Of a stretch of 64,000 bases of DNA, positions 1 to 64,000 are shown piece after piece (position 1 is the stretch's first letter; every line of letters begins with the position of its first letter). The notes under the pieces were generated by a model. The model was given only the letters and a program-made list of their open reading frames with translations, ran no database searches and was not told the origin of the DNA. Location: the NCBI RefSeq assembly GCF_025717535.1, contig NZ_JAJIRO010000005.1, forward strand, positions 62,001-126,000. Direction: 5' to 3'. The position numbers and the translations under genes are program-made. The stretch is from Paucibacter sp. Y2R2-4 (GTDB lineage Bacteria; Pseudomonadota; Gammaproteobacteria; Burkholderiales; Burkholderiaceae_C).

Positions 1-21
1 AGAAGTTAAGAAGATTCTTAA

Positions 22-95
22 GGCGCGATAGCAAAGCGGTTATGCCCCGGATTGCAAATCCGGTTAGTCCAGTTCGACTCTGGATCGCGCCTCCA
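22..95 (+). tRNA. tRNA-Cys(GCA)
   Basis: Cloverleaf with acceptor arms GGCGCGA/TCGCGCC, anticodon GCA in the loop at about 53-59, a TTCGA-type T loop and an encoded CCA at 93-95. It is the first gene of a Cys-Gly-Gly-Leu(UAA) cluster. This matches the glyW-cysT-leuZ grouping of other proteobacteria with the order changed. Confidence 0.95.
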
Positions 96-105
96 GGAAT
101 TCAAT

Positions 106-181
<76 letters not shown>

Positions 182-240
182 GAATAATCTGGAAACCATA
201 CCAAGTAGGTGCTGGGTCGAAAGACTTGGTGCCTCGCAAT

Positions 241-316
<76 letters not shown>

Positions 317-322
317 AATTAG

Positions 323-350
323 AAGGGAAGCCCAATGGCTTCCCTTTCTT
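323..350 (+). terminator. Intrinsic terminator after the Cys-Gly-Gly tRNA operon
   Basis: Perfect 10-bp stem (323-332 with 337-346) around loop CAAT, followed by TCTT. It ends the upstream tRNA transcript, so the tRNA-Leu beyond it needs its own promoter. Confidence 0.75.
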
Positions 351-382
351 GTTTGTGGCTCATATGTGATGTACGTGTCGTC

Positions 383-411
383 TTGGGCACGTCAGTGCGG
401 GGTGATAATTC
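383..411 (+). promoter_or_regulatory. Candidate promoter of the split host tRNA-Leu
   Basis: TTGGGC at 383-388 and TAATTC at 406-411 (17-nt spacer), or GATAAT at 404-409. It lies between the terminator and the tRNA-Leu 5' half. If active, its transcript would now run through the broken tRNA into the island and reach the intact island tRNA-Leu and the recombinase operon. This is a match by eye only. Confidence 0.4.
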
Positions 412-428
412 CGCAGCTTCGACCCGCA

Positions 429-473
429 GCCCGGGTGGTGAAATTGGTAGACGCAGCGGACTTAAAATCCGCT
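429..473 (+). pseudogene. tRNA-Leu(UAA), 5' half, cut by island insertion
   Basis: The acceptor strand GCCCGGG (429-435), D arm with GG, anticodon stem GCGGA/TCCGC and loop with anticodon TAA (463-465) are all intact. After about 473 no variable arm, T arm or 3' acceptor follows. The matching 3' part (T arm ACGGG/CCCGT, acceptor CCTGGGC, CCA) lies at about 39,003-39,034. GCCCGGG pairs with CCTGGGC as seven base pairs, one of them G-U. The two pieces are therefore read as one host gene split by about 38.5 kb. Confidence 0.85.
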
Positions 474-502
474 ACTGGCAGACTTGCTTAAGTTGTGCTG
501 AC

Positions 503-533
503 TTGACAAATTCTGTTATTGTGGACACATCAT
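503..533 (+). promoter_or_regulatory. Perfect -35 box overlapped by the terminal inverted repeat
   Basis: TTGACA at 503-508 is a consensus -35. The expected -10 region (525-531) falls in the island's 12-bp repeat TGGACACATCAT (522-533) and is a poor TATAAT match. The promoter would serve the island tRNA-Leu and the recombinases. A protein bound to the repeat would cover the -10, which would allow autoregulation (inference). Confidence 0.4.
522..533 (+). repeat. Left subterminal inverted repeat of the island
   Basis: TGGACACATCAT, exactly repeated as its reverse complement at 38953-38964 near the right end. Part of it also forms a 7-bp hairpin with 537-543. It may be a recombinase or accessory-protein binding site. 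Confidence 0.6.
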
Positions 534-549
534 CGCTGATGTGCCCGCT

Positions 550-636
550 GCCGGCGTGGCGAAATCGGTATACGCAAGGGACTTAAAATCCCTCCTCCTC
601 ACGGAGATGCGGGTTCAAGTCCCGCCGCCGGCACCA
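550..636 (+). tRNA. Island-borne complete tRNA-Leu(UAA)
   Basis: All parts fold: acceptor GCCGGCG/CGCCGGC, D arm with GG, anticodon stem AGGGA/TCCCT with anticodon TAA (584-586), a class II variable arm (594-608), T arm GCGGG/CCCGC and encoded CCA (634-636). It reads the same codon as the split host gene but differs from it in acceptor stem, D loop, anticodon stem and T arm, so it is not a duplicate of the host gene. It probably replaces the function lost on insertion. The first recombinase starts 16 nt after its CCA, so tRNA and recombinases probably share a transcript. Confidence 0.95.
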
Positions 637-652
637 CGGACACCGCCTATGC

Positions 653-2080
653 ATGTCCGTTCCTAAGCCTACTGTCTACACCCTGCCCATCCTTCGGCGC
701 AGCAAAGTCAGTGCCAAGCCTGGCCCTGGTTTCATCCCTGTTGACCACCACGTCCAGGGTCGGCACGTCAAGTACTGGCGTGAATTGGCGCCCGGTGAAA
801 AAGAGCGCAAGTGGTCCGCCTTCCCCCAATTCCCACTCGTCCTAAGCGGAGACTGCTCCCTCTGGGGCCCAGCCTGCCTCTGGCTGCTTGACCGGGCACG
901 CGCTCGTCCGCTGCATCTCTCTTCGTTGCCCTCTGTGGCTCAGGGACTTCGCGATTACCTGGGTTTCCTCGAAGACATGGGGCTTGCATGGGATGACTTT
1001 TCTTCGGTCGACAAGTACCTTCGTCCCACCTACCTCTACAAGACGCACCTTCAGGAATTGATCAATAAAGGTGAAACGAAAGCATCCACTGCAAGCCGAA
1101 AGATGAGCGCCGTCATCGGCATGTACCGTTTCTTGATGAGCGAAAGGAAGATGGGGTTCCAGCCAATGAACCCACCCTGGATCGACAAGGAGATCGGTCT
1201 TCACTACCGCGACAACAAGGGCTTCGGTCAGGTCCACACGGTCGCTTCCACCGACATCTCCATTCATGTTCCAACGCGTGATGACCCTTGGGACGCGACC
1301 ATTGATGATGGCGGCAAGCTCCGTCCTCTGCCCTCTGAGGAGCAGCGTGCCTTGGTCGCAGCACTCAAAAAGTTGGGCAATCGGGACTTTGAACTGATGC
1401 ACTACGTGGCCCTGTTCACCGGCGCCCGCGAGCAGACGGTATTGACACTGCGATGGGGGCACTTCAAAGCTCCACCGTCCAGCATCACGCAGTGGCCCTT
1501 CAAGCTTCCTTGTGGACCTGGGACAGGCATCGATACCAAGAGGGACGTGCCCAATGTCTTTCTGGTAATTCCTGAGTTTCTCTACGGGTGGCTTCATCAA
1601 TATGCCTGCTCAGAACGTGCTCGTTCACGTCGAGACAAGTCCCAGTTGGGTCAACACCCGGTGAACTACCTGTTCTTGAGCAACCAGGGCGGGCCGTACT
1701 ACGAGTCCAAGGACGATCGGAACGCCATGCGAGGTGCGGATGAGGTCCTGCGCCGTTCCTCGCCCACGGGACAGAACCTTCGCTCCTTCATCACCGACCG
1801 AGTCATCCCCGAGGTTCGCAAGACCATCCCTGGCTTCAAGTACCGGTTCCATGACCTCCGCGCCACGTTCGGTGTGAACTGGGTCCTTCACTGCGTCGGT
1901 AAAGAAGACGCCAAACAAAAGTACATGTTGGCCCGCGAGCAGTTGAGGCGACTCATGTGGCACAAGCATCCGACCACCACGGATCGCTACTTGGAGTACC
2001 ACGAGCACATGCACCATCTGGAAAAGGCGAAAGCGGATTGGGACCGTGTGTTGCTGGCCTTGGTCCAGTCGGCGACTTAG
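653..2080 (+). CDS. Tyrosine recombinase 1 (TnpA-like, catalytically complete)
   Basis: 475-residue site-specific recombinase expected to cut and rejoin DNA at the island ends. The N-terminal half (about 1-220) looks like a core-binding domain. The C-terminal half has the full catalytic set: R259 in TGAREQ, H400 and R403 in FHDLRA, H437 in MWHKHP and nucleophile Y446 in TDRYLEY. It begins 16 nt after the CCA of the island tRNA-Leu with no clear ribosome binding site, so translation may start on the short leader left by tRNA 3' processing. It is the first of three recombinase genes plus a small coiled-coil gene, the order of tnpA-tnpB-tnpC in Tn554 with one extra recombinase. The family is certain; the role in moving this island is inferred from position. 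Confidence 0.9.
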   Translation: MSVPKPTVYTLPILRRSKVSAKPGPGFIPVDHHVQGRHVKYWRELAPGEKERKWSAFPQFPLVLSGDCSLWGPACLWLLDRARARPLHLSSLPSVAQGLRDYLGFLEDMGLAWDDFSSVDKYLRPTYLYKTHLQELINKGETKASTASRKMSAVIGMYRFLMSERKMGFQPMNPPWIDKEIGLHYRDNKGFGQVHTVASTDISIHVPTRDDPWDATIDDGGKLRPLPSEEQRALVAALKKLGNRDFELMHYVALFTGAREQTVLTLRWGHFKAPPSSITQWPFKLPCGPGTGIDTKRDVPNVFLVIPEFLYGWLHQYACSERARSRRDKSQLGQHPVNYLFLSNQGGPYYESKDDRNAMRGADEVLRRSSPTGQNLRSFITDRVIPEVRKTIPGFKYRFHDLRATFGVNWVLHCVGKEDAKQKYMLAREQLRRLMWHKHPTTTDRYLEYHEHMHHLEKAKADWDRVLLALVQSAT

Positions 2081-2134
2081 TTGCCAACCTCGATTTGCTA
2101 ACTTCTCGTAGTCGATCAAAAACGTAACCAGCGC

Positions 2135-4066
2135 ATGAAACCTACTGACCCCTCTACGAGACCTGATGAATCCGGACTGACGGCAAAACTCGTGAAGTTC
2201 GACCCTTCGCGCCATGGTGGAGAGGTGATGCAAGACAAGCCGGTAGGAAACGAGTTCCCGCGGGGGGAGGCTGCGAGTTCGTGGATCTCAGCAAACCGAA
2301 ACTACACCAAGCGCCTGCCAGAGCTGGTCTACCCCTTCGAGCGCCTGCCTGATGTCTATGTGCCTGAGTCCACGGTTCTTAAGATCGATACTGACAAGCG
2401 ATGCCATGCCTTCCTATGGTGCTACTTGGACAGAAGGCTGAAAGGAAACTCAGCGGCCTTCAACCCCGCCTCGCTCTCACAGGCCAGAGTCGATGCGCTG
2501 CCCAAGGTCATTGATCGCCTCGCCAAACACTTCCGCTTCGAGGGCACACGAATTTGGACGATCCATAACAACCTCCGGCGCTTGGCGGCCTTACTGACCT
2601 GGGCCGACCGAGTCGAGCATCAGGGCCGGTATGAGACGGTTCTGAGCGATGACAAGCTCGCCCTTGAAGCGCTCAAGGGCTACCACCGGCACCTCAGGCA
2701 CCGGCTTCAAGCCCACCAGATTGGTCACATAACAGCGGCGACACTTGACCAAGCGGCCATCAAACTGATGTCGGAGATCCACGACCGCGTTTACTTGAAT
2801 GAGATTGAGCCTCTGCAAGAGGTCAAAGGCAACGGCACAAAACCTCCCCCAGATGCCCTGGTAGGGGCCTTCATGTCGACCCTTCAGGCGGTGTTCGACT
2901 CGGTGGTGGCCATGGATTTGGGCGCTGAACCTCAGGAGGCGACAGTGCTGAACCAGGGATTGAGGTTCTTGCGCACATCCGCCACTGACGACAGCTGCAA
3001 AGTTGCTGTCCCTGCAGCCTATGGTTCGACCCAACTCATGGAACTGGCCTGCTTGGGCTTCGCCGCGCTTTGCATTGGCGACTCTGGTGCGAACTTGGCC
3101 CAGATTCAAGCCTTCGAGGAGCCCGAGGATCTTGACGGTCAGCTCGATGATCCTGACCGAGTCAGCTTGACGAAGCGCGAGTTCAAGTTCCGCGCGGGCG
3201 GCAAGCCCGTGTCAGTTTATTTGAGCAGCACGACATTCACTCGGCTGCGCAGCTACCTGGGCCTGCGCCAGGCCCTGCTGGCACGCCTAGGCTGCCCTGA
3301 CCTCGCCAACCTGTTTGTTCAAGGGCAGTTCGAGGGTGGCCGGGCGCTCGCCGTCGTCAGTCTGCGCGGCTTGCATGGTCAATTCCCGTCCATGTTGAGG
3401 AGTCGCTTTGCTGCTTACGGCATTGAGCTTCCAAAGCTTACGCTGCGTCAACTGCGTGCCTTCAAGCAGCAGTACTTGGTCCGTCACCATGACCTCAAGG
3501 TGGCCGCGGACATGATGGGGCACTCCGTCCAGACTGCCGTCCGAGCCTATTCGAACGCTCAGGAGGATGTTCGCCTTTCTGACTTAAGTGGTTTCTTGTC
3601 ATCCTTGACCGACCGGGTCTTGTCCGCCTCCAACCCCCGTCCGAACCTTCAGATCGTTCAGATCCCAGCCGGCGAATGCAGCGGGCACCTCCATCCCGAA
3701 CCCATGCAAGCCAACCCCTTGGTGGAGCCCGACTGCAAGAAGACCGAGGGTTGCTTCTTCTGCAACAAGTTCCTCGTCCACGCTCATGAAGCTGACGCCC
3801 TCAAGCTGATGTCTTGCCGGCATGTCCTCTCTCGCCTGCTGCACCTGCAAGGTGACTCCCTCACTGCAGACCGTATTTACGGCGCGGTGACCGACCGCAT
3901 CGATGCCTTGCTGGCCGAGATCCAGCGCATGGCTCCGAAGGCGCATGCCGCTGCGTTGGAACAAGTGCAGCGGGGCGAACTGTCTAGGTATTGGTCCACC
4001 AAGCTCCAGCAACTCCATCTCTTGGGCGTTCTGGCTCCCACCCCCTCGTCCCAGAACCTGTCCTGA
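2135..4066 (+). CDS. Tyrosine-recombinase-like protein 2, catalytic residues replaced
   Basis: 643 residues, near the roughly 630 of Tn554 TnpB. The fold is recognisable at the C-terminal end: LRQLRAF (R438, R441) and MMGHSVQTAVRAYSNA (H463, Y472). Two catalytic positions are changed. The box I arginine is replaced by N320 in GDSGANLAQ, and the first histidine of HxLR by R438. It is therefore probably an accessory or structural partner, not an independent recombinase. The tail after about residue 510 has Cys and His residues spaced like a zinc site (C-x-G-H-x-H, then CKKTEGCFFC). An alternative start at 2228 has a much better ribosome binding site (GGAGAGG) and would give 612 residues. Confidence 0.85.
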   Translation: MKPTDPSTRPDESGLTAKLVKFDPSRHGGEVMQDKPVGNEFPRGEAASSWISANRNYTKRLPELVYPFERLPDVYVPESTVLKIDTDKRCHAFLWCYLDRRLKGNSAAFNPASLSQARVDALPKVIDRLAKHFRFEGTRIWTIHNNLRRLAALLTWADRVEHQGRYETVLSDDKLALEALKGYHRHLRHRLQAHQIGHITAATLDQAAIKLMSEIHDRVYLNEIEPLQEVKGNGTKPPPDALVGAFMSTLQAVFDSVVAMDLGAEPQEATVLNQGLRFLRTSATDDSCKVAVPAAYGSTQLMELACLGFAALCIGDSGANLAQIQAFEEPEDLDGQLDDPDRVSLTKREFKFRAGGKPVSVYLSSTTFTRLRSYLGLRQALLARLGCPDLANLFVQGQFEGGRALAVVSLRGLHGQFPSMLRSRFAAYGIELPKLTLRQLRAFKQQYLVRHHDLKVAADMMGHSVQTAVRAYSNAQEDVRLSDLSGFLSSLTDRVLSASNPRPNLQIVQIPAGECSGHLHPEPMQANPLVEPDCKKTEGCFFCNKFLVHAHEADALKLMSCRHVLSRLLHLQGDSLTADRIYGAVTDRIDALLAEIQRMAPKAHAAALEQVQRGELSRYWSTKLQQLHLLGVLAPTPSSQNLS

Positions 4067-4075
4067 AAGCGCCCT

Positions 4076-6022
4076 ATGGAACTCCCAATGAATCGATCTG
4101 ACAAGCTGCTATCGGTGCCCGGCCTGGCGGAAGACGATCCTGGGCCTCATGTGTACTTCCCTGCGGATCTGGTCGTCACCCGCGACGCCGAAGGCAACCC
4201 GTGCTCGCGCTACGGTGACTCCCGTTGGGACCTCAGTGCGCAGAGCACCGACGGCGTGTCGGGTCGCTCACTAGGCTTCTTCGAACTCGATCCGACGGTG
4301 GCCGTGTCCCAGGCATCCGGCGACCTTGCTCTTGTGATCCGGGAGCAGCACAAAGCCCTGATCTGGCTCTATATGGACGCGGGACGCCTCCGGGCGCCTT
4401 CAACTTGCGTGCGAGCCTGCTTGGCCTTGGGCCAATGGTGCACCAAAGCCCATGCGCTGGGCCTCACGCTCTTCGATCTGCTAACAGACCCTCGCTTGGT
4501 GGCTGAGCATGTGGTGGACTTGAACCAAACCTATGCCAATTCAAGCAGTGCCTTGATCCAAACCTTGTGGCGCAACAAAGCCACCTTGGGGGTCGAGGCG
4601 CACATTCGCTTGGCCGAACTCAAGGCCGCGATTGCGCTCGATCGGTCGGATCGAGACCGCGACGAACGGCAAACGCCCCTCATCCCCTCGCGCATCTATT
4701 GCGCCATGCTCGGCCAGTGGCTTGCCAGGCTCGACCTCATCGAAGGCGAGTTGGACGTCTTGCTCGATGCCTACCGACAAAGCATGGCCGCGTCCCGCGC
4801 GGCGCCTGAGGACGGGAGTCCCGGGCAGCGAAAGTACTTCCGCGCACAAGTTCTGCAAGTTGTCGTTGAGCGCATGAAAACCCTCGGCTACGATCCAGAC
4901 TCAATGGGCCCCCTTGATAATTTCATTGCCGGCCGACTTAACACCCACCAGTCCCAACTCATGCACGTGGTCATCGGCTTCACCGGAATGCGGGTGGGCG
5001 AGGCCAAAATCTTGCCCTTGCGCAATGCCATCGAACCAATCGAGGACGGTGCTAGACAAGGCCACTGGGTGAATGGCTACACCCACAAGCTGAATGGTGG
5101 GGTTAAGAAGCCCACCTCTTGGGTCACAAGCCCCGATGGGGCTCGGGCTATCCGCTTGGCCCAGCGCATTGCTGGCGTCATCCTGGAAGAAGTGTCCGCA
5201 GGCGATCCGGCCACCGATACCAAGGCGCTCCTGTTCCCCTCGACCGAGAACCCCTATCGAGCCAAAAACAGCTTAACCCTCTATGAGCACCAATCCCGCC
5301 TCGTTGAGCGCGACCAGATCTTGGTCACGCAAGAGGACATCGAAGAGTTGGATCGTCTGGAACTCCAGCGCGGTTGGGATCGTGAGGGCATCGTCGTAGG
5401 CCAACCCTGGCCCTTGGCCTTCCACCAATTGCGGCGCAGCCTGTCAGTCTATGCCCACCGCAGCGGCATGGTGAGCCTGCCTGCCTTGAAGGCCCAACTG
5501 CAGCACATCACCGATGAGATGCGCCGGTACTATTCGGACGGCTACTCAAAGGCTGTGAACCTGGTGTTCGATCCCGATCACTTCAGCCACGAGTGGAATG
5601 CCGCCAAAGAAGAAAGCAGCTACTTTGGTTATGTCATGGGTATGCTGTTCTCCGACGAGTCCTTGCTAGGACGAGGAGCCGAGCTCATGGTTCAGACCGT
5701 GACCAGCCGCACCCCACAGGAGACGCTGAAGCACTTCCGTGATGGCACCTTGGCCTACAAAGAAACGGTGCTGGGAGGTTGCGTCGCCACCGGAGAGTGC
5801 AAGACACCACCGCTGGAGCCCATCCCCTTCGACTGCCTAGAGAGCAACTGCATCAACATCGTTGTCCACGCCAGGCGGCTGGACCGAATCATTGACTCTC
5901 AGGAATCGGTGGTCTCCAGCCTGCAGTCAATGCAAGAGGGCAGTGTCGAACACCGACTGGAAGTCAATCACCTCAAGATCTTGCTTCAAGCCCGCCAAAA
6001 GCTGAAGGAGAAAGCAGCATGA
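4076..6022 (+). CDS. Tyrosine recombinase 3 (TnpB-like, large, catalytically complete)
   Basis: 648 residues. The catalytic set is visible: R306 in TGMRVGE, H450 and R453 in HQLRRS, H477 in LQHITDE and tyrosines Y485/Y486 in RRYYSDG. A Cys pair cluster follows near the C-terminus (GGCVATGEC, then DCLESNC), similar in placement to that of recombinase 2. It starts 9 nt after recombinase 2 and overlaps the next gene, so it is translated in the same operon. Paired with the inactive-looking recombinase 2 it suggests a heteromeric synaptic complex (inference). RIT elements also have three tyrosine recombinases, but theirs are smaller (roughly 300-420 residues) and lack a fourth small gene. Confidence 0.9.
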   Translation: MELPMNRSDKLLSVPGLAEDDPGPHVYFPADLVVTRDAEGNPCSRYGDSRWDLSAQSTDGVSGRSLGFFELDPTVAVSQASGDLALVIREQHKALIWLYMDAGRLRAPSTCVRACLALGQWCTKAHALGLTLFDLLTDPRLVAEHVVDLNQTYANSSSALIQTLWRNKATLGVEAHIRLAELKAAIALDRSDRDRDERQTPLIPSRIYCAMLGQWLARLDLIEGELDVLLDAYRQSMAASRAAPEDGSPGQRKYFRAQVLQVVVERMKTLGYDPDSMGPLDNFIAGRLNTHQSQLMHVVIGFTGMRVGEAKILPLRNAIEPIEDGARQGHWVNGYTHKLNGGVKKPTSWVTSPDGARAIRLAQRIAGVILEEVSAGDPATDTKALLFPSTENPYRAKNSLTLYEHQSRLVERDQILVTQEDIEELDRLELQRGWDREGIVVGQPWPLAFHQLRRSLSVYAHRSGMVSLPALKAQLQHITDEMRRYYSDGYSKAVNLVFDPDHFSHEWNAAKEESSYFGYVMGMLFSDESLLGRGAELMVQTVTSRTPQETLKHFRDGTLAYKETVLGGCVATGECKTPPLEPIPFDCLESNCINIVVHARRLDRIIDSQESVVSSLQSMQEGSVEHRLEVNHLKILLQARQKLKEKAA

Positions 6023-6396
6023 GCGCCAAAGTCCAGGTGGACAAGTACTACGCCGCCCTTGAGCGGTTGGTGGCTCGTGGGGACCCAATCAACAACGACA
6101 CCGTTGCGATTGAGGCGGGCAGCGGGCGGGGCAGCATCAAAAAGTCACGGCCAGCCTACGCAGAGTTGATCGCTGCCATCGACGCCGCTGCAAAGTCGCA
6201 GTCAGAGGCCAAGCTTGCCGCTGACCCGGTGCCTGGGCTAAGGCAGGACATTGAGTCCCTGACCCGTCGGCTCGACCAAGCCCTGGAGCGCGAGTTGTGC
6301 CTTCTTGAGGAGGTGTATGACCTGCGCGAGAAGAATCGCCAGCTTGAGGAAAACATCCGGTTGTTGAAGATGGGCAGGTTGGTGGAAGTCCGCTGA
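6019..6396 (+). CDS. Small HTH/coiled-coil accessory protein (TnpC-like)
   Basis: 125 residues. The start ATG overlaps the TGA of recombinase 3 by 4 nt, so translation is coupled. Residues about 20-50 (DTVAIEAGSGRGSIKKSR) look like a helix-turn-helix, and residues 75-120 form a strongly charged leucine heptad coiled coil. Tn554 TnpC is the same length and occupies the same last position; the gamma-mobile-trio islands also end in a small protein (GmtX). The expected role is DNA binding or assistance to the recombinases. Assignment rests on position, size and architecture. Confidence 0.75.
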   Translation: MSAKVQVDKYYAALERLVARGDPINNDTVAIEAGSGRGSIKKSRPAYAELIAAIDAAAKSQSEAKLAADPVPGLRQDIESLTRRLDQALERELCLLEEVYDLREKNRQLEENIRLLKMGRLVEVR

Positions 6397-6636
6397 TCCA
6401 GGACGGCACTCGATCTCGGGCTGGCTGTTGCCGGTACGCAGGAGCGTCCGGATCGTGGTTTGCCGATGTTGCTTCAAGACGTTCACCTCGTGAATCTCCC
6501 CCTCATGATCAAGGGTGAGGGAAGTTACGTCCTGCTCGTCAGAGCAGAGGCGCCTGACTTATCGAATTCACTGGTTCAATTTGCCCTGGACAAATGGAGC
6601 AGTTACCTGACCATGGGTGGGGCGGGCTGCTATCCA

Positions 6637-7524
6637 CTATTGGAATAGATCCTTCTCCACATGCGCCACATATCGGTTTGTATAAAAAAGATCGGGCTCA
6701 TGCCGGACGGGGCGAATGATCAGGCGAAAATCTGGTGATGCTGGCATTTTTGCATTAAAGGTAACCAGCCCGATCCCGAACATTTGACACAAAGACTCAA
6801 GGCGAGCCAGTTCATCAGGCGAGACGCCCTGTGGAATGACCAAATAACTCTTGTGGCTAAAAAGCTTATACGCGCAAGCTTGGCCGAAGCCGATCACCAA
6901 GCCGGTGGCATCCACTTTTATTTCGGCAGAAACAATGCTCGTCGGGCCTTTGATCACGTCACTCCTGCGGCTTTCAGATTTCCCGATGACGTCTGGCGTC
7001 CCCCATCTGTCCCGGAAGGCGTTACCACCCAGACTGATGGCGTGCGTAACCTCCTCCAGCTCATTTTTGAGCCAATGCGCAAAGAGCGGATAGAAAACAT
7101 CCTCCCTGATTCTTTGTTGAGATTGGGTTGATGATTCAAAATGAGGCGTCACAGCTTCGAGGTCTCTGAACGCAAGGTGTCTGAAAACACCCTTGATGGG
7201 CTTGTAAACTTTTTCTGGATGGACAACATCCAAGTTCCAGATTGAAGAGTTCACCGTGCTGTGCTTCAAGTCCGGCGCAATCTGGCAGATGTTCCGATGC
7301 AACTCTGAGTAGCGCAGTCCTTGGGGATTGGTGAGCAAAATTTCGAAAGCCAAGCCACGAATACGAGTACCAATGGGCTGCCTGGATTTGATTCGTTCGG
7401 TTGGATTTCTTGCTGTAGATGTTGTTATTGAACTTTCGACCATAGAGGCTTCATGGCAGCCATCAAAATGGCCAGAAGTGTAAACGTAAATGCTACTCAA
7501 AGTCTGTAGACTCAAAGTATTCAT
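6637..7524 (-). CDS. PD-(D/E)XK restriction-endonuclease-like protein with N-terminal winged helix
   Basis: 295 residues from the ATG at 7524, which has GAGGAG 10 nt upstream. An alternative ATG at 7443 (268 residues) would leave the operator repeats between the divergent genes. Residues about 50-120 resemble a HARE-type winged helix (RGLAFEILLTNPQGLRYSEL). Residues 176-203 give the nuclease core: D178 in GTPDV, then E201 and K203 in SAEIKVD. It is divergent from a small XRE regulator, as in restriction-modification systems with a controller protein, but no methyltransferase is in the window. It could be an orphan or type IV-like enzyme, or another nuclease effector. Its DNA target is unknown. 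Confidence 0.7.
   Translation of the reverse strand: MNTLSLQTLSSIYVYTSGHFDGCHEASMVESSITTSTARNPTERIKSRQPIGTRIRGLAFEILLTNPQGLRYSELHRNICQIAPDLKHSTVNSSIWNLDVVHPEKVYKPIKGVFRHLAFRDLEAVTPHFESSTQSQQRIREDVFYPLFAHWLKNELEEVTHAISLGGNAFRDRWGTPDVIGKSESRRSDVIKGPTSIVSAEIKVDATGLVIGFGQACAYKLFSHKSYLVIPQGVSPDELARLESLCQMFGIGLVTFNAKMPASPDFRLIIRPVRHEPDLFYTNRYVAHVEKDLFQ
7495..7518. promoter_or_regulatory. Candidate controller-protein operator
   Basis: Two direct copies of ACTCAAAGT (7495-7503 and 7510-7518), 15 bp apart, flank the palindrome AGTCTGTAGACT (7501-7512). The layout resembles the paired sites of restriction-modification controller proteins. It lies just upstream of the XRE gene and in, or just before, the 5' end of the nuclease gene, so one repressor could control both. 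Confidence 0.55.
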
Positions 7525-7544
7525 ACCAAGCAAGCTCCTCGCCC

Positions 7545-7778
7545 ATGGATCGGCGAGGACACCCACATCAATCGGCACGGGAACGCTTGGCACTTCGCCT
7601 GCGCGCTGAGCGTGCTCAACGGGGGCTCTCCCAAGAAGAACTGGCCGACCTGGCCGGGGTCCACCGCACCTACCTGGGTTCAGTTGAGCGGCAAGAGCGC
7701 AACATCAGCATAGACAACATCGAACAACTGGCCGCCGCTTTGGACTTGGACATCGCTGAGCTGCTGAAGCCGCTTTGA
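7545..7778 (+). CDS. XRE-family transcriptional regulator (controller-protein-like)
   Basis: 77 residues, almost entirely one HTH_3 domain. RLRAERAQRGLSQEELADLA is helices 1-2, GVHRTYLGSVERQERN the recognition part, and SIDNIEQLAAALDLDIAELL the dimer helices. Size and sequence type fit controller proteins of restriction-modification systems. It is transcribed away from the nuclease gene, with the repeat/palindrome operator at 7495-7518 between them. The likely job is timed control of the nuclease and of itself. Confidence 0.85.
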   Translation: MDRRGHPHQSARERLALRLRAERAQRGLSQEELADLAGVHRTYLGSVERQERNISIDNIEQLAAALDLDIAELLKPL

Positions 7779-7800
7779 CGGCCGGTGGTTTTCCAGATCA

Positions 7801-7944
7801 AGACCAAATCAGTATCGCGGCCTGGCTCGCCTGGTGAGCCCGGAGCAGATGACACCCGCGAATCTGTATGTCGCGATGACGCGCGGCGCCCGCCGTCTTG
7901 TCATTTGCTCTGCGAGCCAAACGCTCACGCCTGCTAGGAGCTGA
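7801..7944 (+). pseudogene. Remnant of a UvrD-like superfamily 1 helicase C-terminus
   Basis: The frame from 7801 to the TGA at 7942 reads a fragment containing TPANLYVAMTRGARRLVICS, which matches helicase motif VI and the following strand of UvrD/RecB-like proteins (LYVAxTRA-RxL). No upstream helicase motifs are present, so only the last 45 or so codons survive. The rest of 7945-8382 holds one copy of the dispersed repeat (8034-8053) and no gene that I recognise. Confidence 0.55.
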
Positions 7945-8033
7945 TCCAGCGGCAGGCAATCAGGTCGACGCGAGTGGCCGGCAGCTTTGCAGCGTTTGCT
8001 GACGGTCGCGGTCGGAGCTTGTACGGCGGCAAT

Positions 8034-8053
8034 GTGCCCAAAGCGGGTATTCG
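8034..8053 (+). repeat. Dispersed TGCCCA-type intergenic repeat, copy A
   Basis: Core GTGCCCAAAGCGGGTATTCG. One of six related 20-bp cores found between genes, only within the island. Confidence 0.5.
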
Positions 8054-8382
8054 CGCGGGCTCGGAGAATTCACACAATCGACCCTCAGCGATCGTTCGCG
8101 CATTCGAGCTTGCCTGCTCAAGACCTGTCGTTCAGTCTGGGAACGTCGAGATTTGGTTGCACCAGCGGCCCCTTAAGGCTGAGCATCACAACCAGTCTAG
8201 TGGCGGGCCCGTCGCGCGCTTAATTGCCAGCGCGATATAGCCGCGTGCCAAATCGCCGCCAGGTAATCAGAACTGCGTGTGCAAAGACGGGCGCACAATG
8301 CGGTTCGACGCCTTCGCAGATTCTTGAGTTAGCGCCGCCACACTCCTGGCCGCGGTACAGCAACCGTTCAAAGGAATTCCAA

Positions 8383-10131
8383 ATGCAGGTCGCTCCAGTC
8401 CGCGTGGATGAAGCCCAAAGCCTGTCGGCGCTGTCTGGATTGGAGGTTCTGGATACAGGGCCAGAAGCGCAGTTCGATGCCCTCGTTCGGGTAGCCTCGT
8501 TGGCCTGTGGCACGCCCATAGCCCTACTCAGCCTTGTCGACCGCAACCGCCAATGGTTCAAAGCCAACATAGGTCTGCCAGGTTTCACCCAGACGCCGCG
8601 TGACATCGCGTTCTGCGCGCATGGCGTGCTCGGCGATGACCTGCTCGAAGTACCGGATGCCCAGCTTGACTCACGCTTTGCCGACAACCCGCTCGTCACC
8701 GGGGAGCCGCATGTACGCTTTTACGCTGGCGCACCCATCCGCCTGAACGACGGGTACTGCATCGGCACGCTGTGCGTCGTCGACCACAAACCACGCCAAC
8801 TGGACGAAGCGCAACGTGACATCCTCCGGTCGCTTGCGCTGATGGCTTCCAGCGCGCTCGAAGCGCGACGCGCGCTGGTGGCTGCTGTCGATCTAGTCGA
8901 AGACTTGTACGACAACGCCCCGTGCGCCTACCACTCGCTCGACGCGCAAGGTACCTTTCTGCACATCAACGCCACGGAACTGGCATGGCTGGGTTGCACC
9001 CGGGAGGATGTCATTGGCAAGAGGCAGATGGCGGACTTTCTCACTGCAGAGGGGAGAGCCCTGTTGGAGGCCGCTTTCCCCAAACTGATGACTGTTGGGC
9101 GGTGTGAAGGTCTGGAGTTTGACCTGGTGCCGGCCAGCGGCGCAGGTCGCCGCGTGGGTGTGACCGCAACGGCCACTACCGACGCGGACGGAAACTTCCG
9201 GACCCGCTCCGTGATGTTCGATGTCACAGAACGCAGAGCAGCTGAACTGTTGGCTGCACGGCAGACAGCGACGCTGGTTTCGGTGACTGAGGCGATTCCC
9301 GGGACTGTCGCCATCATCGGAAGCGACGGCCTGTACCGCTACGTGAACGGTGCGTTCGAACGGTGGTCGGGGTTGCCACGAGAGCGAATCGTCGGATGCA
9401 CTGCGAGGCAGGTGCTGGGCGCGGCGGAATTTGAGCGCCATTGGCCCTGGGTACAGCGCGCCCTAGCGGGTGAGCCAGTGAACTTCGTCCTCGACTACCT
9501 GTCTCGCGACGGACCCACGTATGTGGAGCACAGTTGTATACCGCTCCGTCCAAACGATAGTGCGGTCGATGGCTTCGTGGTGGTTACGCACGATGTGACG
9601 CAGCAAAAACTGGAAGAGTCTCGTCTCCTCGGGCTGGCTGAGCACGACCCGTTAACCGGGCTCTTGAACCGTACCGGCTTCGAGCGTTACTTGGATCGCG
9701 CGCTCGCAGAGGGAAACAGCGCATCCCTGGCCTTACTGTATGTCGATCTGGACCATTTCAAGCCAGTCAACGACCAGCACGGACACCCAGTAGGTGACCA
9801 TGTCCTTCAAGCCTTCGCCAAGCGCCTGATGAACCTGGTCCGCCCGACCGACGCCGTGTCGCGCCTGGGCGGAGACGAATTTGCGATTGCGCTGCTGGGC
9901 ATTGAACAGCGCACGGACGCCGAGTTGGTGGCCGACAAGGTGCTGTCTGCGGCCAAGGCACCATTCCGCATCGACGGGTTGGAAATCACCATCGGCGCCA
10001 GCGTCGGAGTGGCGTTTGAGGACTGCCCCGTTAACGGATGGCAAGACTTGGTGAAACGGGCGGACGCAAAGTTACTGGTGGCCAAGGCCGGCGGCCGTGG
10101 GCGCCAGGTCGGGGCGCATGAAGTCGCCTGA
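8383..10131 (+). CDS. Diguanylate cyclase, GAF-PAS-PAS-GGDEF
   Basis: 582 residues from the ATG at 8383, chosen for its AAGGA ribosome site and because the GAF domain starts at once (LSALSGLEVLDTGPEAQFD). A GAF domain (about 20-170) and two PAS domains (about 185-300 and 310-420) precede GGDEF (about 425-580). The active site is intact (RLGGDEF near 493-499), and an RxxD inhibitory site (RPTD) lies five residues upstream. There is no EAL and no membrane segment. The protein should make c-di-GMP in response to a small ligand or redox/light signal; the signal is unknown. It is the first of three cyclases in the island. Confidence 0.9.
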   Translation: MQVAPVRVDEAQSLSALSGLEVLDTGPEAQFDALVRVASLACGTPIALLSLVDRNRQWFKANIGLPGFTQTPRDIAFCAHGVLGDDLLEVPDAQLDSRFADNPLVTGEPHVRFYAGAPIRLNDGYCIGTLCVVDHKPRQLDEAQRDILRSLALMASSALEARRALVAAVDLVEDLYDNAPCAYHSLDAQGTFLHINATELAWLGCTREDVIGKRQMADFLTAEGRALLEAAFPKLMTVGRCEGLEFDLVPASGAGRRVGVTATATTDADGNFRTRSVMFDVTERRAAELLAARQTATLVSVTEAIPGTVAIIGSDGLYRYVNGAFERWSGLPRERIVGCTARQVLGAAEFERHWPWVQRALAGEPVNFVLDYLSRDGPTYVEHSCIPLRPNDSAVDGFVVVTHDVTQQKLEESRLLGLAEHDPLTGLLNRTGFERYLDRALAEGNSASLALLYVDLDHFKPVNDQHGHPVGDHVLQAFAKRLMNLVRPTDAVSRLGGDEFAIALLGIEQRTDAELVADKVLSAAKAPFRIDGLEITIGASVGVAFEDCPVNGWQDLVKRADAKLLVAKAGGRGRQVGAHEVA

Positions 10132-10410
10132 CGCGACCATGGGCCGCCCTCATACTGACGCTAGCGAACGTCAGCAAGTGGCCGACTTAGTGAATTCATC
10201 GGGCCGGGTCGAATACCCGCTATGGGCACCGAGTTGCCGCACAGACCTTGCCCCCGAATTGTCTCGGCCCGCGATAGGCCGACAGTTCGAAGCAGCAACG
10301 AAAAGCTGATGTTCGCCTCGCCGACCATTTTGGTCAGTTCAATTCCGGCGGCGCCCGACACCCCGAATGTCAAGCCCGCCGAGATGCGCACTGACATCCA
10401 AGGCGCACTG
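10132..10410. other. Gene-free stretch after the first cyclase
   Basis: It holds a 6-bp hairpin (10155-10174, no T-run), copy B of the dispersed repeat, and no credible reading frame. Confidence 0.5.
10210..10229 (-). repeat. Dispersed TGCCCA-type intergenic repeat, copy B
   Basis: Read on the minus strand the core is GTGCCCATAGCGGGTATTCG, differing from copy A at one position in 20. Confidence 0.5.
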
Positions 10411-10452
10411 AAGGCTCAGACCCAGGCGCAACGCCTGGCTGGGCTCAGCCTT
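10411..10452 (-). terminator. Hairpin overlapping the end of the PEP-CTERM gene
   Basis: GC-rich inverted repeat (AAGGCT...AGGCG with CGCCT...AGCCTT) spanning the stop codon at 10445. No T-run follows, so termination is uncertain. Confidence 0.4.
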
Positions 10453-11116
10453 TGGACGGGCGCTGGGTTCGGGTCTTGCTGACGCGGGTGATAACCACCC
10501 CCAGACCCAGGGCCAAGAGTACCAGTGACGCAGGCTCGGGCACGGGGCCTAGGAGGACGTTGTCCAGTCGGCTGTCATCTGGGCCGGTCTTGAATTCGGC
10601 ATTGATTTGCAGCCGGGTAACATTGCCCAAGATAGTTTGGAACTGCGCTTCAGTGGGCGCCGCACCCGATGCCGGATTGAAGCCCGTGCCGCCCAGACGC
10701 CAGCGGGTGTCGGCCGCGGAGAGCGAAGCGACAAAGGTGCTGAAGGTGGGTAGAGGCGCGCCGCCGTACCAGTACAGCACCTGGTCGCCCGAGCCGATCA
10801 AGGCGGTGTAGTAGTCCGCGCCATTGCTGTCGATGGACACTTCGGTCAGGTCGAAGGACAGAGTGCTGCCGTACAAGGACGACCAGTTGCCCAGGAACTT
10901 GGCCGGTGCGCGGAAAGAGGTTTCGGCGAACTGGTCATCGGTCCGGATGACACCAGCCTCCCAACTGGCCGAGACACTACTGGTGCCTGGCAGGTCACTG
11001 ACGGACCAACCATCAGCATTCACATCAAAGGTGCTGCCCGCACCAGCCGCCTGTGCGCCAACGCCACTCAACAAGGCAAGTGCCAGAGCCCCAAGGGTGT
11101 GTTTTTTGGTGTTCAT
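10445..11116 (-). CDS. PEP-CTERM sorting-domain exoprotein 1
   Basis: 223 residues from the ATG at 11116 (GAAGG five bases upstream). It has an N-terminal signal peptide ending near AQAAGAG, a secreted beta-rich middle resembling laminin-B-type domains (TFDVNADGWSVSD near the start), and a C-terminal PEP-CTERM tail: VPEPASLVLLALGLG followed by basic residues. Such proteins are exported, cut by an exosortase and delivered to the surface or exopolysaccharide matrix. It is one of three PEP-CTERM genes within 5 kb on this strand. No exosortase is in the window, so processing must rely on one elsewhere. Confidence 0.85.
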   Translation of the reverse strand: MNTKKHTLGALALALLSGVGAQAAGAGSTFDVNADGWSVSDLPGTSSVSASWEAGVIRTDDQFAETSFRAPAKFLGNWSSLYGSTLSFDLTEVSIDSNGADYYTALIGSGDQVLYWYGGAPLPTFSTFVASLSAADTRWRLGGTGFNPASGAAPTEAQFQTILGNVTRLQINAEFKTGPDDSRLDNVLLGPVPEPASLVLLALGLGVVITRVSKTRTQRPSKG

Positions 11117-11466
11117 GCGCGCCTTCAAAATTTGAGGACTGTAATGAGTGCACCTTACGACAAATCGCCACTGACCGAAAGCCCTTGTTCATGGGCGCAC
11201 TGCGCCAACGCCCTCAGACAATGACAGAGATCGACTGCAGCCCCCCCGACGAAGGCGCACAGTTGCATCACTGATGCAGGTCACGAACATTGCGAAATAC
11301 AGAGACTAGGGATATCCGCTATTAGCCGTGAGAAGCAGTTCCCTGTTGAGCCACACAGTGGGCGTTCAATGCGTACAGCTTTCGCAGAACTTAATTGACC
11401 CAGGGCAAAGACACCGGCTGCGCGCCGGCGCATCTTGTTGGGCCCTCAACTCGATGGGAGACCATC
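11117..11466. other. Intergenic region before the solitary recombinase
   Basis: No gene recognised. It contains the upstream region of PEP-CTERM gene 1 (minus) and of the recombinase (plus). Confidence 0.5.
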
Positions 11467-12090
11467 ATGGGATCAGCAGCCGACAAAGCTCATCGCGAGC
11501 CGTGGAACAAAGGCAAGATCGTGGGCCAGAAAGCGCCATTCAAGCTAAAGGACATCTGGGCGCTCCGGGTTCGACTTCAGATAGAAGGCCGGGTGCGTGA
11601 GCTGGCTCTCTTTAACTTGGGGATCGACAGCAAACTGCGCGGCTGCGACCTCGTCAGCCTGAAGGTCCGGGACATTTGCCACGGGGAGCAGGTGGCGTCC
11701 CGCGCCATGGTGATGCAGAACAAAACCCAGCGCCCGGTGCAGTTCGAAATCACATCGGGTACCCGCGACGCTGTGCAGAAATGGATCAAGCTAGCGGCAT
11801 TGAAGTCCGACGACTTCCTGTTCCCAAGCCGAATTCATGACTCGCCACATCTGGGCACGAGGCAGTACGCGCGGATTCTTGAAGGCTGGGTGGAAGAACT
11901 GGGTCTGGATCGCGCCGACTACGGTACGCACTCGATGAGACGGACCAAGGCAACGTTGATCTATCGGCGCACAAAGAATCTACGCGCAGTGCAGTTGCTG
12001 TTGGGTCACTCTAAGCTGGAGTCAACCGTGCGGTACTTGGGCATCGAAGTCGACGATGCCCTGGAGATATCAGAACAGACCGAGGTTTGA
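11467..12090 (+). CDS. Solitary catalytic-domain tyrosine recombinase
   Basis: 207 residues from the ATG at 11467 (GGGAG seven bases upstream). It is essentially only the catalytic domain: R58 in SKLRGCDL, H155 and R158 in THSMRR, H181 in LLLGHSK and Y190 in STVRYLG. The usual N-terminal core-binding domain of XerC/D-type enzymes is missing. Free-standing proteins of this kind are widespread in Proteobacteria and poorly characterised. It sits in the middle of the island, away from the terminal trio, and is flanked by repeats B and C. It may come from another integrated element or act in dimer resolution. Confidence 0.85.
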   Translation: MGSAADKAHREPWNKGKIVGQKAPFKLKDIWALRVRLQIEGRVRELALFNLGIDSKLRGCDLVSLKVRDICHGEQVASRAMVMQNKTQRPVQFEITSGTRDAVQKWIKLAALKSDDFLFPSRIHDSPHLGTRQYARILEGWVEELGLDRADYGTHSMRRTKATLIYRRTKNLRAVQLLLGHSKLESTVRYLGIEVDDALEISEQTEV

Positions 12091-12241
12091 TCGAGATAAG
12101 GCCGTTTCCGCTCAGCCGGCAGCCACGGCTGGGCGGATTGCATCCCAAGGCGTTGGCCGAACGGCCCCTACCGAGCGCCTGCACGAGCGCCGGCTGTTGG
12201 CCATCTCCGAAAGCTCAGATGCCAAAGCTGAGCGCCGGAAA

Positions 12242-12261
12242 CGTGCCCAAAGCGGAAATTC
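12242..12261 (+). repeat. Dispersed TGCCCA-type intergenic repeat, copy C
   Basis: Core GTGCCCAAAGCGGAAATTCC, in the 293-bp gap between the solitary recombinase and the second cyclase; no gene is seen in that gap. Confidence 0.5.
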
Positions 12262-12383
12262 CAACTCAAGCTTTTAAAGCATGTCAGCAGCGGTTGCCGT
12301 CATACGCGGACAGTTAGATCATCGCCACCGCAATGCCTACCGCAATTTCCTCTCACGCAGCCGGTATAGCAGGCGAAGAATCG

Positions 12384-13316
12384 TCACGTCTTTGCCATCA
12401 GTACACCGTTGCCGCCGCTGCGTTTTACTTCGTACATAGCGGTGTCGGCCAGACTAAATGGACTGTCTATTGCAGTGTCCTGACTATCAATCAGGACAAC
12501 GCCGATACTCGCACTGCCACTATGAAGCAGGCCTTTGGTTTTATCTCCCACAGGTGTCAGATCGAAGTCAACGGCGAGGCAGGCCTGCAGGCGCTGAGCG
12601 ATCTCTATTGCAGCTTGCGCTGCGACTTTGGCTGACACGTCGATTTCGTCGAGCAGCACAACAAATTCGTCACCCCCAGTGCGCGCGACGGTGTCAACAG
12701 CTCGAACTGCGCCGACCATACGTCGGGCGGCCTGCACCAGGACATGATCGCCCGCCGCATGGCCGAGCGAGTCATTGAGCGGCTTGAAGTGATCCAAATC
12801 CACGACCATCAAGGCCGCAAAGCGCTTGCTGCGATGTAGCTTGACGAGCAAATGCTCAAGGCGCGTGGTCAGCAGCCGACGATTGGGCAATTGGGTCAGC
12901 GGATCGTGGAAGGCGAGTTGCTGCGCTCTTTCTTGTGCAGCATTGCGCTCGGTGACATCTATGAAAGTTGCGAGGAAGCTATCTCCAAGCGTGACGCCCG
13001 ATATCTCCATGATCACAGTCTGACCACTTTTGCAGCGAACTTTGTACTCTGTGGGCGCAATGTCTCGCTTTTCAGCGGCAGCGAGTGCTAGGGCCGCGTT
13101 CCAAGTGGTCTGGACCCAGCTGCGATAAATCGCATCGGGGTAGGCCAAATGCCACCAGTGATTCAGGGTCGGCATGTCCTGCCGGGTATAGCCGAAGATT
13201 TGCTTGAAGCGCACATTGGTCTTCAAGATCACGCCATTAGATGCCGCCCAGCACAGTGGGATCGGGACCTTCATGAAAAGTTCTTGAAAGTGGGAATTCA
13301 CGGAGCCTTTGAGCAT
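12384..13316 (-). CDS. Diguanylate cyclase, PAS-GGDEF
   Basis: 310 residues. A PAS domain (about 10-125, with KQIFGYTRQDMPTLNHWWHL) is followed by GGDEF (about 135-308). The active motif ARTGGDEFVVLLDE is complete and an RxxD inhibitory site (RAVD) is present. There are no membrane segments. It should synthesise c-di-GMP; the input signal is unknown. It runs opposite to the solitary recombinase. Confidence 0.9.
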   Translation of the reverse strand: MLKGSVNSHFQELFMKVPIPLCWAASNGVILKTNVRFKQIFGYTRQDMPTLNHWWHLAYPDAIYRSWVQTTWNAALALAAAEKRDIAPTEYKVRCKSGQTVIMEISGVTLGDSFLATFIDVTERNAAQERAQQLAFHDPLTQLPNRRLLTTRLEHLLVKLHRSKRFAALMVVDLDHFKPLNDSLGHAAGDHVLVQAARRMVGAVRAVDTVARTGGDEFVVLLDEIDVSAKVAAQAAIEIAQRLQACLAVDFDLTPVGDKTKGLLHSGSASIGVVLIDSQDTAIDSPFSLADTAMYEVKRSGGNGVLMAKT

Positions 13317-13576
13317 GACCTGAGCACTCCGTAAGCTGGTTCCTTCTTCCGTCTAGATTGGCACGCCAGAGCCCTCTGGGTGGGAGGAACGAAGGGCTGT
13401 GCAGCGTTTATCAATCTCGGTCCTTGCTTTTTTCGACCCATGGGCGGATCGGGTTCAAGGTAGAACTCTTCGACAAACTCGGGGTTGTCCGCCGCCGATT
13501 CTTCAAACACGCCAGCCGCCACGGGCGAATGGTTGATTGCACGAATGGCCAGTGCCATGGCTTGAGCCCGTTGCAA
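13298..13576 (-). CDS. Possible small hypothetical protein upstream of the cyclase
   Basis: Open frame of up to 92 codons (TTG start) overlapping the start of the PAS-GGDEF gene by 19 nt. The middle (ADNPEFVEEFYLEPDPPMG) has third-position GC typical of coding sequence here. No family is recognised. It could be a real small gene, a gene remnant, or chance. Confidence 0.3.
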   Translation of the reverse strand: MQRAQAMALAIRAINHSPVAAGVFEESAADNPEFVEEFYLEPDPPMGRKKQGPRLINAAQPFVPPTQRALACQSRRKKEPAYGVLRSCSKAP

Positions 13577-13868
13577 CAGTAGCTTCGAACTTTCGAGTGC
13601 ACATCGGGCTCATGCTTGCAAAACCTTCACACTCCCCAGTGCGCCGTGGAGCACTAGACCCCATGCCGGCGCTCCAAGTGCGGCATCGGAGGTAAACGGT
13701 GCTGCTCCGCAATTGGGTACGCAAGATCGTTTTCTGCCCATATCTTTGCCGTTTGGCGACAACGGCGACTTGAAAAGTCATCGGGGCACCGGACAGATGT
13801 CCCTTAGGTGATGATCGTGAGCCGAGCCATGTGAATGGCTCGGCAGTTCCTCATCGCTATCGAAGCAC
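13577..13868. other. Gene-free stretch holding a strong hairpin
   Basis: No gene recognised. The only clear structure is the perfect stem-loop at 13821-13844. Confidence 0.5.
13821..13844 (-). terminator. Stem-loop downstream of PEP-CTERM gene 2
   Basis: Perfect 10-bp stem (GCCGAGCCAT/ATGGCTCGGC) with a 4-nt loop, 24 nt after the stop codon. The T-run is missing, so it may stabilise the mRNA instead of terminating. Confidence 0.5.
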
Positions 13869-14504
13869 TCAAGCCGAATTGGTACGGCGGCTGATTGCGC
13901 CCGCAAAGATCAGACCGATGCCGAAGAGGGCCAAGGTGTTTGGCTCGGGCACAGCCGAGACGGCCGAGACGGCGATGTTGTCTATCGAGGAGCCACGGCT
14001 GTCGCTGATGCCTTCGGCTGACAAGGACAGCAGAGTCTGGCTGCTGTTAGCTTGCCAACGCACGCTGAAGTCATGCCAGACGTTGCCGCCGGTGTTGTTG
14101 AATTCCAGTACCGGTGCTGAGCCACTCAGGCCTCCGATGGCCCAGCCGATACCATTGGAATCCACCGCCAAGCCCGTACGGTTGGAGTAGGCGAACGTCA
14201 ACTCGTACCACTGACCCACCACCGTGTCGAGCGTCTGGGTGATGGCAGCGTTGGCAGCGCCTTCCAATTCCAAATAATTGCTGCCATCAAAAGCCTTGCC
14301 AAAGACATTGTTGCGAAGCTCTACGCTGGTGCCCAGGATCTTCCAGTCAGGCAGCCAGTACCAGCTATTGGAATTGTCGGGCATTGCCCAGCCGCCATCA
14401 GGCATTGCCCTGGCCTCAAAGCTGCCGTTTTTAACCAAGTTGACCGGACCTGCTTGGCTAAGCAATGGAGTGGCCAGGCAAAGTGCGAGAAGAATTTTTT
14501 TCAT
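13869..14504 (-). CDS. PEP-CTERM sorting-domain exoprotein 2 (DUF642-like)
   Basis: 211 residues from the ATG at 14504, which places a signal peptide (MKKILLALCLATPLLSQAGP) at the N-terminus. The body starts LVKNGSFEA and includes DWKILGTSVELRN and GSNYLELEG, the pattern of DUF642-like carbohydrate-binding beta sandwiches. The tail is VPEPNTLALFGIGLIFAGA followed by RRTNSA, a standard PEP-CTERM signal. It is predicted to be surface-exposed or matrix-associated after exosortase processing. Confidence 0.88.
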   Translation of the reverse strand: MKKILLALCLATPLLSQAGPVNLVKNGSFEARAMPDGGWAMPDNSNSWYWLPDWKILGTSVELRNNVFGKAFDGSNYLELEGAANAAITQTLDTVVGQWYELTFAYSNRTGLAVDSNGIGWAIGGLSGSAPVLEFNNTGGNVWHDFSVRWQANSSQTLLSLSAEGISDSRGSSIDNIAVSAVSAVPEPNTLALFGIGLIFAGAISRRTNSA

Positions 14505-14829
14505 GTTCAGTATTTCAGAAGTTAGTAAGTTGCCGTGATGATTGCCTGGATTTTCCAAGCAATGCAAAATATTTATGTTTTACTGGAAAGTGATTTTATT
14601 ATTTTGTATTCTGTTTCTTTGTTTGGCTAAACGTGTTGGCAGCTCATTGGCTGCTCACGAAAAATATCGCGATTTTTTTGGCGTTCAAAATCGTTTCTCT
14701 CACGACTATTTATCCCGATTTCTTAATTCGTGCCAAATCACCCTGGGTGTAAGTCACCTTGGTCAACTTGGGCATATATCGAGTACGCGAACTATTTCTT
14801 CCGTGAGCGCGCTGATACCGTTTTAGCAA
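14505..14829. other. AT-rich intergenic region between PEP-CTERM genes
   Basis: Much richer in A and T than its surroundings (for example 14570-14700). No gene recognised; probably promoter DNA of PEP-CTERM gene 2 and possibly foreign. Confidence 0.5.
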
Positions 14830-15558
14830 TCAAGCTTGAGCCAACTCATCCTCCTTCCTTTCAGGTTTGAAGAAGTGCCGTGCCTGCCTCCACCCTTCGA
14901 ATGCGATCCCGGCCAACATTGAGTAAGTCATGTCTGGCTCTGACTCTGGCTCTGGCGCTGCGCTAATGGCACCTAGTACCAAGTTATTGGCTGTAGCCCA
15001 GGTCATGTCCTCGCCTTGCTGTATGGCGCGGATTTCAAAATACTGAATCTTTTTGTTGGAAACAAAGCCATAAAAACTATCAATCCCGGCGCTTTCTACA
15101 ACAATCGTCTGCTCCAATCCACTTTCGTCGCGCACACTGAGTTGAATTTTTTGACCCGGTTGAAAATAACCCAGCGCATCGGTTCCAAAGAAATTGCCTC
15201 CCACGCCATAGACCTCTTGGGAGCTTCCAAAATAGAAGCTGAGGACATCGTTGGCGTTATCAGTTGACAACCAAGCTTCCTTTTTGCTCCCGGCATTGCA
15301 AAGGGTGGAGGTGTCGCTACCGTCAGGCCTTAAGGCTGTGACTGCGTAGGTGAAACCGGCGCACAGAGCGCGGTTAAGTGAACTTAGCCCTTGAGCCCAA
15401 ACGATGTCATCGAAGTTGTCTGAAACTTGGGTTGAGGTTGCTGCGCTGAATTCAGTTCGCGAGTGGACGAGACGCAATTCGGCCTGTGCGGGCGACATGA
15501 ATGCCAGCAAAGTTGTTGAGGTAATTCGACTCATAGTGAGAGAAGTTCGAGTTTTCAT
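14830..15558 (-). CDS. PEP-CTERM-like exoprotein 3
   Basis: 242 residues. A signal peptide ends near SPAQA, and the beta-rich middle includes FDDIVWAQGLSSLNRALCAG and DVLSFYFGSSQEVYGVGGNF, as in many PEP-CTERM exoproteins. The C-terminus has APEPESEPDMTYSMLAGIAF and then a basic stretch. It is PEP-CTERM-like, but the motif is extended and the hydrophobic part is short, so exosortase recognition is less certain. A large palindrome lies just upstream (15578-15618), between this gene and the LuxR-type regulator. Confidence 0.75.
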   Translation of the reverse strand: MKTRTSLTMSRITSTTLLAFMSPAQAELRLVHSRTEFSAATSTQVSDNFDDIVWAQGLSSLNRALCAGFTYAVTALRPDGSDTSTLCNAGSKKEAWLSTDNANDVLSFYFGSSQEVYGVGGNFFGTDALGYFQPGQKIQLSVRDESGLEQTIVVESAGIDSFYGFVSNKKIQYFEIRAIQQGEDMTWATANNLVLGAISAAPEPESEPDMTYSMLAGIAFEGWRQARHFFKPERKEDELAQA

Positions 15559-15577
15559 GTTGATGTTTGTCGCTCCA

Positions 15578-15618
15578 ATTGGGCGTCGAGCGGTGTCTGC
15601 TACCTAGGTAGCCCAATT
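15578..15618. promoter_or_regulatory. Nested palindromes upstream of PEP-CTERM gene 3
   Basis: A perfect 14-bp palindrome GCTACCTAGGTAGC (15599-15612) lies within an outer inverted repeat AATTGGGC/GCCCAATT (15578-15585 and 15611-15618), starting 20 bp before the gene. It is a plausible operator, possibly for the TPR-LuxR regulator nearby. The rest of 15619-16223 has no gene. Confidence 0.45.
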
Positions 15619-16223
15619 TTGGCTGGAGCCCTAAATAGCCCATGACAGATCGTTGCTAACCAAGGGACTAGGAGCGAACGCTCTTATTCGAGGTAAGTGG
15701 CGCCGAGCGATATTGGCGACAGTATTGACGGGTTAGCGCGGCAGATTTAATCCGCTCTCGCGTCAATGTGCCGACCTGTATGCGTCCTTACCCAGATGCC
15801 CTACATGACCAGAGCATTCGGTCGTTTCGAAACGGGACTACCAATAACTTCAAACTGGCAATGATCAGTTGACTACGCTCTCGCTGCTCGCCTGTTGGCG
15901 TGCAAAGTGACAGTTGAAACTGCAGCATGAGATTCGCATCCAATGAGTTTTGATGGAGCGAACTTTACTTTTGCGGTTTTCTTTTCGCCTCACCCGCGCC
16001 GGGTGGGGTGGGGCGACAGTGGGGCACGGCTCGCGTTATCCAGGGCATTGGGACGGCATCTCCGAGTGACTCGTGTTACGCCCCCCCGGCGACGGGGGGG
16101 GGCATGCGAATAGGGTGGAGTTTTGAGAAATACTTCACTCTTCCGCTTTTTTGTGCTGCTCGCACTCCGATTTACGAGAAACACGCCTATGCCAGAAAGG
16201 GACTTCCACCCTACATTTGCGCC

Positions 16224-18011
16224 ATGAAGTACGAGTGTTCTGATGAAGAGCTCGCAGAACTAGAGCAGTCAATGTTGCTTGTCGACGGCTTGAATCGTCT
16301 GCGTGCCTTGGTCGATCTCGCCTGGCATTTACGTCAGCGGGATTCGTGGCGTGCACTCAAGGTGATTGCCGAGTGCGACCGTCGTTTGGCTATAGCGAGG
16401 GCCGAAGAGAATCCTCCGGCCCCGCATCTGGTTTCTCTTTACGGCGTGCGTCTTGCCCTCACAGCGGCCGAGATCGCTACGGACTTTTGCCGTCTTGAGG
16501 AAGGGGAAACGCTTCTCAAGCGAGCTCATTCCTGCATGGCTGGCCTCAGCGATGACGAGTACGCTTGGGCTATGGTTGACTGCTTGCTGGTTGAACGGTG
16601 CCTTGCCAAGGCGAGTGGTCAGCGAGATCGAGAGTTGAAGGTTATGCGAGAGGCCGAGGTCGCCAGCGCCGTCAGTGGTGATGCTCAGCGCACCGGCATC
16701 GTTCTTGCTATCTGCCTTTGCGAATCCATCATCTGTCAAGGCTTGGGTTTGGAAGAACGTCAGGCACCCGGATCGCAACGCGCCGCTTGTCCTTCGGTCG
16801 AGGCTTGGCAGTTGGCAGCTCAGGCTTATCCGCTCTGTTTGCAGGAACCAGCAACGGCTGCGGCTCTGTTCCTACGCGCGGCCGAACTGGCGCGCGGAAT
16901 GGGTATGCGGCGTTTTGTCTGCATCAACACCATGAATGCCGGCAATGCTTGGCTGGAACTTGGCGACATGAACAATGCCGCCAGTTGCTTCGAACAAGCC
17001 GCCGAGCTCGCCGCACGCACGGGCTGGCCGGTGATGATTGGCGCCAGCCAAACGCAGGTTGGCCGGCTGATGCGTTACTTGGGCCGGGTTGAGGAAAGTC
17101 ACGCCGTGCTTTACGAAGCTCTGGCTCAGTTGCGGGTGGCACCACTTTGCACTACAAAGGCCCTTGCCTGCGTCGAATTGGCGAAGACTCTGCGGGCCAT
17201 GGGCCGCCTACCGGATTCGGTAGCGGTAATGGAGGAAGCCATTAGTCACTACCGAAACGAACAGTCCAATGTAAACCTGGCCCTGAGCTTAGTTCATCAG
17301 GCTCGGACTCACGCCCAGATGGGCGCCACCGAAACGGCCCTGGCTACAGTCAATGAGGCGCAGGCCTTGATTGATCGCTTTGATTACAAAACCATGAATG
17401 TCAAGGTGGCAGAGGTTCTTGCCGAGGTGCACCGTCACGGCCGCGCCAAGTTGCCGCAGCCATCCGACATGAACGTGCCCAGCGCCGCCATTCACTTTGC
17501 CCAGACAGCCTTGCACCGCGGTATGAGCATCCCAGGCTGGAAGCCCCCGCCGGCCTTGCTGGCCTATCTGGCAGATGCTTGGGCCGAGGCAGATGAGATG
17601 GCGCAGGCCTACTCCTACGCCCGCCTGGCCCGGATAGCCCATGAGAAATTGGATGTACTCAAGCTTAAGGACCCTCGCGCCATGTTGCAACTGCTAGGCT
17701 ACCGTAACGTGCTGTCCTCGCGCGCTACTGATACGGTTACGGGCATTGCCAGCAGGCCAGCAGTTGTGCCAGCCGTGCCGTTCACGGCCCCACTCAACGC
17801 CAGCCCCGATTTACTGACACCCAAGGAGGATGAGGTACTCCAACTGCTGGCGCGCAATTACTCCAACAAGGAAATCGCCCTCGCATTGGGCGTCAGCGCT
17901 GAAACGGTGAAGTGGCACCTCAAAGGCCTGTACGGCAAGCTGGCGGCGGGAACGCGCCGCCATGCGGTGACCAAGGCGCGCACCCTTGGCATGTTGCGCA
18001 GTGAGGTCTGA
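16224..18011 (+). CDS. TPR-LuxR family transcriptional regulator
   Basis: 595 residues from the ATG at 16224; the frame is open further upstream, but that part reads as non-coding. Residues about 30-480 are helical repeats of TPR type (for example MNNAASCFEQAAELAARTGW and ALATVNEAQALIDRF). The C-terminus carries a LuxR/GerE helix-turn-helix (LTPKEDEVLQLLARNYSNKE, then VSAETVKWHLKGLYGKL). It resembles the MalT/LAL class without the N-terminal ATPase. Divergent from the PEP-CTERM genes, it is a candidate local regulator of them (inference). Confidence 0.85.
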   Translation: MKYECSDEELAELEQSMLLVDGLNRLRALVDLAWHLRQRDSWRALKVIAECDRRLAIARAEENPPAPHLVSLYGVRLALTAAEIATDFCRLEEGETLLKRAHSCMAGLSDDEYAWAMVDCLLVERCLAKASGQRDRELKVMREAEVASAVSGDAQRTGIVLAICLCESIICQGLGLEERQAPGSQRAACPSVEAWQLAAQAYPLCLQEPATAAALFLRAAELARGMGMRRFVCINTMNAGNAWLELGDMNNAASCFEQAAELAARTGWPVMIGASQTQVGRLMRYLGRVEESHAVLYEALAQLRVAPLCTTKALACVELAKTLRAMGRLPDSVAVMEEAISHYRNEQSNVNLALSLVHQARTHAQMGATETALATVNEAQALIDRFDYKTMNVKVAEVLAEVHRHGRAKLPQPSDMNVPSAAIHFAQTALHRGMSIPGWKPPPALLAYLADAWAEADEMAQAYSYARLARIAHEKLDVLKLKDPRAMLQLLGYRNVLSSRATDTVTGIASRPAVVPAVPFTAPLNASPDLLTPKEDEVLQLLARNYSNKEIALALGVSAETVKWHLKGLYGKLAAGTRRHAVTKARTLGMLRSEV

Positions 18012-18134
18012 GCACCCCTGGGCCGCTGCACCCAGCCCCCATATTCATATCTGTCGAAAATCCGCGACTGTTGGCGATTGCAGGGAATGGACCCATCACG
18101 ATCACGCAATACAGAGCCACACCTAGAGGCTTAT

Positions 18135-18381
18135 CTAAGGAGTCTGGGTCAGTAGACTGGGTAACAATCTAGTCGCAGGTTGACGCCCCTTTGTTTCGTG
18201 GACTTGCAGATTTGTTGTGCTTGGTCGGCGTCGAACGACTGAGCTTGAATCGCCAGGACACGTTGCAACTCTCAACCACGCGGTAATGGTGAGTGCGTCG
18301 ACAACTAATCCAGCCTGCCACAACACTCAATGACCAGTGCTGAGAACATCGGCGAGGCCTATCTGACGAAGTGGCTCGCAT
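18135..18381 (-). pseudogene. Frameshifted remnant of an IS21-family istB gene
   Basis: Minus-strand frames give LVVDALT and then, after a frameshift, HHYRVVESCNVSWRFKLS. This matches the C-terminal signature of IstB ATPases (DALTHH...VETGNxSWRFK). No istA, ATPase core or IS ends were found. The rest of the 710-bp gap between LuxR and the chemoreceptor has no gene. Confidence 0.45.
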
Positions 18382-18722
18382 ATTGCTTGCTGGCAGTCAA
18401 ATCGGCGATCTAGGCAGGGCCTTCTTTGGCTCTGGAACTCCGGACAGTACGGGGCAGGCGAATCCGCCAATTGTTTGTGACATGAGCGCTACGCCGATGT
18501 TTGAGTTCCACCTGAACTCGGCGATGATCATGATGCATCCAATCTGTTCCCGTATGGAGTCCCCAAGTGTTTACCTAGGGTTTGAGGAATGAATATAGAC
18601 TGACTTTGCCAAGTTAAGGAGGTTGGATGCCGCGAGCTTTGTCATGAAGTTTTCTAGCGTTCCAACGAGACAGGTCAGCGGGCTCTACTCCCTCACTGCC
18701 CAATTCGCCAGGAGAAGCAAGC

Positions 18723-20267
18723 ATGCGTATTTCCGACTACAGCATCCGCACTCGTTTGATTGGTCTCTCCCTTATCAGCATACTTTTCACTTTGGCAGTG
18801 GGCTTGTTTGGCATCAATCAAGTGGGAAAGGTCAACCACTTGGTCAACGAGATGTTCGCCAGCGACTTGATCACCGTGGCTGATGTGGCGAATGCGAATA
18901 TGCAGGCGATTTATCACAACCGCGCGCTGTATGCCTACGTCATCGAGTCAGAACAAAGTGGCATGGATAAAGTCGGTCAGACCATGCAGGGCTATGAAGC
19001 GGGCATGCACAAGGTTCTCGAAAAATACAGAAAGACCAATCTGACGACCAAAGAAATCGACTTGCTGCGAAAGTTTGATTCGGCCTGGGCACTTTACATG
19101 CCCCTTGCAACCAAAGTCCAAAAGCACTCCTACGCTGATCAAAACAAAGAAGCCATGGAGTTAATGAATACTGAGGTCAGCAAGACATTTCAAGTTGCGG
19201 ACGATCTGTTGTCCGATATCGTCAACTTGAACATCGAACTGGGGCGCCAATCCAATACAGACGCTGATGAAACTGCTCGACTGGTTCGAATCATCAGTCT
19301 GGCTGTCATCTTTGCTGCGGTTGCAGTCTCGATTGGGCTAAGCATGTGGATCATTCGTACCGTGACGGCACCGTTGAGCTACGCTCGGGAGCGGCTTGCG
19401 GATCTCAGCCATGGCGATCTCTCAATGGCTATTCGTACCGAGTCCAAGGACGAGACGGGGCAGTTGTTGCAAGACATGGAAGCCGTTCGTCATCATCTGC
19501 ACAGTGTTGTCTCAACTGTTCGAGACAATTCAGAGAGCGTGGCGACTGGTGCCGGTGAGATCGCACAGGGCAATGCTGATCTAAGCCAGCGCACCGAGGA
19601 ACAGGCGAGTGCTCTGGAAGAGACCGCAGCGACAATGGACGAGCTTGGGTCCACAGTGCGCAATAACGCTGACAACGCCAGGCAAGCCAATCAGTTGGCG
19701 CTAGGCGCCTCTCAAATTGCGACTCGTGGTGGAGATGTGGTTGGCGAGGTGGTCGAAACCATGCAGGGCATCAATGACAGCTCCAAAAAGATTGCCGACA
19801 TCATTACCGTGATCGATGGAATCGCCTTTCAGACCAACATTCTGGCCTTGAATGCAGCAGTGGAAGCTGCACGCGCTGGCGAGCAGGGTCGAGGTTTTGC
19901 TGTCGTGGCTGGTGAGGTGCGAAGCCTCGCCCAGCGAAGTGCGGATGCGGCCAAAGAAATCAAAACACTGATCAATGACAGCGTTGAGCGTGTCGAGCAA
20001 GGCACCCTTCTGGTAGACCGCGCTGGAACCACAATGACCGAAATCGTAGGTGCCATTAAACGCGTTAGCGACATCGTCAGCGAAATCAGCTCGGCAACCA
20101 CCGAACAAAGCTCCGGTATCGCTCAGGTTGGCGAGGCAGTCACGCAGATGGACAAGGTAACCCAACAGAACGCCGCCTTGGTCGAGGAGAGCGCAGCAGC
20201 GGCTGAAAGCCTGCGCGTACAGGCGACGCAGTTGGTACAAGCGGTCGCGACGTTCAAGCTGCGTTGA
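18723..20267 (+). CDS. Methyl-accepting chemotaxis protein
   Basis: 514 residues, start supported by AGGAG. The first membrane helix (about 12-32) leads into a four-helix-bundle periplasmic sensor (about 35-190). A second helix (about 192-215) is followed by HAMP (about 215-270) and a signalling domain whose hairpin tip is IAFQTNILALNAAVEAARAG. Glutamate/glutamine-rich methylation helices flank the tip. No C-terminal CheB/CheR-docking pentapeptide is visible (end AVATFKLR). It should signal through CheW/CheA encoded elsewhere. The ligand is unknown. It is an island-borne receptor 20 kb from the flagellar locus. Confidence 0.95.
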   Translation: MRISDYSIRTRLIGLSLISILFTLAVGLFGINQVGKVNHLVNEMFASDLITVADVANANMQAIYHNRALYAYVIESEQSGMDKVGQTMQGYEAGMHKVLEKYRKTNLTTKEIDLLRKFDSAWALYMPLATKVQKHSYADQNKEAMELMNTEVSKTFQVADDLLSDIVNLNIELGRQSNTDADETARLVRIISLAVIFAAVAVSIGLSMWIIRTVTAPLSYARERLADLSHGDLSMAIRTESKDETGQLLQDMEAVRHHLHSVVSTVRDNSESVATGAGEIAQGNADLSQRTEEQASALEETAATMDELGSTVRNNADNARQANQLALGASQIATRGGDVVGEVVETMQGINDSSKKIADIITVIDGIAFQTNILALNAAVEAARAGEQGRGFAVVAGEVRSLAQRSADAAKEIKTLINDSVERVEQGTLLVDRAGTTMTEIVGAIKRVSDIVSEISSATTEQSSGIAQVGEAVTQMDKVTQQNAALVEESAAAAESLRVQATQLVQAVATFKLR

Positions 20268-20358
20268 TGGTTCTGATAGTTGACGTTCAACTGGCCGTGC
20301 CTGACCTTTGAAGTCCAACTGCAAACGCAATACGAGCACACTCATGTTCCTTTTGCGT

Positions 20359-20545
20359 TTAGTTCTTGGTACTTAGAGACTGCGCCGAAGAACTAGTTTG
20401 TGTTCGCCTGGCTTCACGTGTTGCCAAAGGCAGTCGGACGGCAATGCAGCCGCTTGAATTTGGCTTGCGGCTCACATAGAACTCTTCGCCCATCAAGCCT
20501 ACAAGCAAGTTGTAGCTGATTGCGAGCCCCGAGACACTGCTGCCT
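20359..20545 (-). pseudogene. Remnant of a histidine kinase ATPase domain
   Basis: A minus-strand frame ending at a TAA (20359) reads SVSGLAISYNLLVGLMGEEF and later SGCIAVRLPLA. This is the G2 box to last strand of a HATPase domain (GLGLAISYNLVxLMGGE...LPL), with the leading glycines altered. Upstream kinase sequence is not recognisable. The surrounding gap 20268-20951 has no intact gene. Confidence 0.5.
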
Positions 20546-20951
20546 TATCGAAGCGTCTCGTGCTTCGTTTCGCGAACCATTGCAACAGTGAGTTGGTCAC
20601 CAGCTCCTGCATCAATTGGCTGATCGGAGTGGGATACCAATAGAAACAGCTAAACGCCTTTCCAGGCGATTGGCCAAGCGCTAGCCCTTTGACAAAGATT
20701 GACGAAATTTCGCTCTATGCACATCGTTGACTTTAGCTCTTCATCGGTGATTTGCCCTCAGCGGGAAGTCATCTTGTCTCACGAATTTCTTGACAACGAC
20801 CCACGTCAGATGGTGCTTTCGAAATCAAGCAAGAGCGCCTAGATGACGTTGTTCGGTGTCGCTTAAGTCGCCCAACTAGCCCCGAGGACACTTTGCGGAA
20901 AGTCTTGTTGCCAAGCTCCGCTCTCGTCAAGGAAGAAGGCGCGGTGCCTGC

Positions 20952-21275
20952 TTATTCGACCAAGGTCAGGATCAACACCGCTGCAATGACGAGCGCAATG
21001 CCCAGCCAAGCAATCGGCTTGAGTCGGTGGCCGAACAGCAGTCGGCCGCAGATGGCCGTACCCAAAATGCCGATAGATCCCCACATCGCATAGGCCACTG
21101 CGAGATCAATGCTCTTGATGGCTTGGCCTAGCATCAGGAACGCCAGCCAAAGCATGGCAATGGCACCAAAACCCCAGGCACGGTTTTTGAAGCCGTTGGA
21201 CTTCTCAAGCATCATATTGGCGGCAATATCGCTACAGGCCGAACCCATAATAAAAATAATTGGCATCGTCTGCAT
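20952..21275 (-). CDS. SMR-family efflux subunit, MdtI-like
   Basis: 107 residues from the ATG at 21275 (GAGGAG eight bases upstream). Four hydrophobic helices and the SMR pattern: a charged residue in helix 1 (SACSDIAANMMLEKS) and AVAYAMWGSIGILGTAICG in helix 3. It starts two bases after the partner SMR gene ends, in the order of the E. coli mdtJI operon. MdtJI is a paired spermidine exporter; this pair could export polyamines or cationic drugs. The frame is open further upstream, but that part belongs to mdtJ in another frame. Confidence 0.85.
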   Translation of the reverse strand: MQTMPIIFIMGSACSDIAANMMLEKSNGFKNRAWGFGAIAMLWLAFLMLGQAIKSIDLAVAYAMWGSIGILGTAICGRLLFGHRLKPIAWLGIALVIAAVLILTLVE

Positions 21276-21277
21276 AA

Positions 21278-21628
21278 TCAAGACTCCTCGCCGAGTGCTA
21301 CGCACACGATGCCCATCATCACCAAAGCAAGTCCAAGCATTTCGGTGCCTGACAAGTCTTCCTCGAACACCAGCACGCTCACCAGCGAAAGCGAGGCGAG
21401 TCCGATGCCTTCCCACACGGCATAAGCAATGCCTATAGAGATTTGTCCAATGGCTTGCGAGAGCAAGTAGTAGGACGCCGCCAAGGCCACGGCCATCAAC
21501 AAATAACCCTGAAAACTATCACCGCGCGAAGCATTAGCCATCAGGGTGGTGCCAGCGACTTCGGCAGCAATGGCTGACAACAAAAACAGCCACGCAATAA
21601 TCAAATTCCTGTTATTAAAAGTAAGCAT
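21278..21628 (-). CDS. SMR-family efflux subunit, MdtJ-like
   Basis: 116 residues, four transmembrane helices. Helix 1 carries the conserved glutamate (SAIAAEVAGTTLM) and helix 3 reads IGIAYAVWEGIGLASLSL. It lies directly upstream of the MdtI-like gene. SMR proteins encoded as two adjacent non-identical subunits work as heterodimers. The upstream DNA is strikingly AT-rich, unlike the rest of the window. Confidence 0.85.
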   Translation of the reverse strand: MLTFNNRNLIIAWLFLLSAIAAEVAGTTLMANASRGDSFQGYLLMAVALAASYYLLSQAIGQISIGIAYAVWEGIGLASLSLVSVLVFEEDLSGTEMLGLALVMMGIVCVALGEES

Positions 21629-22035
21629 AATTTCACCTATATTATATTCCTTTAAATATAAAGTTTAATCATTTTACCATAATCCATTAAATTTGTAAAA
21701 TCAGTATGTTTATTTGTTAAATATCAATTGTATTTTATAAATTCATTTTGATAATTAATTGCTTGCGCTGGGATGTGCTTTTTTGAGACTTCTTGATCAC
21801 GTGGCAAAAGACAAAAAAGGCTGAAAGAGGTGTGAGCGAAGTACCGCGCCCCACGACCTTGTTGCGTGGATAACGTCATTTCTTTCCAGATCGGTCGCGA
21901 GGCTTCCCTACACATAACTGCAAGTCTGCTGTGTAAGAATTCCTGGGGCTTGACTTCCGCACATCGTTCACCAGTGAGCCTTGTTGGAGCAAACCTCAAG
22001 CGGTTCAACCACCCCTGTCAGCAAGGAGCAAAGCA
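21629..22035. other. AT-rich upstream region of the SMR pair
   Basis: The first 150 bases are mostly A and T and would suit a promoter or nucleoid-protein site; this is a sign of foreign DNA. A 94-codon minus-strand frame (21724-22008) has no recognisable family and is judged non-coding. Confidence 0.55.
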
Positions 22036-23943
22036 GTGACTGAAGCAAGTTTTCAAAAGGCGCCGTTCGCGGCACGCCGCGACGCCCTAGGTACAGCCGT
22101 CGTCCTGGCGGCTCTTGCGATCTCTGGGTCAGCAATGGCGGCCCCGCAAAGCGCCGACTTCATCTGGTCGGGTGGCCCTATCCTCACCATGAACGACAAG
22201 GCCATGCGCGCGGAAGCGGTGGCGGTGGCGGCCGGCAAGATCATTGCCGTGGGCAAGAGCCGTGAGGTCATGAAGTTCAAGGGGCCGACCACGCAGTTGG
22301 TGGACCTGAAGGGCCAGACGCTGGTGCCAGGTTTTGTTGACGCCCATGGCCATATCTTCGGGGGCGGTTTGCAGGCCCTCTCCGCCAATCTACTGGCACC
22401 GCCGGATGGCGAGGTCAAGGACATCGCCTCGCTGCAGCAGACGCTGCGTGACTGGGTGAAGAAGAACGCCGCTGCGGTCGAGAAGACCCAACTCATTCTT
22501 GGTTTTGGCTATGACAACGCCCAACTGAAGGAATTGCGCCATCCGACCAAAGAGGAACTGGACGAGATATCCAAAGACATTCCTTTGTTGATCGTGCACC
22601 AGTCGGCACACTTGGCCACCGCCAACTCGGCCATGCTGAAGGTGATGGGTTATGACGCCAACACCAAAGATCCAGCCGGCGGCGTGATTCAGCGCAAGCC
22701 TGGCACCAATGAGCCCAATGGCACGATTGAAGAAACCGCGTTCTCCAACGGCCTCCCGGTGGTGCTGGGCCGGGTGGGGCCGGAAGGCTTGAAGACCTTT
22801 GCGCGTGAAGGAGCCAAGCTCTGGGCGCGCTTTGGCTACACCACGGCCGAAGAGGGGCGCACCACGCCGCCTATCGTTGCCATCATGAAGCAGGTGGCGG
22901 CCGAAGGTGGCTTCGCCAATGACGTCAATGCCTACCCCGATGTGCTGGTGGACCGGGCTTTTATCAAAGCCAATCAAAGCAACACTTACACCAACCGCTT
23001 CCGCATCGCAGGGGCCAAACTCACCATTGACGGCAGCCCGCAGGGTTTCACCGCCTGGCGTGACCAGCCTTATTACAAACTGGTCGGCAACTACCCCGAG
23101 GGCTATTCGGGGTATGCCGCAGCGTCTGCCGAAGACGTGATGGGGGCCGTGCACTGGGCTGCCGAAAACGGCATCCAGATCATCACCCACTCCAATGGCG
23201 AACGAGCCTCCGATCTCCTGATCGCTTCACACAAAGCAGCCCAGGCCCGCTTCCCTCAAGCAAAAGCCCTGCGTCCGGTGCTGATCCATGGTCAGTTCTT
23301 GCGCGAGGATCAACTCGATAGCTACAAATCCTTGGGTGTCATCCCCTCGCTCTTCCCCATGCACACCTTCTACTGGGGTGACTGGCATTTGGACCACACC
23401 GTCGGCCCGAAGGCCGGTATGAATATCTCGCCTACCGGTTGGGCGAGAAAGCGCGGCATGATCTTCTCCAGTCATCACGATGCGCCGGTAGCCTTCCCGG
23501 ATTCGATGCGGGTGCTGGACGCCACCGTCACGCGCCGTGCGCGCGGTTCGGGTCGGATCGTCGGCCCAGAGCATCGCGTAGACGTCATCACTGCTTTGAA
23601 GGCGATGACGATCTGGCCGGCCTACCATCACTTCGAAGAGAAGAGCAAGGGCAGCCTGGAAGTGGGCAAGCTGGCCGACTTTGCGCTCCTGTCCAAAGAT
23701 CCAACAGCCGTCAAGCCCGAGACGATTGCTGACATCAAAGTGACCGAGACCATCAAGGAAGGCAAGACCATCTTCCGCCTGGAGCCCGGCAGTAAGACGG
23801 CCGTCGCGGCTCCCGACATCACGCCCTTGCTGGCAGCATTCGGCGGGCATCGCGCGAATGCCGGAGGCGGCGCCGAGGATGCCTGCGCGCATGACGCCAT
23901 GTTCCGCATGACGGCGGTGATGGTGGGCGGGGCCGGCCGCTGA
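22036..23943 (+). CDS. Exported amidohydrolase (YtcJ-like, amidohydrolase_3 family)
   Basis: 635 residues from a GTG with AAGGAG seven bases upstream. An N-terminal export signal (after RRDALG, ending near AMAAPQ) predicts a periplasmic or secreted enzyme. The metal-dependent hydrolase fold is shown by VPGFVDAHGHIFGG (HxH metal ligands), ITHSNGE, LIHGQFL and SSHHDAPV, plus a C-terminal composite sandwich strand (GSLEVGKLADFALLS). The family hydrolyses amide or formamide bonds; the substrate is unknown. About 116 bp downstream is a truncated outer-membrane-type gene, possibly once co-transcribed. Confidence 0.9.
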   Translation: MTEASFQKAPFAARRDALGTAVVLAALAISGSAMAAPQSADFIWSGGPILTMNDKAMRAEAVAVAAGKIIAVGKSREVMKFKGPTTQLVDLKGQTLVPGFVDAHGHIFGGGLQALSANLLAPPDGEVKDIASLQQTLRDWVKKNAAAVEKTQLILGFGYDNAQLKELRHPTKEELDEISKDIPLLIVHQSAHLATANSAMLKVMGYDANTKDPAGGVIQRKPGTNEPNGTIEETAFSNGLPVVLGRVGPEGLKTFAREGAKLWARFGYTTAEEGRTTPPIVAIMKQVAAEGGFANDVNAYPDVLVDRAFIKANQSNTYTNRFRIAGAKLTIDGSPQGFTAWRDQPYYKLVGNYPEGYSGYAAASAEDVMGAVHWAAENGIQIITHSNGERASDLLIASHKAAQARFPQAKALRPVLIHGQFLREDQLDSYKSLGVIPSLFPMHTFYWGDWHLDHTVGPKAGMNISPTGWARKRGMIFSSHHDAPVAFPDSMRVLDATVTRRARGSGRIVGPEHRVDVITALKAMTIWPAYHHFEEKSKGSLEVGKLADFALLSKDPTAVKPETIADIKVTETIKEGKTIFRLEPGSKTAVAAPDITPLLAAFGGHRANAGGGAEDACAHDAMFRMTAVMVGGAGR

Positions 23944-24080
23944 TGACCTTGTGGATTGCGGCCTGAGTCTTTGGCTGCAGTCCGCCGTTCAGCCGAATGC
24001 CTTTCGGCTGTCGCTTGCAGCCCCCTGTTGAGCCTTAGGCACCGAGAGGGGGCTCGCCTTTGTTTGGAAAGATTGAAAAC

Positions 24081-24332
24081 ATGAATGCCATGGACCGCCA
24101 CGCTGTCTGCAAAGGCCGCGCCGGCCTGGGCTCGGCACTCGTCGCGCTGGTTCTCGCCACCAATGCTCAGGCCCAGCAGGCCGCCGAAGCGGCGGTGGAC
24201 AACGGCACCGACCCGACCAAGTTCTCGAACGCGGTGTTTGCGAACTACGAGTACCTTGATCTTCACAAGGGCATCAATAGTGGCACCTTGCGGCTGAATT
24301 ACTTCACGCCTTTGGGCGCAAACAAGCTCTAA
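24081..24332 (+). pseudogene. Truncated outer-membrane/transport protein, N-terminal part only
   Basis: 83 codons from the ATG at 24081. A signal peptide (GSALVALVLATNAQAQQA) is followed by NAVFANYEYLDLHKGINSGT and LRLNYFTPLG, typical of the first strands of an outer-membrane beta barrel. The frame then stops; no continuation was found in any frame. It is probably the 5' stump of a gene cut by deletion or insertion at about 24,330. Confidence 0.45.
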
Positions 24333-25245
24333 GCGTTGAGGCTGCGCGCGCCGGTTGTGATGAATGATGCTTTGGGCATCCAAGCATGCGCAGTGCAAGC
24401 TCTCGACTCACACCTTCGGTGTACTGACGGCCAACACCTGACCGGGCCAAGTACCAGGAATACTTGGCTAAGACCAATAGGTCGCTGTGATCCAGCCCAT
24501 GCGTTTGAACGGCAGATCCTCCTATTGGCTTCGCAGTCTCAAACAAAAGCGCATGGCCGCAGACAGCCTATAAGCGAACTTCCGCTATGGGCACTGACCT
24601 GTCCATCTAGATTCAAGCCAGCGGGCCTTCGGCAGCTCCGTGCCCAGAGCGGAAGTTCGTTGACCTTCCGCATGAAGTCCGAAATCGACCTGCCGATGGG
24701 GAAACTAGCGCGCTTGGGGGCGACGTTGTTCAAACGCCAACTCGGCGTGCGATGAAGTGTGACGGATGAGACCGAAGCAGCCAGCGTGGCGCTCCATGCC
24801 AAATCCACAACCGTCAACTGTGCGATGAAGCACATCGAAGCGCGGCGCAGTGACAGCGCCTGCTTGTACTCGGGGATCCACAGGCGGTCGCTGTGTTTCT
24901 CCACCTGCAAGATGTTGAAGCGAATGCCGCAGGTTTGCGTTGCAGCTTGGTAGCGGAGCATGGGCGGCTTCGATTGGCGCCTTGTCCGCACGGGAAAACC
25001 AGATGTTCCGAGAGCACGTTGACGCCGCCAAGCGTTGCCGACCGTGCCATCGACGCGCTTGCACTCGCCCTGAGCACTCCTCTGGAGGCCCAGGCTGAAT
25101 GCGTGCCGCAAGCCGAGCGTACTCGGGTTGAGAGTCAGCCTCGCCCCGTTCCGCTGCCGTTGAGGCGCTCAGGAACGTCTTCATGTCCTACAGACGCCCC
25201 GGCGAAAGGCGCTCACACTCCCGGCGTACAAATGACGTCTAAAAA
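24333..25245. other. Gene-free 0.9-kb stretch
   Basis: Long frames exist on both strands, but none has a family or convincing codon pattern. It holds a pair of the dispersed repeats in opposite orientation (24575-24659). Confidence 0.5.
24575..24659. repeat. Inverted pair of TGCCCA-type repeats (copies D and E)
   Basis: Arm D (24575-24594) and arm E (24640-24659) are 20 bp each and complementary at 19 positions, around a 45-nt centre. The unit resembles a short palindromic mobile unit, and the single copies elsewhere could be half-units. Confidence 0.55.
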
Positions 25246-26154
25246 ATGACATCGCAGCCCACCGCAACCGCGCCGCCAGACACATTGAACGCATTGGAGT
25301 CGGCGCTCGATAAGAGCCAAGAGGTCAAGGTCAAGGTGGAGGACTGTGCCGACGACTTAGCTGTAGCCAGTGATCTCGCCAAAGCGCGCATCGCACGGGG
25401 GGAGAAGATGCTACCGGCCGATCAAGTTCTGCAGAACACCAAGGCTATCGGTATCAAAGTACAGGATTGCGCCGACGATTTGCAGGAGGTGGCGGACACC
25501 TTGGCCTATGGCGTTGCCGAGGTTAAGGATGTCGAGCAAGCATTGATCCGCTCCCGCGAAGCTCTGGCTGAATCCGAAGCTGCACTTGCCGCGTCGCGCC
25601 ATGCCGAACGTGCAGCAAGTACTCTTGCCATGCATGACCAGAAGACAGCCTTGCCCAACCGCACGCTGTTCGATGACCGCTTGGCTCAGGCCATCGCTGG
25701 TGCCGACCGCCACGGCTGGATGCTGGGGGTGATGTTCTTGGACCTCGACCGATTCAAGCTGATCAACGACAGCCATGGGCACGCAGCCGGCGACACCGTG
25801 CTGAAGGTAGTAGCGCAACGTCTACTGAGTCAAGCGCGCGACGAGGACACAGTCTGCCGCAACGGCGGTGACGAATTCCTGTACTTGCTGATCAATCCGA
25901 CAAGTCGCGACGACGTTGCACGTATCGCAGGCCAGGTAAAGGCAGCGATCGCTGCCCCAATCAGCCACGGCGCCCTGCAGTTAGTCATCACACCAAGCAT
26001 CGGCATTGCGCTATACCCGCTTGATGGCCAGAGCGGCGATATCTTGATCGCCAATGCCGACGCAGCGATGTACCGAGCCAAGTCGTTGCCAGGCCACTGC
26101 GTATTCTTCGAGTCAACAGTGCCCACGGTCAACCCGTCAACATCGCCTGGCTGA
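25246..26154 (+). CDS. Diguanylate cyclase with N-terminal helical domain
   Basis: 302 residues. The first 130 are predicted helical, with two similar segments (VKVEDCADDLAVASDLAKAR and IKVQDCADDLQEVADTLAYG) and a coiled coil leading into GGDEF (about 135-295). The active motif is CRNGGDEFLYLL, with an RxxD inhibitory site (RDED) five residues before it. There are no membrane segments. It ends 3 bp before the end of the convergent kinase gene. It should make c-di-GMP. Confidence 0.9.
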   Translation: MTSQPTATAPPDTLNALESALDKSQEVKVKVEDCADDLAVASDLAKARIARGEKMLPADQVLQNTKAIGIKVQDCADDLQEVADTLAYGVAEVKDVEQALIRSREALAESEAALAASRHAERAASTLAMHDQKTALPNRTLFDDRLAQAIAGADRHGWMLGVMFLDLDRFKLINDSHGHAAGDTVLKVVAQRLLSQARDEDTVCRNGGDEFLYLLINPTSRDDVARIAGQVKAAIAAPISHGALQLVITPSIGIALYPLDGQSGDILIANADAAMYRAKSLPGHCVFFESTVPTVNPSTSPG

Positions 26155-26157
26155 GTA

Positions 26158-27294
26158 CTAAGCCTTCGGGCCGGCATGCAGGGGTAGAGTGAAGTAGAAC
26201 TTGGAGCCCTCGCCCAGCGCACTGTGCAAAGTAATGTTGCCGTCGTGCGCTTCAATGAAGGACTTCACGATGGCCAAGCCCAGTCCAAGGCCTGAGCCGG
26301 CACCGGCCTCGCCGCCGGATTCACCCTTGTCGAAGACCTTTTCAATCATTTCGGCGGCAATGCCCTGGCCGTTGTCGCTGACCCAGCACTCGACGTTTCC
26401 CTGTCCCGCTGCGCCCTGCGCCCCGACAAGTACTTCGCCACCCGGAGAGAATTGAATCGCGTTGCCGATCAGATTTTGAAACACTCTTCTGAGCAATCTG
26501 GCGTCTGCAAACACCACCAGATCGACGGGAACCCGATTGATCAGCTTCGTATTTGATTCGGCAGCTATCGTCTCAAGGTCGTCGAGAAGGGACTCCACCA
26601 GTGGCCACAGGTCAAATCGGCGTCGCTCGACCTTGACGCCGATGACCTCGAGCAAATTCGTGTTTTCTTCGAGCACTCGGCCAATCAAGTCCTGGAGTTG
26701 CTGAACGTTACGGCGCAGCGATTGCAAGATACGTTGGGAATCAGGGCCGAGGACTTGCCCGGACAGACTCTTCTCGAGCGACCGACCCGTCAGCGAGATC
26801 GCAAACAGCGGCGTTCGCAGATCGTGCGCCACGAACGAGAGGTACTCCTCCCTGCGCTGCTTTACCTCAAGTGCTTGCTGGGAAGCATACGTCTGCACCG
26901 CTTGGCCGATCGCGTTGTCGAAGATGCGATTGATCACATGAAACGGCCTGCCTTGAAGCGTTAAACCGTGCTCGGTCGCCAGATCGTGGATGCATCCGCG
27001 CATGATGTTGTACTCCGCCACCACCTCCTCGATATCGAAGTCATCCTTCAACCGCTGCAGCCCGTGGGCCGCGGGACTGGCTTCGGCGAGCGCCTCGGGG
27101 ATGGTCTGTCGGGGATTGGTTTCAAGCGCTTCCGCCAACTCTTTGAGCAAATCCGGGATGTGGTCATTGAGCGTCGGTGTGTCGAGATGAATCGCCGAAG
27201 GGAGATTCCTCACCTGCGTTCGCCAAGAAAGCAAGAGCACCTCGCCGTGCTCTCTGACCAGATTGGCCAGCAGTTGCAAACTACTCACTGTCAT
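26158..27294 (-). CDS. Sensor histidine kinase with RsbRD N-terminal domain
   Basis: 378 residues from the ATG at 27294 (TTG at 27324 is an alternative). Residues about 1-140 are an RsbRD-type helical sensor domain, as in stressosome proteins. HisKA has its phosphorylated histidine in SFVAHDLRTPL. HATPase boxes follow: N box NLIGNAIQFSP, G1 DNGQGI, G2 GSGLGLGLAIV. No transmembrane helix, so it is a soluble sensor. No response regulator is adjacent, so its partner is unknown. It is convergent with the cyclase at 25246. Confidence 0.9.
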   Translation of the reverse strand: MTVSSLQLLANLVREHGEVLLLSWRTQVRNLPSAIHLDTPTLNDHIPDLLKELAEALETNPRQTIPEALAEASPAAHGLQRLKDDFDIEEVVAEYNIMRGCIHDLATEHGLTLQGRPFHVINRIFDNAIGQAVQTYASQQALEVKQRREEYLSFVAHDLRTPLFAISLTGRSLEKSLSGQVLGPDSQRILQSLRRNVQQLQDLIGRVLEENTNLLEVIGVKVERRRFDLWPLVESLLDDLETIAAESNTKLINRVPVDLVVFADARLLRRVFQNLIGNAIQFSPGGEVLVGAQGAAGQGNVECWVSDNGQGIAAEMIEKVFDKGESGGEAGAGSGLGLGLAIVKSFIEAHDGNITLHSALGEGSKFYFTLPLHAGPKA

Positions 27295-27697
27295 TTGGAA
27301 TTGCTCATCGTTTGTCGGCCACAAGACTGCTTACTTTGCGGAAGGGGACGCCAGGTTGGCGGGTTAGCAGGGGCGGATCGAACATGGCGGTCTGCGGAGC
27401 GCTGGACGGTAGCGTGACGGCCCCGCCGTGTTTCAACCATCTGACAAGGCATCATGATGCGCCATTAGTTTGCCGGCTGATCTTGTCGACAAGGTAGGCC
27501 GCACCTCTGCCCCTTGGCCTGCAGCCAAGTGCGGTACTTGAAGGTGGAAGCGAGTTGGGCATGCCTGACCGACAGCGCAGGCGGTCATATCTAGAAAGTC
27601 CACTGCACAACGCGCTATGGCGCCGGCTGCTTGCGCTGGCCAGTCGACCTATATCGCTTGGGGCCGAAGCGCCGAGTCCTCTCGGCGTAGGTACGCT
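27295..27697. other. Intergenic region before the esterase gene
   Basis: No gene, tRNA or clear hairpin recognised. Confidence 0.45.
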
Positions 27698-28873
27698 TCA
27701 TGCCAATCTGGTCCCGGCTAGATTCAAAAAGAAGCGCACCATTTCCGCCGAAGCGTCGGGGCCGGCGACGTCGGTGTAGGAGCCACTTGCATGGCCACCC
27801 GACCACGCATGGCCCGCGCCGTGCAGAGTCCAGTTTTCTATTCGCGCCTGCCCGAGGGCGTCGGTGTGAATCTCCCGGCTGAAGCGACGGCCGCCTTCTG
27901 CAACGCCGAAACGGGTGCCGACATGCAAGGCATCCTGACTTGGCTCTGAGCCATAAGCGTCACGGGCCTGCTGGACGATCACATGGCTATTGGACTGCTG
28001 CACGGTATGGTCTCTATCTCCGTGGAAAACGATGATAGGCACGGACTGCGTGGCGCTGCGGCTCATATTTACGGGAGCCTGACCCAAACTGTGAAGGCCA
28101 GCGATGCCGCCGCGCCCCCCTTTCATGGCTACCATAGCCGACGGGATATCGTGTGCACTGCCGTAAGGCAGGCCCGAATGAGAGCCAATCCCGGCAAACA
28201 AATCCGGATAAGTTTCGCCCAGCACGACCGCCATTGCCGCACCGGCCGACAGGCCGGCCACAAAGATGCGCAGTGGGTCGACGCCATTCTCGCTCGCAAC
28301 CTTGCTGGTGATGCCGGCAATCAGCGAAGGTTCGCCGTCGCCGCGCAATTGGTCTTGAGGCTGGAACCAGTTCCAGCATTTGGACGTATTCGCGTGTGCA
28401 GCCTGTTCGGGGTAAAGGACAAGAAAGCCATGGGTATCGGCTAGGCGGTTCATCTGGGTACCAGCTGCGAAATCGTCGGCCGTCTGTGTGCAGCCATGCA
28501 GCATGACGACCATTGCGCGCGGTGTCGCTGACGCTGCCTTTGGCATATAAACCTTGTATGCGCGGCTGCCAGCCGCGTTGCTGAATTGATGAGTTTCGAA
28601 GCTGCCTGGCTTGAGCGCCTGTTCGCTCGATGCGGGATTGCGCAGCCTCCCTCGTTCAACTTCAACTTCAACGTCAACGGAAGCGGAAGCGGAAGCGGCC
28701 GAGTGAGAGTCCGACGTCCTCCCAGAGGCTAGGGCCCGCCTGATGGTTTCGGTGACGTGGCGCATCGGGCCGACGGAAGTGTTCAGCCCAGCGCGGGTCA
28801 GCGCCCGCTCAATCGTGGCATTGATGGCGTCGGCGTTGAACGCCTTCGTTCTTGCGGAGAAAAGGGATTTCAT
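27698..28873 (-). CDS. PHA-depolymerase-like esterase (LpqC/PhaZ type)
   Basis: 391 residues from the ATG at 28873, preceded by AGGAAC. An alpha/beta hydrolase: oxyanion region MVVMLHGCTQTADDF, lipase box GLSAGAAM, acid region VFHGDRDHTV and histidine in GAGHAWSGG. This is the pattern of short-chain polyhydroxyalkanoate depolymerases and related feruloyl/acetyl esterases. There is no classical signal peptide; the N-terminal 110 residues are helical and Ala/Ser-rich, as in intracellular or granule-associated members. Substrate not certain. Confidence 0.85.
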   Translation of the reverse strand: MKSLFSARTKAFNADAINATIERALTRAGLNTSVGPMRHVTETIRRALASGRTSDSHSAASASASVDVEVEVERGRLRNPASSEQALKPGSFETHQFSNAAGSRAYKVYMPKAASATPRAMVVMLHGCTQTADDFAAGTQMNRLADTHGFLVLYPEQAAHANTSKCWNWFQPQDQLRGDGEPSLIAGITSKVASENGVDPLRIFVAGLSAGAAMAVVLGETYPDLFAGIGSHSGLPYGSAHDIPSAMVAMKGGRGGIAGLHSLGQAPVNMSRSATQSVPIIVFHGDRDHTVQQSNSHVIVQQARDAYGSEPSQDALHVGTRFGVAEGGRRFSREIHTDALGQARIENWTLHGAGHAWSGGHASGSYTDVAGPDASAEMVRFFLNLAGTRLA

Positions 28874-29245
28874 GCGGGTTCCTGTTAGAGATGATGCGGC
28901 AGGCCCATGTCTAGGGCCGGACAAGCTTGATCTCTGATGGTCGCCGACCTAGTCCAAGAACGCAGCCGGCCGATAGCGCAGCCGTGTGAAGGACATGTCC
29001 GACAAAGCAACGGCTTCTTGGCTGCTGCACCCGAAGCTCTTGCGCGGGTAGCCTTTGCTGCTCAAGTAAGCAGAGGTCGAAATGGGCGAGAAAAAGCAAG
29101 AAACATCACAGCGCGCGCCTACAACGCGTCGGGCTCGATGGACTAAGCGGTGGGCCGCACTGCGCTCAGCGTACCGGTCTTCGACGAGTCCAAGCAGCGG
29201 CGCCGTGCCAGCCCTGTATGGCACGCTGGTCAACGGCACCACGCC
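28874..29245. other. Intergenic region between esterase and BrkB remnant
   Basis: No gene recognised on either strand. Confidence 0.4.
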
Positions 29246-29626
29246 ATGAAGCCAGCGCAGCTCTGGCAGCTCTGGCAGCTATGCAAACAAGCTAGTACCG
29301 CTTGGCTTGATGATTATGCGCCGAGCATGGGCGCGGCTTCGGCCTACTACACGATGTTCTCGATTGCACCGTTTTTGCTGATCGCAATTTCGGTAGCCGG
29401 CTTGGTGTTCGGACGCGAAGCAGCTAGCGGTGAAGTGCTGATGCAGCTGCGCAGCTTGATGGGTGAGAGCGGCGCGCTGGCTGTACAAGCGATGCTGGAA
29501 AGTGCCGCCCGGCCGGCTGAAAGCTGGACCGCTGCGCTGATCGGTGGTGCCTTGTTGCTGTTGGGGGCCACGACGGTATTCGGCGAACTACAGGACGCGC
29601 TGGATCGTATATGGCGGGCGCAGTGA
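29246..29626 (+). pseudogene. Truncated YihY/BrkB-family membrane protein
   Basis: 126 codons. The start matches the family: ASAYYTMFSIAPFLLIAISV for helix 1 and TAALIGGALLLLGATTVFGE before ELQDALDRIWRAQ. Full-length proteins have about 280-420 residues and five or six helices; here the frame stops after the WRA motif. The 100 bp before the catalase do not continue the family clearly, so the 3' part appears deleted. Probably non-functional. Confidence 0.7.
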
Positions 29627-29727
29627 TTGGCCCCCTCCCAGCCTGGCCCAAGAGCACATAGATCGCCTTCTTGCCTACTCCTGCGGCTCAGCAAGCGCAG
29701 CCTCCTCGTTCTCGAATCACTGATTGA

Positions 29728-32157
29728 GTGCCCACCATGCCCAAGACGCCCAAACTTGCTGCTGCCCCCCCCGCCTTAGCCTCTTCGGCGGCGCCCGCCA
29801 CCTTCCCGGTGCGAAAAAAGCGGCCGCTAGCTGCGTTGTCGCCAGACCCGATAGCCCAGCAACTGGCGCAAACCCAGACTCTTGTCGCCGGCATGCCCTT
29901 CAACCCGAATAAGGCCGCCGAACACGGCTTCGAGCGAGGTTTGATGCCGCCGGCGGGTGCAACGGCCGAGCCGGCATCTCGCATGCCCGCGGCCAGCACC
30001 TTGAGCGAAGCCAATAGGAACGCCAAGTTGGGCGGGATAGCTCCCGAGGGGCGCAACGCGGCAACCGGCTCACTTGACCGTGTGCGGGTGGACTCTGCAG
30101 GCCAGCTCTTGACGACCAATCAAGGCGTGGCCGTGGCCAACAACCAGAACTCGCTCAAATCCGGCACCCGCGGCTCGGTGCTGCTGGAGGACTTCATCCT
30201 GCGCGAGAAGATCACCCATTTCGACCATGAGCGTATTCCAGAGCGCATCGTCCACGCACGTGGCTCGGCCGCTCATGGCTTTTTCGAATGCTTCGAGCCG
30301 CTGTCCGCGCTGACCGAGGCGGCGCCGTTCCAGCAGGCGGGTAAGGTCACGCCGGTGTTTGTGCGTTTCTCGACCGTGGCCGGCGAGCGCGGCTCCAAAG
30401 ACACTGCCCGCGACGTGCGGGGCTTTGCCGTCAAGTTCTATACCGACGAAGGCAATTGGGATCTGGTTGGCAACAATATGCCGGTGTTCTTCATCCAGGA
30501 TGCGATGAAGTTCCCCGACCTGGTCCATGCGGTCAAGCCCGAGCCCCATAACCAGATGCCGCAGGCAGCCAGCGCCCATGACACTTTTTGGGATTTCGTC
30601 TCGTTGATGCCCGAGTCCACCCATATGCTGATGTGGGTGATGAGCGACCGGGCGCTGCCGCGCAGCTACGCCACCATGCAGGGCTTCGGCGTGCACAGCT
30701 ACCGGCTGGTCAACGCCGCCGGCGAATCGGTGTTCGTGAAGTTCCACTGGACGCCTAAATACGGGACGCACTCCCTGGTATGGGACGAAGCGGTCAAGAT
30801 CTCCGGCGCCGACCCCGACTACCACCGTCGCGACTTGTGGGAGCGCATCGAAAGCGGTGCCTACCCCGAGTGGGAGTTGGGCGTGCAGACCTTCACCGAG
30901 GCGCAAGCCGAGCAATTCAGCTTCGACATCCTCGACGCGACCAAGCTGGTGCCTGAGGAACTGGTGCCTGTGCGCTCTATCGGCCGCATGGTGCTAAACC
31001 GCAACCCGGATAACTTTTTTGCCGAGACCGAGCAGGTCGCTTTTTGCACCGCCAACATCATCCCTGGACTTGACTTCTCCAACGACCCGCTGCTGGCCGG
31101 CCGCATCCATTCCTATGTCGACACGCAGATCAGCCGGCTCGGTGGCCCGAACTTTCATGAGCTGCCGATCAACGCGCCGCTGGTGCCGGTGCATAACAAC
31201 CAGCGCGACGGCATGCACCGCCAGGCCATACCGCGAGGCCGAGTCTCATACGAACCCAATTCTCTGGGCGGCGGCTGCCCCTTTCAGGCCGGTGCGGTAC
31301 AGGGCTTCAACTCAGTCGCAACCAAGCTGCAGGCCCGCGATGAGCAGGGCAAGGTGCGTGCAAAACCACTGCTGTTTGCCGAGCATTACAACCAGGCCCG
31401 CTTGTTCTTCGAGAGTCAGTCTTCTGTTGAGCAGACGCACATTGCAGCGGCGTTTCGCTTCGAGCTAAGCAAAGTGACCGTGCCGGCGATCCGGCAGCGA
31501 GTGGTGTCAATGCTGAGGAATGTCTCCGAAGCTTTGGCCGCTGAGGTCGCCGAGGGGCTCAATATGAGGCCGCTGCCCGCAGCGATGCCGCTGGCAATCG
31601 AAACACCGATACCGCCCGAAGTCAGCCATTCGCCGGCGCTCTCACTGATGGCTAGGCCAGGAGACGGCTCGATCAAGGGTCGCAAGATCGCCATCTTGCT
31701 GGCCGACGGCGTCGTCGGGCAAAGCGCCGCAGGGGTGCACGCCGCCTTGCTGGCAGCCGGCGCGACGCCGAAGTTCCTGGCACCGCGCATCGGGCCGGTG
31801 ACGACGAAAGACGGCTTGGACTTGGCAGCGCAAGCGTCGCTGGAGAGCGAGCCTGGTTTCTTGTTCGACGCGCTGGTCTTGCCTGATGGCGAGGCAGCGG
31901 TGGCCGCCTTAGCCGCCGACGTCCATACCTTCGAGTTCATCAAGGATCAGTACCGCCACGGCAAGACCATGCTGGTGCTGGGCCTGGGCCGTGAACTTCT
32001 AGACCTTGCGGGCGTACCGCTTGCCCTTCCGAATGGCGATGTCGACCCCGGGCTGCTGCTGGCGGAAGAGATGAGCGACGACGCCAGCGCCGCCTTTATC
32101 AGCGCCATCGCCCTGCACCGCCATCCCGAGCGCGAGACCGCCGCGCATCGGCCTTGA
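29728..32157 (+). CDS. katE: Large-subunit (clade 2) catalase, HPII/KatE type
   Basis: 809 residues from GTG (ATG at 29737 is equally possible). It disproportionates hydrogen peroxide. The haem pocket shows distal H176 (RIVHARGS), N249 ([10 protein letters not shown]) and proximal tyrosine Y463 ([10 protein letters not shown]), spaced as H128, N201 and Y415 of E. coli HPII. The C-terminal 150 residues form the DJ-1/GATase-like domain typical of clade 2 ([14 protein letters not shown]). The position equal to HPII H392, which is crosslinked to Y415, is Cys440 ([10 protein letters not shown]), so that crosslink cannot form. The 135-residue N-terminal arm is rich in Ala and Pro. The neighbours suggest a stress block. 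Confidence 0.95.
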
Positions 32158-32417
32158 GTTTCAAACGTTCCTCGACATCAGTCCTGGCCAGGCTTGCGAC
32201 ACGAGTTGGATTTGGGGTCTTTGATGCACTCATTTTGGCCGTTGCATCAAGCGAACTGCCACAACTCCTAGACAGAGTTGAACGCACTGACATCCTCGCT
32301 TTCAACGTGCGCTAACGCACAGACCCCCGTGCGTTAGCCGCATAAATTGGGGCATTTCTTTCAATCGCCTGGCCTCATTTCTTCTTGGCCACGCAAGCAC
32401 ATTTCACAGGAGTTCTG

Positions 32418-33356
32418 ATGGCCTATTCCGCGTCCACAGTTGATGACATGGTCCGCTCGCGAGGCAATCTCAAACCCGCTTTCGCCGAGCAAGCAAGTAC
32501 CCCAAAAGCGGAAGCCAGCAGCGCCGTCTCATGGGCAGCAATTGTTGCAGGAGCGGCTGCGGCGGCATCGCTGTCGTTGATTCTGCTGATTTTGGGCGTC
32601 GGACTGGGACTCTCGTCGGTGTCGCCCTGGGCCCGCAACGGTGTCAGCGCGGCTACTTTCGGCGCCTCCACCATTGTGTGGCTGACCGTGACACAGCTGC
32701 TGGCATCGGCCATGGGTGGCTATCTGGCCGGCCGCTTGCGCACCAAGTGGACCGAGGTGCATACCAATGAGGTGTATTTCCGCGACACCGCGCATGGCTT
32801 TCTGTCCTGGGCCCTGGCCTCACTAGCCACGGCAGTGCTCTTGACGTCGGTCATTGGTTCCATCGTCGGCGGCGGCGTGCAGGCGGGTGCCACTATCGCC
32901 AGCGGTGCGACTGGAGCCACAAAAATGGTGCTCGGCAACCTTGAGGGCAGCACCGAGGGCGGCACCACAGGCTACTTTGTCGACTCGCTGTTCCGTCGCG
33001 ATGCGGCCGTGGATGCCAGCCTCAGTTCCTCCGTCGCGGTGACGATGGAAGTCGGTCGAATCTTTGCCTCTGCCGGTCGATCCGAGGCGCTGCCGCCCGA
33101 AGATCTGCGCTATGTTGGCCAAGTCGTGGCCCTGCGCACGGGCTTGTCGCAGCCTGAAGCTGAAAAACGGGTTGCTGCGGTCTACGCAAAAGCGCAGGCC
33201 AAGGCACGCGAGGCCGAAATTGCTGCACGTGAATCGGCAGACCAGGCGCGCAAGGCGTCCGCCTATAGCGCGCTGTGGTTGTTCATTTCCTTGCTGGTTG
33301 GCGCCTTTGTTGCCAGCTTGGCCGCCACTTATGGCGGCCGTCTGCGCGATGCTTGA
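32418..33356 (+). CDS. Conserved integral membrane protein, stress-associated context
   Basis: 312 residues from the ATG at 32418 (CAGGAG upstream). Hydrophobic segments: WAAIVAGAAAAASLSLILLI, IVWLTVTQLLASAMGGYLAG, WALASLATAVLLTSVIGSIV and a C-terminal ALWLFISLLVGAFVASLAAT. Between the last two is a long, charged, helical cytoplasmic or periplasmic part. The family is not known to me by function. It sits between catalase and hemerythrin genes and probably shares a transcript with the small peptide behind it. Confidence 0.75.
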   Translation: MAYSASTVDDMVRSRGNLKPAFAEQASTPKAEASSAVSWAAIVAGAAAAASLSLILLILGVGLGLSSVSPWARNGVSAATFGASTIVWLTVTQLLASAMGGYLAGRLRTKWTEVHTNEVYFRDTAHGFLSWALASLATAVLLTSVIGSIVGGGVQAGATIASGATGATKMVLGNLEGSTEGGTTGYFVDSLFRRDAAVDASLSSSVAVTMEVGRIFASAGRSEALPPEDLRYVGQVVALRTGLSQPEAEKRVAAVYAKAQAKAREAEIAARESADQARKASAYSALWLFISLLVGAFVASLAATYGGRLRDA

Positions 33357-33391
33357 TTCACCCCCTCCCATTCACTATCAAGAAGCCCACC

Positions 33392-33466
33392 ATGCGTTCA
33401 ATTCTGTTGCTGTTTTTAGGCATTCCCATTCCGATCATTATCTTGATTGCGTTGTTCGTGCACTGA
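33392..33466 (+). CDS. 24-residue hydrophobic small protein
   Basis: Complete frame MRSILLLFLGIPIPIIILI plus ALFVH, one predicted transmembrane helix with a central Pro-Ile-Pro kink. It lies 35 bp after the membrane protein gene and 41 bp before the hemerythrin gene, on the same strand. Nearly every residue is hydrophobic and the frame fills a gap that would otherwise be empty in a tight operon. It is too short for most gene callers. It may be an accessory of the membrane protein before it (inference). Confidence 0.55.
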   Translation: MRSILLLFLGIPIPIIILIALFVH

Positions 33467-33507
33467 AGGCCCCTGTTTTCTCATTGCCCACTGTTGAAGG
33501 AACTCCA

Positions 33508-34023
33508 ATGACCCAGACCAAAGCTGACATCAAGGCCGACACCAAAGTCGGCGCGAAACCCGGCAGCAAAACCTCAGCCGCCAAGCCCGACGCCATTGCC
33601 CTGCTGAAGGCCGACCACGAAGCCGTCAGCCAGCTCTTTGCCGAGTATGAAAATACCCGTGCAGTCAAAGCGAAAAAGGCATTGGTAGCCGAAATTTGTA
33701 TCGCACTCAGCGTGCATGCGCAGATCGAGGAAGAGATCTTCTATCCCGAGTTCAAAGCGGCGCTGAAGGACAATTTTCTGGTGCCCGAGGCGACGGTTGA
33801 ACATGCCGGTGTGAAAGGCCTGATTGCAGAACTCCGAGGTGCCGAACCCAATGGTGAGATGTACGGCGCCAAGGTGAAGGTGCTGTCTGAGTACGTGAAG
33901 CATCACGTCAAGGAAGAGCAGAACGAGATGTTTCCCAAGGCCAAGGCATCGTCGCTCGACATGGCTGAACTCGGCGCACGCATGGCGGCGCGTAAGGTTG
34001 ACCTGTTGGCGCAGAACGTCTAA
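33508..34023 (+). CDS. Hemerythrin HHE domain protein
   Basis: 171 residues from the ATG at 33508, preceded by GAAGGAA. After a Lys/Ala-rich N-terminal tail, residues about 35-160 give the HHE repeats: LLKADHEAVSQLF, HAQIEEEIFYPEF, VEHAGVKGLIAEL and HHVKEEQNEMFPKAK. The His and Glu residues would hold a di-iron centre for oxygen, nitric oxide or iron handling. It is the last gene of the catalase-membrane protein-peptide block and supports a role in oxidative stress. Confidence 0.88.
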   Translation: MTQTKADIKADTKVGAKPGSKTSAAKPDAIALLKADHEAVSQLFAEYENTRAVKAKKALVAEICIALSVHAQIEEEIFYPEFKAALKDNFLVPEATVEHAGVKGLIAELRGAEPNGEMYGAKVKVLSEYVKHHVKEEQNEMFPKAKASSLDMAELGARMAARKVDLLAQNV

Positions 34024-34094
34024 ATCGGAGTGAGCCTTTTCAGTGTCAGCACTTATTTGTTGGCAGCTATCGAGTAGGCCAGTCGCTCTTGCCT

Positions 34095-36521
34095 CTAGCG
34101 AGAGCCGAGCCAAGCTAAAAAGTCTGGCGCGCTCATGGCCCGTCCATACAACCATCCTTGTGCTTCTTGCACGCCAATTTGCGTAAGGCAATCCTGTTGC
34201 GGACGGTCTTCCACACCTTCTGCGATGAGTTCTAGGCCCAACGCATCCGCCATCGCGGCAATGGCGCGCACGATGGCCTGATCCGACGGATTTCCCACCA
34301 CATCGCGCACGAAGGCACGGTCCACTTTGAGCCGGTGCAAGGGCAGTAGCTTGAGCATGGACAGAGAAGAGTACCCCGTACCGAAGTCATCCAATGCAAT
34401 CTTCACCCCGAGCTCGGCAATGCGGCCGAGCCGATGCTCCACATGGGGTACACGTTGCAGCGCAGTTTCTGTCACTTCGATTTCGAGGTCTTTGGGATCC
34501 ATGCCCGTCGCCTTGAGTTCACGCACCAAGTCCTCGGCAAACTGGTCGTCCTGCAATTGCAGGGCCGACACGTTCACCGCAAGTCGCCCCTGCACGAACC
34601 CGTCGCGCTGCCACTGTGTCCAGGTGATCAGGGCTTGTCGTAGTACCCAACGACCCAACGGTTGAATCAGCCCACACTCTTCCGCTACGGGAATGAATCG
34701 ATCTGGGCCAATCGATCCCAACTTCCCTGAGTGCCAACGAAGCAGTGCTTCAGCGCCGACTAAGGAAAGACCGTCAATGCTCACCTGTGGTTGCCAATGA
34801 ACGGACAGCTCTCCATTCTCCATCGCCAGCAATAGGCCTTGTTCAATCGCCAAGCGCTCATTGGCCACTTCTGCCATTTTGGGATGGTAGCGAGCGTAGC
34901 GATTGCGGCCTGCTTCTTTGGCAGCGTACATAGCGATATCGGCCGCCCGAAGCAAAGCGTCAGGTGTGGAGCCGTCGCTCGGGTGAAATGCGATGCCGAT
35001 GCTGGCTGACACCTGTACTGACGAGCCTGCTGCGAGATCAAATGGCTGCCGCACCACTTCCAACAAGCGCTTCGCCATGACGTTCACATCCGAGTCTCGC
35101 CCGGATCGAATCAGCATCAAGAACTCATCGCCGCCCAATCTGATTGCTTGATCGCCAAGCCGCAGCACGCGGCGAAATCGATCGGCTATGGCGATCAGCA
35201 GGGCATCACCCTTGTCGTGACCCAAGCTGTCGTTGATAACCTTGAACCCGTCCAAGTCCAGGAACATCAATGCAACAGTGTTGTCGCCTGATTGGGGTGG
35301 AGGCAATGCACTCAGGAGGTCGCGCAGTTGGTTGCGATTGCCAAGCCCTGTCAGTGGATCGTGATACGCCAAATGCTGAATCCTATTTTCTGCATCCCTC
35401 AATGCAGAAATGTCGGTGAAGGTCAGGACGCGGTTCGTGATTGAGCCCGAATCGTCACGAACTGGTGCCACATGTTCCCACGCTGGAAAAGTGCTTCCGT
35501 CGTGACGCAAGCACACCACCTCGGCATGCCCGAGAACATCAACAGGGGTGGTATCCAACAGTTCGCGGTCGCTCCCGCGGCGCGCGTGCAAAAATTCGTT
35601 CGGATGACGCCCTCGAATGTCTGCCGTAGGCCAACCCGTCAGCTTGACAAACGCCGGATTGGCCGTCATGACTCGCCCTTGCGTATCCAGTATCAAGATG
35701 GCGTCGGCAGCCGACTCGAACACAACAGTGGCCTGCCGTGCAGACTCCTCTTGCTCTATCTGCCGCGTGACGTCGCGACAGATGCCGACCACCGCGAATT
35801 CGTTGGCAACATAGCTCGCATGCACCTCTAACCAACGGTCGGGAAGTTCGGTACCTGGTGAGCGCCAACGCGCAACGATGTGAAGGTCACCGCCGTGGTC
35901 TAGCAAACGCTGCACTTTGGCTTGGGCGTCTTCGCTGAGATGCAAGAGGAACTCCCCCACGGGAATACGCAGGCCTCGCACTGAGCCGTCGGCAACAGGT
36001 GGGAAGTGCCCATCGATCTCAACTAGGTCCACACCGTCATTCAGGGTGAGCACGCCCATCTTCGCTGCATCCAAGGCAAGCCTCAGGCGCCTCTCGGCCT
36101 GAATGCGTGCGCGAGAGGCCCGCACGCGGGCCAAGGCCATTTGAACCGTGGCATTGAGCTCACGTTGCCTGACAGGCTTAACCAAATAGCCATAGGGGGC
36201 GACTTGTTCAGCCCGGCGCAAGATATCGCTGTCCGCATAGGCGGTAAGGAAGACGATGGGAACGTCAGCGAAGCGGGCGATCTCTTGGGCGGCCAGAATG
36301 CCGTCGCCGCCTTTTCCCAGGTTGATGTCCATTAGGATCAGATCGGGCCGGTAAGACATGGTCAGAACCACGGCCTCGTCCTGTGTGGATGCTGTTCCGA
36401 CCACGTGGAATCCCAGTGATTCCAAGGTCAACTTCATGTCCAGGGCTACGATGCGCTCGTCTTCCACGACAAGTAAGGTGGTTGCCGTGGTGTGGGCAAA
36501 GGTAGCGGATGTCGTGTTCAT
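34095..36521 (-). CDS. Response regulator REC-PAS-PAS-GGDEF-EAL
   Basis: 808 residues. REC domain with phospho-acceptor D65 (LILMDINLG), two PAS domains (about 145-265 and 270-385), GGDEF with an intact motif (RLGGDEF) and EAL with EALLRW and DDFGTGYSS. The cyclase site looks intact but the RxxD inhibitory site is not evident (RLGDQAIRLGGDEF). Both domains may be active or GGDEF may regulate EAL; sequence cannot decide. Its start overlaps the upstream kinase gene by 4 nt, so the pair forms one two-component system controlling c-di-GMP. Confidence 0.92.
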   Translation of the reverse strand: MNTTSATFAHTTATTLLVVEDERIVALDMKLTLESLGFHVVGTASTQDEAVVLTMSYRPDLILMDINLGKGGDGILAAQEIARFADVPIVFLTAYADSDILRRAEQVAPYGYLVKPVRQRELNATVQMALARVRASRARIQAERRLRLALDAAKMGVLTLNDGVDLVEIDGHFPPVADGSVRGLRIPVGEFLLHLSEDAQAKVQRLLDHGGDLHIVARWRSPGTELPDRWLEVHASYVANEFAVVGICRDVTRQIEQEESARQATVVFESAADAILILDTQGRVMTANPAFVKLTGWPTADIRGRHPNEFLHARRGSDRELLDTTPVDVLGHAEVVCLRHDGSTFPAWEHVAPVRDDSGSITNRVLTFTDISALRDAENRIQHLAYHDPLTGLGNRNQLRDLLSALPPPQSGDNTVALMFLDLDGFKVINDSLGHDKGDALLIAIADRFRRVLRLGDQAIRLGGDEFLMLIRSGRDSDVNVMAKRLLEVVRQPFDLAAGSSVQVSASIGIAFHPSDGSTPDALLRAADIAMYAAKEAGRNRYARYHPKMAEVANERLAIEQGLLLAMENGELSVHWQPQVSIDGLSLVGAEALLRWHSGKLGSIGPDRFIPVAEECGLIQPLGRWVLRQALITWTQWQRDGFVQGRLAVNVSALQLQDDQFAEDLVRELKATGMDPKDLEIEVTETALQRVPHVEHRLGRIAELGVKIALDDFGTGYSSLSMLKLLPLHRLKVDRAFVRDVVGNPSDQAIVRAIAAMADALGLELIAEGVEDRPQQDCLTQIGVQEAQGWLYGRAMSAPDFLAWLGSR

Positions 36522-37957
36522 AGTGGCGTGGATTCAGGTGGCAGTTGCAGCGTGAAGACGGCACCTGCCTGACCCGCTACCGGCCAGTGCATCGTCGCCT
36601 GTAGCTGCTCGGTAAGCAGAGTAACCAGACGCAGGCCCAAACTAGCGCCGCTATTCAACTCAAAGCCTACAGGCATACCCAAACCGGTGTCGGCCACCGC
36701 GATAACAATGCAGTGCCCCTGCCTCCCGGCACGCACCGCCACAGCGCCTAGACCGTCCGTCCCAAACCCATGTTTCAGCGCGTTAATTAGCAGTTCATTA
36801 ACCACCAGCGCAACCGGCACCGCTTGATTGAGGTCAATACTCAACCCCGAGTCAGGTGCCTCCACGTTGAGACTGACGCGGCGCAGGATTTCCCCGTGTA
36901 CGTCGCGCAGGCTTGCGACCAGCCGCCGCAAGTAGGGTCCCAGTTGCAGAGAGGAGAAGTCGTTGCGCTCGTACAGCAGTTGGTGGGTGAGCGCCATAGC
37001 CATGACGCGGTTCTGGCTGTCCTGCAAAGCCTGCTGGGCCTCTGGCGCAGCGCCGCGAGCCTGCAGGTTCAATAGGCTCGCAATGATTTGCAAGTTGTTC
37101 TTGACCCGGTGATGCACCTCCTGCAACAACACCGTGCGCTCCTTGAGCGCTGACTCAGTTCGCACCTGTGCGGCCTGTCGAGCGGAGATGTCGATGGCTG
37201 ACGGGATTAAATGGGTTATGCGGTCATAGTCGTCCCGCATCGGGACCAGCATGAAGTCGAGTGCCATGCGGGTGTCTCCCGCCATGCGCGCTGTCACATC
37301 CTCGCGCACCACCTCACCCTGAGCGGCGCGGACGCAGGCCTGGTGCATCCAGTCTTGACTTTCGACCGAATAGTTCCACCAGTAGGTGTCCCAAAAAGGG
37401 CGCCCGATGACGTCTTTCGCATCAACACCAGCCGCTTCCAGCGGTGCCTTGTTGGCTTCTATCAAAGTACCGTCAGGCGTCATCACGCCGACGAAGGCAA
37501 ACAAGCTGTCCAACACGCGCCGCAGTTGCTTTTCACTGTTGGCCAATGCCTGTTGCGCCCGCAACTCGGCGGTCAGATTTACTGCTTGAACGTATACGCC
37601 CCCTATGGTTCCATCCGGGAGCTGTATTGGCAGGTAGCTGGCTTCCCATTCATTGAATTCCCCGGGAGAGTTGGGCATTTCCACGCTGACCCGGAATTGT
37701 GCGTGCCGCGCACCAGCATCCAAGACGCTTCGCAGCAGAGGTGCCAGCGTTGAAAAGGCTTCGGGCAGGATGTCTTCTACAGTGCGGCCCAAGTGCTCCT
37801 CAATCGAGCGCCCATTGAACGCGGCCAGCGTTTGGTTGATGAAAACGTAGCGAAGTCCGCGGTCCAACACTGCCTTGCCAACAGGTGAATCCGCGCCGAA
37901 TATGGTTTGCAACGTTGAAAACCAAAGCGGATCCTTCTCATCGACGGAAGAATTCAT
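36518..37957 (-). CDS. PAS-PAS sensor histidine kinase (HisKA_2 type)
   Basis: 479 residues. Two PAS domains (about 15-135 and 140-265) precede a HisKA_2 domain with histidine in LLQEVHHRVKNNLQIIASLL, and an ATPase with N box VNELLINALKHGF and G1 ADTGLGMP. There are no membrane segments. The ATGA overlap with the REC-PAS-PAS-GGDEF-EAL gene shows coupled translation and a cognate pair. The likely role is to control c-di-GMP in response to a cytoplasmic signal. Confidence 0.92.
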   Translation of the reverse strand: MNSSVDEKDPLWFSTLQTIFGADSPVGKAVLDRGLRYVFINQTLAAFNGRSIEEHLGRTVEDILPEAFSTLAPLLRSVLDAGARHAQFRVSVEMPNSPGEFNEWEASYLPIQLPDGTIGGVYVQAVNLTAELRAQQALANSEKQLRRVLDSLFAFVGVMTPDGTLIEANKAPLEAAGVDAKDVIGRPFWDTYWWNYSVESQDWMHQACVRAAQGEVVREDVTARMAGDTRMALDFMLVPMRDDYDRITHLIPSAIDISARQAAQVRTESALKERTVLLQEVHHRVKNNLQIIASLLNLQARGAAPEAQQALQDSQNRVMAMALTHQLLYERNDFSSLQLGPYLRRLVASLRDVHGEILRRVSLNVEAPDSGLSIDLNQAVPVALVVNELLINALKHGFGTDGLGAVAVRAGRQGHCIVIAVADTGLGMPVGFELNSGASLGLRLVTLLTEQLQATMHWPVAGQAGAVFTLQLPPESTPL

Positions 37958-38084
37958 TACGTCCCCCCCAATCGTTATGTTTTCATCGTCTCACGAACCA
38001 AGGTGGCCGTAAAGAGCAGGTGGTCGGAGGTGGACTGCCCCTGGTCAGCTGGATAGCCAACCCTATTCAGAAATGGTGCAGTCA

Positions 38085-38235
38085 GATCGCTCATGACCGA
38101 CGCTCGATACACGATCTAGCCGCAGTGTCCCAACGCTTAACCGACCGCGGCGCCAACGCCAGTCAAGCGGACGCCAGCAAGGCCCATGGCTTCGCTATTC
38201 TCATGGTCCTTGTTGGTGCCCTGCGCACCTGCGGT
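38085..38235 (+). pseudogene. Possible remnant of a Tn3-type serine resolvase
   Basis: The frame reads DRRSIHDLAAVSQRLTDRGA and then SKAHGFAILMVLVGAL, resembling the resolvase segment DRLxRSxxDLxxxxxxLxxxG and TxxGxLxLTVLGGLAEFER. The catalytic N-terminus and the HTH are missing. Assignment is tentative. Confidence 0.35.
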
Positions 38236-38341
38236 GCTCCGGAGTCGCTTACCTTCGCGTTGAACGACTGCAGTCGGGTGATGCACCGCACGCTGGGAAC
38301 TTCAGCTTTTTGGTCATCAGCACCCTAACGGCGTTATGGCG

Positions 38342-38361
38342 CAAATGTCCGTTATGGGCAC
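38342..38361 (-). repeat. Dispersed TGCCCA-type intergenic repeat, copy F
   Basis: Minus-strand core GTGCCCATAACGGACATTTG; the last copy before the right end of the island. Confidence 0.45.
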
Positions 38362-38952
38362 GGAGTTGACCGCCGCCAGAACGTTCGCCATTTAAGCCAA
38401 CCGGCCCTGATGCCATTTCGCAGCTTGTGAAAGCTGTCGCTGGATCGGCCGGCGCCTCATGCCCTGATGGTCTCGCGTCGCAGATTTTCCGATCGGCAGC
38501 TTCTGGGGGTGCAGCAGACATTCGTCCACCGAAAAGCTAAATGGCCGGTTTTGACCGCTGCGGTTGTTGGATCGCCAAAATCGATCGACTGCTGCCAGCC
38601 TAGAGTTAGCTATGAAGGCTAGCTAGCGCACTCTGCCGGAGTACCAGTGGTCTGCACCGCATAGCGGACCGGCTGCTTAGAAAGCTCAGGCTTTGTTCAA
38701 GACACGCAGACAGCGTGCTCAAGTTGGGTTGTGCATTTGCCTGGGCAGTCATCGGTGACGCCCGACGAAGGCCGGTCCCTGCCCTTGCTGCGCAGGGGGG
38801 CGTGGTTGGGATGCACGAGGGTCCTGAAGTACCTCACTTGCGCTACTGCTCGTTCGCTAGATCGATATGTACAGATGAGATCCTGAAATGTCCATAATGA
38901 CGAAGATCGACGCGACACATTGATCACGCTAAGCTATTGATTTATAGGCAGT

Positions 38953-38964
38953 ATGATGTGTCCA
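38953..38964 (-). repeat. Right subterminal inverted repeat of the island
   Basis: Exact reverse complement of 522-533. A weaker copy in the same orientation (TGAAATGTCCA, 38884-38894) lies 59 bp further in, suggesting iterated binding sites for the recombination proteins. Confidence 0.6.
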
Positions 38965-39002
38965 TAGCAAGCTAGCCTGCGAATGAAGCGCCGACTTAAA
39001 CG

Positions 39003-39034
39003 TCGTACGGGTTCAAGTCCCGTCCTGGGCACCA
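39003..39034 (+). pseudogene. tRNA-Leu(UAA), 3' half, cut by island insertion
   Basis: T arm ACGGG-TTCAAGT-CCCGT, acceptor strand CCTGGGC, discriminator A and CCA. No D arm or anticodon stem precedes it; the DNA before is island. It pairs with the 5' half at 429-473. fliR ends 26 bp downstream on the other strand, so before insertion the tRNA cluster was convergent with the flagellar operon. Confidence 0.85.
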
Positions 39035-39059
39035 AATCTTGGTTGAAGAAGCGGCCTAA

Positions 39060-39824
39060 TCAGGTGAAGGCTGCCAGCATCCGCTCCAGCACCACCATAA
39101 ACGGCGTTTGCATCAGCGGCAATGTGGCCACCATGCCAATCAGCCCAATGCTGACGGTCAGCGGGAAGCCGACCGAGAACACATTGATTTGCGGCGCGAC
39201 GCGCGAAATCACCCCCAGCACCATATTCACGAAAAGCAGCATGGTGATCAGCGGCAGCGCGATCCACAAGCCCATGCGGAAGATCTCGGCGCCCCATGTT
39301 TGCGGCTGCGCCACGCGCAGAAAGCGAAAGGGCTCGTCGCCTATCGGGAACACGTGAAAGCTCTGGATCAAGGCATTGATCAGCAGCAAATGGCCGTTGA
39401 TGGCGATGAATAGAAAGGCCACCATGCTGCCAAAGAAACGCGCGCTGGCGGTGCCCTGGCTGCCCGTCGCGGGATCGAAGAAGCCGGCATAGTTCAGGCC
39501 CATTTGCAGGCCGATCAACTCACCGGCGAATTCCAGCGAAGCAAAGACGAGGCGCACCGCGAAGCCCATGGACAGGCCGATCAGCAACTGCTGCGCCAAA
39601 AGCAAGAGCAAGGTCGGCAGGGAGTCCAACGGCGTGAGCGGCATGGGGGGCAGCGAGGGCTGTGCCGCCAGCGAGATGAACATGGCCAAGCCCACCCGCA
39701 CCCGCATCGGCACATTGCGTTGGCTGAAGACCGGCATGCCACCAAAGAGCGCCAAGGTGCGCACAAAAGGCCACAGCAAGGGGTTCAGCCATGCCAGCAG
39801 TTGTGCTTCTGTGAAAGAGATCAT
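39060..39824 (-). CDS. fliR: Flagellar export gate protein FliR
   Basis: 254 residues, six hydrophobic segments, starting MISFTEAQLLAWLNPLLWPF. Family signatures include GMPVFSQRNVPMRVRVGLA and LQMGLNYAGFFDPATGSQ. It forms the export gate with FliP and FliQ in the inner membrane. Its ATG overlaps the fliQ stop by one base. It is the last gene of fliLMNOPQR and the first intact gene after the island. Confidence 0.97.
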   Translation of the reverse strand: MISFTEAQLLAWLNPLLWPFVRTLALFGGMPVFSQRNVPMRVRVGLAMFISLAAQPSLPPMPLTPLDSLPTLLLLLAQQLLIGLSMGFAVRLVFASLEFAGELIGLQMGLNYAGFFDPATGSQGTASARFFGSMVAFLFIAINGHLLLINALIQSFHVFPIGDEPFRFLRVAQPQTWGAEIFRMGLWIALPLITMLLFVNMVLGVISRVAPQINVFSVGFPLTVSIGLIGMVATLPLMQTPFMVVLERMLAAFT

Positions 39825-40093
39825 CAGCCGACGATTTGCGGAATCGTCATCAAGGTGCGTCGGATGTAGTCCACCAAGGTGCTGACCATCCAGGGACCGG
39901 TGAGCGACAACACCAGCACGGCCGCCACCACTTTGGGAACAAAGCTCAGCGTCGATTCATTGATCTGCGTGGCGGCCTGAAACACGCTGACCAGCACGCC
40001 GACCAACAAGACCGTGAGCAGAATCGGCGCCGACACCAGCATCAGCACATAGAGGCCTTGTTGGCCGAAGGTAAAAACTTGTTGAGCATCCAT
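39824..40093 (-). CDS. fliQ: Flagellar export gate protein FliQ
   Basis: 89 residues from the ATG at 40093 (MDAQQVFTFGQQGLYVLMLV), two transmembrane helices. FAAT-like turn FQAATQINESTLSFVPKVVA is diagnostic. Part of the FliPQR gate; lies between fliP (28-nt gap) and fliR (1-nt overlap). Confidence 0.97.
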   Translation of the reverse strand: MDAQQVFTFGQQGLYVLMLVSAPILLTVLLVGVLVSVFQAATQINESTLSFVPKVVAAVLVLSLTGPWMVSTLVDYIRRTLMTIPQIVG

Positions 40094-40121
40094 GCTTGCG
40101 ACTCCTTGCGGCGGCCTGATC

Positions 40122-40907
40122 TCAGGTGACGAAGCTGGCTGCCAGAGAGCCGAGCAATAAATTCCAGCCATCGGCCAGGACGAACAGCATCAGCTTGAAG
40201 GGCAGGGCCACCAGCACCGGTGACAACATCATCATGCCCAAGCTCATCAAGATGCTGCTGACAATCATGTCGATGACCAAAAAGGGAATGAAGATCAGAA
40301 ACGCGATCTGGAAGGCGCTCTTCAACTCGCTGGTCACAAAGGCGGGCACCAAGACCTTGAAGGGCACATCCTCGGCCTTGACGTTGTTGTCGAGTTTCGC
40401 CAACTTGGCGAACAGGGCCACATCGGCCTGCCGCGTTTGTTTCAACATAAAGCCGCGCATCGGCGGCTCGGCGCGTTTGATGGCTTCGTCAAAGGCGATC
40501 TGACCGGCGCTATACGGCTGCCAGGCCTCGGTGTAGACCTTGTCCAGAGTTGGGCTCATGACAAAGAAAGTCAGGAACAGCGAGAGGCCGACGATCACCT
40601 GATTGGGCGGCGCGGCCTGCGTGCCCAGCGCTTGGCGCATCAGGGACAAGACGATGACGATGCGGGTGAAGCCGGTCATCATCAGCAGCACCGCCGGCAG
40701 GAAGCCGAGCGCGGTAAAGAACAGCAGGGTTTGAATCGGCACAGAGAAGCTGCCGCCGCTGGCGCCTTGGCCGACCAGCAAGGGCAAGGTAGCCGGCGGT
40801 GTGTTTTGCGCCCAAGCTGAGGCCGAAGCGACTGTAAGCAGCAACAGGCCTAAGAGTGCGGTCAATACCTGCGCTAGACCCTGGCGCTTGGGCAAGCGTT
40901 TGGACAT
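40122..40907 (-). CDS. fliP: Flagellar export gate protein FliP
   Basis: 261 residues from the ATG at 40907. A cleavable signal peptide (LLGLLLLTVASASAWAQ) is followed by helices including FFTALGFLPAVLLMMTGFTR, which carries the FliP signature (TxFTRIVIVLSLMRQALGTQ). Upstream in-frame codons would extend it into the fliO region but have no support. Core of the export gate. Confidence 0.97.
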   Translation of the reverse strand: MSKRLPKRQGLAQVLTALLGLLLLTVASASAWAQNTPPATLPLLVGQGASGGSFSVPIQTLLFFTALGFLPAVLLMMTGFTRIVIVLSLMRQALGTQAAPPNQVIVGLSLFLTFFVMSPTLDKVYTEAWQPYSAGQIAFDEAIKRAEPPMRGFMLKQTRQADVALFAKLAKLDNNVKAEDVPFKVLVPAFVTSELKSAFQIAFLIFIPFLVIDMIVSSILMSLGMMMLSPVLVALPFKLMLFVLADGWNLLLGSLAASFVT

Positions 40908-40938
40908 TGAAGCATGTGCCGATAGCGTCGCAACAAGG

Positions 40939-41319
40939 TCAAACCGCACCTTGATCTCCCGACGAGTTGGACGTCGCAGCGGGCGTGCCGCGCAAGCGGG
41001 CACTTAGCATCTGCGCGAAAGGCATGGCGGCCTGGCCGAACTCGGGGACTTCACCCTGAGGTGGCATGACATGCAGGGTGCTGATCTGTTGGCCACTGAC
41101 GCCCAGCACCAGCCAGCGCTTGTCTTCTCCTTGGCCCACCTCAACGGTCACGATGCGCTGTGTGGGCGCAATCGACAATTGAGCGATTAAGCGCATGGCG
41201 CCGGCGCCGCTGGCGCTCCCCGAGCCGCCCAAGGGCGTGCGTTTGAGCAGCCAAAGCACCAAGGGGATCAGGCACAGAATGGCCAGGAACCAGAGAATGG
41301 GCAGAAGAGGGGAGTTCAT
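40939..41319 (-). CDS. fliO: Flagellar assembly protein FliO
   Basis: 126 residues: one N-terminal membrane helix (LPILWFLAILCLIPLVLWLL) and a small cytoplasmic domain (RLIAQLSIAPTQRIVTVEVG). FliO assists assembly of FliP. Position between fliN and fliP confirms the call. Confidence 0.92.
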   Translation of the reverse strand: MNSPLLPILWFLAILCLIPLVLWLLKRTPLGGSGSASGAGAMRLIAQLSIAPTQRIVTVEVGQGEDKRWLVLGVSGQQISTLHVMPPQGEVPEFGQAAMPFAQMLSARLRGTPAATSNSSGDQGAV

Positions 41320-41380
41320 CGTGGCGATTGTCCGCCATCGCGCAGCTCGGTGTCAGGTCTTGCTGCGTCGATTTTGAACG

Positions 41381-41818
41381 TCAGGCTTTGGAGAGGCGGC
41401 GCATGCGCTCGGATGGGGTGACGATGTCAGTCAAGCGAATACCGAACTTGTCATTCACCACCACCACCTCACCCTGGGCGATCAGGTAGCCGTTCACCAA
41501 CACATCCATCGGCTCGCCCGCCAGAGCGTCCAGTTCCACCACCGAGCCTTGCGCCAGTTGCAAGATGTTCTTGATGGGAATGCGGGTGCGGCCTAACTCC
41601 ACCGTCAGCTGGACGGGGATGTCCAGAATCATATTGATATCGCCGCCCGGCATATTGCTGGGCGTGGGCGAGAAATTGGCGAAGCTGGCCGGCGCGACCT
41701 GTTCGGCGGGCGCCTGGAATTCTTCGGCGACCTCGGCAGGCTTGCTCTCGGCCAGGGCGGCAGCCCATTCAGCCGCCATTGCGTCTTGTTCTTCGGAGGA
41801 GGGGGTATCAGGTGACAT
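41381..41818 (-). CDS. fliN: Flagellar switch protein FliN
   Basis: 145 residues. The N-terminus has the FliN-specific EEQDAMAAEWAAALAE. The C-terminal SpoA domain includes LDIPVQLTVELGRTRIPIKN and GEVVVVNDKFGIRLTDIV. It forms the C ring with FliM and FliG. It overlaps the end of fliM by 11 nt. Confidence 0.97.
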   Translation of the reverse strand: MSPDTPSSEEQDAMAAEWAAALAESKPAEVAEEFQAPAEQVAPASFANFSPTPSNMPGGDINMILDIPVQLTVELGRTRIPIKNILQLAQGSVVELDALAGEPMDVLVNGYLIAQGEVVVVNDKFGIRLTDIVTPSERMRRLSKA

Positions 41819-42812
41819 TGCGAGCTCCCAGCCAACCCTGGTCGGGGCTGGTCAGCATTTGTTCAACTTTGATGGCGTACTTGCCGTTAGAGGTGCCGTA
41901 ATGGCAGTCGTAAACAGGTACGCCGTCGATCTTGGCCTTGATCAAGGCCTCCAGGTCCAGCTCAATAAAGTCGCCTGGTTTGAAGGCCAGTAATTGCTCA
42001 ACGGTCGCCGGCGCGGTGCCGAGCTCGGCCACCAACTCCACCTTGGCGTCTTGGATCTGGTGCTTGAGCAGATTGACCCAGCGGCGGTCCGGCTCGGTAG
42101 AGTCACCCACCGTGGTCGAGTACAGAACGTCACGAATCGGCTCCAGCGTTGCATACGGAATGCAGAAGTAAACCGTGCCACTCGTTTCGCCAATTTCCAG
42201 AGTGAAGGAGGTCGAGACCACGATTTCGCTGGGCGTCGCGATATTGGCGAACTGCGGCTGCATTTCCGAGCGTTGGAATTCCAGCTCCAGCGGATAAATG
42301 CCTTTCCAGGCCTTGTGATACTCGGCGGTGATCACCTCCACCAAGCGCAAGATCACGCGTTGCTCGGTGGCTGAGAAGTCACGACCTTCAATGCGCGCAT
42401 GGAACTTGCCGATGCCGCCAAACAGTGAGTCGATGACCGCGAACACCAGGGTGGGGTCGCAGACGATCAGGCCCGAGCCGCGCAGCGGTTTGACCGACAC
42501 GATGTTGAAGTTGGTTGGCACCACGATCTCGCGCAAGAAGGCGCTGTACTTCTGCACCTTGATGCCACCGATGGCGACTTCTGGGCTCTTGCGGATGAAA
42601 TTGAACAAGCCGACGCGGATATTGCGCGCAAAGCGTTCGTTGATGATTTCCATCGTGGGCATGCGCCCACGAACAATGCGTTCCTGGCTGGCCAGGTTGT
42701 AGTCGCGTATGCCGCCAACCTGTTCCTCTTCGGCGTCGAGCTTTTGGCTCTCGCCGGTGATGCCTTGCAGCAGGGCATCAACTTCGTCTTGGGAGAGGAT
42801 TTGCTGATTCAT
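41808..42812 (-). CDS. fliM: Flagellar switch protein FliM
   Basis: 334 residues. The N-terminal CheY-P-binding peptide (ILSQDEVDALLQGI) is intact, followed by the CheC-like middle domain (ARNIRVGLFNFIRKSPEVAI) and the C-terminal SpoA domain. It transmits chemotaxis signals to the motor. 31 nt after fliL. Confidence 0.97.
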   Translation of the reverse strand: MNQQILSQDEVDALLQGITGESQKLDAEEEQVGGIRDYNLASQERIVRGRMPTMEIINERFARNIRVGLFNFIRKSPEVAIGGIKVQKYSAFLREIVVPTNFNIVSVKPLRGSGLIVCDPTLVFAVIDSLFGGIGKFHARIEGRDFSATEQRVILRLVEVITAEYHKAWKGIYPLELEFQRSEMQPQFANIATPSEIVVSTSFTLEIGETSGTVYFCIPYATLEPIRDVLYSTTVGDSTEPDRRWVNLLKHQIQDAKVELVAELGTAPATVEQLLAFKPGDFIELDLEALIKAKIDGVPVYDCHYGTSNGKYAIKVEQMLTSPDQGWLGARNVT

Positions 42813-42843
42813 GGCGAATCACCGATGTGCTTGAACAGCGGGC

Positions 42844-43449
42844 TCACTGGACGATGAAGGTGGAGAACAAGACGTTGCTGACCGGGCTGACCACCGCAGG
42901 CTTCTTTTTCTTCTTCTTTTTCTTTTTCGATGTCTCTTCGGCTGGCGGCTCTTCTTCCTCGTCTTCCAGTTCAATGCCCATGGGCCGGACCGACTCGCGC
43001 ATGATTTCCCGCGCCAGCTTTTCCTTGCCTTCCTTGGTCAGTAACTCGGTCGAGGTCTTGTAGGACAAGACCATCAGCACATTGCTGCGGATCGCCGGCA
43101 AATAGGCCTTGATTTGGTCAGCGGTTTTGGGGTCGCCCACTTCGAGGGTGACGCCGATTTGCGCGAAGCGATCTACTTCTTTATCCGCCAGATTGACAGT
43201 GAAGGGGTCCAACGGCACATAGGTCGGCGGTGTGCCAGGTTTGGCCGGCGCATGGGCGGGCGCGGCCTCGTGCGTGGGTGCATCGCCTTCTTCTTCGCCC
43301 TCGGCAGGGTGCTTTTTCTTCATCATCATCAGGGCTGCGCCGCCCCCAACCAGGACCAGCAACAAGACGGCCGCAATGATGATGATGAGCTTCTTCTTGC
43401 CGCCGCCCTTGGGGGCCTCGGCCGCTGCTGCTGCAGGTGCTGCTGACAT
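42844..43449 (-). CDS. fliL: Flagellar stator-associated protein FliL, with charged insertion
   Basis: 201 residues, longer than the common 150-180. A Lys-rich start, a membrane helix (KLIIIIAAVLLLVLVGGGAA) and the periplasmic stomatin-like domain (PLDPFTVNLADKEVDRFAQI, then KEGKEKLAREIM) are typical. Before the last conserved strand (NVLFSTFIVQ) lies an unusual insertion: an acidic run (EDEEEE), Pro/Ala, then nine consecutive lysines. First gene of fliLMNOPQR. Confidence 0.95.
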   Translation of the reverse strand: MSAAPAAAAAEAPKGGGKKKLIIIIAAVLLLVLVGGGAALMMMKKKHPAEGEEEGDAPTHEAAPAHAPAKPGTPPTYVPLDPFTVNLADKEVDRFAQIGVTLEVGDPKTADQIKAYLPAIRSNVLMVLSYKTSTELLTKEGKEKLAREIMRESVRPMGIELEDEEEEPPAEETSKKKKKKKKKPAVVSPVSNVLFSTFIVQ

Positions 43450-43670
43450 TCGGACTCCTGTGATCTTCTACGGCCCGGGCGGCGCCGGCGCCTCACTGTG
43501 GAGCGTCGGTCGCTGACCCTGAAAAGCCAAGCTGAGCTCGATTATTCACGTTTGGCCGCTCATTCAAGGCAGGAAAAGCAGGGCGCTCGCTTGGCTATTT
43601 GCCTCTGCTTTGATGACTCGCGGCAGGTACCTTGCTCCGATTAGGTCCTCGGCCCTGCCTAAGGCTTGCT
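43450..43670. other. Gap between fliK and fliL
   Basis: No gene, clear terminator or sigma-28 promoter recognised. It may hold the promoter for fliLMNOPQR. Confidence 0.4.
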
Positions 43671-45137
43671 TCAGGCGTACATATCCAGTACGCCTCGGCT
43701 CACTCGCGTGCTTTGAGCCGGGGTGGCAGCAAGGCTGGGCTGGCGTTCGGATTCCTGCGCACTGCCGCGGGCGATTCGGCCCTCTTGAGTTCGGCCTTGT
43801 TGGGCCTGGCCTTGGTCTTGTGGCTGCTGGAAGACGCCGCCGCCGCTCAGCGTTAGGCCTGACTCGCGCAGTGCTGCGGCCAAATCAGGCAGGCTCTGCT
43901 CCAAGACTTGCCGGGTATCGGATTGCTCGGCGTGGAATGAGATCTGCGCCTGCTGGCCATCCACGACGATGCTCACGGCCACAGGCCCCATTTCAGCGGG
44001 GTTCAGATGCAGCTGCGCCTCTTGCACGCCGTCGGCGGCCAATACGCTCAGGCGAGCGGCCATTTCGGGCGCAAAAGCCGTGTCGTAGAGGCTTGCACTC
44101 ATCATGACTTGAGGCTTCTCAGTCGTGCCGCTGCCGCTTGGCTTTTCCATCGAGGACGTGCCGGTGGCGGCCACGTTGGCCGCCAGCAGTTTGTCAAACG
44201 ATGCGCCTTCCGGCCGAGAGGCATTCGCTTCATTGCGACTGAACATTGCGCTGCTCCCGCTCGTGGGAGTGAACTCTGTCGCAGCGCTTTGCGCTTTGCT
44301 GTCGGCGCTCACGGGGCCGGCGGTCTTGCTGTCGTTGCGTTGATCGGCTTTGGTCTGCGCGCGCAAGGCCTGGGCGCCGACGCCTGTTGCGTTGGCATTG
44401 CCCTTGGCGGGCGTGCCGAGGTCTTCGCTGTCGGCCTCGCTCAGGGCTTGTGCGCTGAGCTTCGCATCGGTCTTGTCTGTGGCTAGCAAGCCAGCGGCGG
44501 CCAAGTCGGTGCTGCGCTCACCGACCGACTTGTCGCTCGCCGTCGATGGGTCAAGGCCGGCCGTGGCTTCGCTGGGTAGTTGAGTACCAGGGCCGCCGCC
44601 GCGGATGCCGGGTTGATCCGACATATCACTCAAGCGGATGTCGTTCGCCGCTTGTTCGGTCTCGTCCAGCCGGGCGTCGTCGGCTTTCCCTGCTTTATCC
44701 GCTCTATCCGCTTTTGGGGCTTGACCATCGGCCTTGTTGCCGGCCAAGGCCAGCTTGGCTGCTGCCTTGTTTTCTAGGCGTTGCGCTTCATTCCGAGGCT
44801 GGGGTCGTGCGCCGGTGTAGGGCTTTGCTCCTTCAGCCGGCTTGGGGGCGTTCTCCGCGGCTGTGGGTGGCGCCACAGGCGGTTGCGGGGCCGGCGCGGG
44901 CCCTGGATAGGGGCGCTGAGGCAATTGAGCGCTGAGCGTGGGCGGCTGCGAAGAAGCGCTTGAGCTGCGCTGATTCTGCGCGGCGTCATAGCTCTTGAGC
45001 ATCTGCGAAAAAGTCTCGGCCGGCGCCTCTCCGGGCTTGGGCAAGGGCACCAAGCCGTTGCTGGGGCGGTCGGCGCGGGCGATGGGCTTGAATCGACCGG
45101 GTGAAGTTGACAGGGGGCTGCTGGTGTCGGTGCTCAT
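43671..45137 (-). CDS. fliK: Flagellar hook-length control protein FliK
   Basis: 488 residues from the ATG at 45137 (AAGGAA upstream). The first 350 residues are low-complexity, rich in Ala, Pro, Ser and Asp, as is usual for the ruler part. The conserved C-terminal switch domain reads EAQLHLNPAEMGPVAVSIVV and QISFHAEQSDTRQVLEQSLP. It sets hook length and switches export specificity. Last gene of fliFGHIJK. Confidence 0.93.
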   Translation of the reverse strand: MSTDTSSPLSTSPGRFKPIARADRPSNGLVPLPKPGEAPAETFSQMLKSYDAAQNQRSSSASSQPPTLSAQLPQRPYPGPAPAPQPPVAPPTAAENAPKPAEGAKPYTGARPQPRNEAQRLENKAAAKLALAGNKADGQAPKADRADKAGKADDARLDETEQAANDIRLSDMSDQPGIRGGGPGTQLPSEATAGLDPSTASDKSVGERSTDLAAAGLLATDKTDAKLSAQALSEADSEDLGTPAKGNANATGVGAQALRAQTKADQRNDSKTAGPVSADSKAQSAATEFTPTSGSSAMFSRNEANASRPEGASFDKLLAANVAATGTSSMEKPSGSGTTEKPQVMMSASLYDTAFAPEMAARLSVLAADGVQEAQLHLNPAEMGPVAVSIVVDGQQAQISFHAEQSDTRQVLEQSLPDLAAALRESGLTLSGGGVFQQPQDQGQAQQGRTQEGRIARGSAQESERQPSLAATPAQSTRVSRGVLDMYA

Positions 45138-45197
45138 GATCAATTCCTTCCTGCGTCAGGGGATGTCGGCGCTGGGCGGCGAGGCGCGGTTTGGCTT

Positions 45198-45668
45198 TTA
45201 GGCCGACAAACGCATGAAGGGATTGAAGGCCGCCAGCGAAGCACGCGCGGCTTGCTCGTCGGTGGCTTTTTGCTCTTGGCGTTGGCCGGCGCGGCGCAAC
45301 TCCAGCTGGCGGCGCTCCAGCAGTTTGGAGATAGAAGCGACGCGCATTTCCAGCGCTTTCAGTGCTTCACGGGCGCGTTCCACGCGCTGCTCGGCAAACT
45401 CGGTGACTTGAGTTTGGCTGCTGATGGCCTGGTCCAGACGGCCACCAAAGTTTTGGTAGCAAACCACGATGTCCATCGTGCCTTGGCGGGCGAACTGTTG
45501 GCTCCAGCGCTGTTGGTAGTCGCTGCGGTACTGCGCCAAGTCACCATGTTGAGCGCGGGCTTGCTCGGCACGGGCTTGCGCCTCTTGCAGTTGCTTCAGC
45601 CCTTCGTCGCGTTCACTTTCGGCGCGTTCCAGCAAGATGCTGAGGACTTGCAGATTGCTTGAGTTCAT
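45198..45668 (-). CDS. fliJ: Flagellar export chaperone FliJ
   Basis: 156 residues, almost entirely an antiparallel coiled coil (LLERAESERDEGLKQLQEAQ, then ALKALEMRVASISKLLERRQ). FliJ fits into the FliI hexamer and links it to the export gate. Located between fliI and fliK. Confidence 0.93.
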   Translation of the reverse strand: MNSSNLQVLSILLERAESERDEGLKQLQEAQARAEQARAQHGDLAQYRSDYQQRWSQQFARQGTMDIVVCYQNFGGRLDQAISSQTQVTEFAEQRVERAREALKALEMRVASISKLLERRQLELRRAGQRQEQKATDEQAARASLAAFNPFMRLSA

Positions 45669-45733
45669 GTGGCGCTCTCCGTCTCTCGTTCAGGTGCGAG
45701 GTCGTGGTCCGACCCCTGGTGTATCGGCAGAAA

Positions 45734-47215
45734 TCAGGCGTCCTTGATGACGGCTGACAGTTGTTTGAGGCAATCACCCAAATGCGCCGCCTTGTGCATG
45801 TCTTGTTGCAAAAGGCGGGTGATGTCAGGGTGCAGGCGCACGGCCAGGTCCAACTCGGCATCGTGGCCAGGGGCGTAAGCGCCCAGTTGGATCAGATCGC
45901 GGGCTTTGTTGTACTTAGCGAGCAGTTGGCGGCAGCGGCGTGCGGCATCGATGTGGCCCTGGTCCGCCACATTGGTCATGACCCGGCTGATCGAACGCTC
46001 GATGTCGATGGCGGGGTAGTGGCCGGCTTCGGCCAGTTCGCGGCTCAGCACGATGTGGCCGTCCAAAATGCCGCGGGCCGCGTCGGCGATCGGGTCTTGT
46101 TGGTCATCACCTTCGCTGAGCACGGTGTAGAAAGCCGTGATAGAGCCTTCGCCGGGCAAACCGTTGCCGCTGCGCTCCACCAGCTGCGGCAGCTTGGCAA
46201 AGCAGCTGGGCGGATAGCCTTTGGTGGCCGGCGGCTCGCCGATCGCCAAAGCGATCTCGCGCTGGGCCATGGCGTAGCGGGTCAGCGAGTCCATCAGCAG
46301 CAGCACATGCAGGCCTTGGTCGCGGAAGTTCTCGGCAATCGCCGTGGCGTAGTGGGCGCCTTGCATGCGCACCAGCGGCGGCGCATCGGCCGGGGCGGCC
46401 ACGACGACCGAGCGCTGCAGGCCGTCTTCGCCCAGGATGTCTTCGATGAATTCCTTCACTTCACGGCCGCGTTCGCCGATCAGGCCGACCACGATCACGT
46501 CTGCCTGGGTGTAGCGGGCCATCATGCCCAGCAGCACCGATTTGCCGACGCCCGTGCCGGCGAACAGACCCAGGCGCTGGCCGCGGCCCACGGTCAACAT
46601 GGCATTGATGGCGCGCACGCCGGTGTCCAGCGGGGTGCGAACTGGGTCGCGGTCCATGGCGTTGATGGGGCGGCGCACCATCGGTTCGTCTTGCGTCATT
46701 TGCAGCGGACCACGGCGGTCCAGCGGGTGGCCATGGGAGTCCACCACGCGGCCGAGCAGGCCGGCGCCCATGGGCAGGTGCAGACCGCGGTCTTCGCCAC
46801 GGCGCCAGGGGTGCAAAGGAACGCCCAGTTGCGGCGCCATCAAGGGCAGGGCGCGCGGCAGCACCATGGCGCCGCTGGACAAGCCTTGAATCTCATCGGT
46901 CGGCATCAGGTAGGCGCGGTCGCCCGAGAAGCCCACCACCTCGGCATTGACCGGGCGCTGGCCGCGCTGCGGATTGCTGCTGGAGCTGGGCATATGAATT
47001 TCGCAGACCGAACCGACCGGCACCTTGACGCCGGTGGCTTCCAACACCAGGCCGGCTACGCGCACCAACTTGCCTTGCGACTCCAGCGGTACGGCGCTGC
47101 CGGCGAAGGACTGCAGGTCTTGCAGGTACTGCTGCCAGCGGCCAGCGCGGCTGCTCAGCTCGGCCGCCTGAGGCTTGGCCATATCGTCCATGGCGTCGAA
47201 GTCATGCAGGTCCAT
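45734..47215 (-). CDS. fliI: Flagellar export ATPase FliI
   Basis: 493 residues. Walker A GTGVGKS at about 220-226 (RLGLFAGTGVGKSVLLG), Walker B with HVLLLMDSLTRYAMAQREIA, and the F1-type signature GLPGEGSITAFYTVLSEGDD. It drives delivery of export substrates. Its ATG shares bases with the fliH stop. The complementary strand is open for 566 codons; this is a composition artefact. Confidence 0.97.
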   Translation of the reverse strand: MDLHDFDAMDDMAKPQAAELSSRAGRWQQYLQDLQSFAGSAVPLESQGKLVRVAGLVLEATGVKVPVGSVCEIHMPSSSSNPQRGQRPVNAEVVGFSGDRAYLMPTDEIQGLSSGAMVLPRALPLMAPQLGVPLHPWRRGEDRGLHLPMGAGLLGRVVDSHGHPLDRRGPLQMTQDEPMVRRPINAMDRDPVRTPLDTGVRAINAMLTVGRGQRLGLFAGTGVGKSVLLGMMARYTQADVIVVGLIGERGREVKEFIEDILGEDGLQRSVVVAAPADAPPLVRMQGAHYATAIAENFRDQGLHVLLLMDSLTRYAMAQREIALAIGEPPATKGYPPSCFAKLPQLVERSGNGLPGEGSITAFYTVLSEGDDQQDPIADAARGILDGHIVLSRELAEAGHYPAIDIERSISRVMTNVADQGHIDAARRCRQLLAKYNKARDLIQLGAYAPGHDAELDLAVRLHPDITRLLQQDMHKAAHLGDCLKQLSAVIKDA

Positions 47216-48021
47216 CACAGCAGCTCCCCGTCAGCCGCATCGGCGGCGCGCTCGTTCGAGCCGGCGCCGCGACGGTCTTCCCACAGCGAGGCTTGGCCCA
47301 TGGCGGCAGCGGCTTGTTGCCAACGGGTGGCCAGGCTGGCGTCGACGCTGCTGATGTCGGAGTCGACCTTGCAGCCGCCGCGCGGCACTTCAGGGTCGGG
47401 CAGCACTTGCGCCTCACGAGCGCGCATTTCTTCGCCGGCGCCGTCCATCACCAGCGGATAGTCGGCCGGGTTGACGCGCACTCGCACATGGCGGGCCGAC
47501 AGCTGCAAGGCCTCAACGGCGTCATGCGCCACGCGGGCAATGTGTTCGGGGCGTTGGCTGATTTCGCTGCGCACCACTTGACGGGCTAGCTCCACCGCGC
47601 AACGCGCCAGGGCTTGAGCCATTTCGTCTTCCATGGCGCGGAAGTCGGCATCAAAGCTGCGCACCAAGCCGCCGATTTGGGCGCTCATTTGCTGGGCGAA
47701 GCTTTGCTTGAAGGCATCCAGCGCGGCCATGCCGTCGCGGTAGCCATCTTGGTAGCCGGACTGGCGCGCGGCGTGCAGCAACTCTTGTTGGCTGGGTTCG
47801 GGTTCGGGCGCGGGTGTCGGTGCCACTGGTGCGGCTGCCGGGGGGGCGGGGGCGCTGATAGGTGGGCGCTTGGCATTGCTGGCGCCGGAAAAGGCGTCCG
47901 GGCTCCAGGCGGCAAAGCCTTGCAGCTCCTCGCGCGGAATAAAGCGGGCATAGCTGCCGCGGCGTTCTTCGCCATCGCGGCGTTCGGGCGGCGGCACTTG
48001 GCGGGGGGCGCGAGGGGTCAT
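47215..48021 (-). CDS. fliH: Flagellar export regulator FliH
   Basis: 268 residues from the ATG at 48021 (GTG at 48033 is possible). The Pro/Ala-rich N-terminus is followed by the helical FliH domain with QDGYRDGMAALDAFKQSF and ALARCAVELARQVVRSEISQ, then a V-ATPase E-like C-terminal domain. It holds FliI at the export gate and C ring. Between fliG and fliI. Confidence 0.93.
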   Translation of the reverse strand: MTPRAPRQVPPPERRDGEERRGSYARFIPREELQGFAAWSPDAFSGASNAKRPPISAPAPPAAAPVAPTPAPEPEPSQQELLHAARQSGYQDGYRDGMAALDAFKQSFAQQMSAQIGGLVRSFDADFRAMEDEMAQALARCAVELARQVVRSEISQRPEHIARVAHDAVEALQLSARHVRVRVNPADYPLVMDGAGEEMRAREAQVLPDPEVPRGGCKVDSDISSVDASLATRWQQAAAAMGQASLWEDRRGAGSNERAADAADGELL

Positions 48022-48039
48022 GATGCTGTCCACTTAAGC

Positions 48040-49035
48040 TCAGACGAACTGGTCGTCGCCGCCACCGGCCATGACAATCGTGCCTTCGTCGACCAGACGG
48101 CGCACGATCTTGAGCATTTCCTTTTGCTCGCTCTCCACTTCGGAGAGGCGCACCGGGCCGCGCGATTCCAAGTCTTCGCGCAGCGTTTCGGCCGCACGGC
48201 TGGACATATTGCGCAGGATCTTTTCGCGCAGATCGGCGCTGGCGCCCTTGAGGGCCACCACCAGCGATTCGCTCTGAACTTCCTTGAGCACGGCCTGGAT
48301 GCCCTTGTCGTCGATCTTGTCCAGATCGTCGAAGGTGAACATGTTGTCCATGATCTTTTGGGCCAGCTCGGCGTCGGCCTCGCGGATGTAGTCCAGCACC
48401 GAAGCCTCGACGCTGGAGCCCAACATATTGATGATTTCGGCCGCGGTCTTGACGCCGCCCAGCGAGGACTTGCGCATGCGCTCGCCGCCGGCCAGCACCT
48501 GGCTCATGACTTCGTTCAGGTCCTTCAGCGCCATTGGCTGGATGCCGTCCAGCGTGGCGATACGCACCAGCACTTCATTGCGCTGACGCTCGGTGAAGAC
48601 GCGCAGCACCGAGCTGGTTTGGTCAAAGTCCAGATGCGCCAGGATGGCGGCAATGATCTGTGGGTGCTCGTTGCGCAGCAGCTCGGCCACCGAGGCGGCG
48701 TCCATCCACTTCAGGCTTTCGATCGAGGACACATCGCTGCCTTGCAGGATGCGGTCCAGCAGCAGATTGGCTTTGTCCTCGCCCAGGGCCTTGCGCAGCA
48801 CTTGACGCACATATTCGTCGGTGTCGGACACCAGGGTGCTCTGGGTCTCGGCCACTTTGTCGAAACGAGTCAGCACTTGCTCGACCTTTTCGCGGCCGAC
48901 CACCTTCAGCTTGGCAATGGTCTCGCCCAGCTTTTGTACTTCTTTTGGCGCCAAATGCTTGAACACCTCGGAGGCTTCTTCCTCGCCGAGGGACATCAGC
49001 AAAATGGCTGCGTCTTCTACACCTTTGTCGTCCAT
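48040..49035 (-). CDS. fliG: Flagellar switch protein FliG
   Basis: 331 residues. The N-terminal FliF-binding domain starts GVEDAAILLMSLGEEEASEV, the middle domain has EHPQIIAAILAHLDFDQTSS, and the C-terminal torque helix carries alternating charges (KILRNMSSRAAETLREDLES). It couples stator force to rotation. Confidence 0.97.
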   Translation of the reverse strand: MDDKGVEDAAILLMSLGEEEASEVFKHLAPKEVQKLGETIAKLKVVGREKVEQVLTRFDKVAETQSTLVSDTDEYVRQVLRKALGEDKANLLLDRILQGSDVSSIESLKWMDAASVAELLRNEHPQIIAAILAHLDFDQTSSVLRVFTERQRNEVLVRIATLDGIQPMALKDLNEVMSQVLAGGERMRKSSLGGVKTAAEIINMLGSSVEASVLDYIREADAELAQKIMDNMFTFDDLDKIDDKGIQAVLKEVQSESLVVALKGASADLREKILRNMSSRAAETLREDLESRGPVRLSEVESEQKEMLKIVRRLVDEGTIVMAGGGDDQFV

Positions 49036-49071
49036 GATCTTGTGCGGTAGGAGTTGGGTGTGGGCGGGGGA

Positions 49072-50757
49072 TCAGTCGGTCTCGCCGGCAATCCAGTTGC
49101 GCATGATGTTGGCCACGGCAATCGGGTTGTCCTTGGCCAGTTGGCGGGCGCGCTCCAACTTGTCGTTCACGGCTGGGGCTTCCAGGGCGGGCAGACCGCC
49201 TGGGCCCAAGACCACGGGCAACTCGTTCTCGTCGTCGACCACGGCATTGAGTTCGTTCTTCTCTTCGGGCGGCGCGGGCGGCGGGTAGGCGGCGCGGATG
49301 GCCGGGCGCACCATGCCAAAGACCGCGATCAAGGCCACTGCCACCAGAGCCAGGGGCACCACCGAAGCGCGCAGCATGTCGAGCACAAAGGGTTGCTTCC
49401 ACAGCGGCACATCGACCGGTGTTGACTTGTCCACCATGAAAGGCGCGCTGATGAGCTTGAGCGAATCGCCGCGTTCTTGGTTGAAGCCCATGGCCTCTTT
49501 CACCAGGGCGGTCAATTTGTCCAACTCTTCTTGCGAAACGGGGGCGGTGTTGGTCTTGCCCTTGGCGTCGGTGGTGCTGCGGTGGTTCAGCACCACGGCG
49601 GCGTTGAGGCGGCGCACATTGCCGGTAGCATTGCGGGTCACTCGCACCGTCTTGTCGAGCTCGAAATTGGTCACCGCTTCACGGCGGCTACTGGTGCTGG
49701 CGCCGCCGGCACCCGCGGCTTGCAGTGGGGCGGCTTGGCCGGTGATGGGAGCCGTGGCAGGGGCGGGCGGCTGGTTGCCGGCCGCGCCCGGCACGCCGGT
49801 GGGCATGGCGGGGTTGCCGTTGGTGGATTCGTTGGTCTGCGAGCTGCGCACCGAGACTTGCGCGTTCTGGCCTTGGTTAGGCTTGAACTCTTCGGCGGTG
49901 GACTCGACTTGCGAGAAGTCCACATCGGCCGTCACCGTGGAGCGCAGGTTCTCGCGGCCCACCACCGGCTCCAACAGTTCATAAATGCGCTTGTTGAAGT
50001 TCGCTTCGATCTGCTGCTTGTATTGAAGCTGCTGGCTGTCCAGACCGGTGCCGTTGTCGTTCGACTGGCTGGAGAGCAGGGCGCCTGATTGATCCAAGAC
50101 GCTGACGGCCTTGGGCGCCAGATCCGGCACGCTGGCCGACACCAGGTGAACGATGCCGGCGATCTGTGCGCGGTCCAGGCTGCGGCCGCCGCGCAGGGTC
50201 AACATCACCGAAGCGCTGGGCTTTTGCTGCTCACGGAAGAACCCGTTTTGCTGCGGCATGGCCAGGTGCACCCGCGCATCGGCCACGTCGGCCAGGGCGG
50301 TTATGGTGCGGGTCAGCTCGCCTTCCAGGCCACGCTGGAAGTTCAGTCGTTCATTGAACTGGGTTTGGCCGATGGAAGTCTTGTCCATCAACTCGAAACC
50401 GACGGTGCTGCCTTTGGGCAAGCCGGCCGAAGCCAGCTTCATGCGCACGTCGTAGACCTGATTGGCAGGCACAAGAATGGTGCCGCCGGCCTCGTGGCGA
50501 TAAGGCACATTCAGCGTGGTCAGCTGGCTGATGACGGCGCCGCCGTCTTTGTCCGACAAGCCGGTGAAAACGGGGCGGAAGTCGCCTTGATTGCTCCACA
50601 GCGTGATCGCGAGCACAGCGCCGGCCAACATGGTCAGGCCCAGGCCCATCATCACCTTGCTGCGCGTGGGCATGGCGGCCAGGCGGGCGCCAAAGCCTTC
50701 GCCGCTGCTAGGGGCCAGCGGAAGGGGCGTGACGGCGGGGCTGATGGCGTTGTCCAT
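49072..50757 (-). CDS. fliF: Flagellar MS-ring protein FliF
   Basis: 561 residues. Two membrane helices (about 35-55 and 450-470), YscJ-like domain with YRHEAGGTILVPANQVYDVR and GFELMDKTSIGQTQFNERLN, a variable Pro/Ala loop around 310-350 and a FliG-binding C-terminal tail. First gene of fliFGHIJK. Divergent from fliE with a 241-bp shared upstream region. Confidence 0.97.
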   Translation of the reverse strand: MDNAISPAVTPLPLAPSSGEGFGARLAAMPTRSKVMMGLGLTMLAGAVLAITLWSNQGDFRPVFTGLSDKDGGAVISQLTTLNVPYRHEAGGTILVPANQVYDVRMKLASAGLPKGSTVGFELMDKTSIGQTQFNERLNFQRGLEGELTRTITALADVADARVHLAMPQQNGFFREQQKPSASVMLTLRGGRSLDRAQIAGIVHLVSASVPDLAPKAVSVLDQSGALLSSQSNDNGTGLDSQQLQYKQQIEANFNKRIYELLEPVVGRENLRSTVTADVDFSQVESTAEEFKPNQGQNAQVSVRSSQTNESTNGNPAMPTGVPGAAGNQPPAPATAPITGQAAPLQAAGAGGASTSSRREAVTNFELDKTVRVTRNATGNVRRLNAAVVLNHRSTTDAKGKTNTAPVSQEELDKLTALVKEAMGFNQERGDSLKLISAPFMVDKSTPVDVPLWKQPFVLDMLRASVVPLALVAVALIAVFGMVRPAIRAAYPPPAPPEEKNELNAVVDDENELPVVLGPGGLPALEAPAVNDKLERARQLAKDNPIAVANIMRNWIAGETD

Positions 50758-50998
50758 GGGGCGTCGGCTGAGAGGGCGTGAAGGTGTGGGCAGGAAGAAC
50801 CGGATGAGAGCTAAATCACGGTTGGCCTGCGGAGCTTTCCGATGTGATGAATTATTCGGATTTGCCCCCTCAAGAAAGCGGCGAACAAGCCGAGGAAGGG
50901 GTCGCAGTTCGCGCCTTCAAATCGTGAACAAATGCCTAGGATTCATCCCATCGTCCCAGCGGCCTTCTTGCCCTGCTGATGACGCCCACGGAGTTGTG
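50758..50998. promoter_or_regulatory. Divergent fliF-fliE regulatory region
   Basis: 241 bp between the two divergent starts. Class II promoters driven by FlhDC are expected here; no exact box was recognised by eye. Confidence 0.5.
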
Positions 50999-51322
50999 AT
51001 GGACCTGAAGCTAAAACCGTTTGATTTCGCCCAAGCCGCCGCTCGCGCCGGCCTGGGTGTCAATGGTCAGCCCCTGGCCAAGACTCGAGAGGTGGGCGGG
51101 GCGAGCTTTGGTGACGCGATGGCGCAGGCCATGAAAAGCGTCACCGCCTCTCAAAACGAGGCGTCACGCTTGCAGCGCGAGGTGCAGTTGGACAACCCCA
51201 CCGTCAGCCTGGAAGAAACCATGGTGGCGATGCAAAAAGCCCAGCTGGGCTTTCAAGCCACGCTGCAGGTGCGCAACCGGCTGGTTTCGGCCTATTCCGA
51301 AATCATGAATATGCAGGTTTGA
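50999..51322 (+). CDS. fliE: Flagellar rod-MS-ring junction protein FliE
   Basis: 107 residues from the ATG at 50999. The C-terminal helix has the FliE signature DNPTVSLEETMVAMQKAQLG and QVRNRLVSAYSEIMNMQV. It joins the rod to the FliPQR gate and MS ring. It is the only plus-strand gene among the fli structural genes. Confidence 0.96.
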   Translation: MDLKLKPFDFAQAAARAGLGVNGQPLAKTREVGGASFGDAMAQAMKSVTASQNEASRLQREVQLDNPTVSLEETMVAMQKAQLGFQATLQVRNRLVSAYSEIMNMQV

Positions 51323-51395
51323 GCCTGCAGCCCTAGGGCTAAGCCTCGGTTTGCGGCTCGACTTTCAGGCATTCCTGAGGGGCGGAGAGCCTCGC

Positions 51396-52199
51396 TCAAG
51401 GCTTCTTCTTGCTCAACATGCGCGCCAGTTTTTGAGTCAGGTCGATGAATCGCTGCAGTCGCAGCTGTGAGTCGGTGCTGAGATTCACAAAGAGCAGGCC
51501 GAGCTGACTGCCGGCGCCGGCTTCGGCGCTGGGCCGGGCCGATTGCAAGCGCAGGCCGGTGCTGAAGCGGGTTTCCCGGTCCAACTCAATTTGGACGCTG
51601 GTCCATTCAAAGCCAGGCGGAAAGGCCGCCACTTCAGGCGGCAGCAGCAGGGCCACGCCCCCCAAGCTCAGGTCCAAGATCCGCAGTCGCAACGCCTGGT
51701 CCGGCGCCGCAGGATCGCTCAGCTTGACATGGGGCGTGCGCGTGTTGGGCCGAACTCGGAACGCTTGGCGACGCTGAAAGCGGTACATCTGACTCGGCCA
51801 AGGCGCGCGCAGCTCGCTGTCCTTGTCTTTGCCGCTCACCAGCATCAGTCCGTCCAGGTCGAATTGCAGGCGGACTTGGTCCAGATAGGCCACGGCGGTC
51901 ACTTCTTGGCCGTTCGGCAGGGCCTGCAAAGCGCCGTCGCCGTTCTCCTTGAGCAAGGGGGTAAAGCTCTCAAAAGCCAGGGTCGAGGCTTTTTCATCGA
52001 CGGCCACCAAACGCGCGCCAAGACCGAGGCCGCTGGGGCTTCGCAGATCGATGCGGCAGGCTTGGGCTTGCAGAATGCGCAAATAGGCCAGGATCTCGGC
52101 CTGGGTTTGAATGCGAAATTCGCTCGGTTCGATCGGGCTTTCAGCCGGATCGGACGGAGCGAACTTGGGGGAGGGGGCGGTGGGGCGAGGGCTGCTCAT
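51396..52199 (-). CDS. ycgR: YcgR-type PilZ flagellar brake
   Basis: 267 residues. The N-terminal YcgR domain (about 35-145) is followed by a PilZ domain with both c-di-GMP motifs: RRQAFRVRP (RxxxR) and DLSLGGVAL (DxSxxG). YcgR binds c-di-GMP and slows the motor through the stator or switch. It follows fliT. It is a direct candidate receiver of c-di-GMP made by the island's cyclases (inference). Confidence 0.9.
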   Translation of the reverse strand: MSSPRPTAPSPKFAPSDPAESPIEPSEFRIQTQAEILAYLRILQAQACRIDLRSPSGLGLGARLVAVDEKASTLAFESFTPLLKENGDGALQALPNGQEVTAVAYLDQVRLQFDLDGLMLVSGKDKDSELRAPWPSQMYRFQRRQAFRVRPNTRTPHVKLSDPAAPDQALRLRILDLSLGGVALLLPPEVAAFPPGFEWTSVQIELDRETRFSTGLRLQSARPSAEAGAGSQLGLLFVNLSTDSQLRLQRFIDLTQKLARMLSKKKP

Positions 52200-52248
52200 G
52201 CGCGCGGCTGGGCTGCCAGCGGCCGAGCCGCCGGCGGCCGGCTGCCTC

Positions 52249-52548
52249 TCAGTGGAGGGTTTTGCTCTTGCCAGTCAGGACCTGATCCAGATCGTCCAGC
52301 CACGGCTCGGCCAGATGACGGATCTCAGCGTCATTGAGCAAGATGCGCTGCATGATGCGCGTCTTCAGTTTGTTCTCATCGGGGGCCAACTTCTCGCTGG
52401 CGGCTGCGTGCTTGAGCTGAGAAATCAGCAGCACGCAAGCGCCTTCGAGCTTGACGACCTCGTCCCAATTGCCGGTGCGGGCGGCGCACAGCATATCGGC
52501 GCTGGCTTGCTCAATGGCTTCGTAATAGCTCAGGAGTTGGGTATTCAT
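52249..52548 (-). CDS. fliT: Flagellar chaperone FliT-like protein
   Basis: 99 residues from the ATG at 52548. Helical, with the FliT-like start LLSYYEAIEQASADMLCAAR and WDEVVKLEGACVLLISQLK. FliT is the chaperone of FliD and a regulator of FlhDC in enterobacteria. The call leans on position after fliD-fliS because the family is poorly conserved. Confidence 0.8.
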   Translation of the reverse strand: MNTQLLSYYEAIEQASADMLCAARTGNWDEVVKLEGACVLLISQLKHAAASEKLAPDENKLKTRIMQRILLNDAEIRHLAEPWLDDLDQVLTGKSKTLH

Positions 52549-52610
52549 CGCGAGTTCCGCTGGAGACTTGAAAGGTGGGTGATGTGTTTTCTTGGTTCTG
52601 AGCCAAGTGT

Positions 52611-53042
52611 TCAGGCAGCGCGCTGCACTTCGGGGGCTTGGGCAATGGCGGCCCAGGCTTCCCGTACGGGGGTCAGGATGCGCTGGCATTCTTCGATCGC
52701 TGCCGCATCGCCATGCAAATTGGCGCGCGTCAGACGCATGCAGAGATAGGCATACAGCTCGTTCAGATCCGTGGCCAGCGAACCGGCCTGCATATTCAGG
52801 CTGGCCTTCAGGCCTTCATCAAGAATTCGTACAGCACGGCTCAGCGAACGGTTCTTCAACTCGGTATTGCCTGTTTCGATGGCACTGCGTGCCTGATTCA
52901 TCGCGTCAAACACGCCGTCAAACAGCATGCTGACCAGGCGGTGAGGGCTGGCGGCTTGGACATCGGTTTCAAGTCCCACCTTGCGGTACATCGAGGCCCG
53001 TTGGGTGCGCGATGCAAAAGGGGACGCTGAGTTGCCGTACAT
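52611..53042 (-). CDS. fliS: Flagellin export chaperone FliS
   Basis: 143 residues. FliS signature: ASPHRLVSMLFDGVFDAMNQ at about 31-50, later LNELYAYLCMRLTRAN. It holds flagellin unfolded before export. Here it must serve three flagellins. Confidence 0.95.
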   Translation of the reverse strand: MYGNSASPFASRTQRASMYRKVGLETDVQAASPHRLVSMLFDGVFDAMNQARSAIETGNTELKNRSLSRAVRILDEGLKASLNMQAGSLATDLNELYAYLCMRLTRANLHGDAAAIEECQRILTPVREAWAAIAQAPEVQRAA

Positions 53043-53276
53043 AGAGTTCTTTCGATGTGGAGCCTTGTTGTTTTAGTTTTCGACCTCTGCCCGGCAAACT
53101 TGAGTGATGCGCGCGAGGGGCGAACAGCTCTTTCACGTCGTATTTGCAAGTGTTTGTGACGGGTGTGATTTCTGCCCGCTGATCTTTGCAGCGAGTTGCG
53201 GGCGGACCCATGAAACAGCTCAGTGCGAGGACGGCCAGCCTCGGTTCCCTCCTCAGGCTTAGCTTCGAACATCAAT
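53043..53276. other. Gap upstream of fliS
   Basis: It may hold the fliS-fliT-ycgR promoter. A weak sigma-28-like pair can be read on the minus strand (AAACTTGA region at 53096-53103 as the -35), not convincing. Confidence 0.35.
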
Positions 53277-53306
53277 GAAAAACGGCCTCCAAGGAGGCCG
53301 TTTTTC
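53277..53306 (-). terminator. Terminator downstream of fliD
   Basis: GGCCTCC/GGAGGCC extended stem with A-run and T-run on opposite sides (GAAAAACGGCCTCC ... GGAGGCCGTTTTTC). Works in both directions; separates fliD from fliS. Confidence 0.9.
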
Positions 53307-53340
53307 GGTATTTCGCGCTTATTGCGCATGCAGAGCTGTG

Positions 53341-54798
53341 CTACTTGACCAGGTTTTTCATCTGCTGAGTCACGTAGGTCGATAAGCCGTTGAGCTGGCC
53401 CATCTGCACGTCCAGGGCGGTGTAGCGATCACGCAGGCGCTTCTCGGTCAGGCTGACCTTGGTTTCGAGTCGGTCAGAGGCTTTGCCGTTGTCGTCGATG
53501 CTCTTCTTCAAGCCTGCCTGACGATTGGTCAATCGGCCATCTGCTCCCAAGACCTGGTCAGCAAAGCTGCGCAGTTGCTGGGCCAGGCCATTGTTGCTGC
53601 TGTTGGCGCTGTCGGTGCCCATGAACATTTGCTTCAGATTGCTGAGGTCGCCTAAGGCCGCGTCGAGTTTGGTGGCGTTGAGTTTGAGCGTGCCATCAGC
53701 ACTGGGATCCAAACCGATGTCAGACAGGCGGCTGAACTTGCCGCCCAAAGTGGTGGTGCCCGCAGCGACCACGCGCATTTGGAAATTGACGCTGACCACG
53801 GTTGTTTCGCCTTGCAGAGGACCGGCTGTTTTATTGCCTGCGTCGTACTTGGTTTGATCTCGCATCAAAGTGGCCACCGAGTTGTAGGCGGTCATGAAGT
53901 CGTTGATGGTTTTCTTGATGGCCTCTTTGTCTGCGCCAATCGCAAGTGTGACTTCGCTGCTGGTGGTCTTCTGCAAACCAATCGTCAGCCCCTCGATGGA
54001 GTCCTTCAAAGTATTGGTCGGCGAATCGATCTTCAAACCATTCAATAAGACATCGGCGTTGTTGGCCGATTGGTCTTTTTTCATGATGGCCAGGTCGCCA
54101 CCCGGGTCATAGGCCAAGGAGGACAGGCCATCGTTGTCAACGACGCCATCCGCATCCAAGACGCTGATCTTGAAGCCATTGCTCTCGCCGGTTTCGGTTG
54201 AACGCATTACCAAACGGGAGCCACTGTTGTCGGTCACGATGGAGGCTTGCACACCGGCACCGGCCGCATTGATCTTGTCGCGAATCTGACTTAGCGAGTT
54301 GGCACCATCGGTGATGTCGATGGACACAACCGAAGTTCCCGGCTTGGGAGTGAAGGTCGGCAGGCCCGGAGGGTCGCCCGGAGCAGGGGCCGGAGCGTCG
54401 GTCCACTTGCCGAGATCGATGGTGATGCGACCTTGCCCAATGGGGCCGGTGCTGGGAAGTACTTTGCTGGACAGCGATTGAACCGAAGCCAAACGGTTGA
54501 CCTGCACTGAAATGTTGCCGGCTGGCGCACCAGCGCCTGTGTTCACCGTGACCGCTGTGGCGTCACTGGACGTTCCTAAATTGGCGCCCCATGTGTTCAC
54601 CGAGGTCAGTTTGGCCGCGGCATCGCGCATGGCCGAAAGTGCGGCTTGCACCTTGCCATACGAGGACAGCTGGGTTTGCAGTTTGTCGGTACGGGTTTTG
54701 AGCTGATTGATGGGGGTGCGCTCGACGGCGACCAACTTACCAATCAACGACTCAATATCGAGCCCACTGCCAATTCCAGCTGACGTGATGCTAGGCAT
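53341..54798 (-). CDS. fliD: Flagellar filament cap FliD
   Basis: 485 residues from the ATG at 54798 (MPSITSAGIGSGLDIESLIG, the conserved N-terminus). The C-terminal coiled part is YTALDVQMGQLNGLSTYVTQ. It caps the filament and folds flagellin. A sigma-28-like promoter lies 52 bp upstream. Confidence 0.97.
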   Translation of the reverse strand: MPSITSAGIGSGLDIESLIGKLVAVERTPINQLKTRTDKLQTQLSSYGKVQAALSAMRDAAAKLTSVNTWGANLGTSSDATAVTVNTGAGAPAGNISVQVNRLASVQSLSSKVLPSTGPIGQGRITIDLGKWTDAPAPAPGDPPGLPTFTPKPGTSVVSIDITDGANSLSQIRDKINAAGAGVQASIVTDNSGSRLVMRSTETGESNGFKISVLDADGVVDNDGLSSLAYDPGGDLAIMKKDQSANNADVLLNGLKIDSPTNTLKDSIEGLTIGLQKTTSSEVTLAIGADKEAIKKTINDFMTAYNSVATLMRDQTKYDAGNKTAGPLQGETTVVSVNFQMRVVAAGTTTLGGKFSRLSDIGLDPSADGTLKLNATKLDAALGDLSNLKQMFMGTDSANSSNNGLAQQLRSFADQVLGADGRLTNRQAGLKKSIDDNGKASDRLETKVSLTEKRLRDRYTALDVQMGQLNGLSTYVTQQMKNLVK

Positions 54799-54833
54799 GA
54801 GAAAGCTCCAAAGCACGCTGAACGTGCAAAAGA

Positions 54834-54856
54834 CCGATAGGCAAAAGCTCTATCGG
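54834..54856 (-). terminator. Hairpin after fliC1 overlapping the fliD promoter
   Basis: CCGATAG/CTATCGG stem (54834-54840 with 54850-54856), followed on the minus strand by TCTTTTG. The upstream arm is also the -10 of the fliD promoter. Confidence 0.55.
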
Positions 54857-54877
54857 CCAAATGATTGAGTAACTTGA
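54850..54877 (-). promoter_or_regulatory. Sigma-28-like promoter of fliD
   Basis: Minus strand: TCAAGTTA, 12 nt, GCCGATAG, close to the FliA consensus TAAAGTTT-N11/12-GCCGATAA. Same spacing as the fliC2 and fliC3 promoters. Confidence 0.7.
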
Positions 54878-54905
54878 GGGTGCAAAGACACCTCTCACAA
54901 AGAAC

Positions 54906-55751
54906 TTAGCCCTTGAGCAAGGACAGAACCTGCTGCGGCAACTGGTTGGCCTGCGCCACCATTGCATTGCCGGCCTGCTGAAGAATTTGAGTGCGGCTGA
55001 GGTTGGATGTTTCCGCGGCGTAGTCCGCATCCATGATGCGGCTGCGGGCCGCGCTTTGATTCTCGACCGACACCTGCAAATTGGAGATCACCGCTTCAAA
55101 GCGGTTTTGCGAGGCACCCAGCGTTGCTCGCTGGCTGCTGATGGTGTTGAGCGCAATGTCGATGTTGTCGATCACCACCTTCAGGTCAGCCGTGGTCGAC
55201 GCATTGGTAATGGCTGAGCCAGTCACCGCAGTCACGGTCGCGTCTTGCGTCAGGTCGGAGGTGGTCACCGTGATGGTGTCTTCCGCGCCGGTGTTGGGGC
55301 CGACTTGGAACTCCTGCGGCAAGGTGGCATCGGCGCCAAGGATCTTCTTGCCGTTAAAGGTGGTGCCGGCCAGCACCCGCGTGATTTCATTGGCGAGTTC
55401 GCCGTACTCCTTGCCGATCGAGTCCAAGTCGGTGGTGGTGTTGGTCGCATTGCGAGACTGCACCGACAACTCACGCATCCGCTGCAAGGTATCGCCAACT
55501 TTGGCCAATGCGCCTTCAGCCGTTTGCGCCAGCGAGATGCCGTCATTCGCGTTTCGGATCGCCACGTTCATGCCGCGGACTTGCGCATGCATACGTTCCG
55601 CAATTGCGAGACCGGCCGCATCGTCCTTGGCGGAGTTGACACGCATACCCGAGGACAGACGCTGCATCGACACCGCCAGGGAGCCTTGCGACATATTGAG
55701 ATTGCGCTGCGCATTCAGCGAGGCAATATTGGTGTTAATGGTCTGGGGCAT
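54906..55751 (-). CDS. fliC: Flagellin 1
   Basis: 281 residues. Conserved N-terminal D0/D1 ([40 protein letters not shown]) and C-terminal D1/D0 ([32 protein letters not shown]); the central variable part is short. Its end KG differs from the RGG and R ends of the other two. Nearest of three paralogues to fliD. Unlike the others, no sigma-28-like promoter was found in the 350 bp upstream. Confidence 0.96.
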   Translation of the reverse strand: MPQTINTNIASLNAQRNLNMSQGSLAVSMQRLSSGMRVNSAKDDAAGLAIAERMHAQVRGMNVAIRNANDGISLAQTAEGALAKVGDTLQRMRELSVQSRNATNTTTDLDSIGKEYGELANEITRVLAGTTFNGKKILGADATLPQEFQVGPNTGAEDTITVTTSDLTQDATVTAVTGSAITNASTTADLKVVIDNIDIALNTISSQRATLGASQNRFEAVISNLQVSVENQSAARSRIMDADYAAETSNLSRTQILQQAGNAMVAQANQLPQQVLSLLKG

Positions 55752-55982
55752 TTGAGCACTCCTACTTGTTCCGCTAACTTCCGGTCGAGCCGGCGTCTTA
55801 ATGCAGCTACTGCCCCTGGGGCTTCGCAGCTACTTAACCGCCCGGCCTTTTCAAGACAACTGCCATGTCTGGCCGTCACTTGCTCCGAACGTCGGGCTTG
55901 TCATGTGATTCAACCCGATGAACAAATTCTCTGAGTGCTTGAGCTTTTCAAAAGCTCGAATAGCGGGCAAAACAACGCGCAT
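55752..55982. other. Upstream region of fliC1
   Basis: No sigma-28-like promoter is visible, in contrast to the other flagellin genes. Confidence 0.45.
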
Positions 55983-56022
55983 AAAAAAGCTCCGCGCCCG
56001 ACCAGGGGACGGGGCGCGGAGC
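55983..56022 (-). terminator. Terminator downstream of fliC2
   Basis: GCTCCGCGCCC/GGGGCGCGGAGC stem followed on the minus strand by TTTTTT. Confidence 0.88.
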
Positions 56023-56105
56023 GCGAGGAAACTCTGATGAGAGTCGCAGCGCCAGGGCTGCGAAGGGTCAGGTCTTGCGTCCTGACCCGGTTGGCGTTCA
56101 GCTAA

Positions 56106-56951
56106 TTAGCCGCCGCGCAACAGCGACAAGACCTGCTGCGGCATCTGGTTGGCCTGCGACACCATCGCCGTGCCAGCTTGCTGCAGAATCTGCGCTCGGC
56201 TCAAGTTGGCGGTTTCCGAAGCGTAGTCCGCATCCATGATGCGGCTGCGAGCGGCACTTTGGTTTTCCACTGACACCTGCAGATTGGAAATCACCGCTTC
56301 AAAGCGATTCTGCGCCGCGCCCAAAGTGGCACGAGTAGAGCTGACCGTATTGATCGCGGAATCAATGTTATCGATTGTGGTCTTGAGGTCGGCGGTCGTT
56401 TTCGTGTTGTCGATCACATCGCCGGTCACCGCGGTGATGGTGGCTTCCGTGGTCATATTGGTGGTCGTCACCGTGACCGAGTCATTGACCGTCGTGTTGG
56501 CGCCAATCTGGAACTCTTGAGCACCCGCCGCACCTGCCAGCACGGCCTTTCCGTTGAAAGTGGTGCCGGCCAGAACGCGTTGGATTTCAGCGCCGAGTTC
56601 GGTGAATTCTTTGCCGATTGAATCCAGGTCGGTGGTGGTGTTGGTGGCGTTGCGGGCCTGAACACCCAGCTCACGCATGCGTTGCAAGGCGTCGCCCACT
56701 TTCGACAATGCACCTTCAGCGGTTTGCGCCAATGAGATGCCGTCATTGGCATTGCGGACCGCGACGTTCATGCCGCGAACCTGAGCTTGCATACGTTCTG
56801 CAATTGCCAGGCCGGCGGCATCGTCTTTGGAGGAATTGACGCGCATGCCGGAAGACAGGCGCTGCATCGATGTCGCCAACGAAAGCTGTGTATTTGAAGC
56901 GTTACGTTGAGCGTTCAGGGAAGCAATGTTGGTATTGATGATGGAGGGCAT
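56106..56951 (-). CDS. fliC: Flagellin 2
   Basis: 281 residues from the ATG at 56951. Same layout as flagellin 1: [20 protein letters not shown] at the start and [13 protein letters not shown] at the end. The N- and C-terminal parts are close to its neighbours; the middle ([20 protein letters not shown]) diverges. It has its own sigma-28-like promoter and terminator. Confidence 0.96.
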
Positions 56952-57169
56952 TTTCAATCCTTTCGGTGTCTATGACTTGCCGGAAACCCGGTCTCACGGT
57001 TCGATAACTCAGCTGCTTGAGGAGGCAGCTTTGCCAGCAGTTGGTCAGACGAATCTGTGCCTTCTGCACCGTCCGCGTCCTGCCGCTGCACTGGGGCGAA
57101 ATGCCCTGTGTACACGGCCGGCTGACCGGACCACGTAGTCCATTCACTTCCTCGGACCCGTTGGTTTAG

Positions 57170-57197
57170 TTATCGGAGACACATTGGATTGACTTGA
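57170..57197 (-). promoter_or_regulatory. Sigma-28-like promoter of fliC2
   Basis: Minus strand: TCAAGTCA, 12 nt, TCCGATAA. Gives a leader of about 210 nt. Confidence 0.65.
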
Positions 57198-57210
57198 ATT
57201 CTTTCTTAGT

Positions 57211-57266
57211 AAAAAGACGCCGCCGAAGCACTAAAAAATAGCTAAAGAATTTCAATCGGCGGCGTC
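57211..57266 (-). terminator. Terminator downstream of fliC3
   Basis: Perfect 11-bp stem GACGCCGCCGA/TCGGCGGCGTC with a 29-nt loop, followed on the minus strand by TTTTT. Confidence 0.85.
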
Positions 57267-57346
57267 AAGGGGCTTGTGCTGGAGGGGTGAGACTTTCCGT
57301 TCCTGCGACGACGGGGTTACTCAGGGCCAGCGTTGCTGGCCCGGGG

Positions 57347-58186
57347 TCATCGAAGAAGCGACAGGACTTGCTGAGGCATTTGATTGGCTTGTGCAATCAT
57401 GGCCGTGCCTGCTTGCTGCAAGATCTGCGAGCGACTCAGGTTGGCGGTTTCCGTCGCGTAATCCGCATCCAAAATGCGGCTGCGGGATGCGCTCTGGTTT
57501 TCCACCGACACCATCAAGTTAGAGATCACCGCTTCAAAGCGATTTTGCGAAGCACCCAGCGTAGCTCGGTTGGAGCTGACTGTGTTGATCGCCTTATCAA
57601 TATTGTCGATGGTGGTCTTCAGGTCCGCGGCGGTCTTGGTGTTGTCGATGACGTCATCGGTCACCGCCTTGACGTCGGCATCGCCAGTCAGATCGGTGGT
57701 CGTCACCGTGACCGTATCGTTGGCGGTCGTGTTGGCGCCAATTTGGAACACCTTCGCTCCTGCGCCGCCGCCGAGGATGGCGGTGCCGTTGAAGGTCGTG
57801 CCGCCCAGAACCCGTTGAATTTCCGAACCCAGTTCTTTGAATTCCTTACCGATGGAGTCCAAGTCTTGGGTGGTGTTGGTGGCATTGCGGGCCTGCACGC
57901 CCAACTCACGCATACGCTGTAGCGAATCGGCGACCTTGCCGAGTGCGCCTTCAGCCGTTTGCGCCAGCGAAATGCCGTCATTGGCGTTGCGCACCGCCAC
58001 GTTCATGCCGCGCACCTGGGCGCTCATGCGTTCAGCGATGGCCAGGCCGGCGGCGTCGTCCTTGGCGGAGTTGACACGCAAACCTGAAGACAGGCGTTGC
58101 ATGGAAATCGACAGGGAGTTTTGCGAGGTCGCAACATTGCGTTGCGCATTCAGAGAGGCAATATTGGAATTAATGATTGCGGGCAT
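57347..58186 (-). CDS. fliC: Flagellin 3
   Basis: 279 residues. Starts [20 protein letters not shown] and ends [11 protein letters not shown]. Conserved D0/D1 with a short central part; closest to flagellin 2 by eye. Own sigma-28-like promoter and terminator, so each paralogue can be expressed separately. Confidence 0.96.
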
Positions 58187-58406
58187 GATGTGCTCCTGTT
58201 TCAGCTACAAAAGTTCCCGGCTAAGCGCCGACGTGATTCGGACGTTCAAAGTGAACATCCGGGATACGGGCCTGAAGTCTTACGACCCAAACCCGCCTCG
58301 CCCGGCGCCAGTTAACCGTTGCAGCCCCGCACCTCAAGATTGGGGTGCTCAACTAGCGGCCTCCTTACCGGACCACGTGTTCCGTTTCCAGAACCCGTTG
58401 AGAGTG

Positions 58407-58434
58407 GTATCGGACAACGCCAAGTAGAACTTAA
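58407..58434 (-). promoter_or_regulatory. Sigma-28-like promoter of fliC3
   Basis: Minus strand: TTAAGTTC, 12 nt, TCCGATAC; leader of about 220 nt. Confidence 0.65.
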
Positions 58435-58960
58435 GCGCTGTTTGTCAAGAGGCTTGATCTGTTGATAAGCGCCGGGGTTTTGGCTCTGTTCCTGATTTCG
58501 CTGAAGGTGCTCATTTTTTGAGCAGTGCGGTCGGGATGCTGGCCTGGCGGCGCTGGGGGCTGAGGGTACTGGCTCGGGCGATATCCTTTTTCCGAAACTG
58601 ATGTGTTTGGCTGAAACAGCAGCGCATTTGCTTTTGCGCTGAGGGAGAGCTGTCAGGAGGAGCATCCTGTTCATGCGCTCTGACTTGTTTTCGGCAGCAA
58701 AGCTCAGGCAGAGCTTTTGAGAAAAGGCGGCTAGCGGGCGCTATTCCTTCGATTGAAGTGGTCCGTCGATCCTAAAGTTAGGGCCATTGCTGTCGAGTCG
58801 TGTGCGCATCGCGCGCTTCCTGATCAGCAAGCGTCCAGGCCTGGTTCGGCGATAAACGGACCGACGCCGATAGAACTGATCTTGAAAGACCCGCTCGGTG
58901 AAGCGCTGCCCGAATTGCAGCGCGCTGAGCGATGACCGAAGCTCAAACCCGGAGAATCTC
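58435..58960. other. Intergenic region between fliC3 and the TPR gene
   Basis: No gene recognised. A plus-strand sigma-28-like site (TAAAGTTA at 58773-58780, 11 nt, GTCGAGTC) may drive the TPR gene; the -10 match is weak. Confidence 0.4.
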
Positions 58961-59449
58961 ATGCAAGCAATGTCGCAATCCAGTTCGAAAAAGGGCAAGC
59001 GCTCCGCTCAGGCCGCTGTATTGCCGCCCAAAGAAAGTGGCATCAGCGAAGAGGCCGCATTTTTGCTAGCTCGCGCCCGCAATATGGCTTTTGCTGAAGC
59101 GGCCCAAGGTCGCATCGGCAATGGGCTGTGCTTGTTGCAAGACGCTCTGGAAACAGAGCCCATGGCGCATGACTTGCTTAGCGACATGGCTGCCTTGCTG
59201 CTCAGCGCCGGCGAACTGACCCATGCCGAGGCTTATGCCCGCAAAGCTTTGGACATTTCGCCTGAGCATGGTGCCAGTCTCTACACCCTGGCTTTTTCTC
59301 AGTCGGGCCAGCAGTCGCCAGAAAAGGCGCGCGAGACCCTGCGCCATTTGCTGCAAGGCGATGCGCTGCGCAGTCTCATGCAAGAAGCGCCCGACCTGCT
59401 GCCGGTGGCCATGACCGAGTTGTCGCGCTTGGACGGTTTGCTGGGCTGA
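58961..59449 (+). CDS. TPR-repeat protein between flagellins and flhDC
   Basis: 162 residues from the ATG at 58961 (GGAGAA upstream). After a basic N-terminus, residues about 30-130 form two or three TPR-type helix pairs (GRIGNGLCLLQDALETEPMA, LTHAEAYARKALDISPEHGA). A scaffold or regulatory role in motility is suggested only by position. Confidence 0.7.
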   Translation: MQAMSQSSSKKGKRSAQAAVLPPKESGISEEAAFLLARARNMAFAEAAQGRIGNGLCLLQDALETEPMAHDLLSDMAALLLSAGELTHAEAYARKALDISPEHGASLYTLAFSQSGQQSPEKARETLRHLLQGDALRSLMQEAPDLLPVAMTELSRLDGLLG

Positions 59450-59798
59450 GGCCCGAGGCCAACAGCTGCGGCTCAGGTGTCGAGCCGCGCTGCGTTGGCC
59501 AATATGTTCAGTGCCAAGACTTTTTTCTTGGCGCCGGTGATCTCACCGGGTTTACCGCACAGACCCGTGCCTGACACGCGAAGTGTTGCGCAGCCCCTGA
59601 AGCAGCCGCACTAGACGGCCCTCTGCCTGGGAAGGCAGAGTTAAACAGGGGCAGGGTTGTAGGAATTTGCCTGACAGGGGTGAGAGACAAACAAGGACTC
59701 AAGGCCTGGATTTGGGCTGATGTTCCGGGCCTGTTTGGATCTTCACAATTCGTTCCAAGTTGTTACGAATCGTGAAGTCCAAAACCTGGAGCCGCCAA
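59450..59798. promoter_or_regulatory. flhDC upstream region with several stem-loops
   Basis: Hairpins at 59468-59488 (GCGGCTC/GAGCCGC) and 59621-59640 (CTCTGCCT/AGGCAGAG), and a near-perfect 12-bp inverted repeat at 59741-59777 ending 21 nt before the flhD start. The last could be an operator or a leader hairpin that controls flhD translation. Confidence 0.5.
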
Positions 59799-60122
59799 AT
59801 GAACGCAGACCAAATCCTCGCCGAAATCCGTGAAGCCAATCTGTCTTACCTGATGCTGGCGCAGAACCTGATCCGCGCTGACCGTGAGCAGGCGCTGTAT
59901 CGCCTGGGCATCTCCGAAGACACCGCCACGCTGATCGCCACACTGAGCCCCGCTCAGCTGATGAAGATTGCCTCCGGCAACACGCTGCTGTGCCGCTTCC
60001 GCATGGACGACGATCTGGTCTGGGGTTTGCTGACCAGCCACGGCAAGTCGGCCGCCAACGACGGCGTGTCCCGCCTGCATGCTTCTATCTTGATGGCCGG
60101 CCGCCACCAAGAAGCCGCCTGA
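59799..60122 (+). CDS. flhD: Flagellar master regulator subunit FlhD
   Basis: 107 residues. Starts MNADQILAEIREANLSYLML; typical FlhD helices (QNLIRADREQALYRLGISED, LSPAQLMKIASGNTLLCRFR). Forms FlhD4C2, activator of class II flagellar promoters. A TGGAG site precedes the ATG. Confidence 0.96.
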   Translation: MNADQILAEIREANLSYLMLAQNLIRADREQALYRLGISEDTATLIATLSPAQLMKIASGNTLLCRFRMDDDLVWGLLTSHGKSAANDGVSRLHASILMAGRHQEAA

Positions 60123-60164
60123 TTCCAGACCTTCCCCGAACCTCTTTCTGACCGAGACCCCATC

Positions 60165-60701
60165 ATGCGCAACAAGAGCATCGTGACCGAAGCCCGCCAA
60201 ATCGAACGTGCGGTGACCCTGATCAACCTGGGCGCGCGCCTGCAGGTGCTGGAGTCGGAAACCGATATGTCTTACGAGCGTTTGCTGCGCCTGTACAAGG
60301 AAGTCTCGGGCAAGAGCCCCAGCAAGGGCCAGCTGCCGTTCTCGACCGACTGGTTCATGACTTGGCAGCCCAATATTCACGCCTCGCTGTTCTTGAATGT
60401 GCATGAGTACCTGAACAAGGTCTCGGAGCTGGACGAGATTGATGCGGTCATCAAGGCCTACCAGCTCTACCAAGAGCAGACGCAAGCCCAGGGCCTGGAA
60501 GCGATGTTGTCCATCACTCGCGCCTGGCGCCTGGTGAAGTTCATCGACAACGGCATGCTGACGATGACCAAGTGCTCGGACTGCGGCGGCCACTTTGTGA
60601 CGCATCCGCACGAGATTGCGCGCCACTTTGTCTGCGGCATGTGCAACCCGCCGGCCCGCGCTGGCAAGGGCCGCGCCCAGGGTTCGATTCAGATGCACTG
60701 A
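60165..60701 (+). CDS. flhC: Flagellar master regulator subunit FlhC
   Basis: 178 residues. Starts MRNKSIVTEARQIERAVTLI. The zinc site is visible (CSDCGGHF, then CGMC). 42 nt after flhD, same operon. Confidence 0.96.
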   Translation: MRNKSIVTEARQIERAVTLINLGARLQVLESETDMSYERLLRLYKEVSGKSPSKGQLPFSTDWFMTWQPNIHASLFLNVHEYLNKVSELDEIDAVIKAYQLYQEQTQAQGLEAMLSITRAWRLVKFIDNGMLTMTKCSDCGGHFVTHPHEIARHFVCGMCNPPARAGKGRAQGSIQMH

Positions 60702-60705
60702 AGCC

Positions 60706-61779
60706 ATGCCTAGTTTGAATGGCAGCGGCCATGGGGGCGTAGCGCCTCGCCGGGTCTGCTTGGTGGTGATCGCCCGCGACGAAGCGGCACGCATCGAGCG
60801 GCTGCTGCAAAGTGTCAAACCTTGGGTTGATGAAATGCTGGTGCTGGACACCGGCTCGAAGGACAACACGGCGGCTTTGGCCCAGTCTCTGGGCGCCAGG
60901 GTCGAGCACTTCTCTTGGTGCGACGACTTTGCCGCCGCACGCAATGCCGCCTTGGACGCGGCGGGCGCCGATTGGCATCTGGTCTTGGATGCTGATGAGA
61001 CCTTGATCTCCGGTGGTGAAGCTCTTTTGGCCCTGCGCGGGCTCAAGCCTGATTTCGTGGGCAGCATCGATTTTCTCGACCACTTTGAGGACGGCGCCAG
61101 TCGCCAGGCACACGCCCGGCTCTCGCGTGTGTTGCCGGGCTTTGTGCGTTACCAAGGCCGTGTGCATGAGCAGCCTCAGCATCAGCTGCCCATCCGTGCT
61201 TTGGACCTAAAAGTGGCCCACGACGGCTATTTGCCCGAGGCACTGCTGCGCAAGCGCGGTCGCAACGAGGCCTTGCTCCAGCGCGAGTTGCAAGAGCGGC
61301 CCGCCGACGCCTATCTCTGGTACCAATGGGGCAAGAACTGCGCGGTCTATGACGACCATGCAGGAGCCGAGGCTGGCTTCTCTCAAGCCACTGAGTTACC
61401 GCACCCCGAGCAGGGCTGGTGGCTGGATCTGGTCGCCCGGCGCCTGTATGCCCTCAAGCAATTGAAGCAGCACGAACTCGCCATGCAGTTCGCCGAGTCG
61501 CAACTGCAATGCTGTGCCGAATCGCCCGACTTCTTTTTTGCGCTGGGCGATCTTTTGCTCGACCTTGCCGCGGACACGCCGGCGCAGGGCGATGCCTTGT
61601 TGCCGATGATTGAAGACGCATGGCGGCGCTGCCTTGAAATTGGCGAGCGCCCCGATCTGAGCGGCGCGGTGGCAGGCCGTGGCAGCCACCTCGCGGCCCA
61701 CAATCTGGCTTTGGTGTTGGAGGGTACAGGCCGCGGAACTGAGGCGCAGCATTTGCGTCAGCTTCATGCGCTTGGCTGA
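60706..61779 (+). CDS. Family 2 glycosyltransferase with TPR-like C-terminus
   Basis: 357 residues from the ATG at 60706, 4 nt after flhC. GT2 core: CLVVIARDEAARIERLLQSV, VLDTGSKDNTAALAQSLGAR and the DxD-type HLVLDADETL. The second half (about 200-350) is helical and TPR-like. This architecture is common in proteins that glycosylate flagellin or surface proteins. Adjacent to the FliB-like gene, it may modify the flagellins (inference). Confidence 0.85.
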   Translation: MPSLNGSGHGGVAPRRVCLVVIARDEAARIERLLQSVKPWVDEMLVLDTGSKDNTAALAQSLGARVEHFSWCDDFAAARNAALDAAGADWHLVLDADETLISGGEALLALRGLKPDFVGSIDFLDHFEDGASRQAHARLSRVLPGFVRYQGRVHEQPQHQLPIRALDLKVAHDGYLPEALLRKRGRNEALLQRELQERPADAYLWYQWGKNCAVYDDHAGAEAGFSQATELPHPEQGWWLDLVARRLYALKQLKQHELAMQFAESQLQCCAESPDFFFALGDLLLDLAADTPAQGDALLPMIEDAWRRCLEIGERPDLSGAVAGRGSHLAAHNLALVLEGTGRGTEAQHLRQLHALG

Positions 61780-61910
61780 TCATCGTCAGCGCAGCTGAAT
61801 TGGCTGGCGCAGAACGCTTTGATCGATCGTTCAAGTCTGTCTGCTGAGGCTCCAATCCGATCTAGTGAGAACGGGCAATCCATGCCCCGCAGCAAGAGAG
61901 GTTCAGCGCG

Positions 61911-63170
61911 ATGTCGAAATTCAGTCCGCAGGCGCAAGCGCCGCGCTATATGCAGAGCTTTCAATGCGTGGGGTCTGCATGTGTTGAAACCTGCTGCGCC
62001 GGTTGGCAGGTCAATATCGACAAAACGACCTACCAGAAGTACCAGGCCGTCAAGATCGAACCCCTGGCCGGGAAGTTGCGTCAGCATGTGCACAAGGCCA
62101 GCGGAGCTGCGCGCAACCTTGGTTACGGCGTGATCGAGCTGAAGTCTGAAGAGGCTTGCCCCTTTCTAGATCAGGCCAAGCTGTGCAGCATTCAAACAGC
62201 GCTCGGGCCAGAGGCCCTGTCGCGGACCTGTAGCGACTACCCACGCATCTACACCCAGGACGGATCACATCTTGGCCTGAGCGCCAGCCTGAGTTGTCCT
62301 GAAGCGGCCCGAATAGCCTTAACGCAGCCAGATGCACTGGAGATGGAAAGCCTCACGCTGCCTTTTGCCAACCCAGGTTTGGTGCCCGTCGGACGTCGGC
62401 TGGCGCCGCTTGCGGCGAATGAGGCTGATCCAGTGAGACGCCACGCGAGCCTCCTGCGGGAGGCTTTGTTGACCTTGATTCGTCAACCGGGTCTGAGCGC
62501 AGCCCAGGCCATGGTGGTTTGCGGCATGTTGTTGCGTCGGGTTGCTAAATCAGTCAGCGCCGATGAGATCGCGATTGGCCAGCAGGCTGAGCAGATGCAA
62601 GACCCCACGAGCGTGGCCGAGCAAGGCATGGCGGATGCCATGGCTCACTACCTGAGCCCCGAGTTCCTGTCGCGCGCACCTGGGCAGCTGCGCGCATTGC
62701 CGGTGCTCAAAGAAGTTCAATCCGCGCTCTTGATGGGGGCGACCGAGCAGTTCTTGTCACAGCATGGGGGGCGCGCTTCGTTCCGCTTGCTGATGAGCGA
62801 GGCGGGGCCGGGCTTTCAGTCGCCAGGCGCGGGCTTGGCGCGCTTTGCTGAGCTGGATGCCGCTCAGCCGCATTTGCTGAAGAACTATCTGCTCAACAGC
62901 TTGATCGGTGACTTGTTTCCTCGCAATGGCGCGGCTGAGCTGGAAGAAGAATTCATGGCGATCGCGGTGCGCTTCGCTTTGATCCAGTTCTATCTGAAGG
63001 GCTTGGCTGCCAGGGCTGAACACGACTTTGGCGCTGACGATTTTGTTCGCGTGGTCTATGTGGTGGCCCGCAATATCGAGCACAACCGGCGTTTCATGCC
63101 TACGGTGCTGAAGGCGCTGCGCGATCAGGATGCGCTGCGCTTGGAGGTGCTGGTGACGCTGGTCGGCTGA
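61911..63170 (+). CDS. fliB: FliB-like flagellin lysine N-methylase
   Basis: 419 residues. The N-terminal cysteine pattern is characteristic: CVGSACVETCCAGW, then ACPFLDQAKLCSIQ and SRTCSDYPR. Salmonella FliB (about 400 residues) methylates surface lysines of flagellin and uses a cysteine-bound iron-sulfur cluster. The position near three flagellins supports the same role here. Confidence 0.88.
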   Translation: MSKFSPQAQAPRYMQSFQCVGSACVETCCAGWQVNIDKTTYQKYQAVKIEPLAGKLRQHVHKASGAARNLGYGVIELKSEEACPFLDQAKLCSIQTALGPEALSRTCSDYPRIYTQDGSHLGLSASLSCPEAARIALTQPDALEMESLTLPFANPGLVPVGRRLAPLAANEADPVRRHASLLREALLTLIRQPGLSAAQAMVVCGMLLRRVAKSVSADEIAIGQQAEQMQDPTSVAEQGMADAMAHYLSPEFLSRAPGQLRALPVLKEVQSALLMGATEQFLSQHGGRASFRLLMSEAGPGFQSPGAGLARFAELDAAQPHLLKNYLLNSLIGDLFPRNGAAELEEEFMAIAVRFALIQFYLKGLAARAEHDFGADDFVRVVYVVARNIEHNRRFMPTVLKALRDQDALRLEVLVTLVG

Positions 63171-63180
63171 GGCTTGAGCC

Positions 63181-63843
63181 TCAGGTCTCGCTGGAGGCGG
63201 CGGCCTTCACCCGGTTCGCCACCACCAGCAAAGACATGCGGTTGAAGAACCACATGCCTTCCACCGCCCAGGGCGTGAACTTGCGCAGCACATTGCTCAG
63301 GGTGTAGGGCGTGTACCAGCAGTTGTGGTCGGGGTGTACCACTTCCACAAAGGTCTGCGCGCCGCTGCTGTAGTCGAAGTGGCGGCGAAAGCAGCTGTAG
63401 GCGTCGGGCACCGTGATCGCATACTGATCCGCGCCCAGTGCGTCCAGATGGCGGAAAAAGCCCTCGACATCGGGCACATGTTCCAGCACTTCGGGCACCA
63501 GCACCAGGTCGTATTGGTCTTTGACCTGACTCCAATCAGAAAAGAGCCGTCCACGCAGATGCGGCTGCATGCTGCTGAAGGCTTCGTGGTTGATGTCGAA
63601 GCCGTCGAGCTGACAAAGCGGATCCAGGCGCAGATGCAAAGACTGGTTCAGATCGGTGATGGGCCAGTCCACGCAACCGACATGCAGCACCCGTTTGCCC
63701 TCGCACATGGGGCCAAACACCTCCATGCGCGACTTGCCCACCAAGTCTTCTCCGACCCAGGTTTTTTGCACAAAGTAGGGCGCGTGCGCGTGCTCCAGCG
63801 CAGACACCGGCGTTTGCGGAACTTTCTTCATCGTCGACGTCAT
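63181..63843 (-). CDS. Class I SAM-dependent methyltransferase
   Basis: 220 residues. SAM-binding motif I GKRVLHVGCVDWP, acidic strand LDGFDINHEAF, and motif YDLVLVPEVLEHVPDVEGFF, as in Methyltransf_11/23 families. It starts directly after the stop of the partial gene to its right, so both are one operon. Substrate unknown; surface glycan is plausible from the neighbour. Confidence 0.85.
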   Translation of the reverse strand: MTSTMKKVPQTPVSALEHAHAPYFVQKTWVGEDLVGKSRMEVFGPMCEGKRVLHVGCVDWPITDLNQSLHLRLDPLCQLDGFDINHEAFSSMQPHLRGRLFSDWSQVKDQYDLVLVPEVLEHVPDVEGFFRHLDALGADQYAITVPDAYSCFRRHFDYSSGAQTFVEVVHPDHNCWYTPYTLSNVLRKFTPWAVEGMWFFNRMSLLVVANRVKAAASSET

Positions 63844-64000
63844 TCAGGCCACCTTTCGCTTGTGCAACTCGTCATAGCACTGCAAGGTGCTGCCCCAGGC
63901 TTGGTCGGCGAAGGGCAGGGCAGGGCCGCTGTACTGCGCGCCGCTGAAATGGTTTGGAATGAAATAGTGGCTGGGCCAAATCGTCAATCCGGCGTATTGA
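63844..64000 (-). CDS. C-terminal part of a glycosyltransferase-like protein (runs off the window)
   Basis: The frame ends at 63844 and is open to the window edge. The visible tail includes GLTIWPSHYFIPNHFSG and ADQAWGSTLQCYDELHK, resembling the ends of DXD-containing glycosyltransferases that transfer sugars to surface glycans. Function is tentative because only about 51 residues are seen. Confidence 0.5.
   Translation of the reverse strand, partial: QYAGLTIWPSHYFIPNHFSGAQYSGPALPFADQAWGSTLQCYDELHKRKVA

Follow-up and report, generated by a model that had tools for sequence, protein, structure and literature searches.

How can a mobile element settle inside a tRNA gene that its host would need? 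The question is raised by a 64,000-nt stretch of contig NZ_JAJIRO010000005.1 of Paucibacter sp. Y2R2-4, here called the window, to which all coordinates refer. An island interrupts a tRNA-Leu(UAA) gene there, and an earlier note on this DNA had proposed that a second, complete tRNA-Leu(UAA) just inside the island stands in for the broken one. The features around the two island ends are given below; G014 is a congener carrying the same tRNA gene uninterrupted, and SE stands for strand-biased circularizing integrative element.

322..347, + strand: hairpin resembling a terminator, in the interval from the last tRNA-Gly to the host tRNA-Leu
429..472, + strand: 5' portion (44 nt) of the host tRNA-Leu(UAA), with no difference from that segment of the intact G014 gene
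467..472, + strand: ATCCGC, the target's own 6-bp spacer ('fingerprint' in SE terms), beside the left motif and present in the uninterrupted G014 gene
473..38985, no strand assigned: integrated mobile island of 38,513 bp, ends set by comparison with the G014 empty allele
473..487, + strand: left terminal motif TACTGGCAGACTTGC, an imperfect inverted repeat of 38971-38985 (10/15 identical by eye)
523..546, + strand: leader inverted repeat GGACACATCA-TCGC-TGATGTGCCC, by sequence; similar leaders occur in several, not all, elements carrying a tRNA
550..636, + strand: complete, putative substitute tRNA-Leu(UAA) of the island (ARAGORN, tRNA census, covariation)
38971..38985, - strand: right terminal motif CATTCGCAGGCTAGC, read on the - strand (by eye)
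38986..38991, + strand: AAGCGC, 6 bp at the right end, absent from the empty site (comparison with G014)
38992..39034, + strand: 3' 43 nt of the host tRNA-Leu(UAA) (comparison with the G014 empty allele)

Joined together, 429-472 and 38992-39034 form an 87-nt tRNA identical at 87 of 87 positions to the intact gene of the island-free G014; the insertion point lies in the anticodon stem, on its 3' side. A tRNA cluster (Cys, Gly, Gly) precedes the broken 5' part and a fliR-like export gene adjoins the island on the right. ARAGORN calls a tRNA-Leu with anticodon TAA at 550-636 on the + strand, 77 nt from the island's beginning at 473; together with the G014 comparison, this confirms the note's description of a complete tRNA sharing the anticodon of the destroyed gene. 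Its remark on different stems was equally accurate, the acceptor stem reading GCCGGCG against GCCCGGG in the host gene and the anticodon stem AGGGA/TCCCT against GCGGA/TCCGC, with the variable arm and T stem also unlike. These features bear on the conventional account of islands in tRNA genes, in which an identical stretch in the attachment site makes the tRNA whole again, as in most tRNA-integrating islands (PMC4383910), and 550-636 would be an old duplicate of the target. Here, however, neither junction is restored and each host half lacks its partner, and the inner gene is complete, begins 77 nt inside the island and is unlike the host gene in its acceptor, anticodon, variable and T stems. 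The conventional account is thus hardly credible for this locus.

The genome (5.13 Mb, nine contigs, given as 100% complete) yields 52 tRNA matches. ARAGORN, run on stretches covering all 52, gives a tRNA-Leu set of CAA, CAG (twice), TAG, GAG and a single TAA, that of the island; no second complete tRNA-Leu(UAA) was found among the 52. In a pattern search of this genome tolerating three mismatches, which a very different gene could escape, the only TAA-type matches were the broken half and 550-636. The same search over 20 genomes never returned more than one complete TAA-type gene per genome; two congeners discussed below, G005 and G002, have one complete TAA gene each among the long tRNAs retrieved, to which the pattern search adds none. 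With one complete copy, the island's, and no other intact host copy found, the proposal of a substitute gains support: the sole host tRNA-Leu(UAA) found is broken and a copy of unlike sequence is supplied.

UUA codons are read only by tRNA-Leu(UAA). They are rare in host ORFs (TTA makes up 10 of 6224 codons in 19 flanking ORFs) and, since they are present there and no other tRNA reads them, the carried tRNA would be needed. In gene content it appears to be the cell's sole tRNA-Leu(UAA), and its structure and compensatory changes suggest a working role, in which it would be transcribed and charged. A consensus promoter scan found no promoter ahead of it; TATAAT-like hexamers were seen by eye at the corresponding place in several relatives. 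Minimum-energy folding of 550-636 alone did not produce the full cloverleaf, which is drawn instead from ARAGORN and from the covariation described below.

What kind of element carries this gene? The left end of the island holds an operon of four genes, of 475, 643, 648 and 125 codons.

653..2080, + strand: first recombinase, 475 aa, tyrosine recombinase, IntA-like (PHROGs phrog_1 integrase, 7.9e-12)
2135..4066, + strand: recombinase-like protein, 643 aa, Tfp-like, without the first catalytic Arg (SGAN) and with a C-rich motif, CKKTEGCFFC (alignment)
4076..6022, + strand: second large recombinase, 648 aa, IntB-like by motifs only (GMR, HQxRR, LQHI and YY)
6019..6396, + strand: small protein of 125 aa, fourth in the operon, at the position of Srap/GinD/TnpC (ORF layout)

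The first recombinase has the full tyrosine recombinase set (R259, H400, R403, H437 and Y446), invariant in eight aligned relatives; Pfam gave it a sub-threshold integrase N-terminal domain only and NCBIfam no match. The 643-aa protein matched nothing in Pfam, NCBIfam or PHROGs at 0.01, the 648-aa recombinase no family in the same three collections and the 125-aa protein nothing in PHROGs. The first Arg is missing from the second protein of the window and of all 18 aligned relatives. The third protein shows motifs of the R-H-R-H-Y type (GMR, HQxRR, KHI/QHI-type and YY) in 19 of 19 sequences, one of which (L164) reads KHL, and the four-gene layout recurs in the ORF lists of 18 relatives. Judged from these genes, the island is an SE/GInt-type element comprising a catalytic recombinase, an Arg-less recombinase-like protein, a second catalytic recombinase and a small protein. 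As cargo, Pfam identified among 18 island ORFs GGDEF, EAL, PAS and kinase proteins, a chemotaxis receptor, an amidohydrolase, a PHB-depolymerase-type esterase, a catalase and a small multidrug transporter; relaxase or conjugation genes were not among them. An additional short integrase of 231 aa (11395-12090, Pfam Phage_integrase) is probably a remnant.

The operon order of SEs is described as IntA, Tfp, IntB, Srap (PMC10214605). The island resembles SEs (PMC10214605, PMC9345347) in this four-gene order, in its imperfect terminal inverted repeats and in keeping the target's 6 bp at the left end with a different 6 bp at the right. AAGCGC at 38986-38991 would on this pattern be the probable footprint of the island's previous location. 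The fingerprint and footprint reading draws on two elements for which both ends are known, that of the window and that of G005, a one-contig genome in which both ends were seen at the same tRNA-Leu site; there the left spacer is again ATCCGC, the right 6 bp, in the place of AAGCGC, are AAGATT, and the terminal inverted repeats are 12/17 identical (by eye). Unlike the SEs described, the island has a betaproteobacterial host, a tRNA gene as target and a replacement on board; Betaproteobacteria are reported to lack Tfp and Srap relatives (PMC10214605). GInts, islands with three integrases (PMC5385486), likewise have a four-gene recombinase operon at one end, a large cargo and few specific sites, often gene ends, but their Arg-less protein comes third (GinC, in the order ginA, ginB, ginC, ginD) and here it comes second. 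The word 'tRNA' is absent from the main texts of PMC5385486, PMC10214605 and PMC9345347. At the ends themselves, GATGTGTCC of the leader recurs close to the right end of the island (38955-38963), and the left ends of L131, L133, L134, L137 and L138 repeat the terminal motif directly some 30 nt further in (by eye), possibly a second recombinase site.

The first recombinase is present in three of 18 congener genomes, namely the window's, G005 (58%) and G009 (59%), and in 15 of 399 genomes of the family at 1e-20. A scan of named genomes gave at least 80 loci, and in eight of the 80 matches listed a complete tRNA-Leu(UAA) lies directly upstream: Inhella gelatinilytica, Paraburkholderia sp. UYCP14C, a Rubrivivax MAG, MAG LL3.bin32, Paenacidovorax caeni, Pseudorhodoferax soli, Pelomonas sp. 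UHG3 and Pelomonas aquatica. With the window and G005, this makes ten carriers, so that nine further related elements combine a similar tRNA with a similar recombinase operon. In all ten, the tRNA-Leu(UAA) is on the recombinase strand and stops 17-47 nt short of the point where the match to the first recombinase begins. Other kinds of tRNA were absent from the 150 nt upstream in the 80 listed loci, ten of which have less than 400 nt upstream; at L174 a tRNA-Arg lies 0.4 kb away on the opposite strand. Elements on viral contigs were not confirmed in the viral_contigs scan, and phages gave one weak record.

Nine of the ten carriers adjoin a broken host tRNA-Leu(UAA). In the tenth (L132), the 5' half of the host gene lies at the right end and the left flank holds no host half, which may reflect rearrangement, a tandem element or a MAG chimera. 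Among the 70 of 80 listed loci with at least 400 nt upstream, the ten with shorter flanks being left out, a native tRNA was searched in 1.2 kb upstream of the recombinase: a host tRNA-Leu fragment was found at seven of eight loci with a carried tRNA versus none of 62 without (Fisher p 6.7e-9, a value that overstates the association because the carried-tRNA state needs three changes on a recombinase tree of 37 rows and independent replicates are therefore few). Elements of the window, G005 and Inhella run along the tRNA, and those of Paraburkholderia, LL3.bin32, Paenacidovorax and Pseudorhodoferax are reversed, with the 3' half on the left (by eye). For the Pseudorhodoferax and Pelomonas aquatica islands, the stretches retrieved did not show a right end. 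In both Pelomonas elements the cut falls near the T-stem/acceptor junction (by eye); the tRNAs they carry retain the native anticodon stem GCGGA and have no encoded CCA. For Pelomonas aquatica (G252), ARAGORN reports tRNA-Leu(UAA) twice, once for the carried gene and once for the host copy, which is counted as broken because by eye the two ends of its acceptor stem fail to pair.

Relatives at other sites lack a tRNA. Four of them (L126, L127, L129 and L130) lie at the stop codon of a ychF-like gene or immediately after it (gene by eye), some 60-120 nt before the first recombinase match, and their group is nested among the carriers on the tree; such an insertion hardly damages its target and is another way of sparing the host. 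The G174 element, also without a tRNA, lies inside an aminotransferase gene (gene by eye). In the more distant Stutzerimonas element (L164, 35%) the leader holds no tRNA, and an intact tRNA-Leu(UAA) was noticed 9.9 kb downstream (at about 19.9 kb) on the other strand, beside Cys and Gly genes.

This distribution weighs on two further explanations. The carried tRNA could be ordinary cargo, serving the UUA codons of island genes or resisting tRNA-cutting defences, its match to the target being a coincidence. Stretches similar to it do occur in 22 phage and 42 'plasmid' records, several annotated as tRNA-Leu (the best 12 phage and best 12 plasmid rows are 75-83% identical to it, and one phage and five plasmid records fall in the 90-95% band), and TTA is slightly commoner in 16 island ORFs (21/8180 codons) than in the 19 flanking ones (10/6224). 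Yet the four recombinase-operon genes contain only 0-2 TTA codons each, and anticodon, place and strand are the same in ten elements, exclusively those at tRNA-Leu(UAA), with relatives elsewhere lacking a tRNA; we consider ordinary cargo very improbable. Alternatively, the tRNA might mainly regulate the recombinase operon, its processing freeing the recombinase mRNA, with rescue as a secondary effect. Its position directly ahead of the first recombinase in ten of ten carriers, 17-47 nt before the matched start, would suit such a role; relatives at other sites nevertheless manage without a tRNA, and rescue would still be compatible with it. Regulation as the main role has a small chance of being right.

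Across the ten carried tRNAs, pairing holds in 98.8% of the 240 stem cells, and for 12 of the 24 pairs both sides have changed. Their covariation score is 0.417 versus 0.152 in shuffles, a value that none of 500 shuffles reached; the number of additional pair types was equalled in eight of 500. Chance or misannotation as the source of the carried tRNA is ruled out by its recurrence in ten elements together with these compensatory changes. As to the target sequence, the native core ATCCGC has become ATCCCT (in five), ACCCTT, ACCCCT or ATCCCC in the eight carriers that cut the anticodon stem (L132 among them, judged from one end), and the other strand of the stem also differs from GCGGAC in all eight. 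The exact target stem is found in 75 of 120 family genomes, one of these matches being the window's own broken half, and against this baseline its absence from eight of eight carried tRNAs, of four distinct types, is suggestive and not decisive. The changed stem would make the carried tRNA resistant to re-insertion by its own element.

Does the substitute remain when the island has gone? The locus was surveyed in 18 congeners, counting the window's genome: the native gene is there in 12, an island with its tRNA in two, the island-type tRNA without an island in one (G002), and three were unreadable. That the tRNA came with the island, as the earlier note had it, is borne out by the 12 congeners of native type and does not hold as simply for G002, an island-free relative with the island-type tRNA at this very locus. 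G002 is best read as a fossil of replacement, since 12 of 18 congeners are native at the locus and the two others of island type have the island. In G002 and three further genomes (G255, G135 and G296) the island-type tRNA is the only TAA type matched by the pattern and no recombinase matches at 1e-20; all four are probable fossils. The native half in G002 is gone save for a possible decayed 5' start ahead of the new tRNA (by eye), with GGACA behind it. G296 retains 12 leader bases identical to those of the window (GATGTGCCCGCT) and G135 the last nine of them; GGACAC follows the tRNA directly in G296 and G255, likewise in five of the ten elements. In G002 (L110, 930-7550) the island-type tRNA and fliR are separated by about 6.6 kb of genes that look by eye like acyl-CoA and thiolase types; these may be left-over cargo.

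G002 could also represent the ancestral state, the GCCGGCG-type tRNA-Leu being native to the genus and captured locally by islands. Besides G002 itself, this would fit genera g37 and g119 (four genomes each; L212, L214 and sister loci), in which the GCCGGCG type is the only TAA type found, with no Gly or Cys genes nearby. Against it, 12 of 18 congeners have GCCCGGG at the locus, islands in Inhella, Paraburkholderia and Paenacidovorax carry an almost identical tRNA, and G002 keeps the apparent decayed native 5' end (by eye) and GGACA behind the new tRNA. We judge a native origin improbable; the g37 and g119 genes are perhaps donors or older replacements.

Taken as a whole, the evidence favours, with a probability of roughly 0.87, an SE/GInt-type island that breaks tRNA-Leu(UAA) and supplies an unlike, presumably resistant substitute that may outlive it. 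The island would target the anticodon stem of the gene; the two host halves show that it has cut the gene and left it broken. The complete unlike tRNA-Leu(UAA) that it carries as the first gene behind its left end, ahead of the recombinases, is then the sole complete gene found in the cell for a tRNA reading UUA. Lacking the target sequence in its stem, as seen in the anticodon-stem cutters, the substitute should escape attack by the element, and the four probable fossils suggest that it can outlast the island and persist as the host tRNA-Leu(UAA). Replacement of the broken tRNA by the carried one is strongly supported; addiction, immunity and essentiality are inferred. Since precise excision would restore a perfect native tRNA, the addiction-like effect that the earlier note foresaw would arise only upon imprecise loss or if the island does not excise. 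SEs are reported to leave no empty site (PMC9345347), and by analogy the loss of the host gene would be lasting for this element too.

Synthetic gene drives of the cleave-and-rescue type knock out an essential gene while supplying a recoded version of it that resists them. The island differs from them in being natural, in acting by insertion rather than by cutting in trans and in dealing with a tRNA rather than a protein gene. A full natural counterpart, in which the element breaks a single-copy essential tRNA, carries a copy into which it cannot insert, renders the host dependent, blocks re-insertion, can leave the substitute in the host for good and drives tRNA turnover across genera, is a tentative extension to which we give slightly less than even odds.

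Other tRNA-associated elements were compared. Islands are described as restoring the tRNA they split through a tDNA fragment (Islander, PMC4383910); they share with the present island tyrosine recombinases, a tRNA target and the anticodon region as a known sub-site, but here the target stays broken and a whole unlike gene replaces it. The nearest precedent found is that of Sinorhizobium meliloti prophages and islands (PMC11476347), which reside in essential tRNA genes and some of which have an extra Met/fMet tRNA gene; their attachment at the tRNA 3' end, in contrast, keeps the target functional, and the available portions of PMC11476347 do not describe replacement of a broken target tRNA. Tycheposons (related islands in PMC10872708) also combine a tyrosine recombinase with a complete tRNA at the border, whereas here the host target is split mid-gene and the carried tRNA is unlike it. 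No description of such tRNA replacement was found in the literature searched, which took in few subscription papers. What is new is the unlike substitute for a broken target; the SE/GInt kind of element is known. Islands in tRNA genes are usually deemed harmless since the attachment site restores the target, a rule that this island family breaks, making up for it with a complete substitute gene. Its behaviour would explain the foreign replacement of a single-copy tRNA and is paralleled by rescue drives that have been engineered; whether a mobile element holds its host through an essential tRNA thereby becomes testable.

Further along the window, near a flagellar export gene, 54906-58186 contains three diverged tandem copies (74-79%) of an ORF of about 280 aa, perhaps flagellins.
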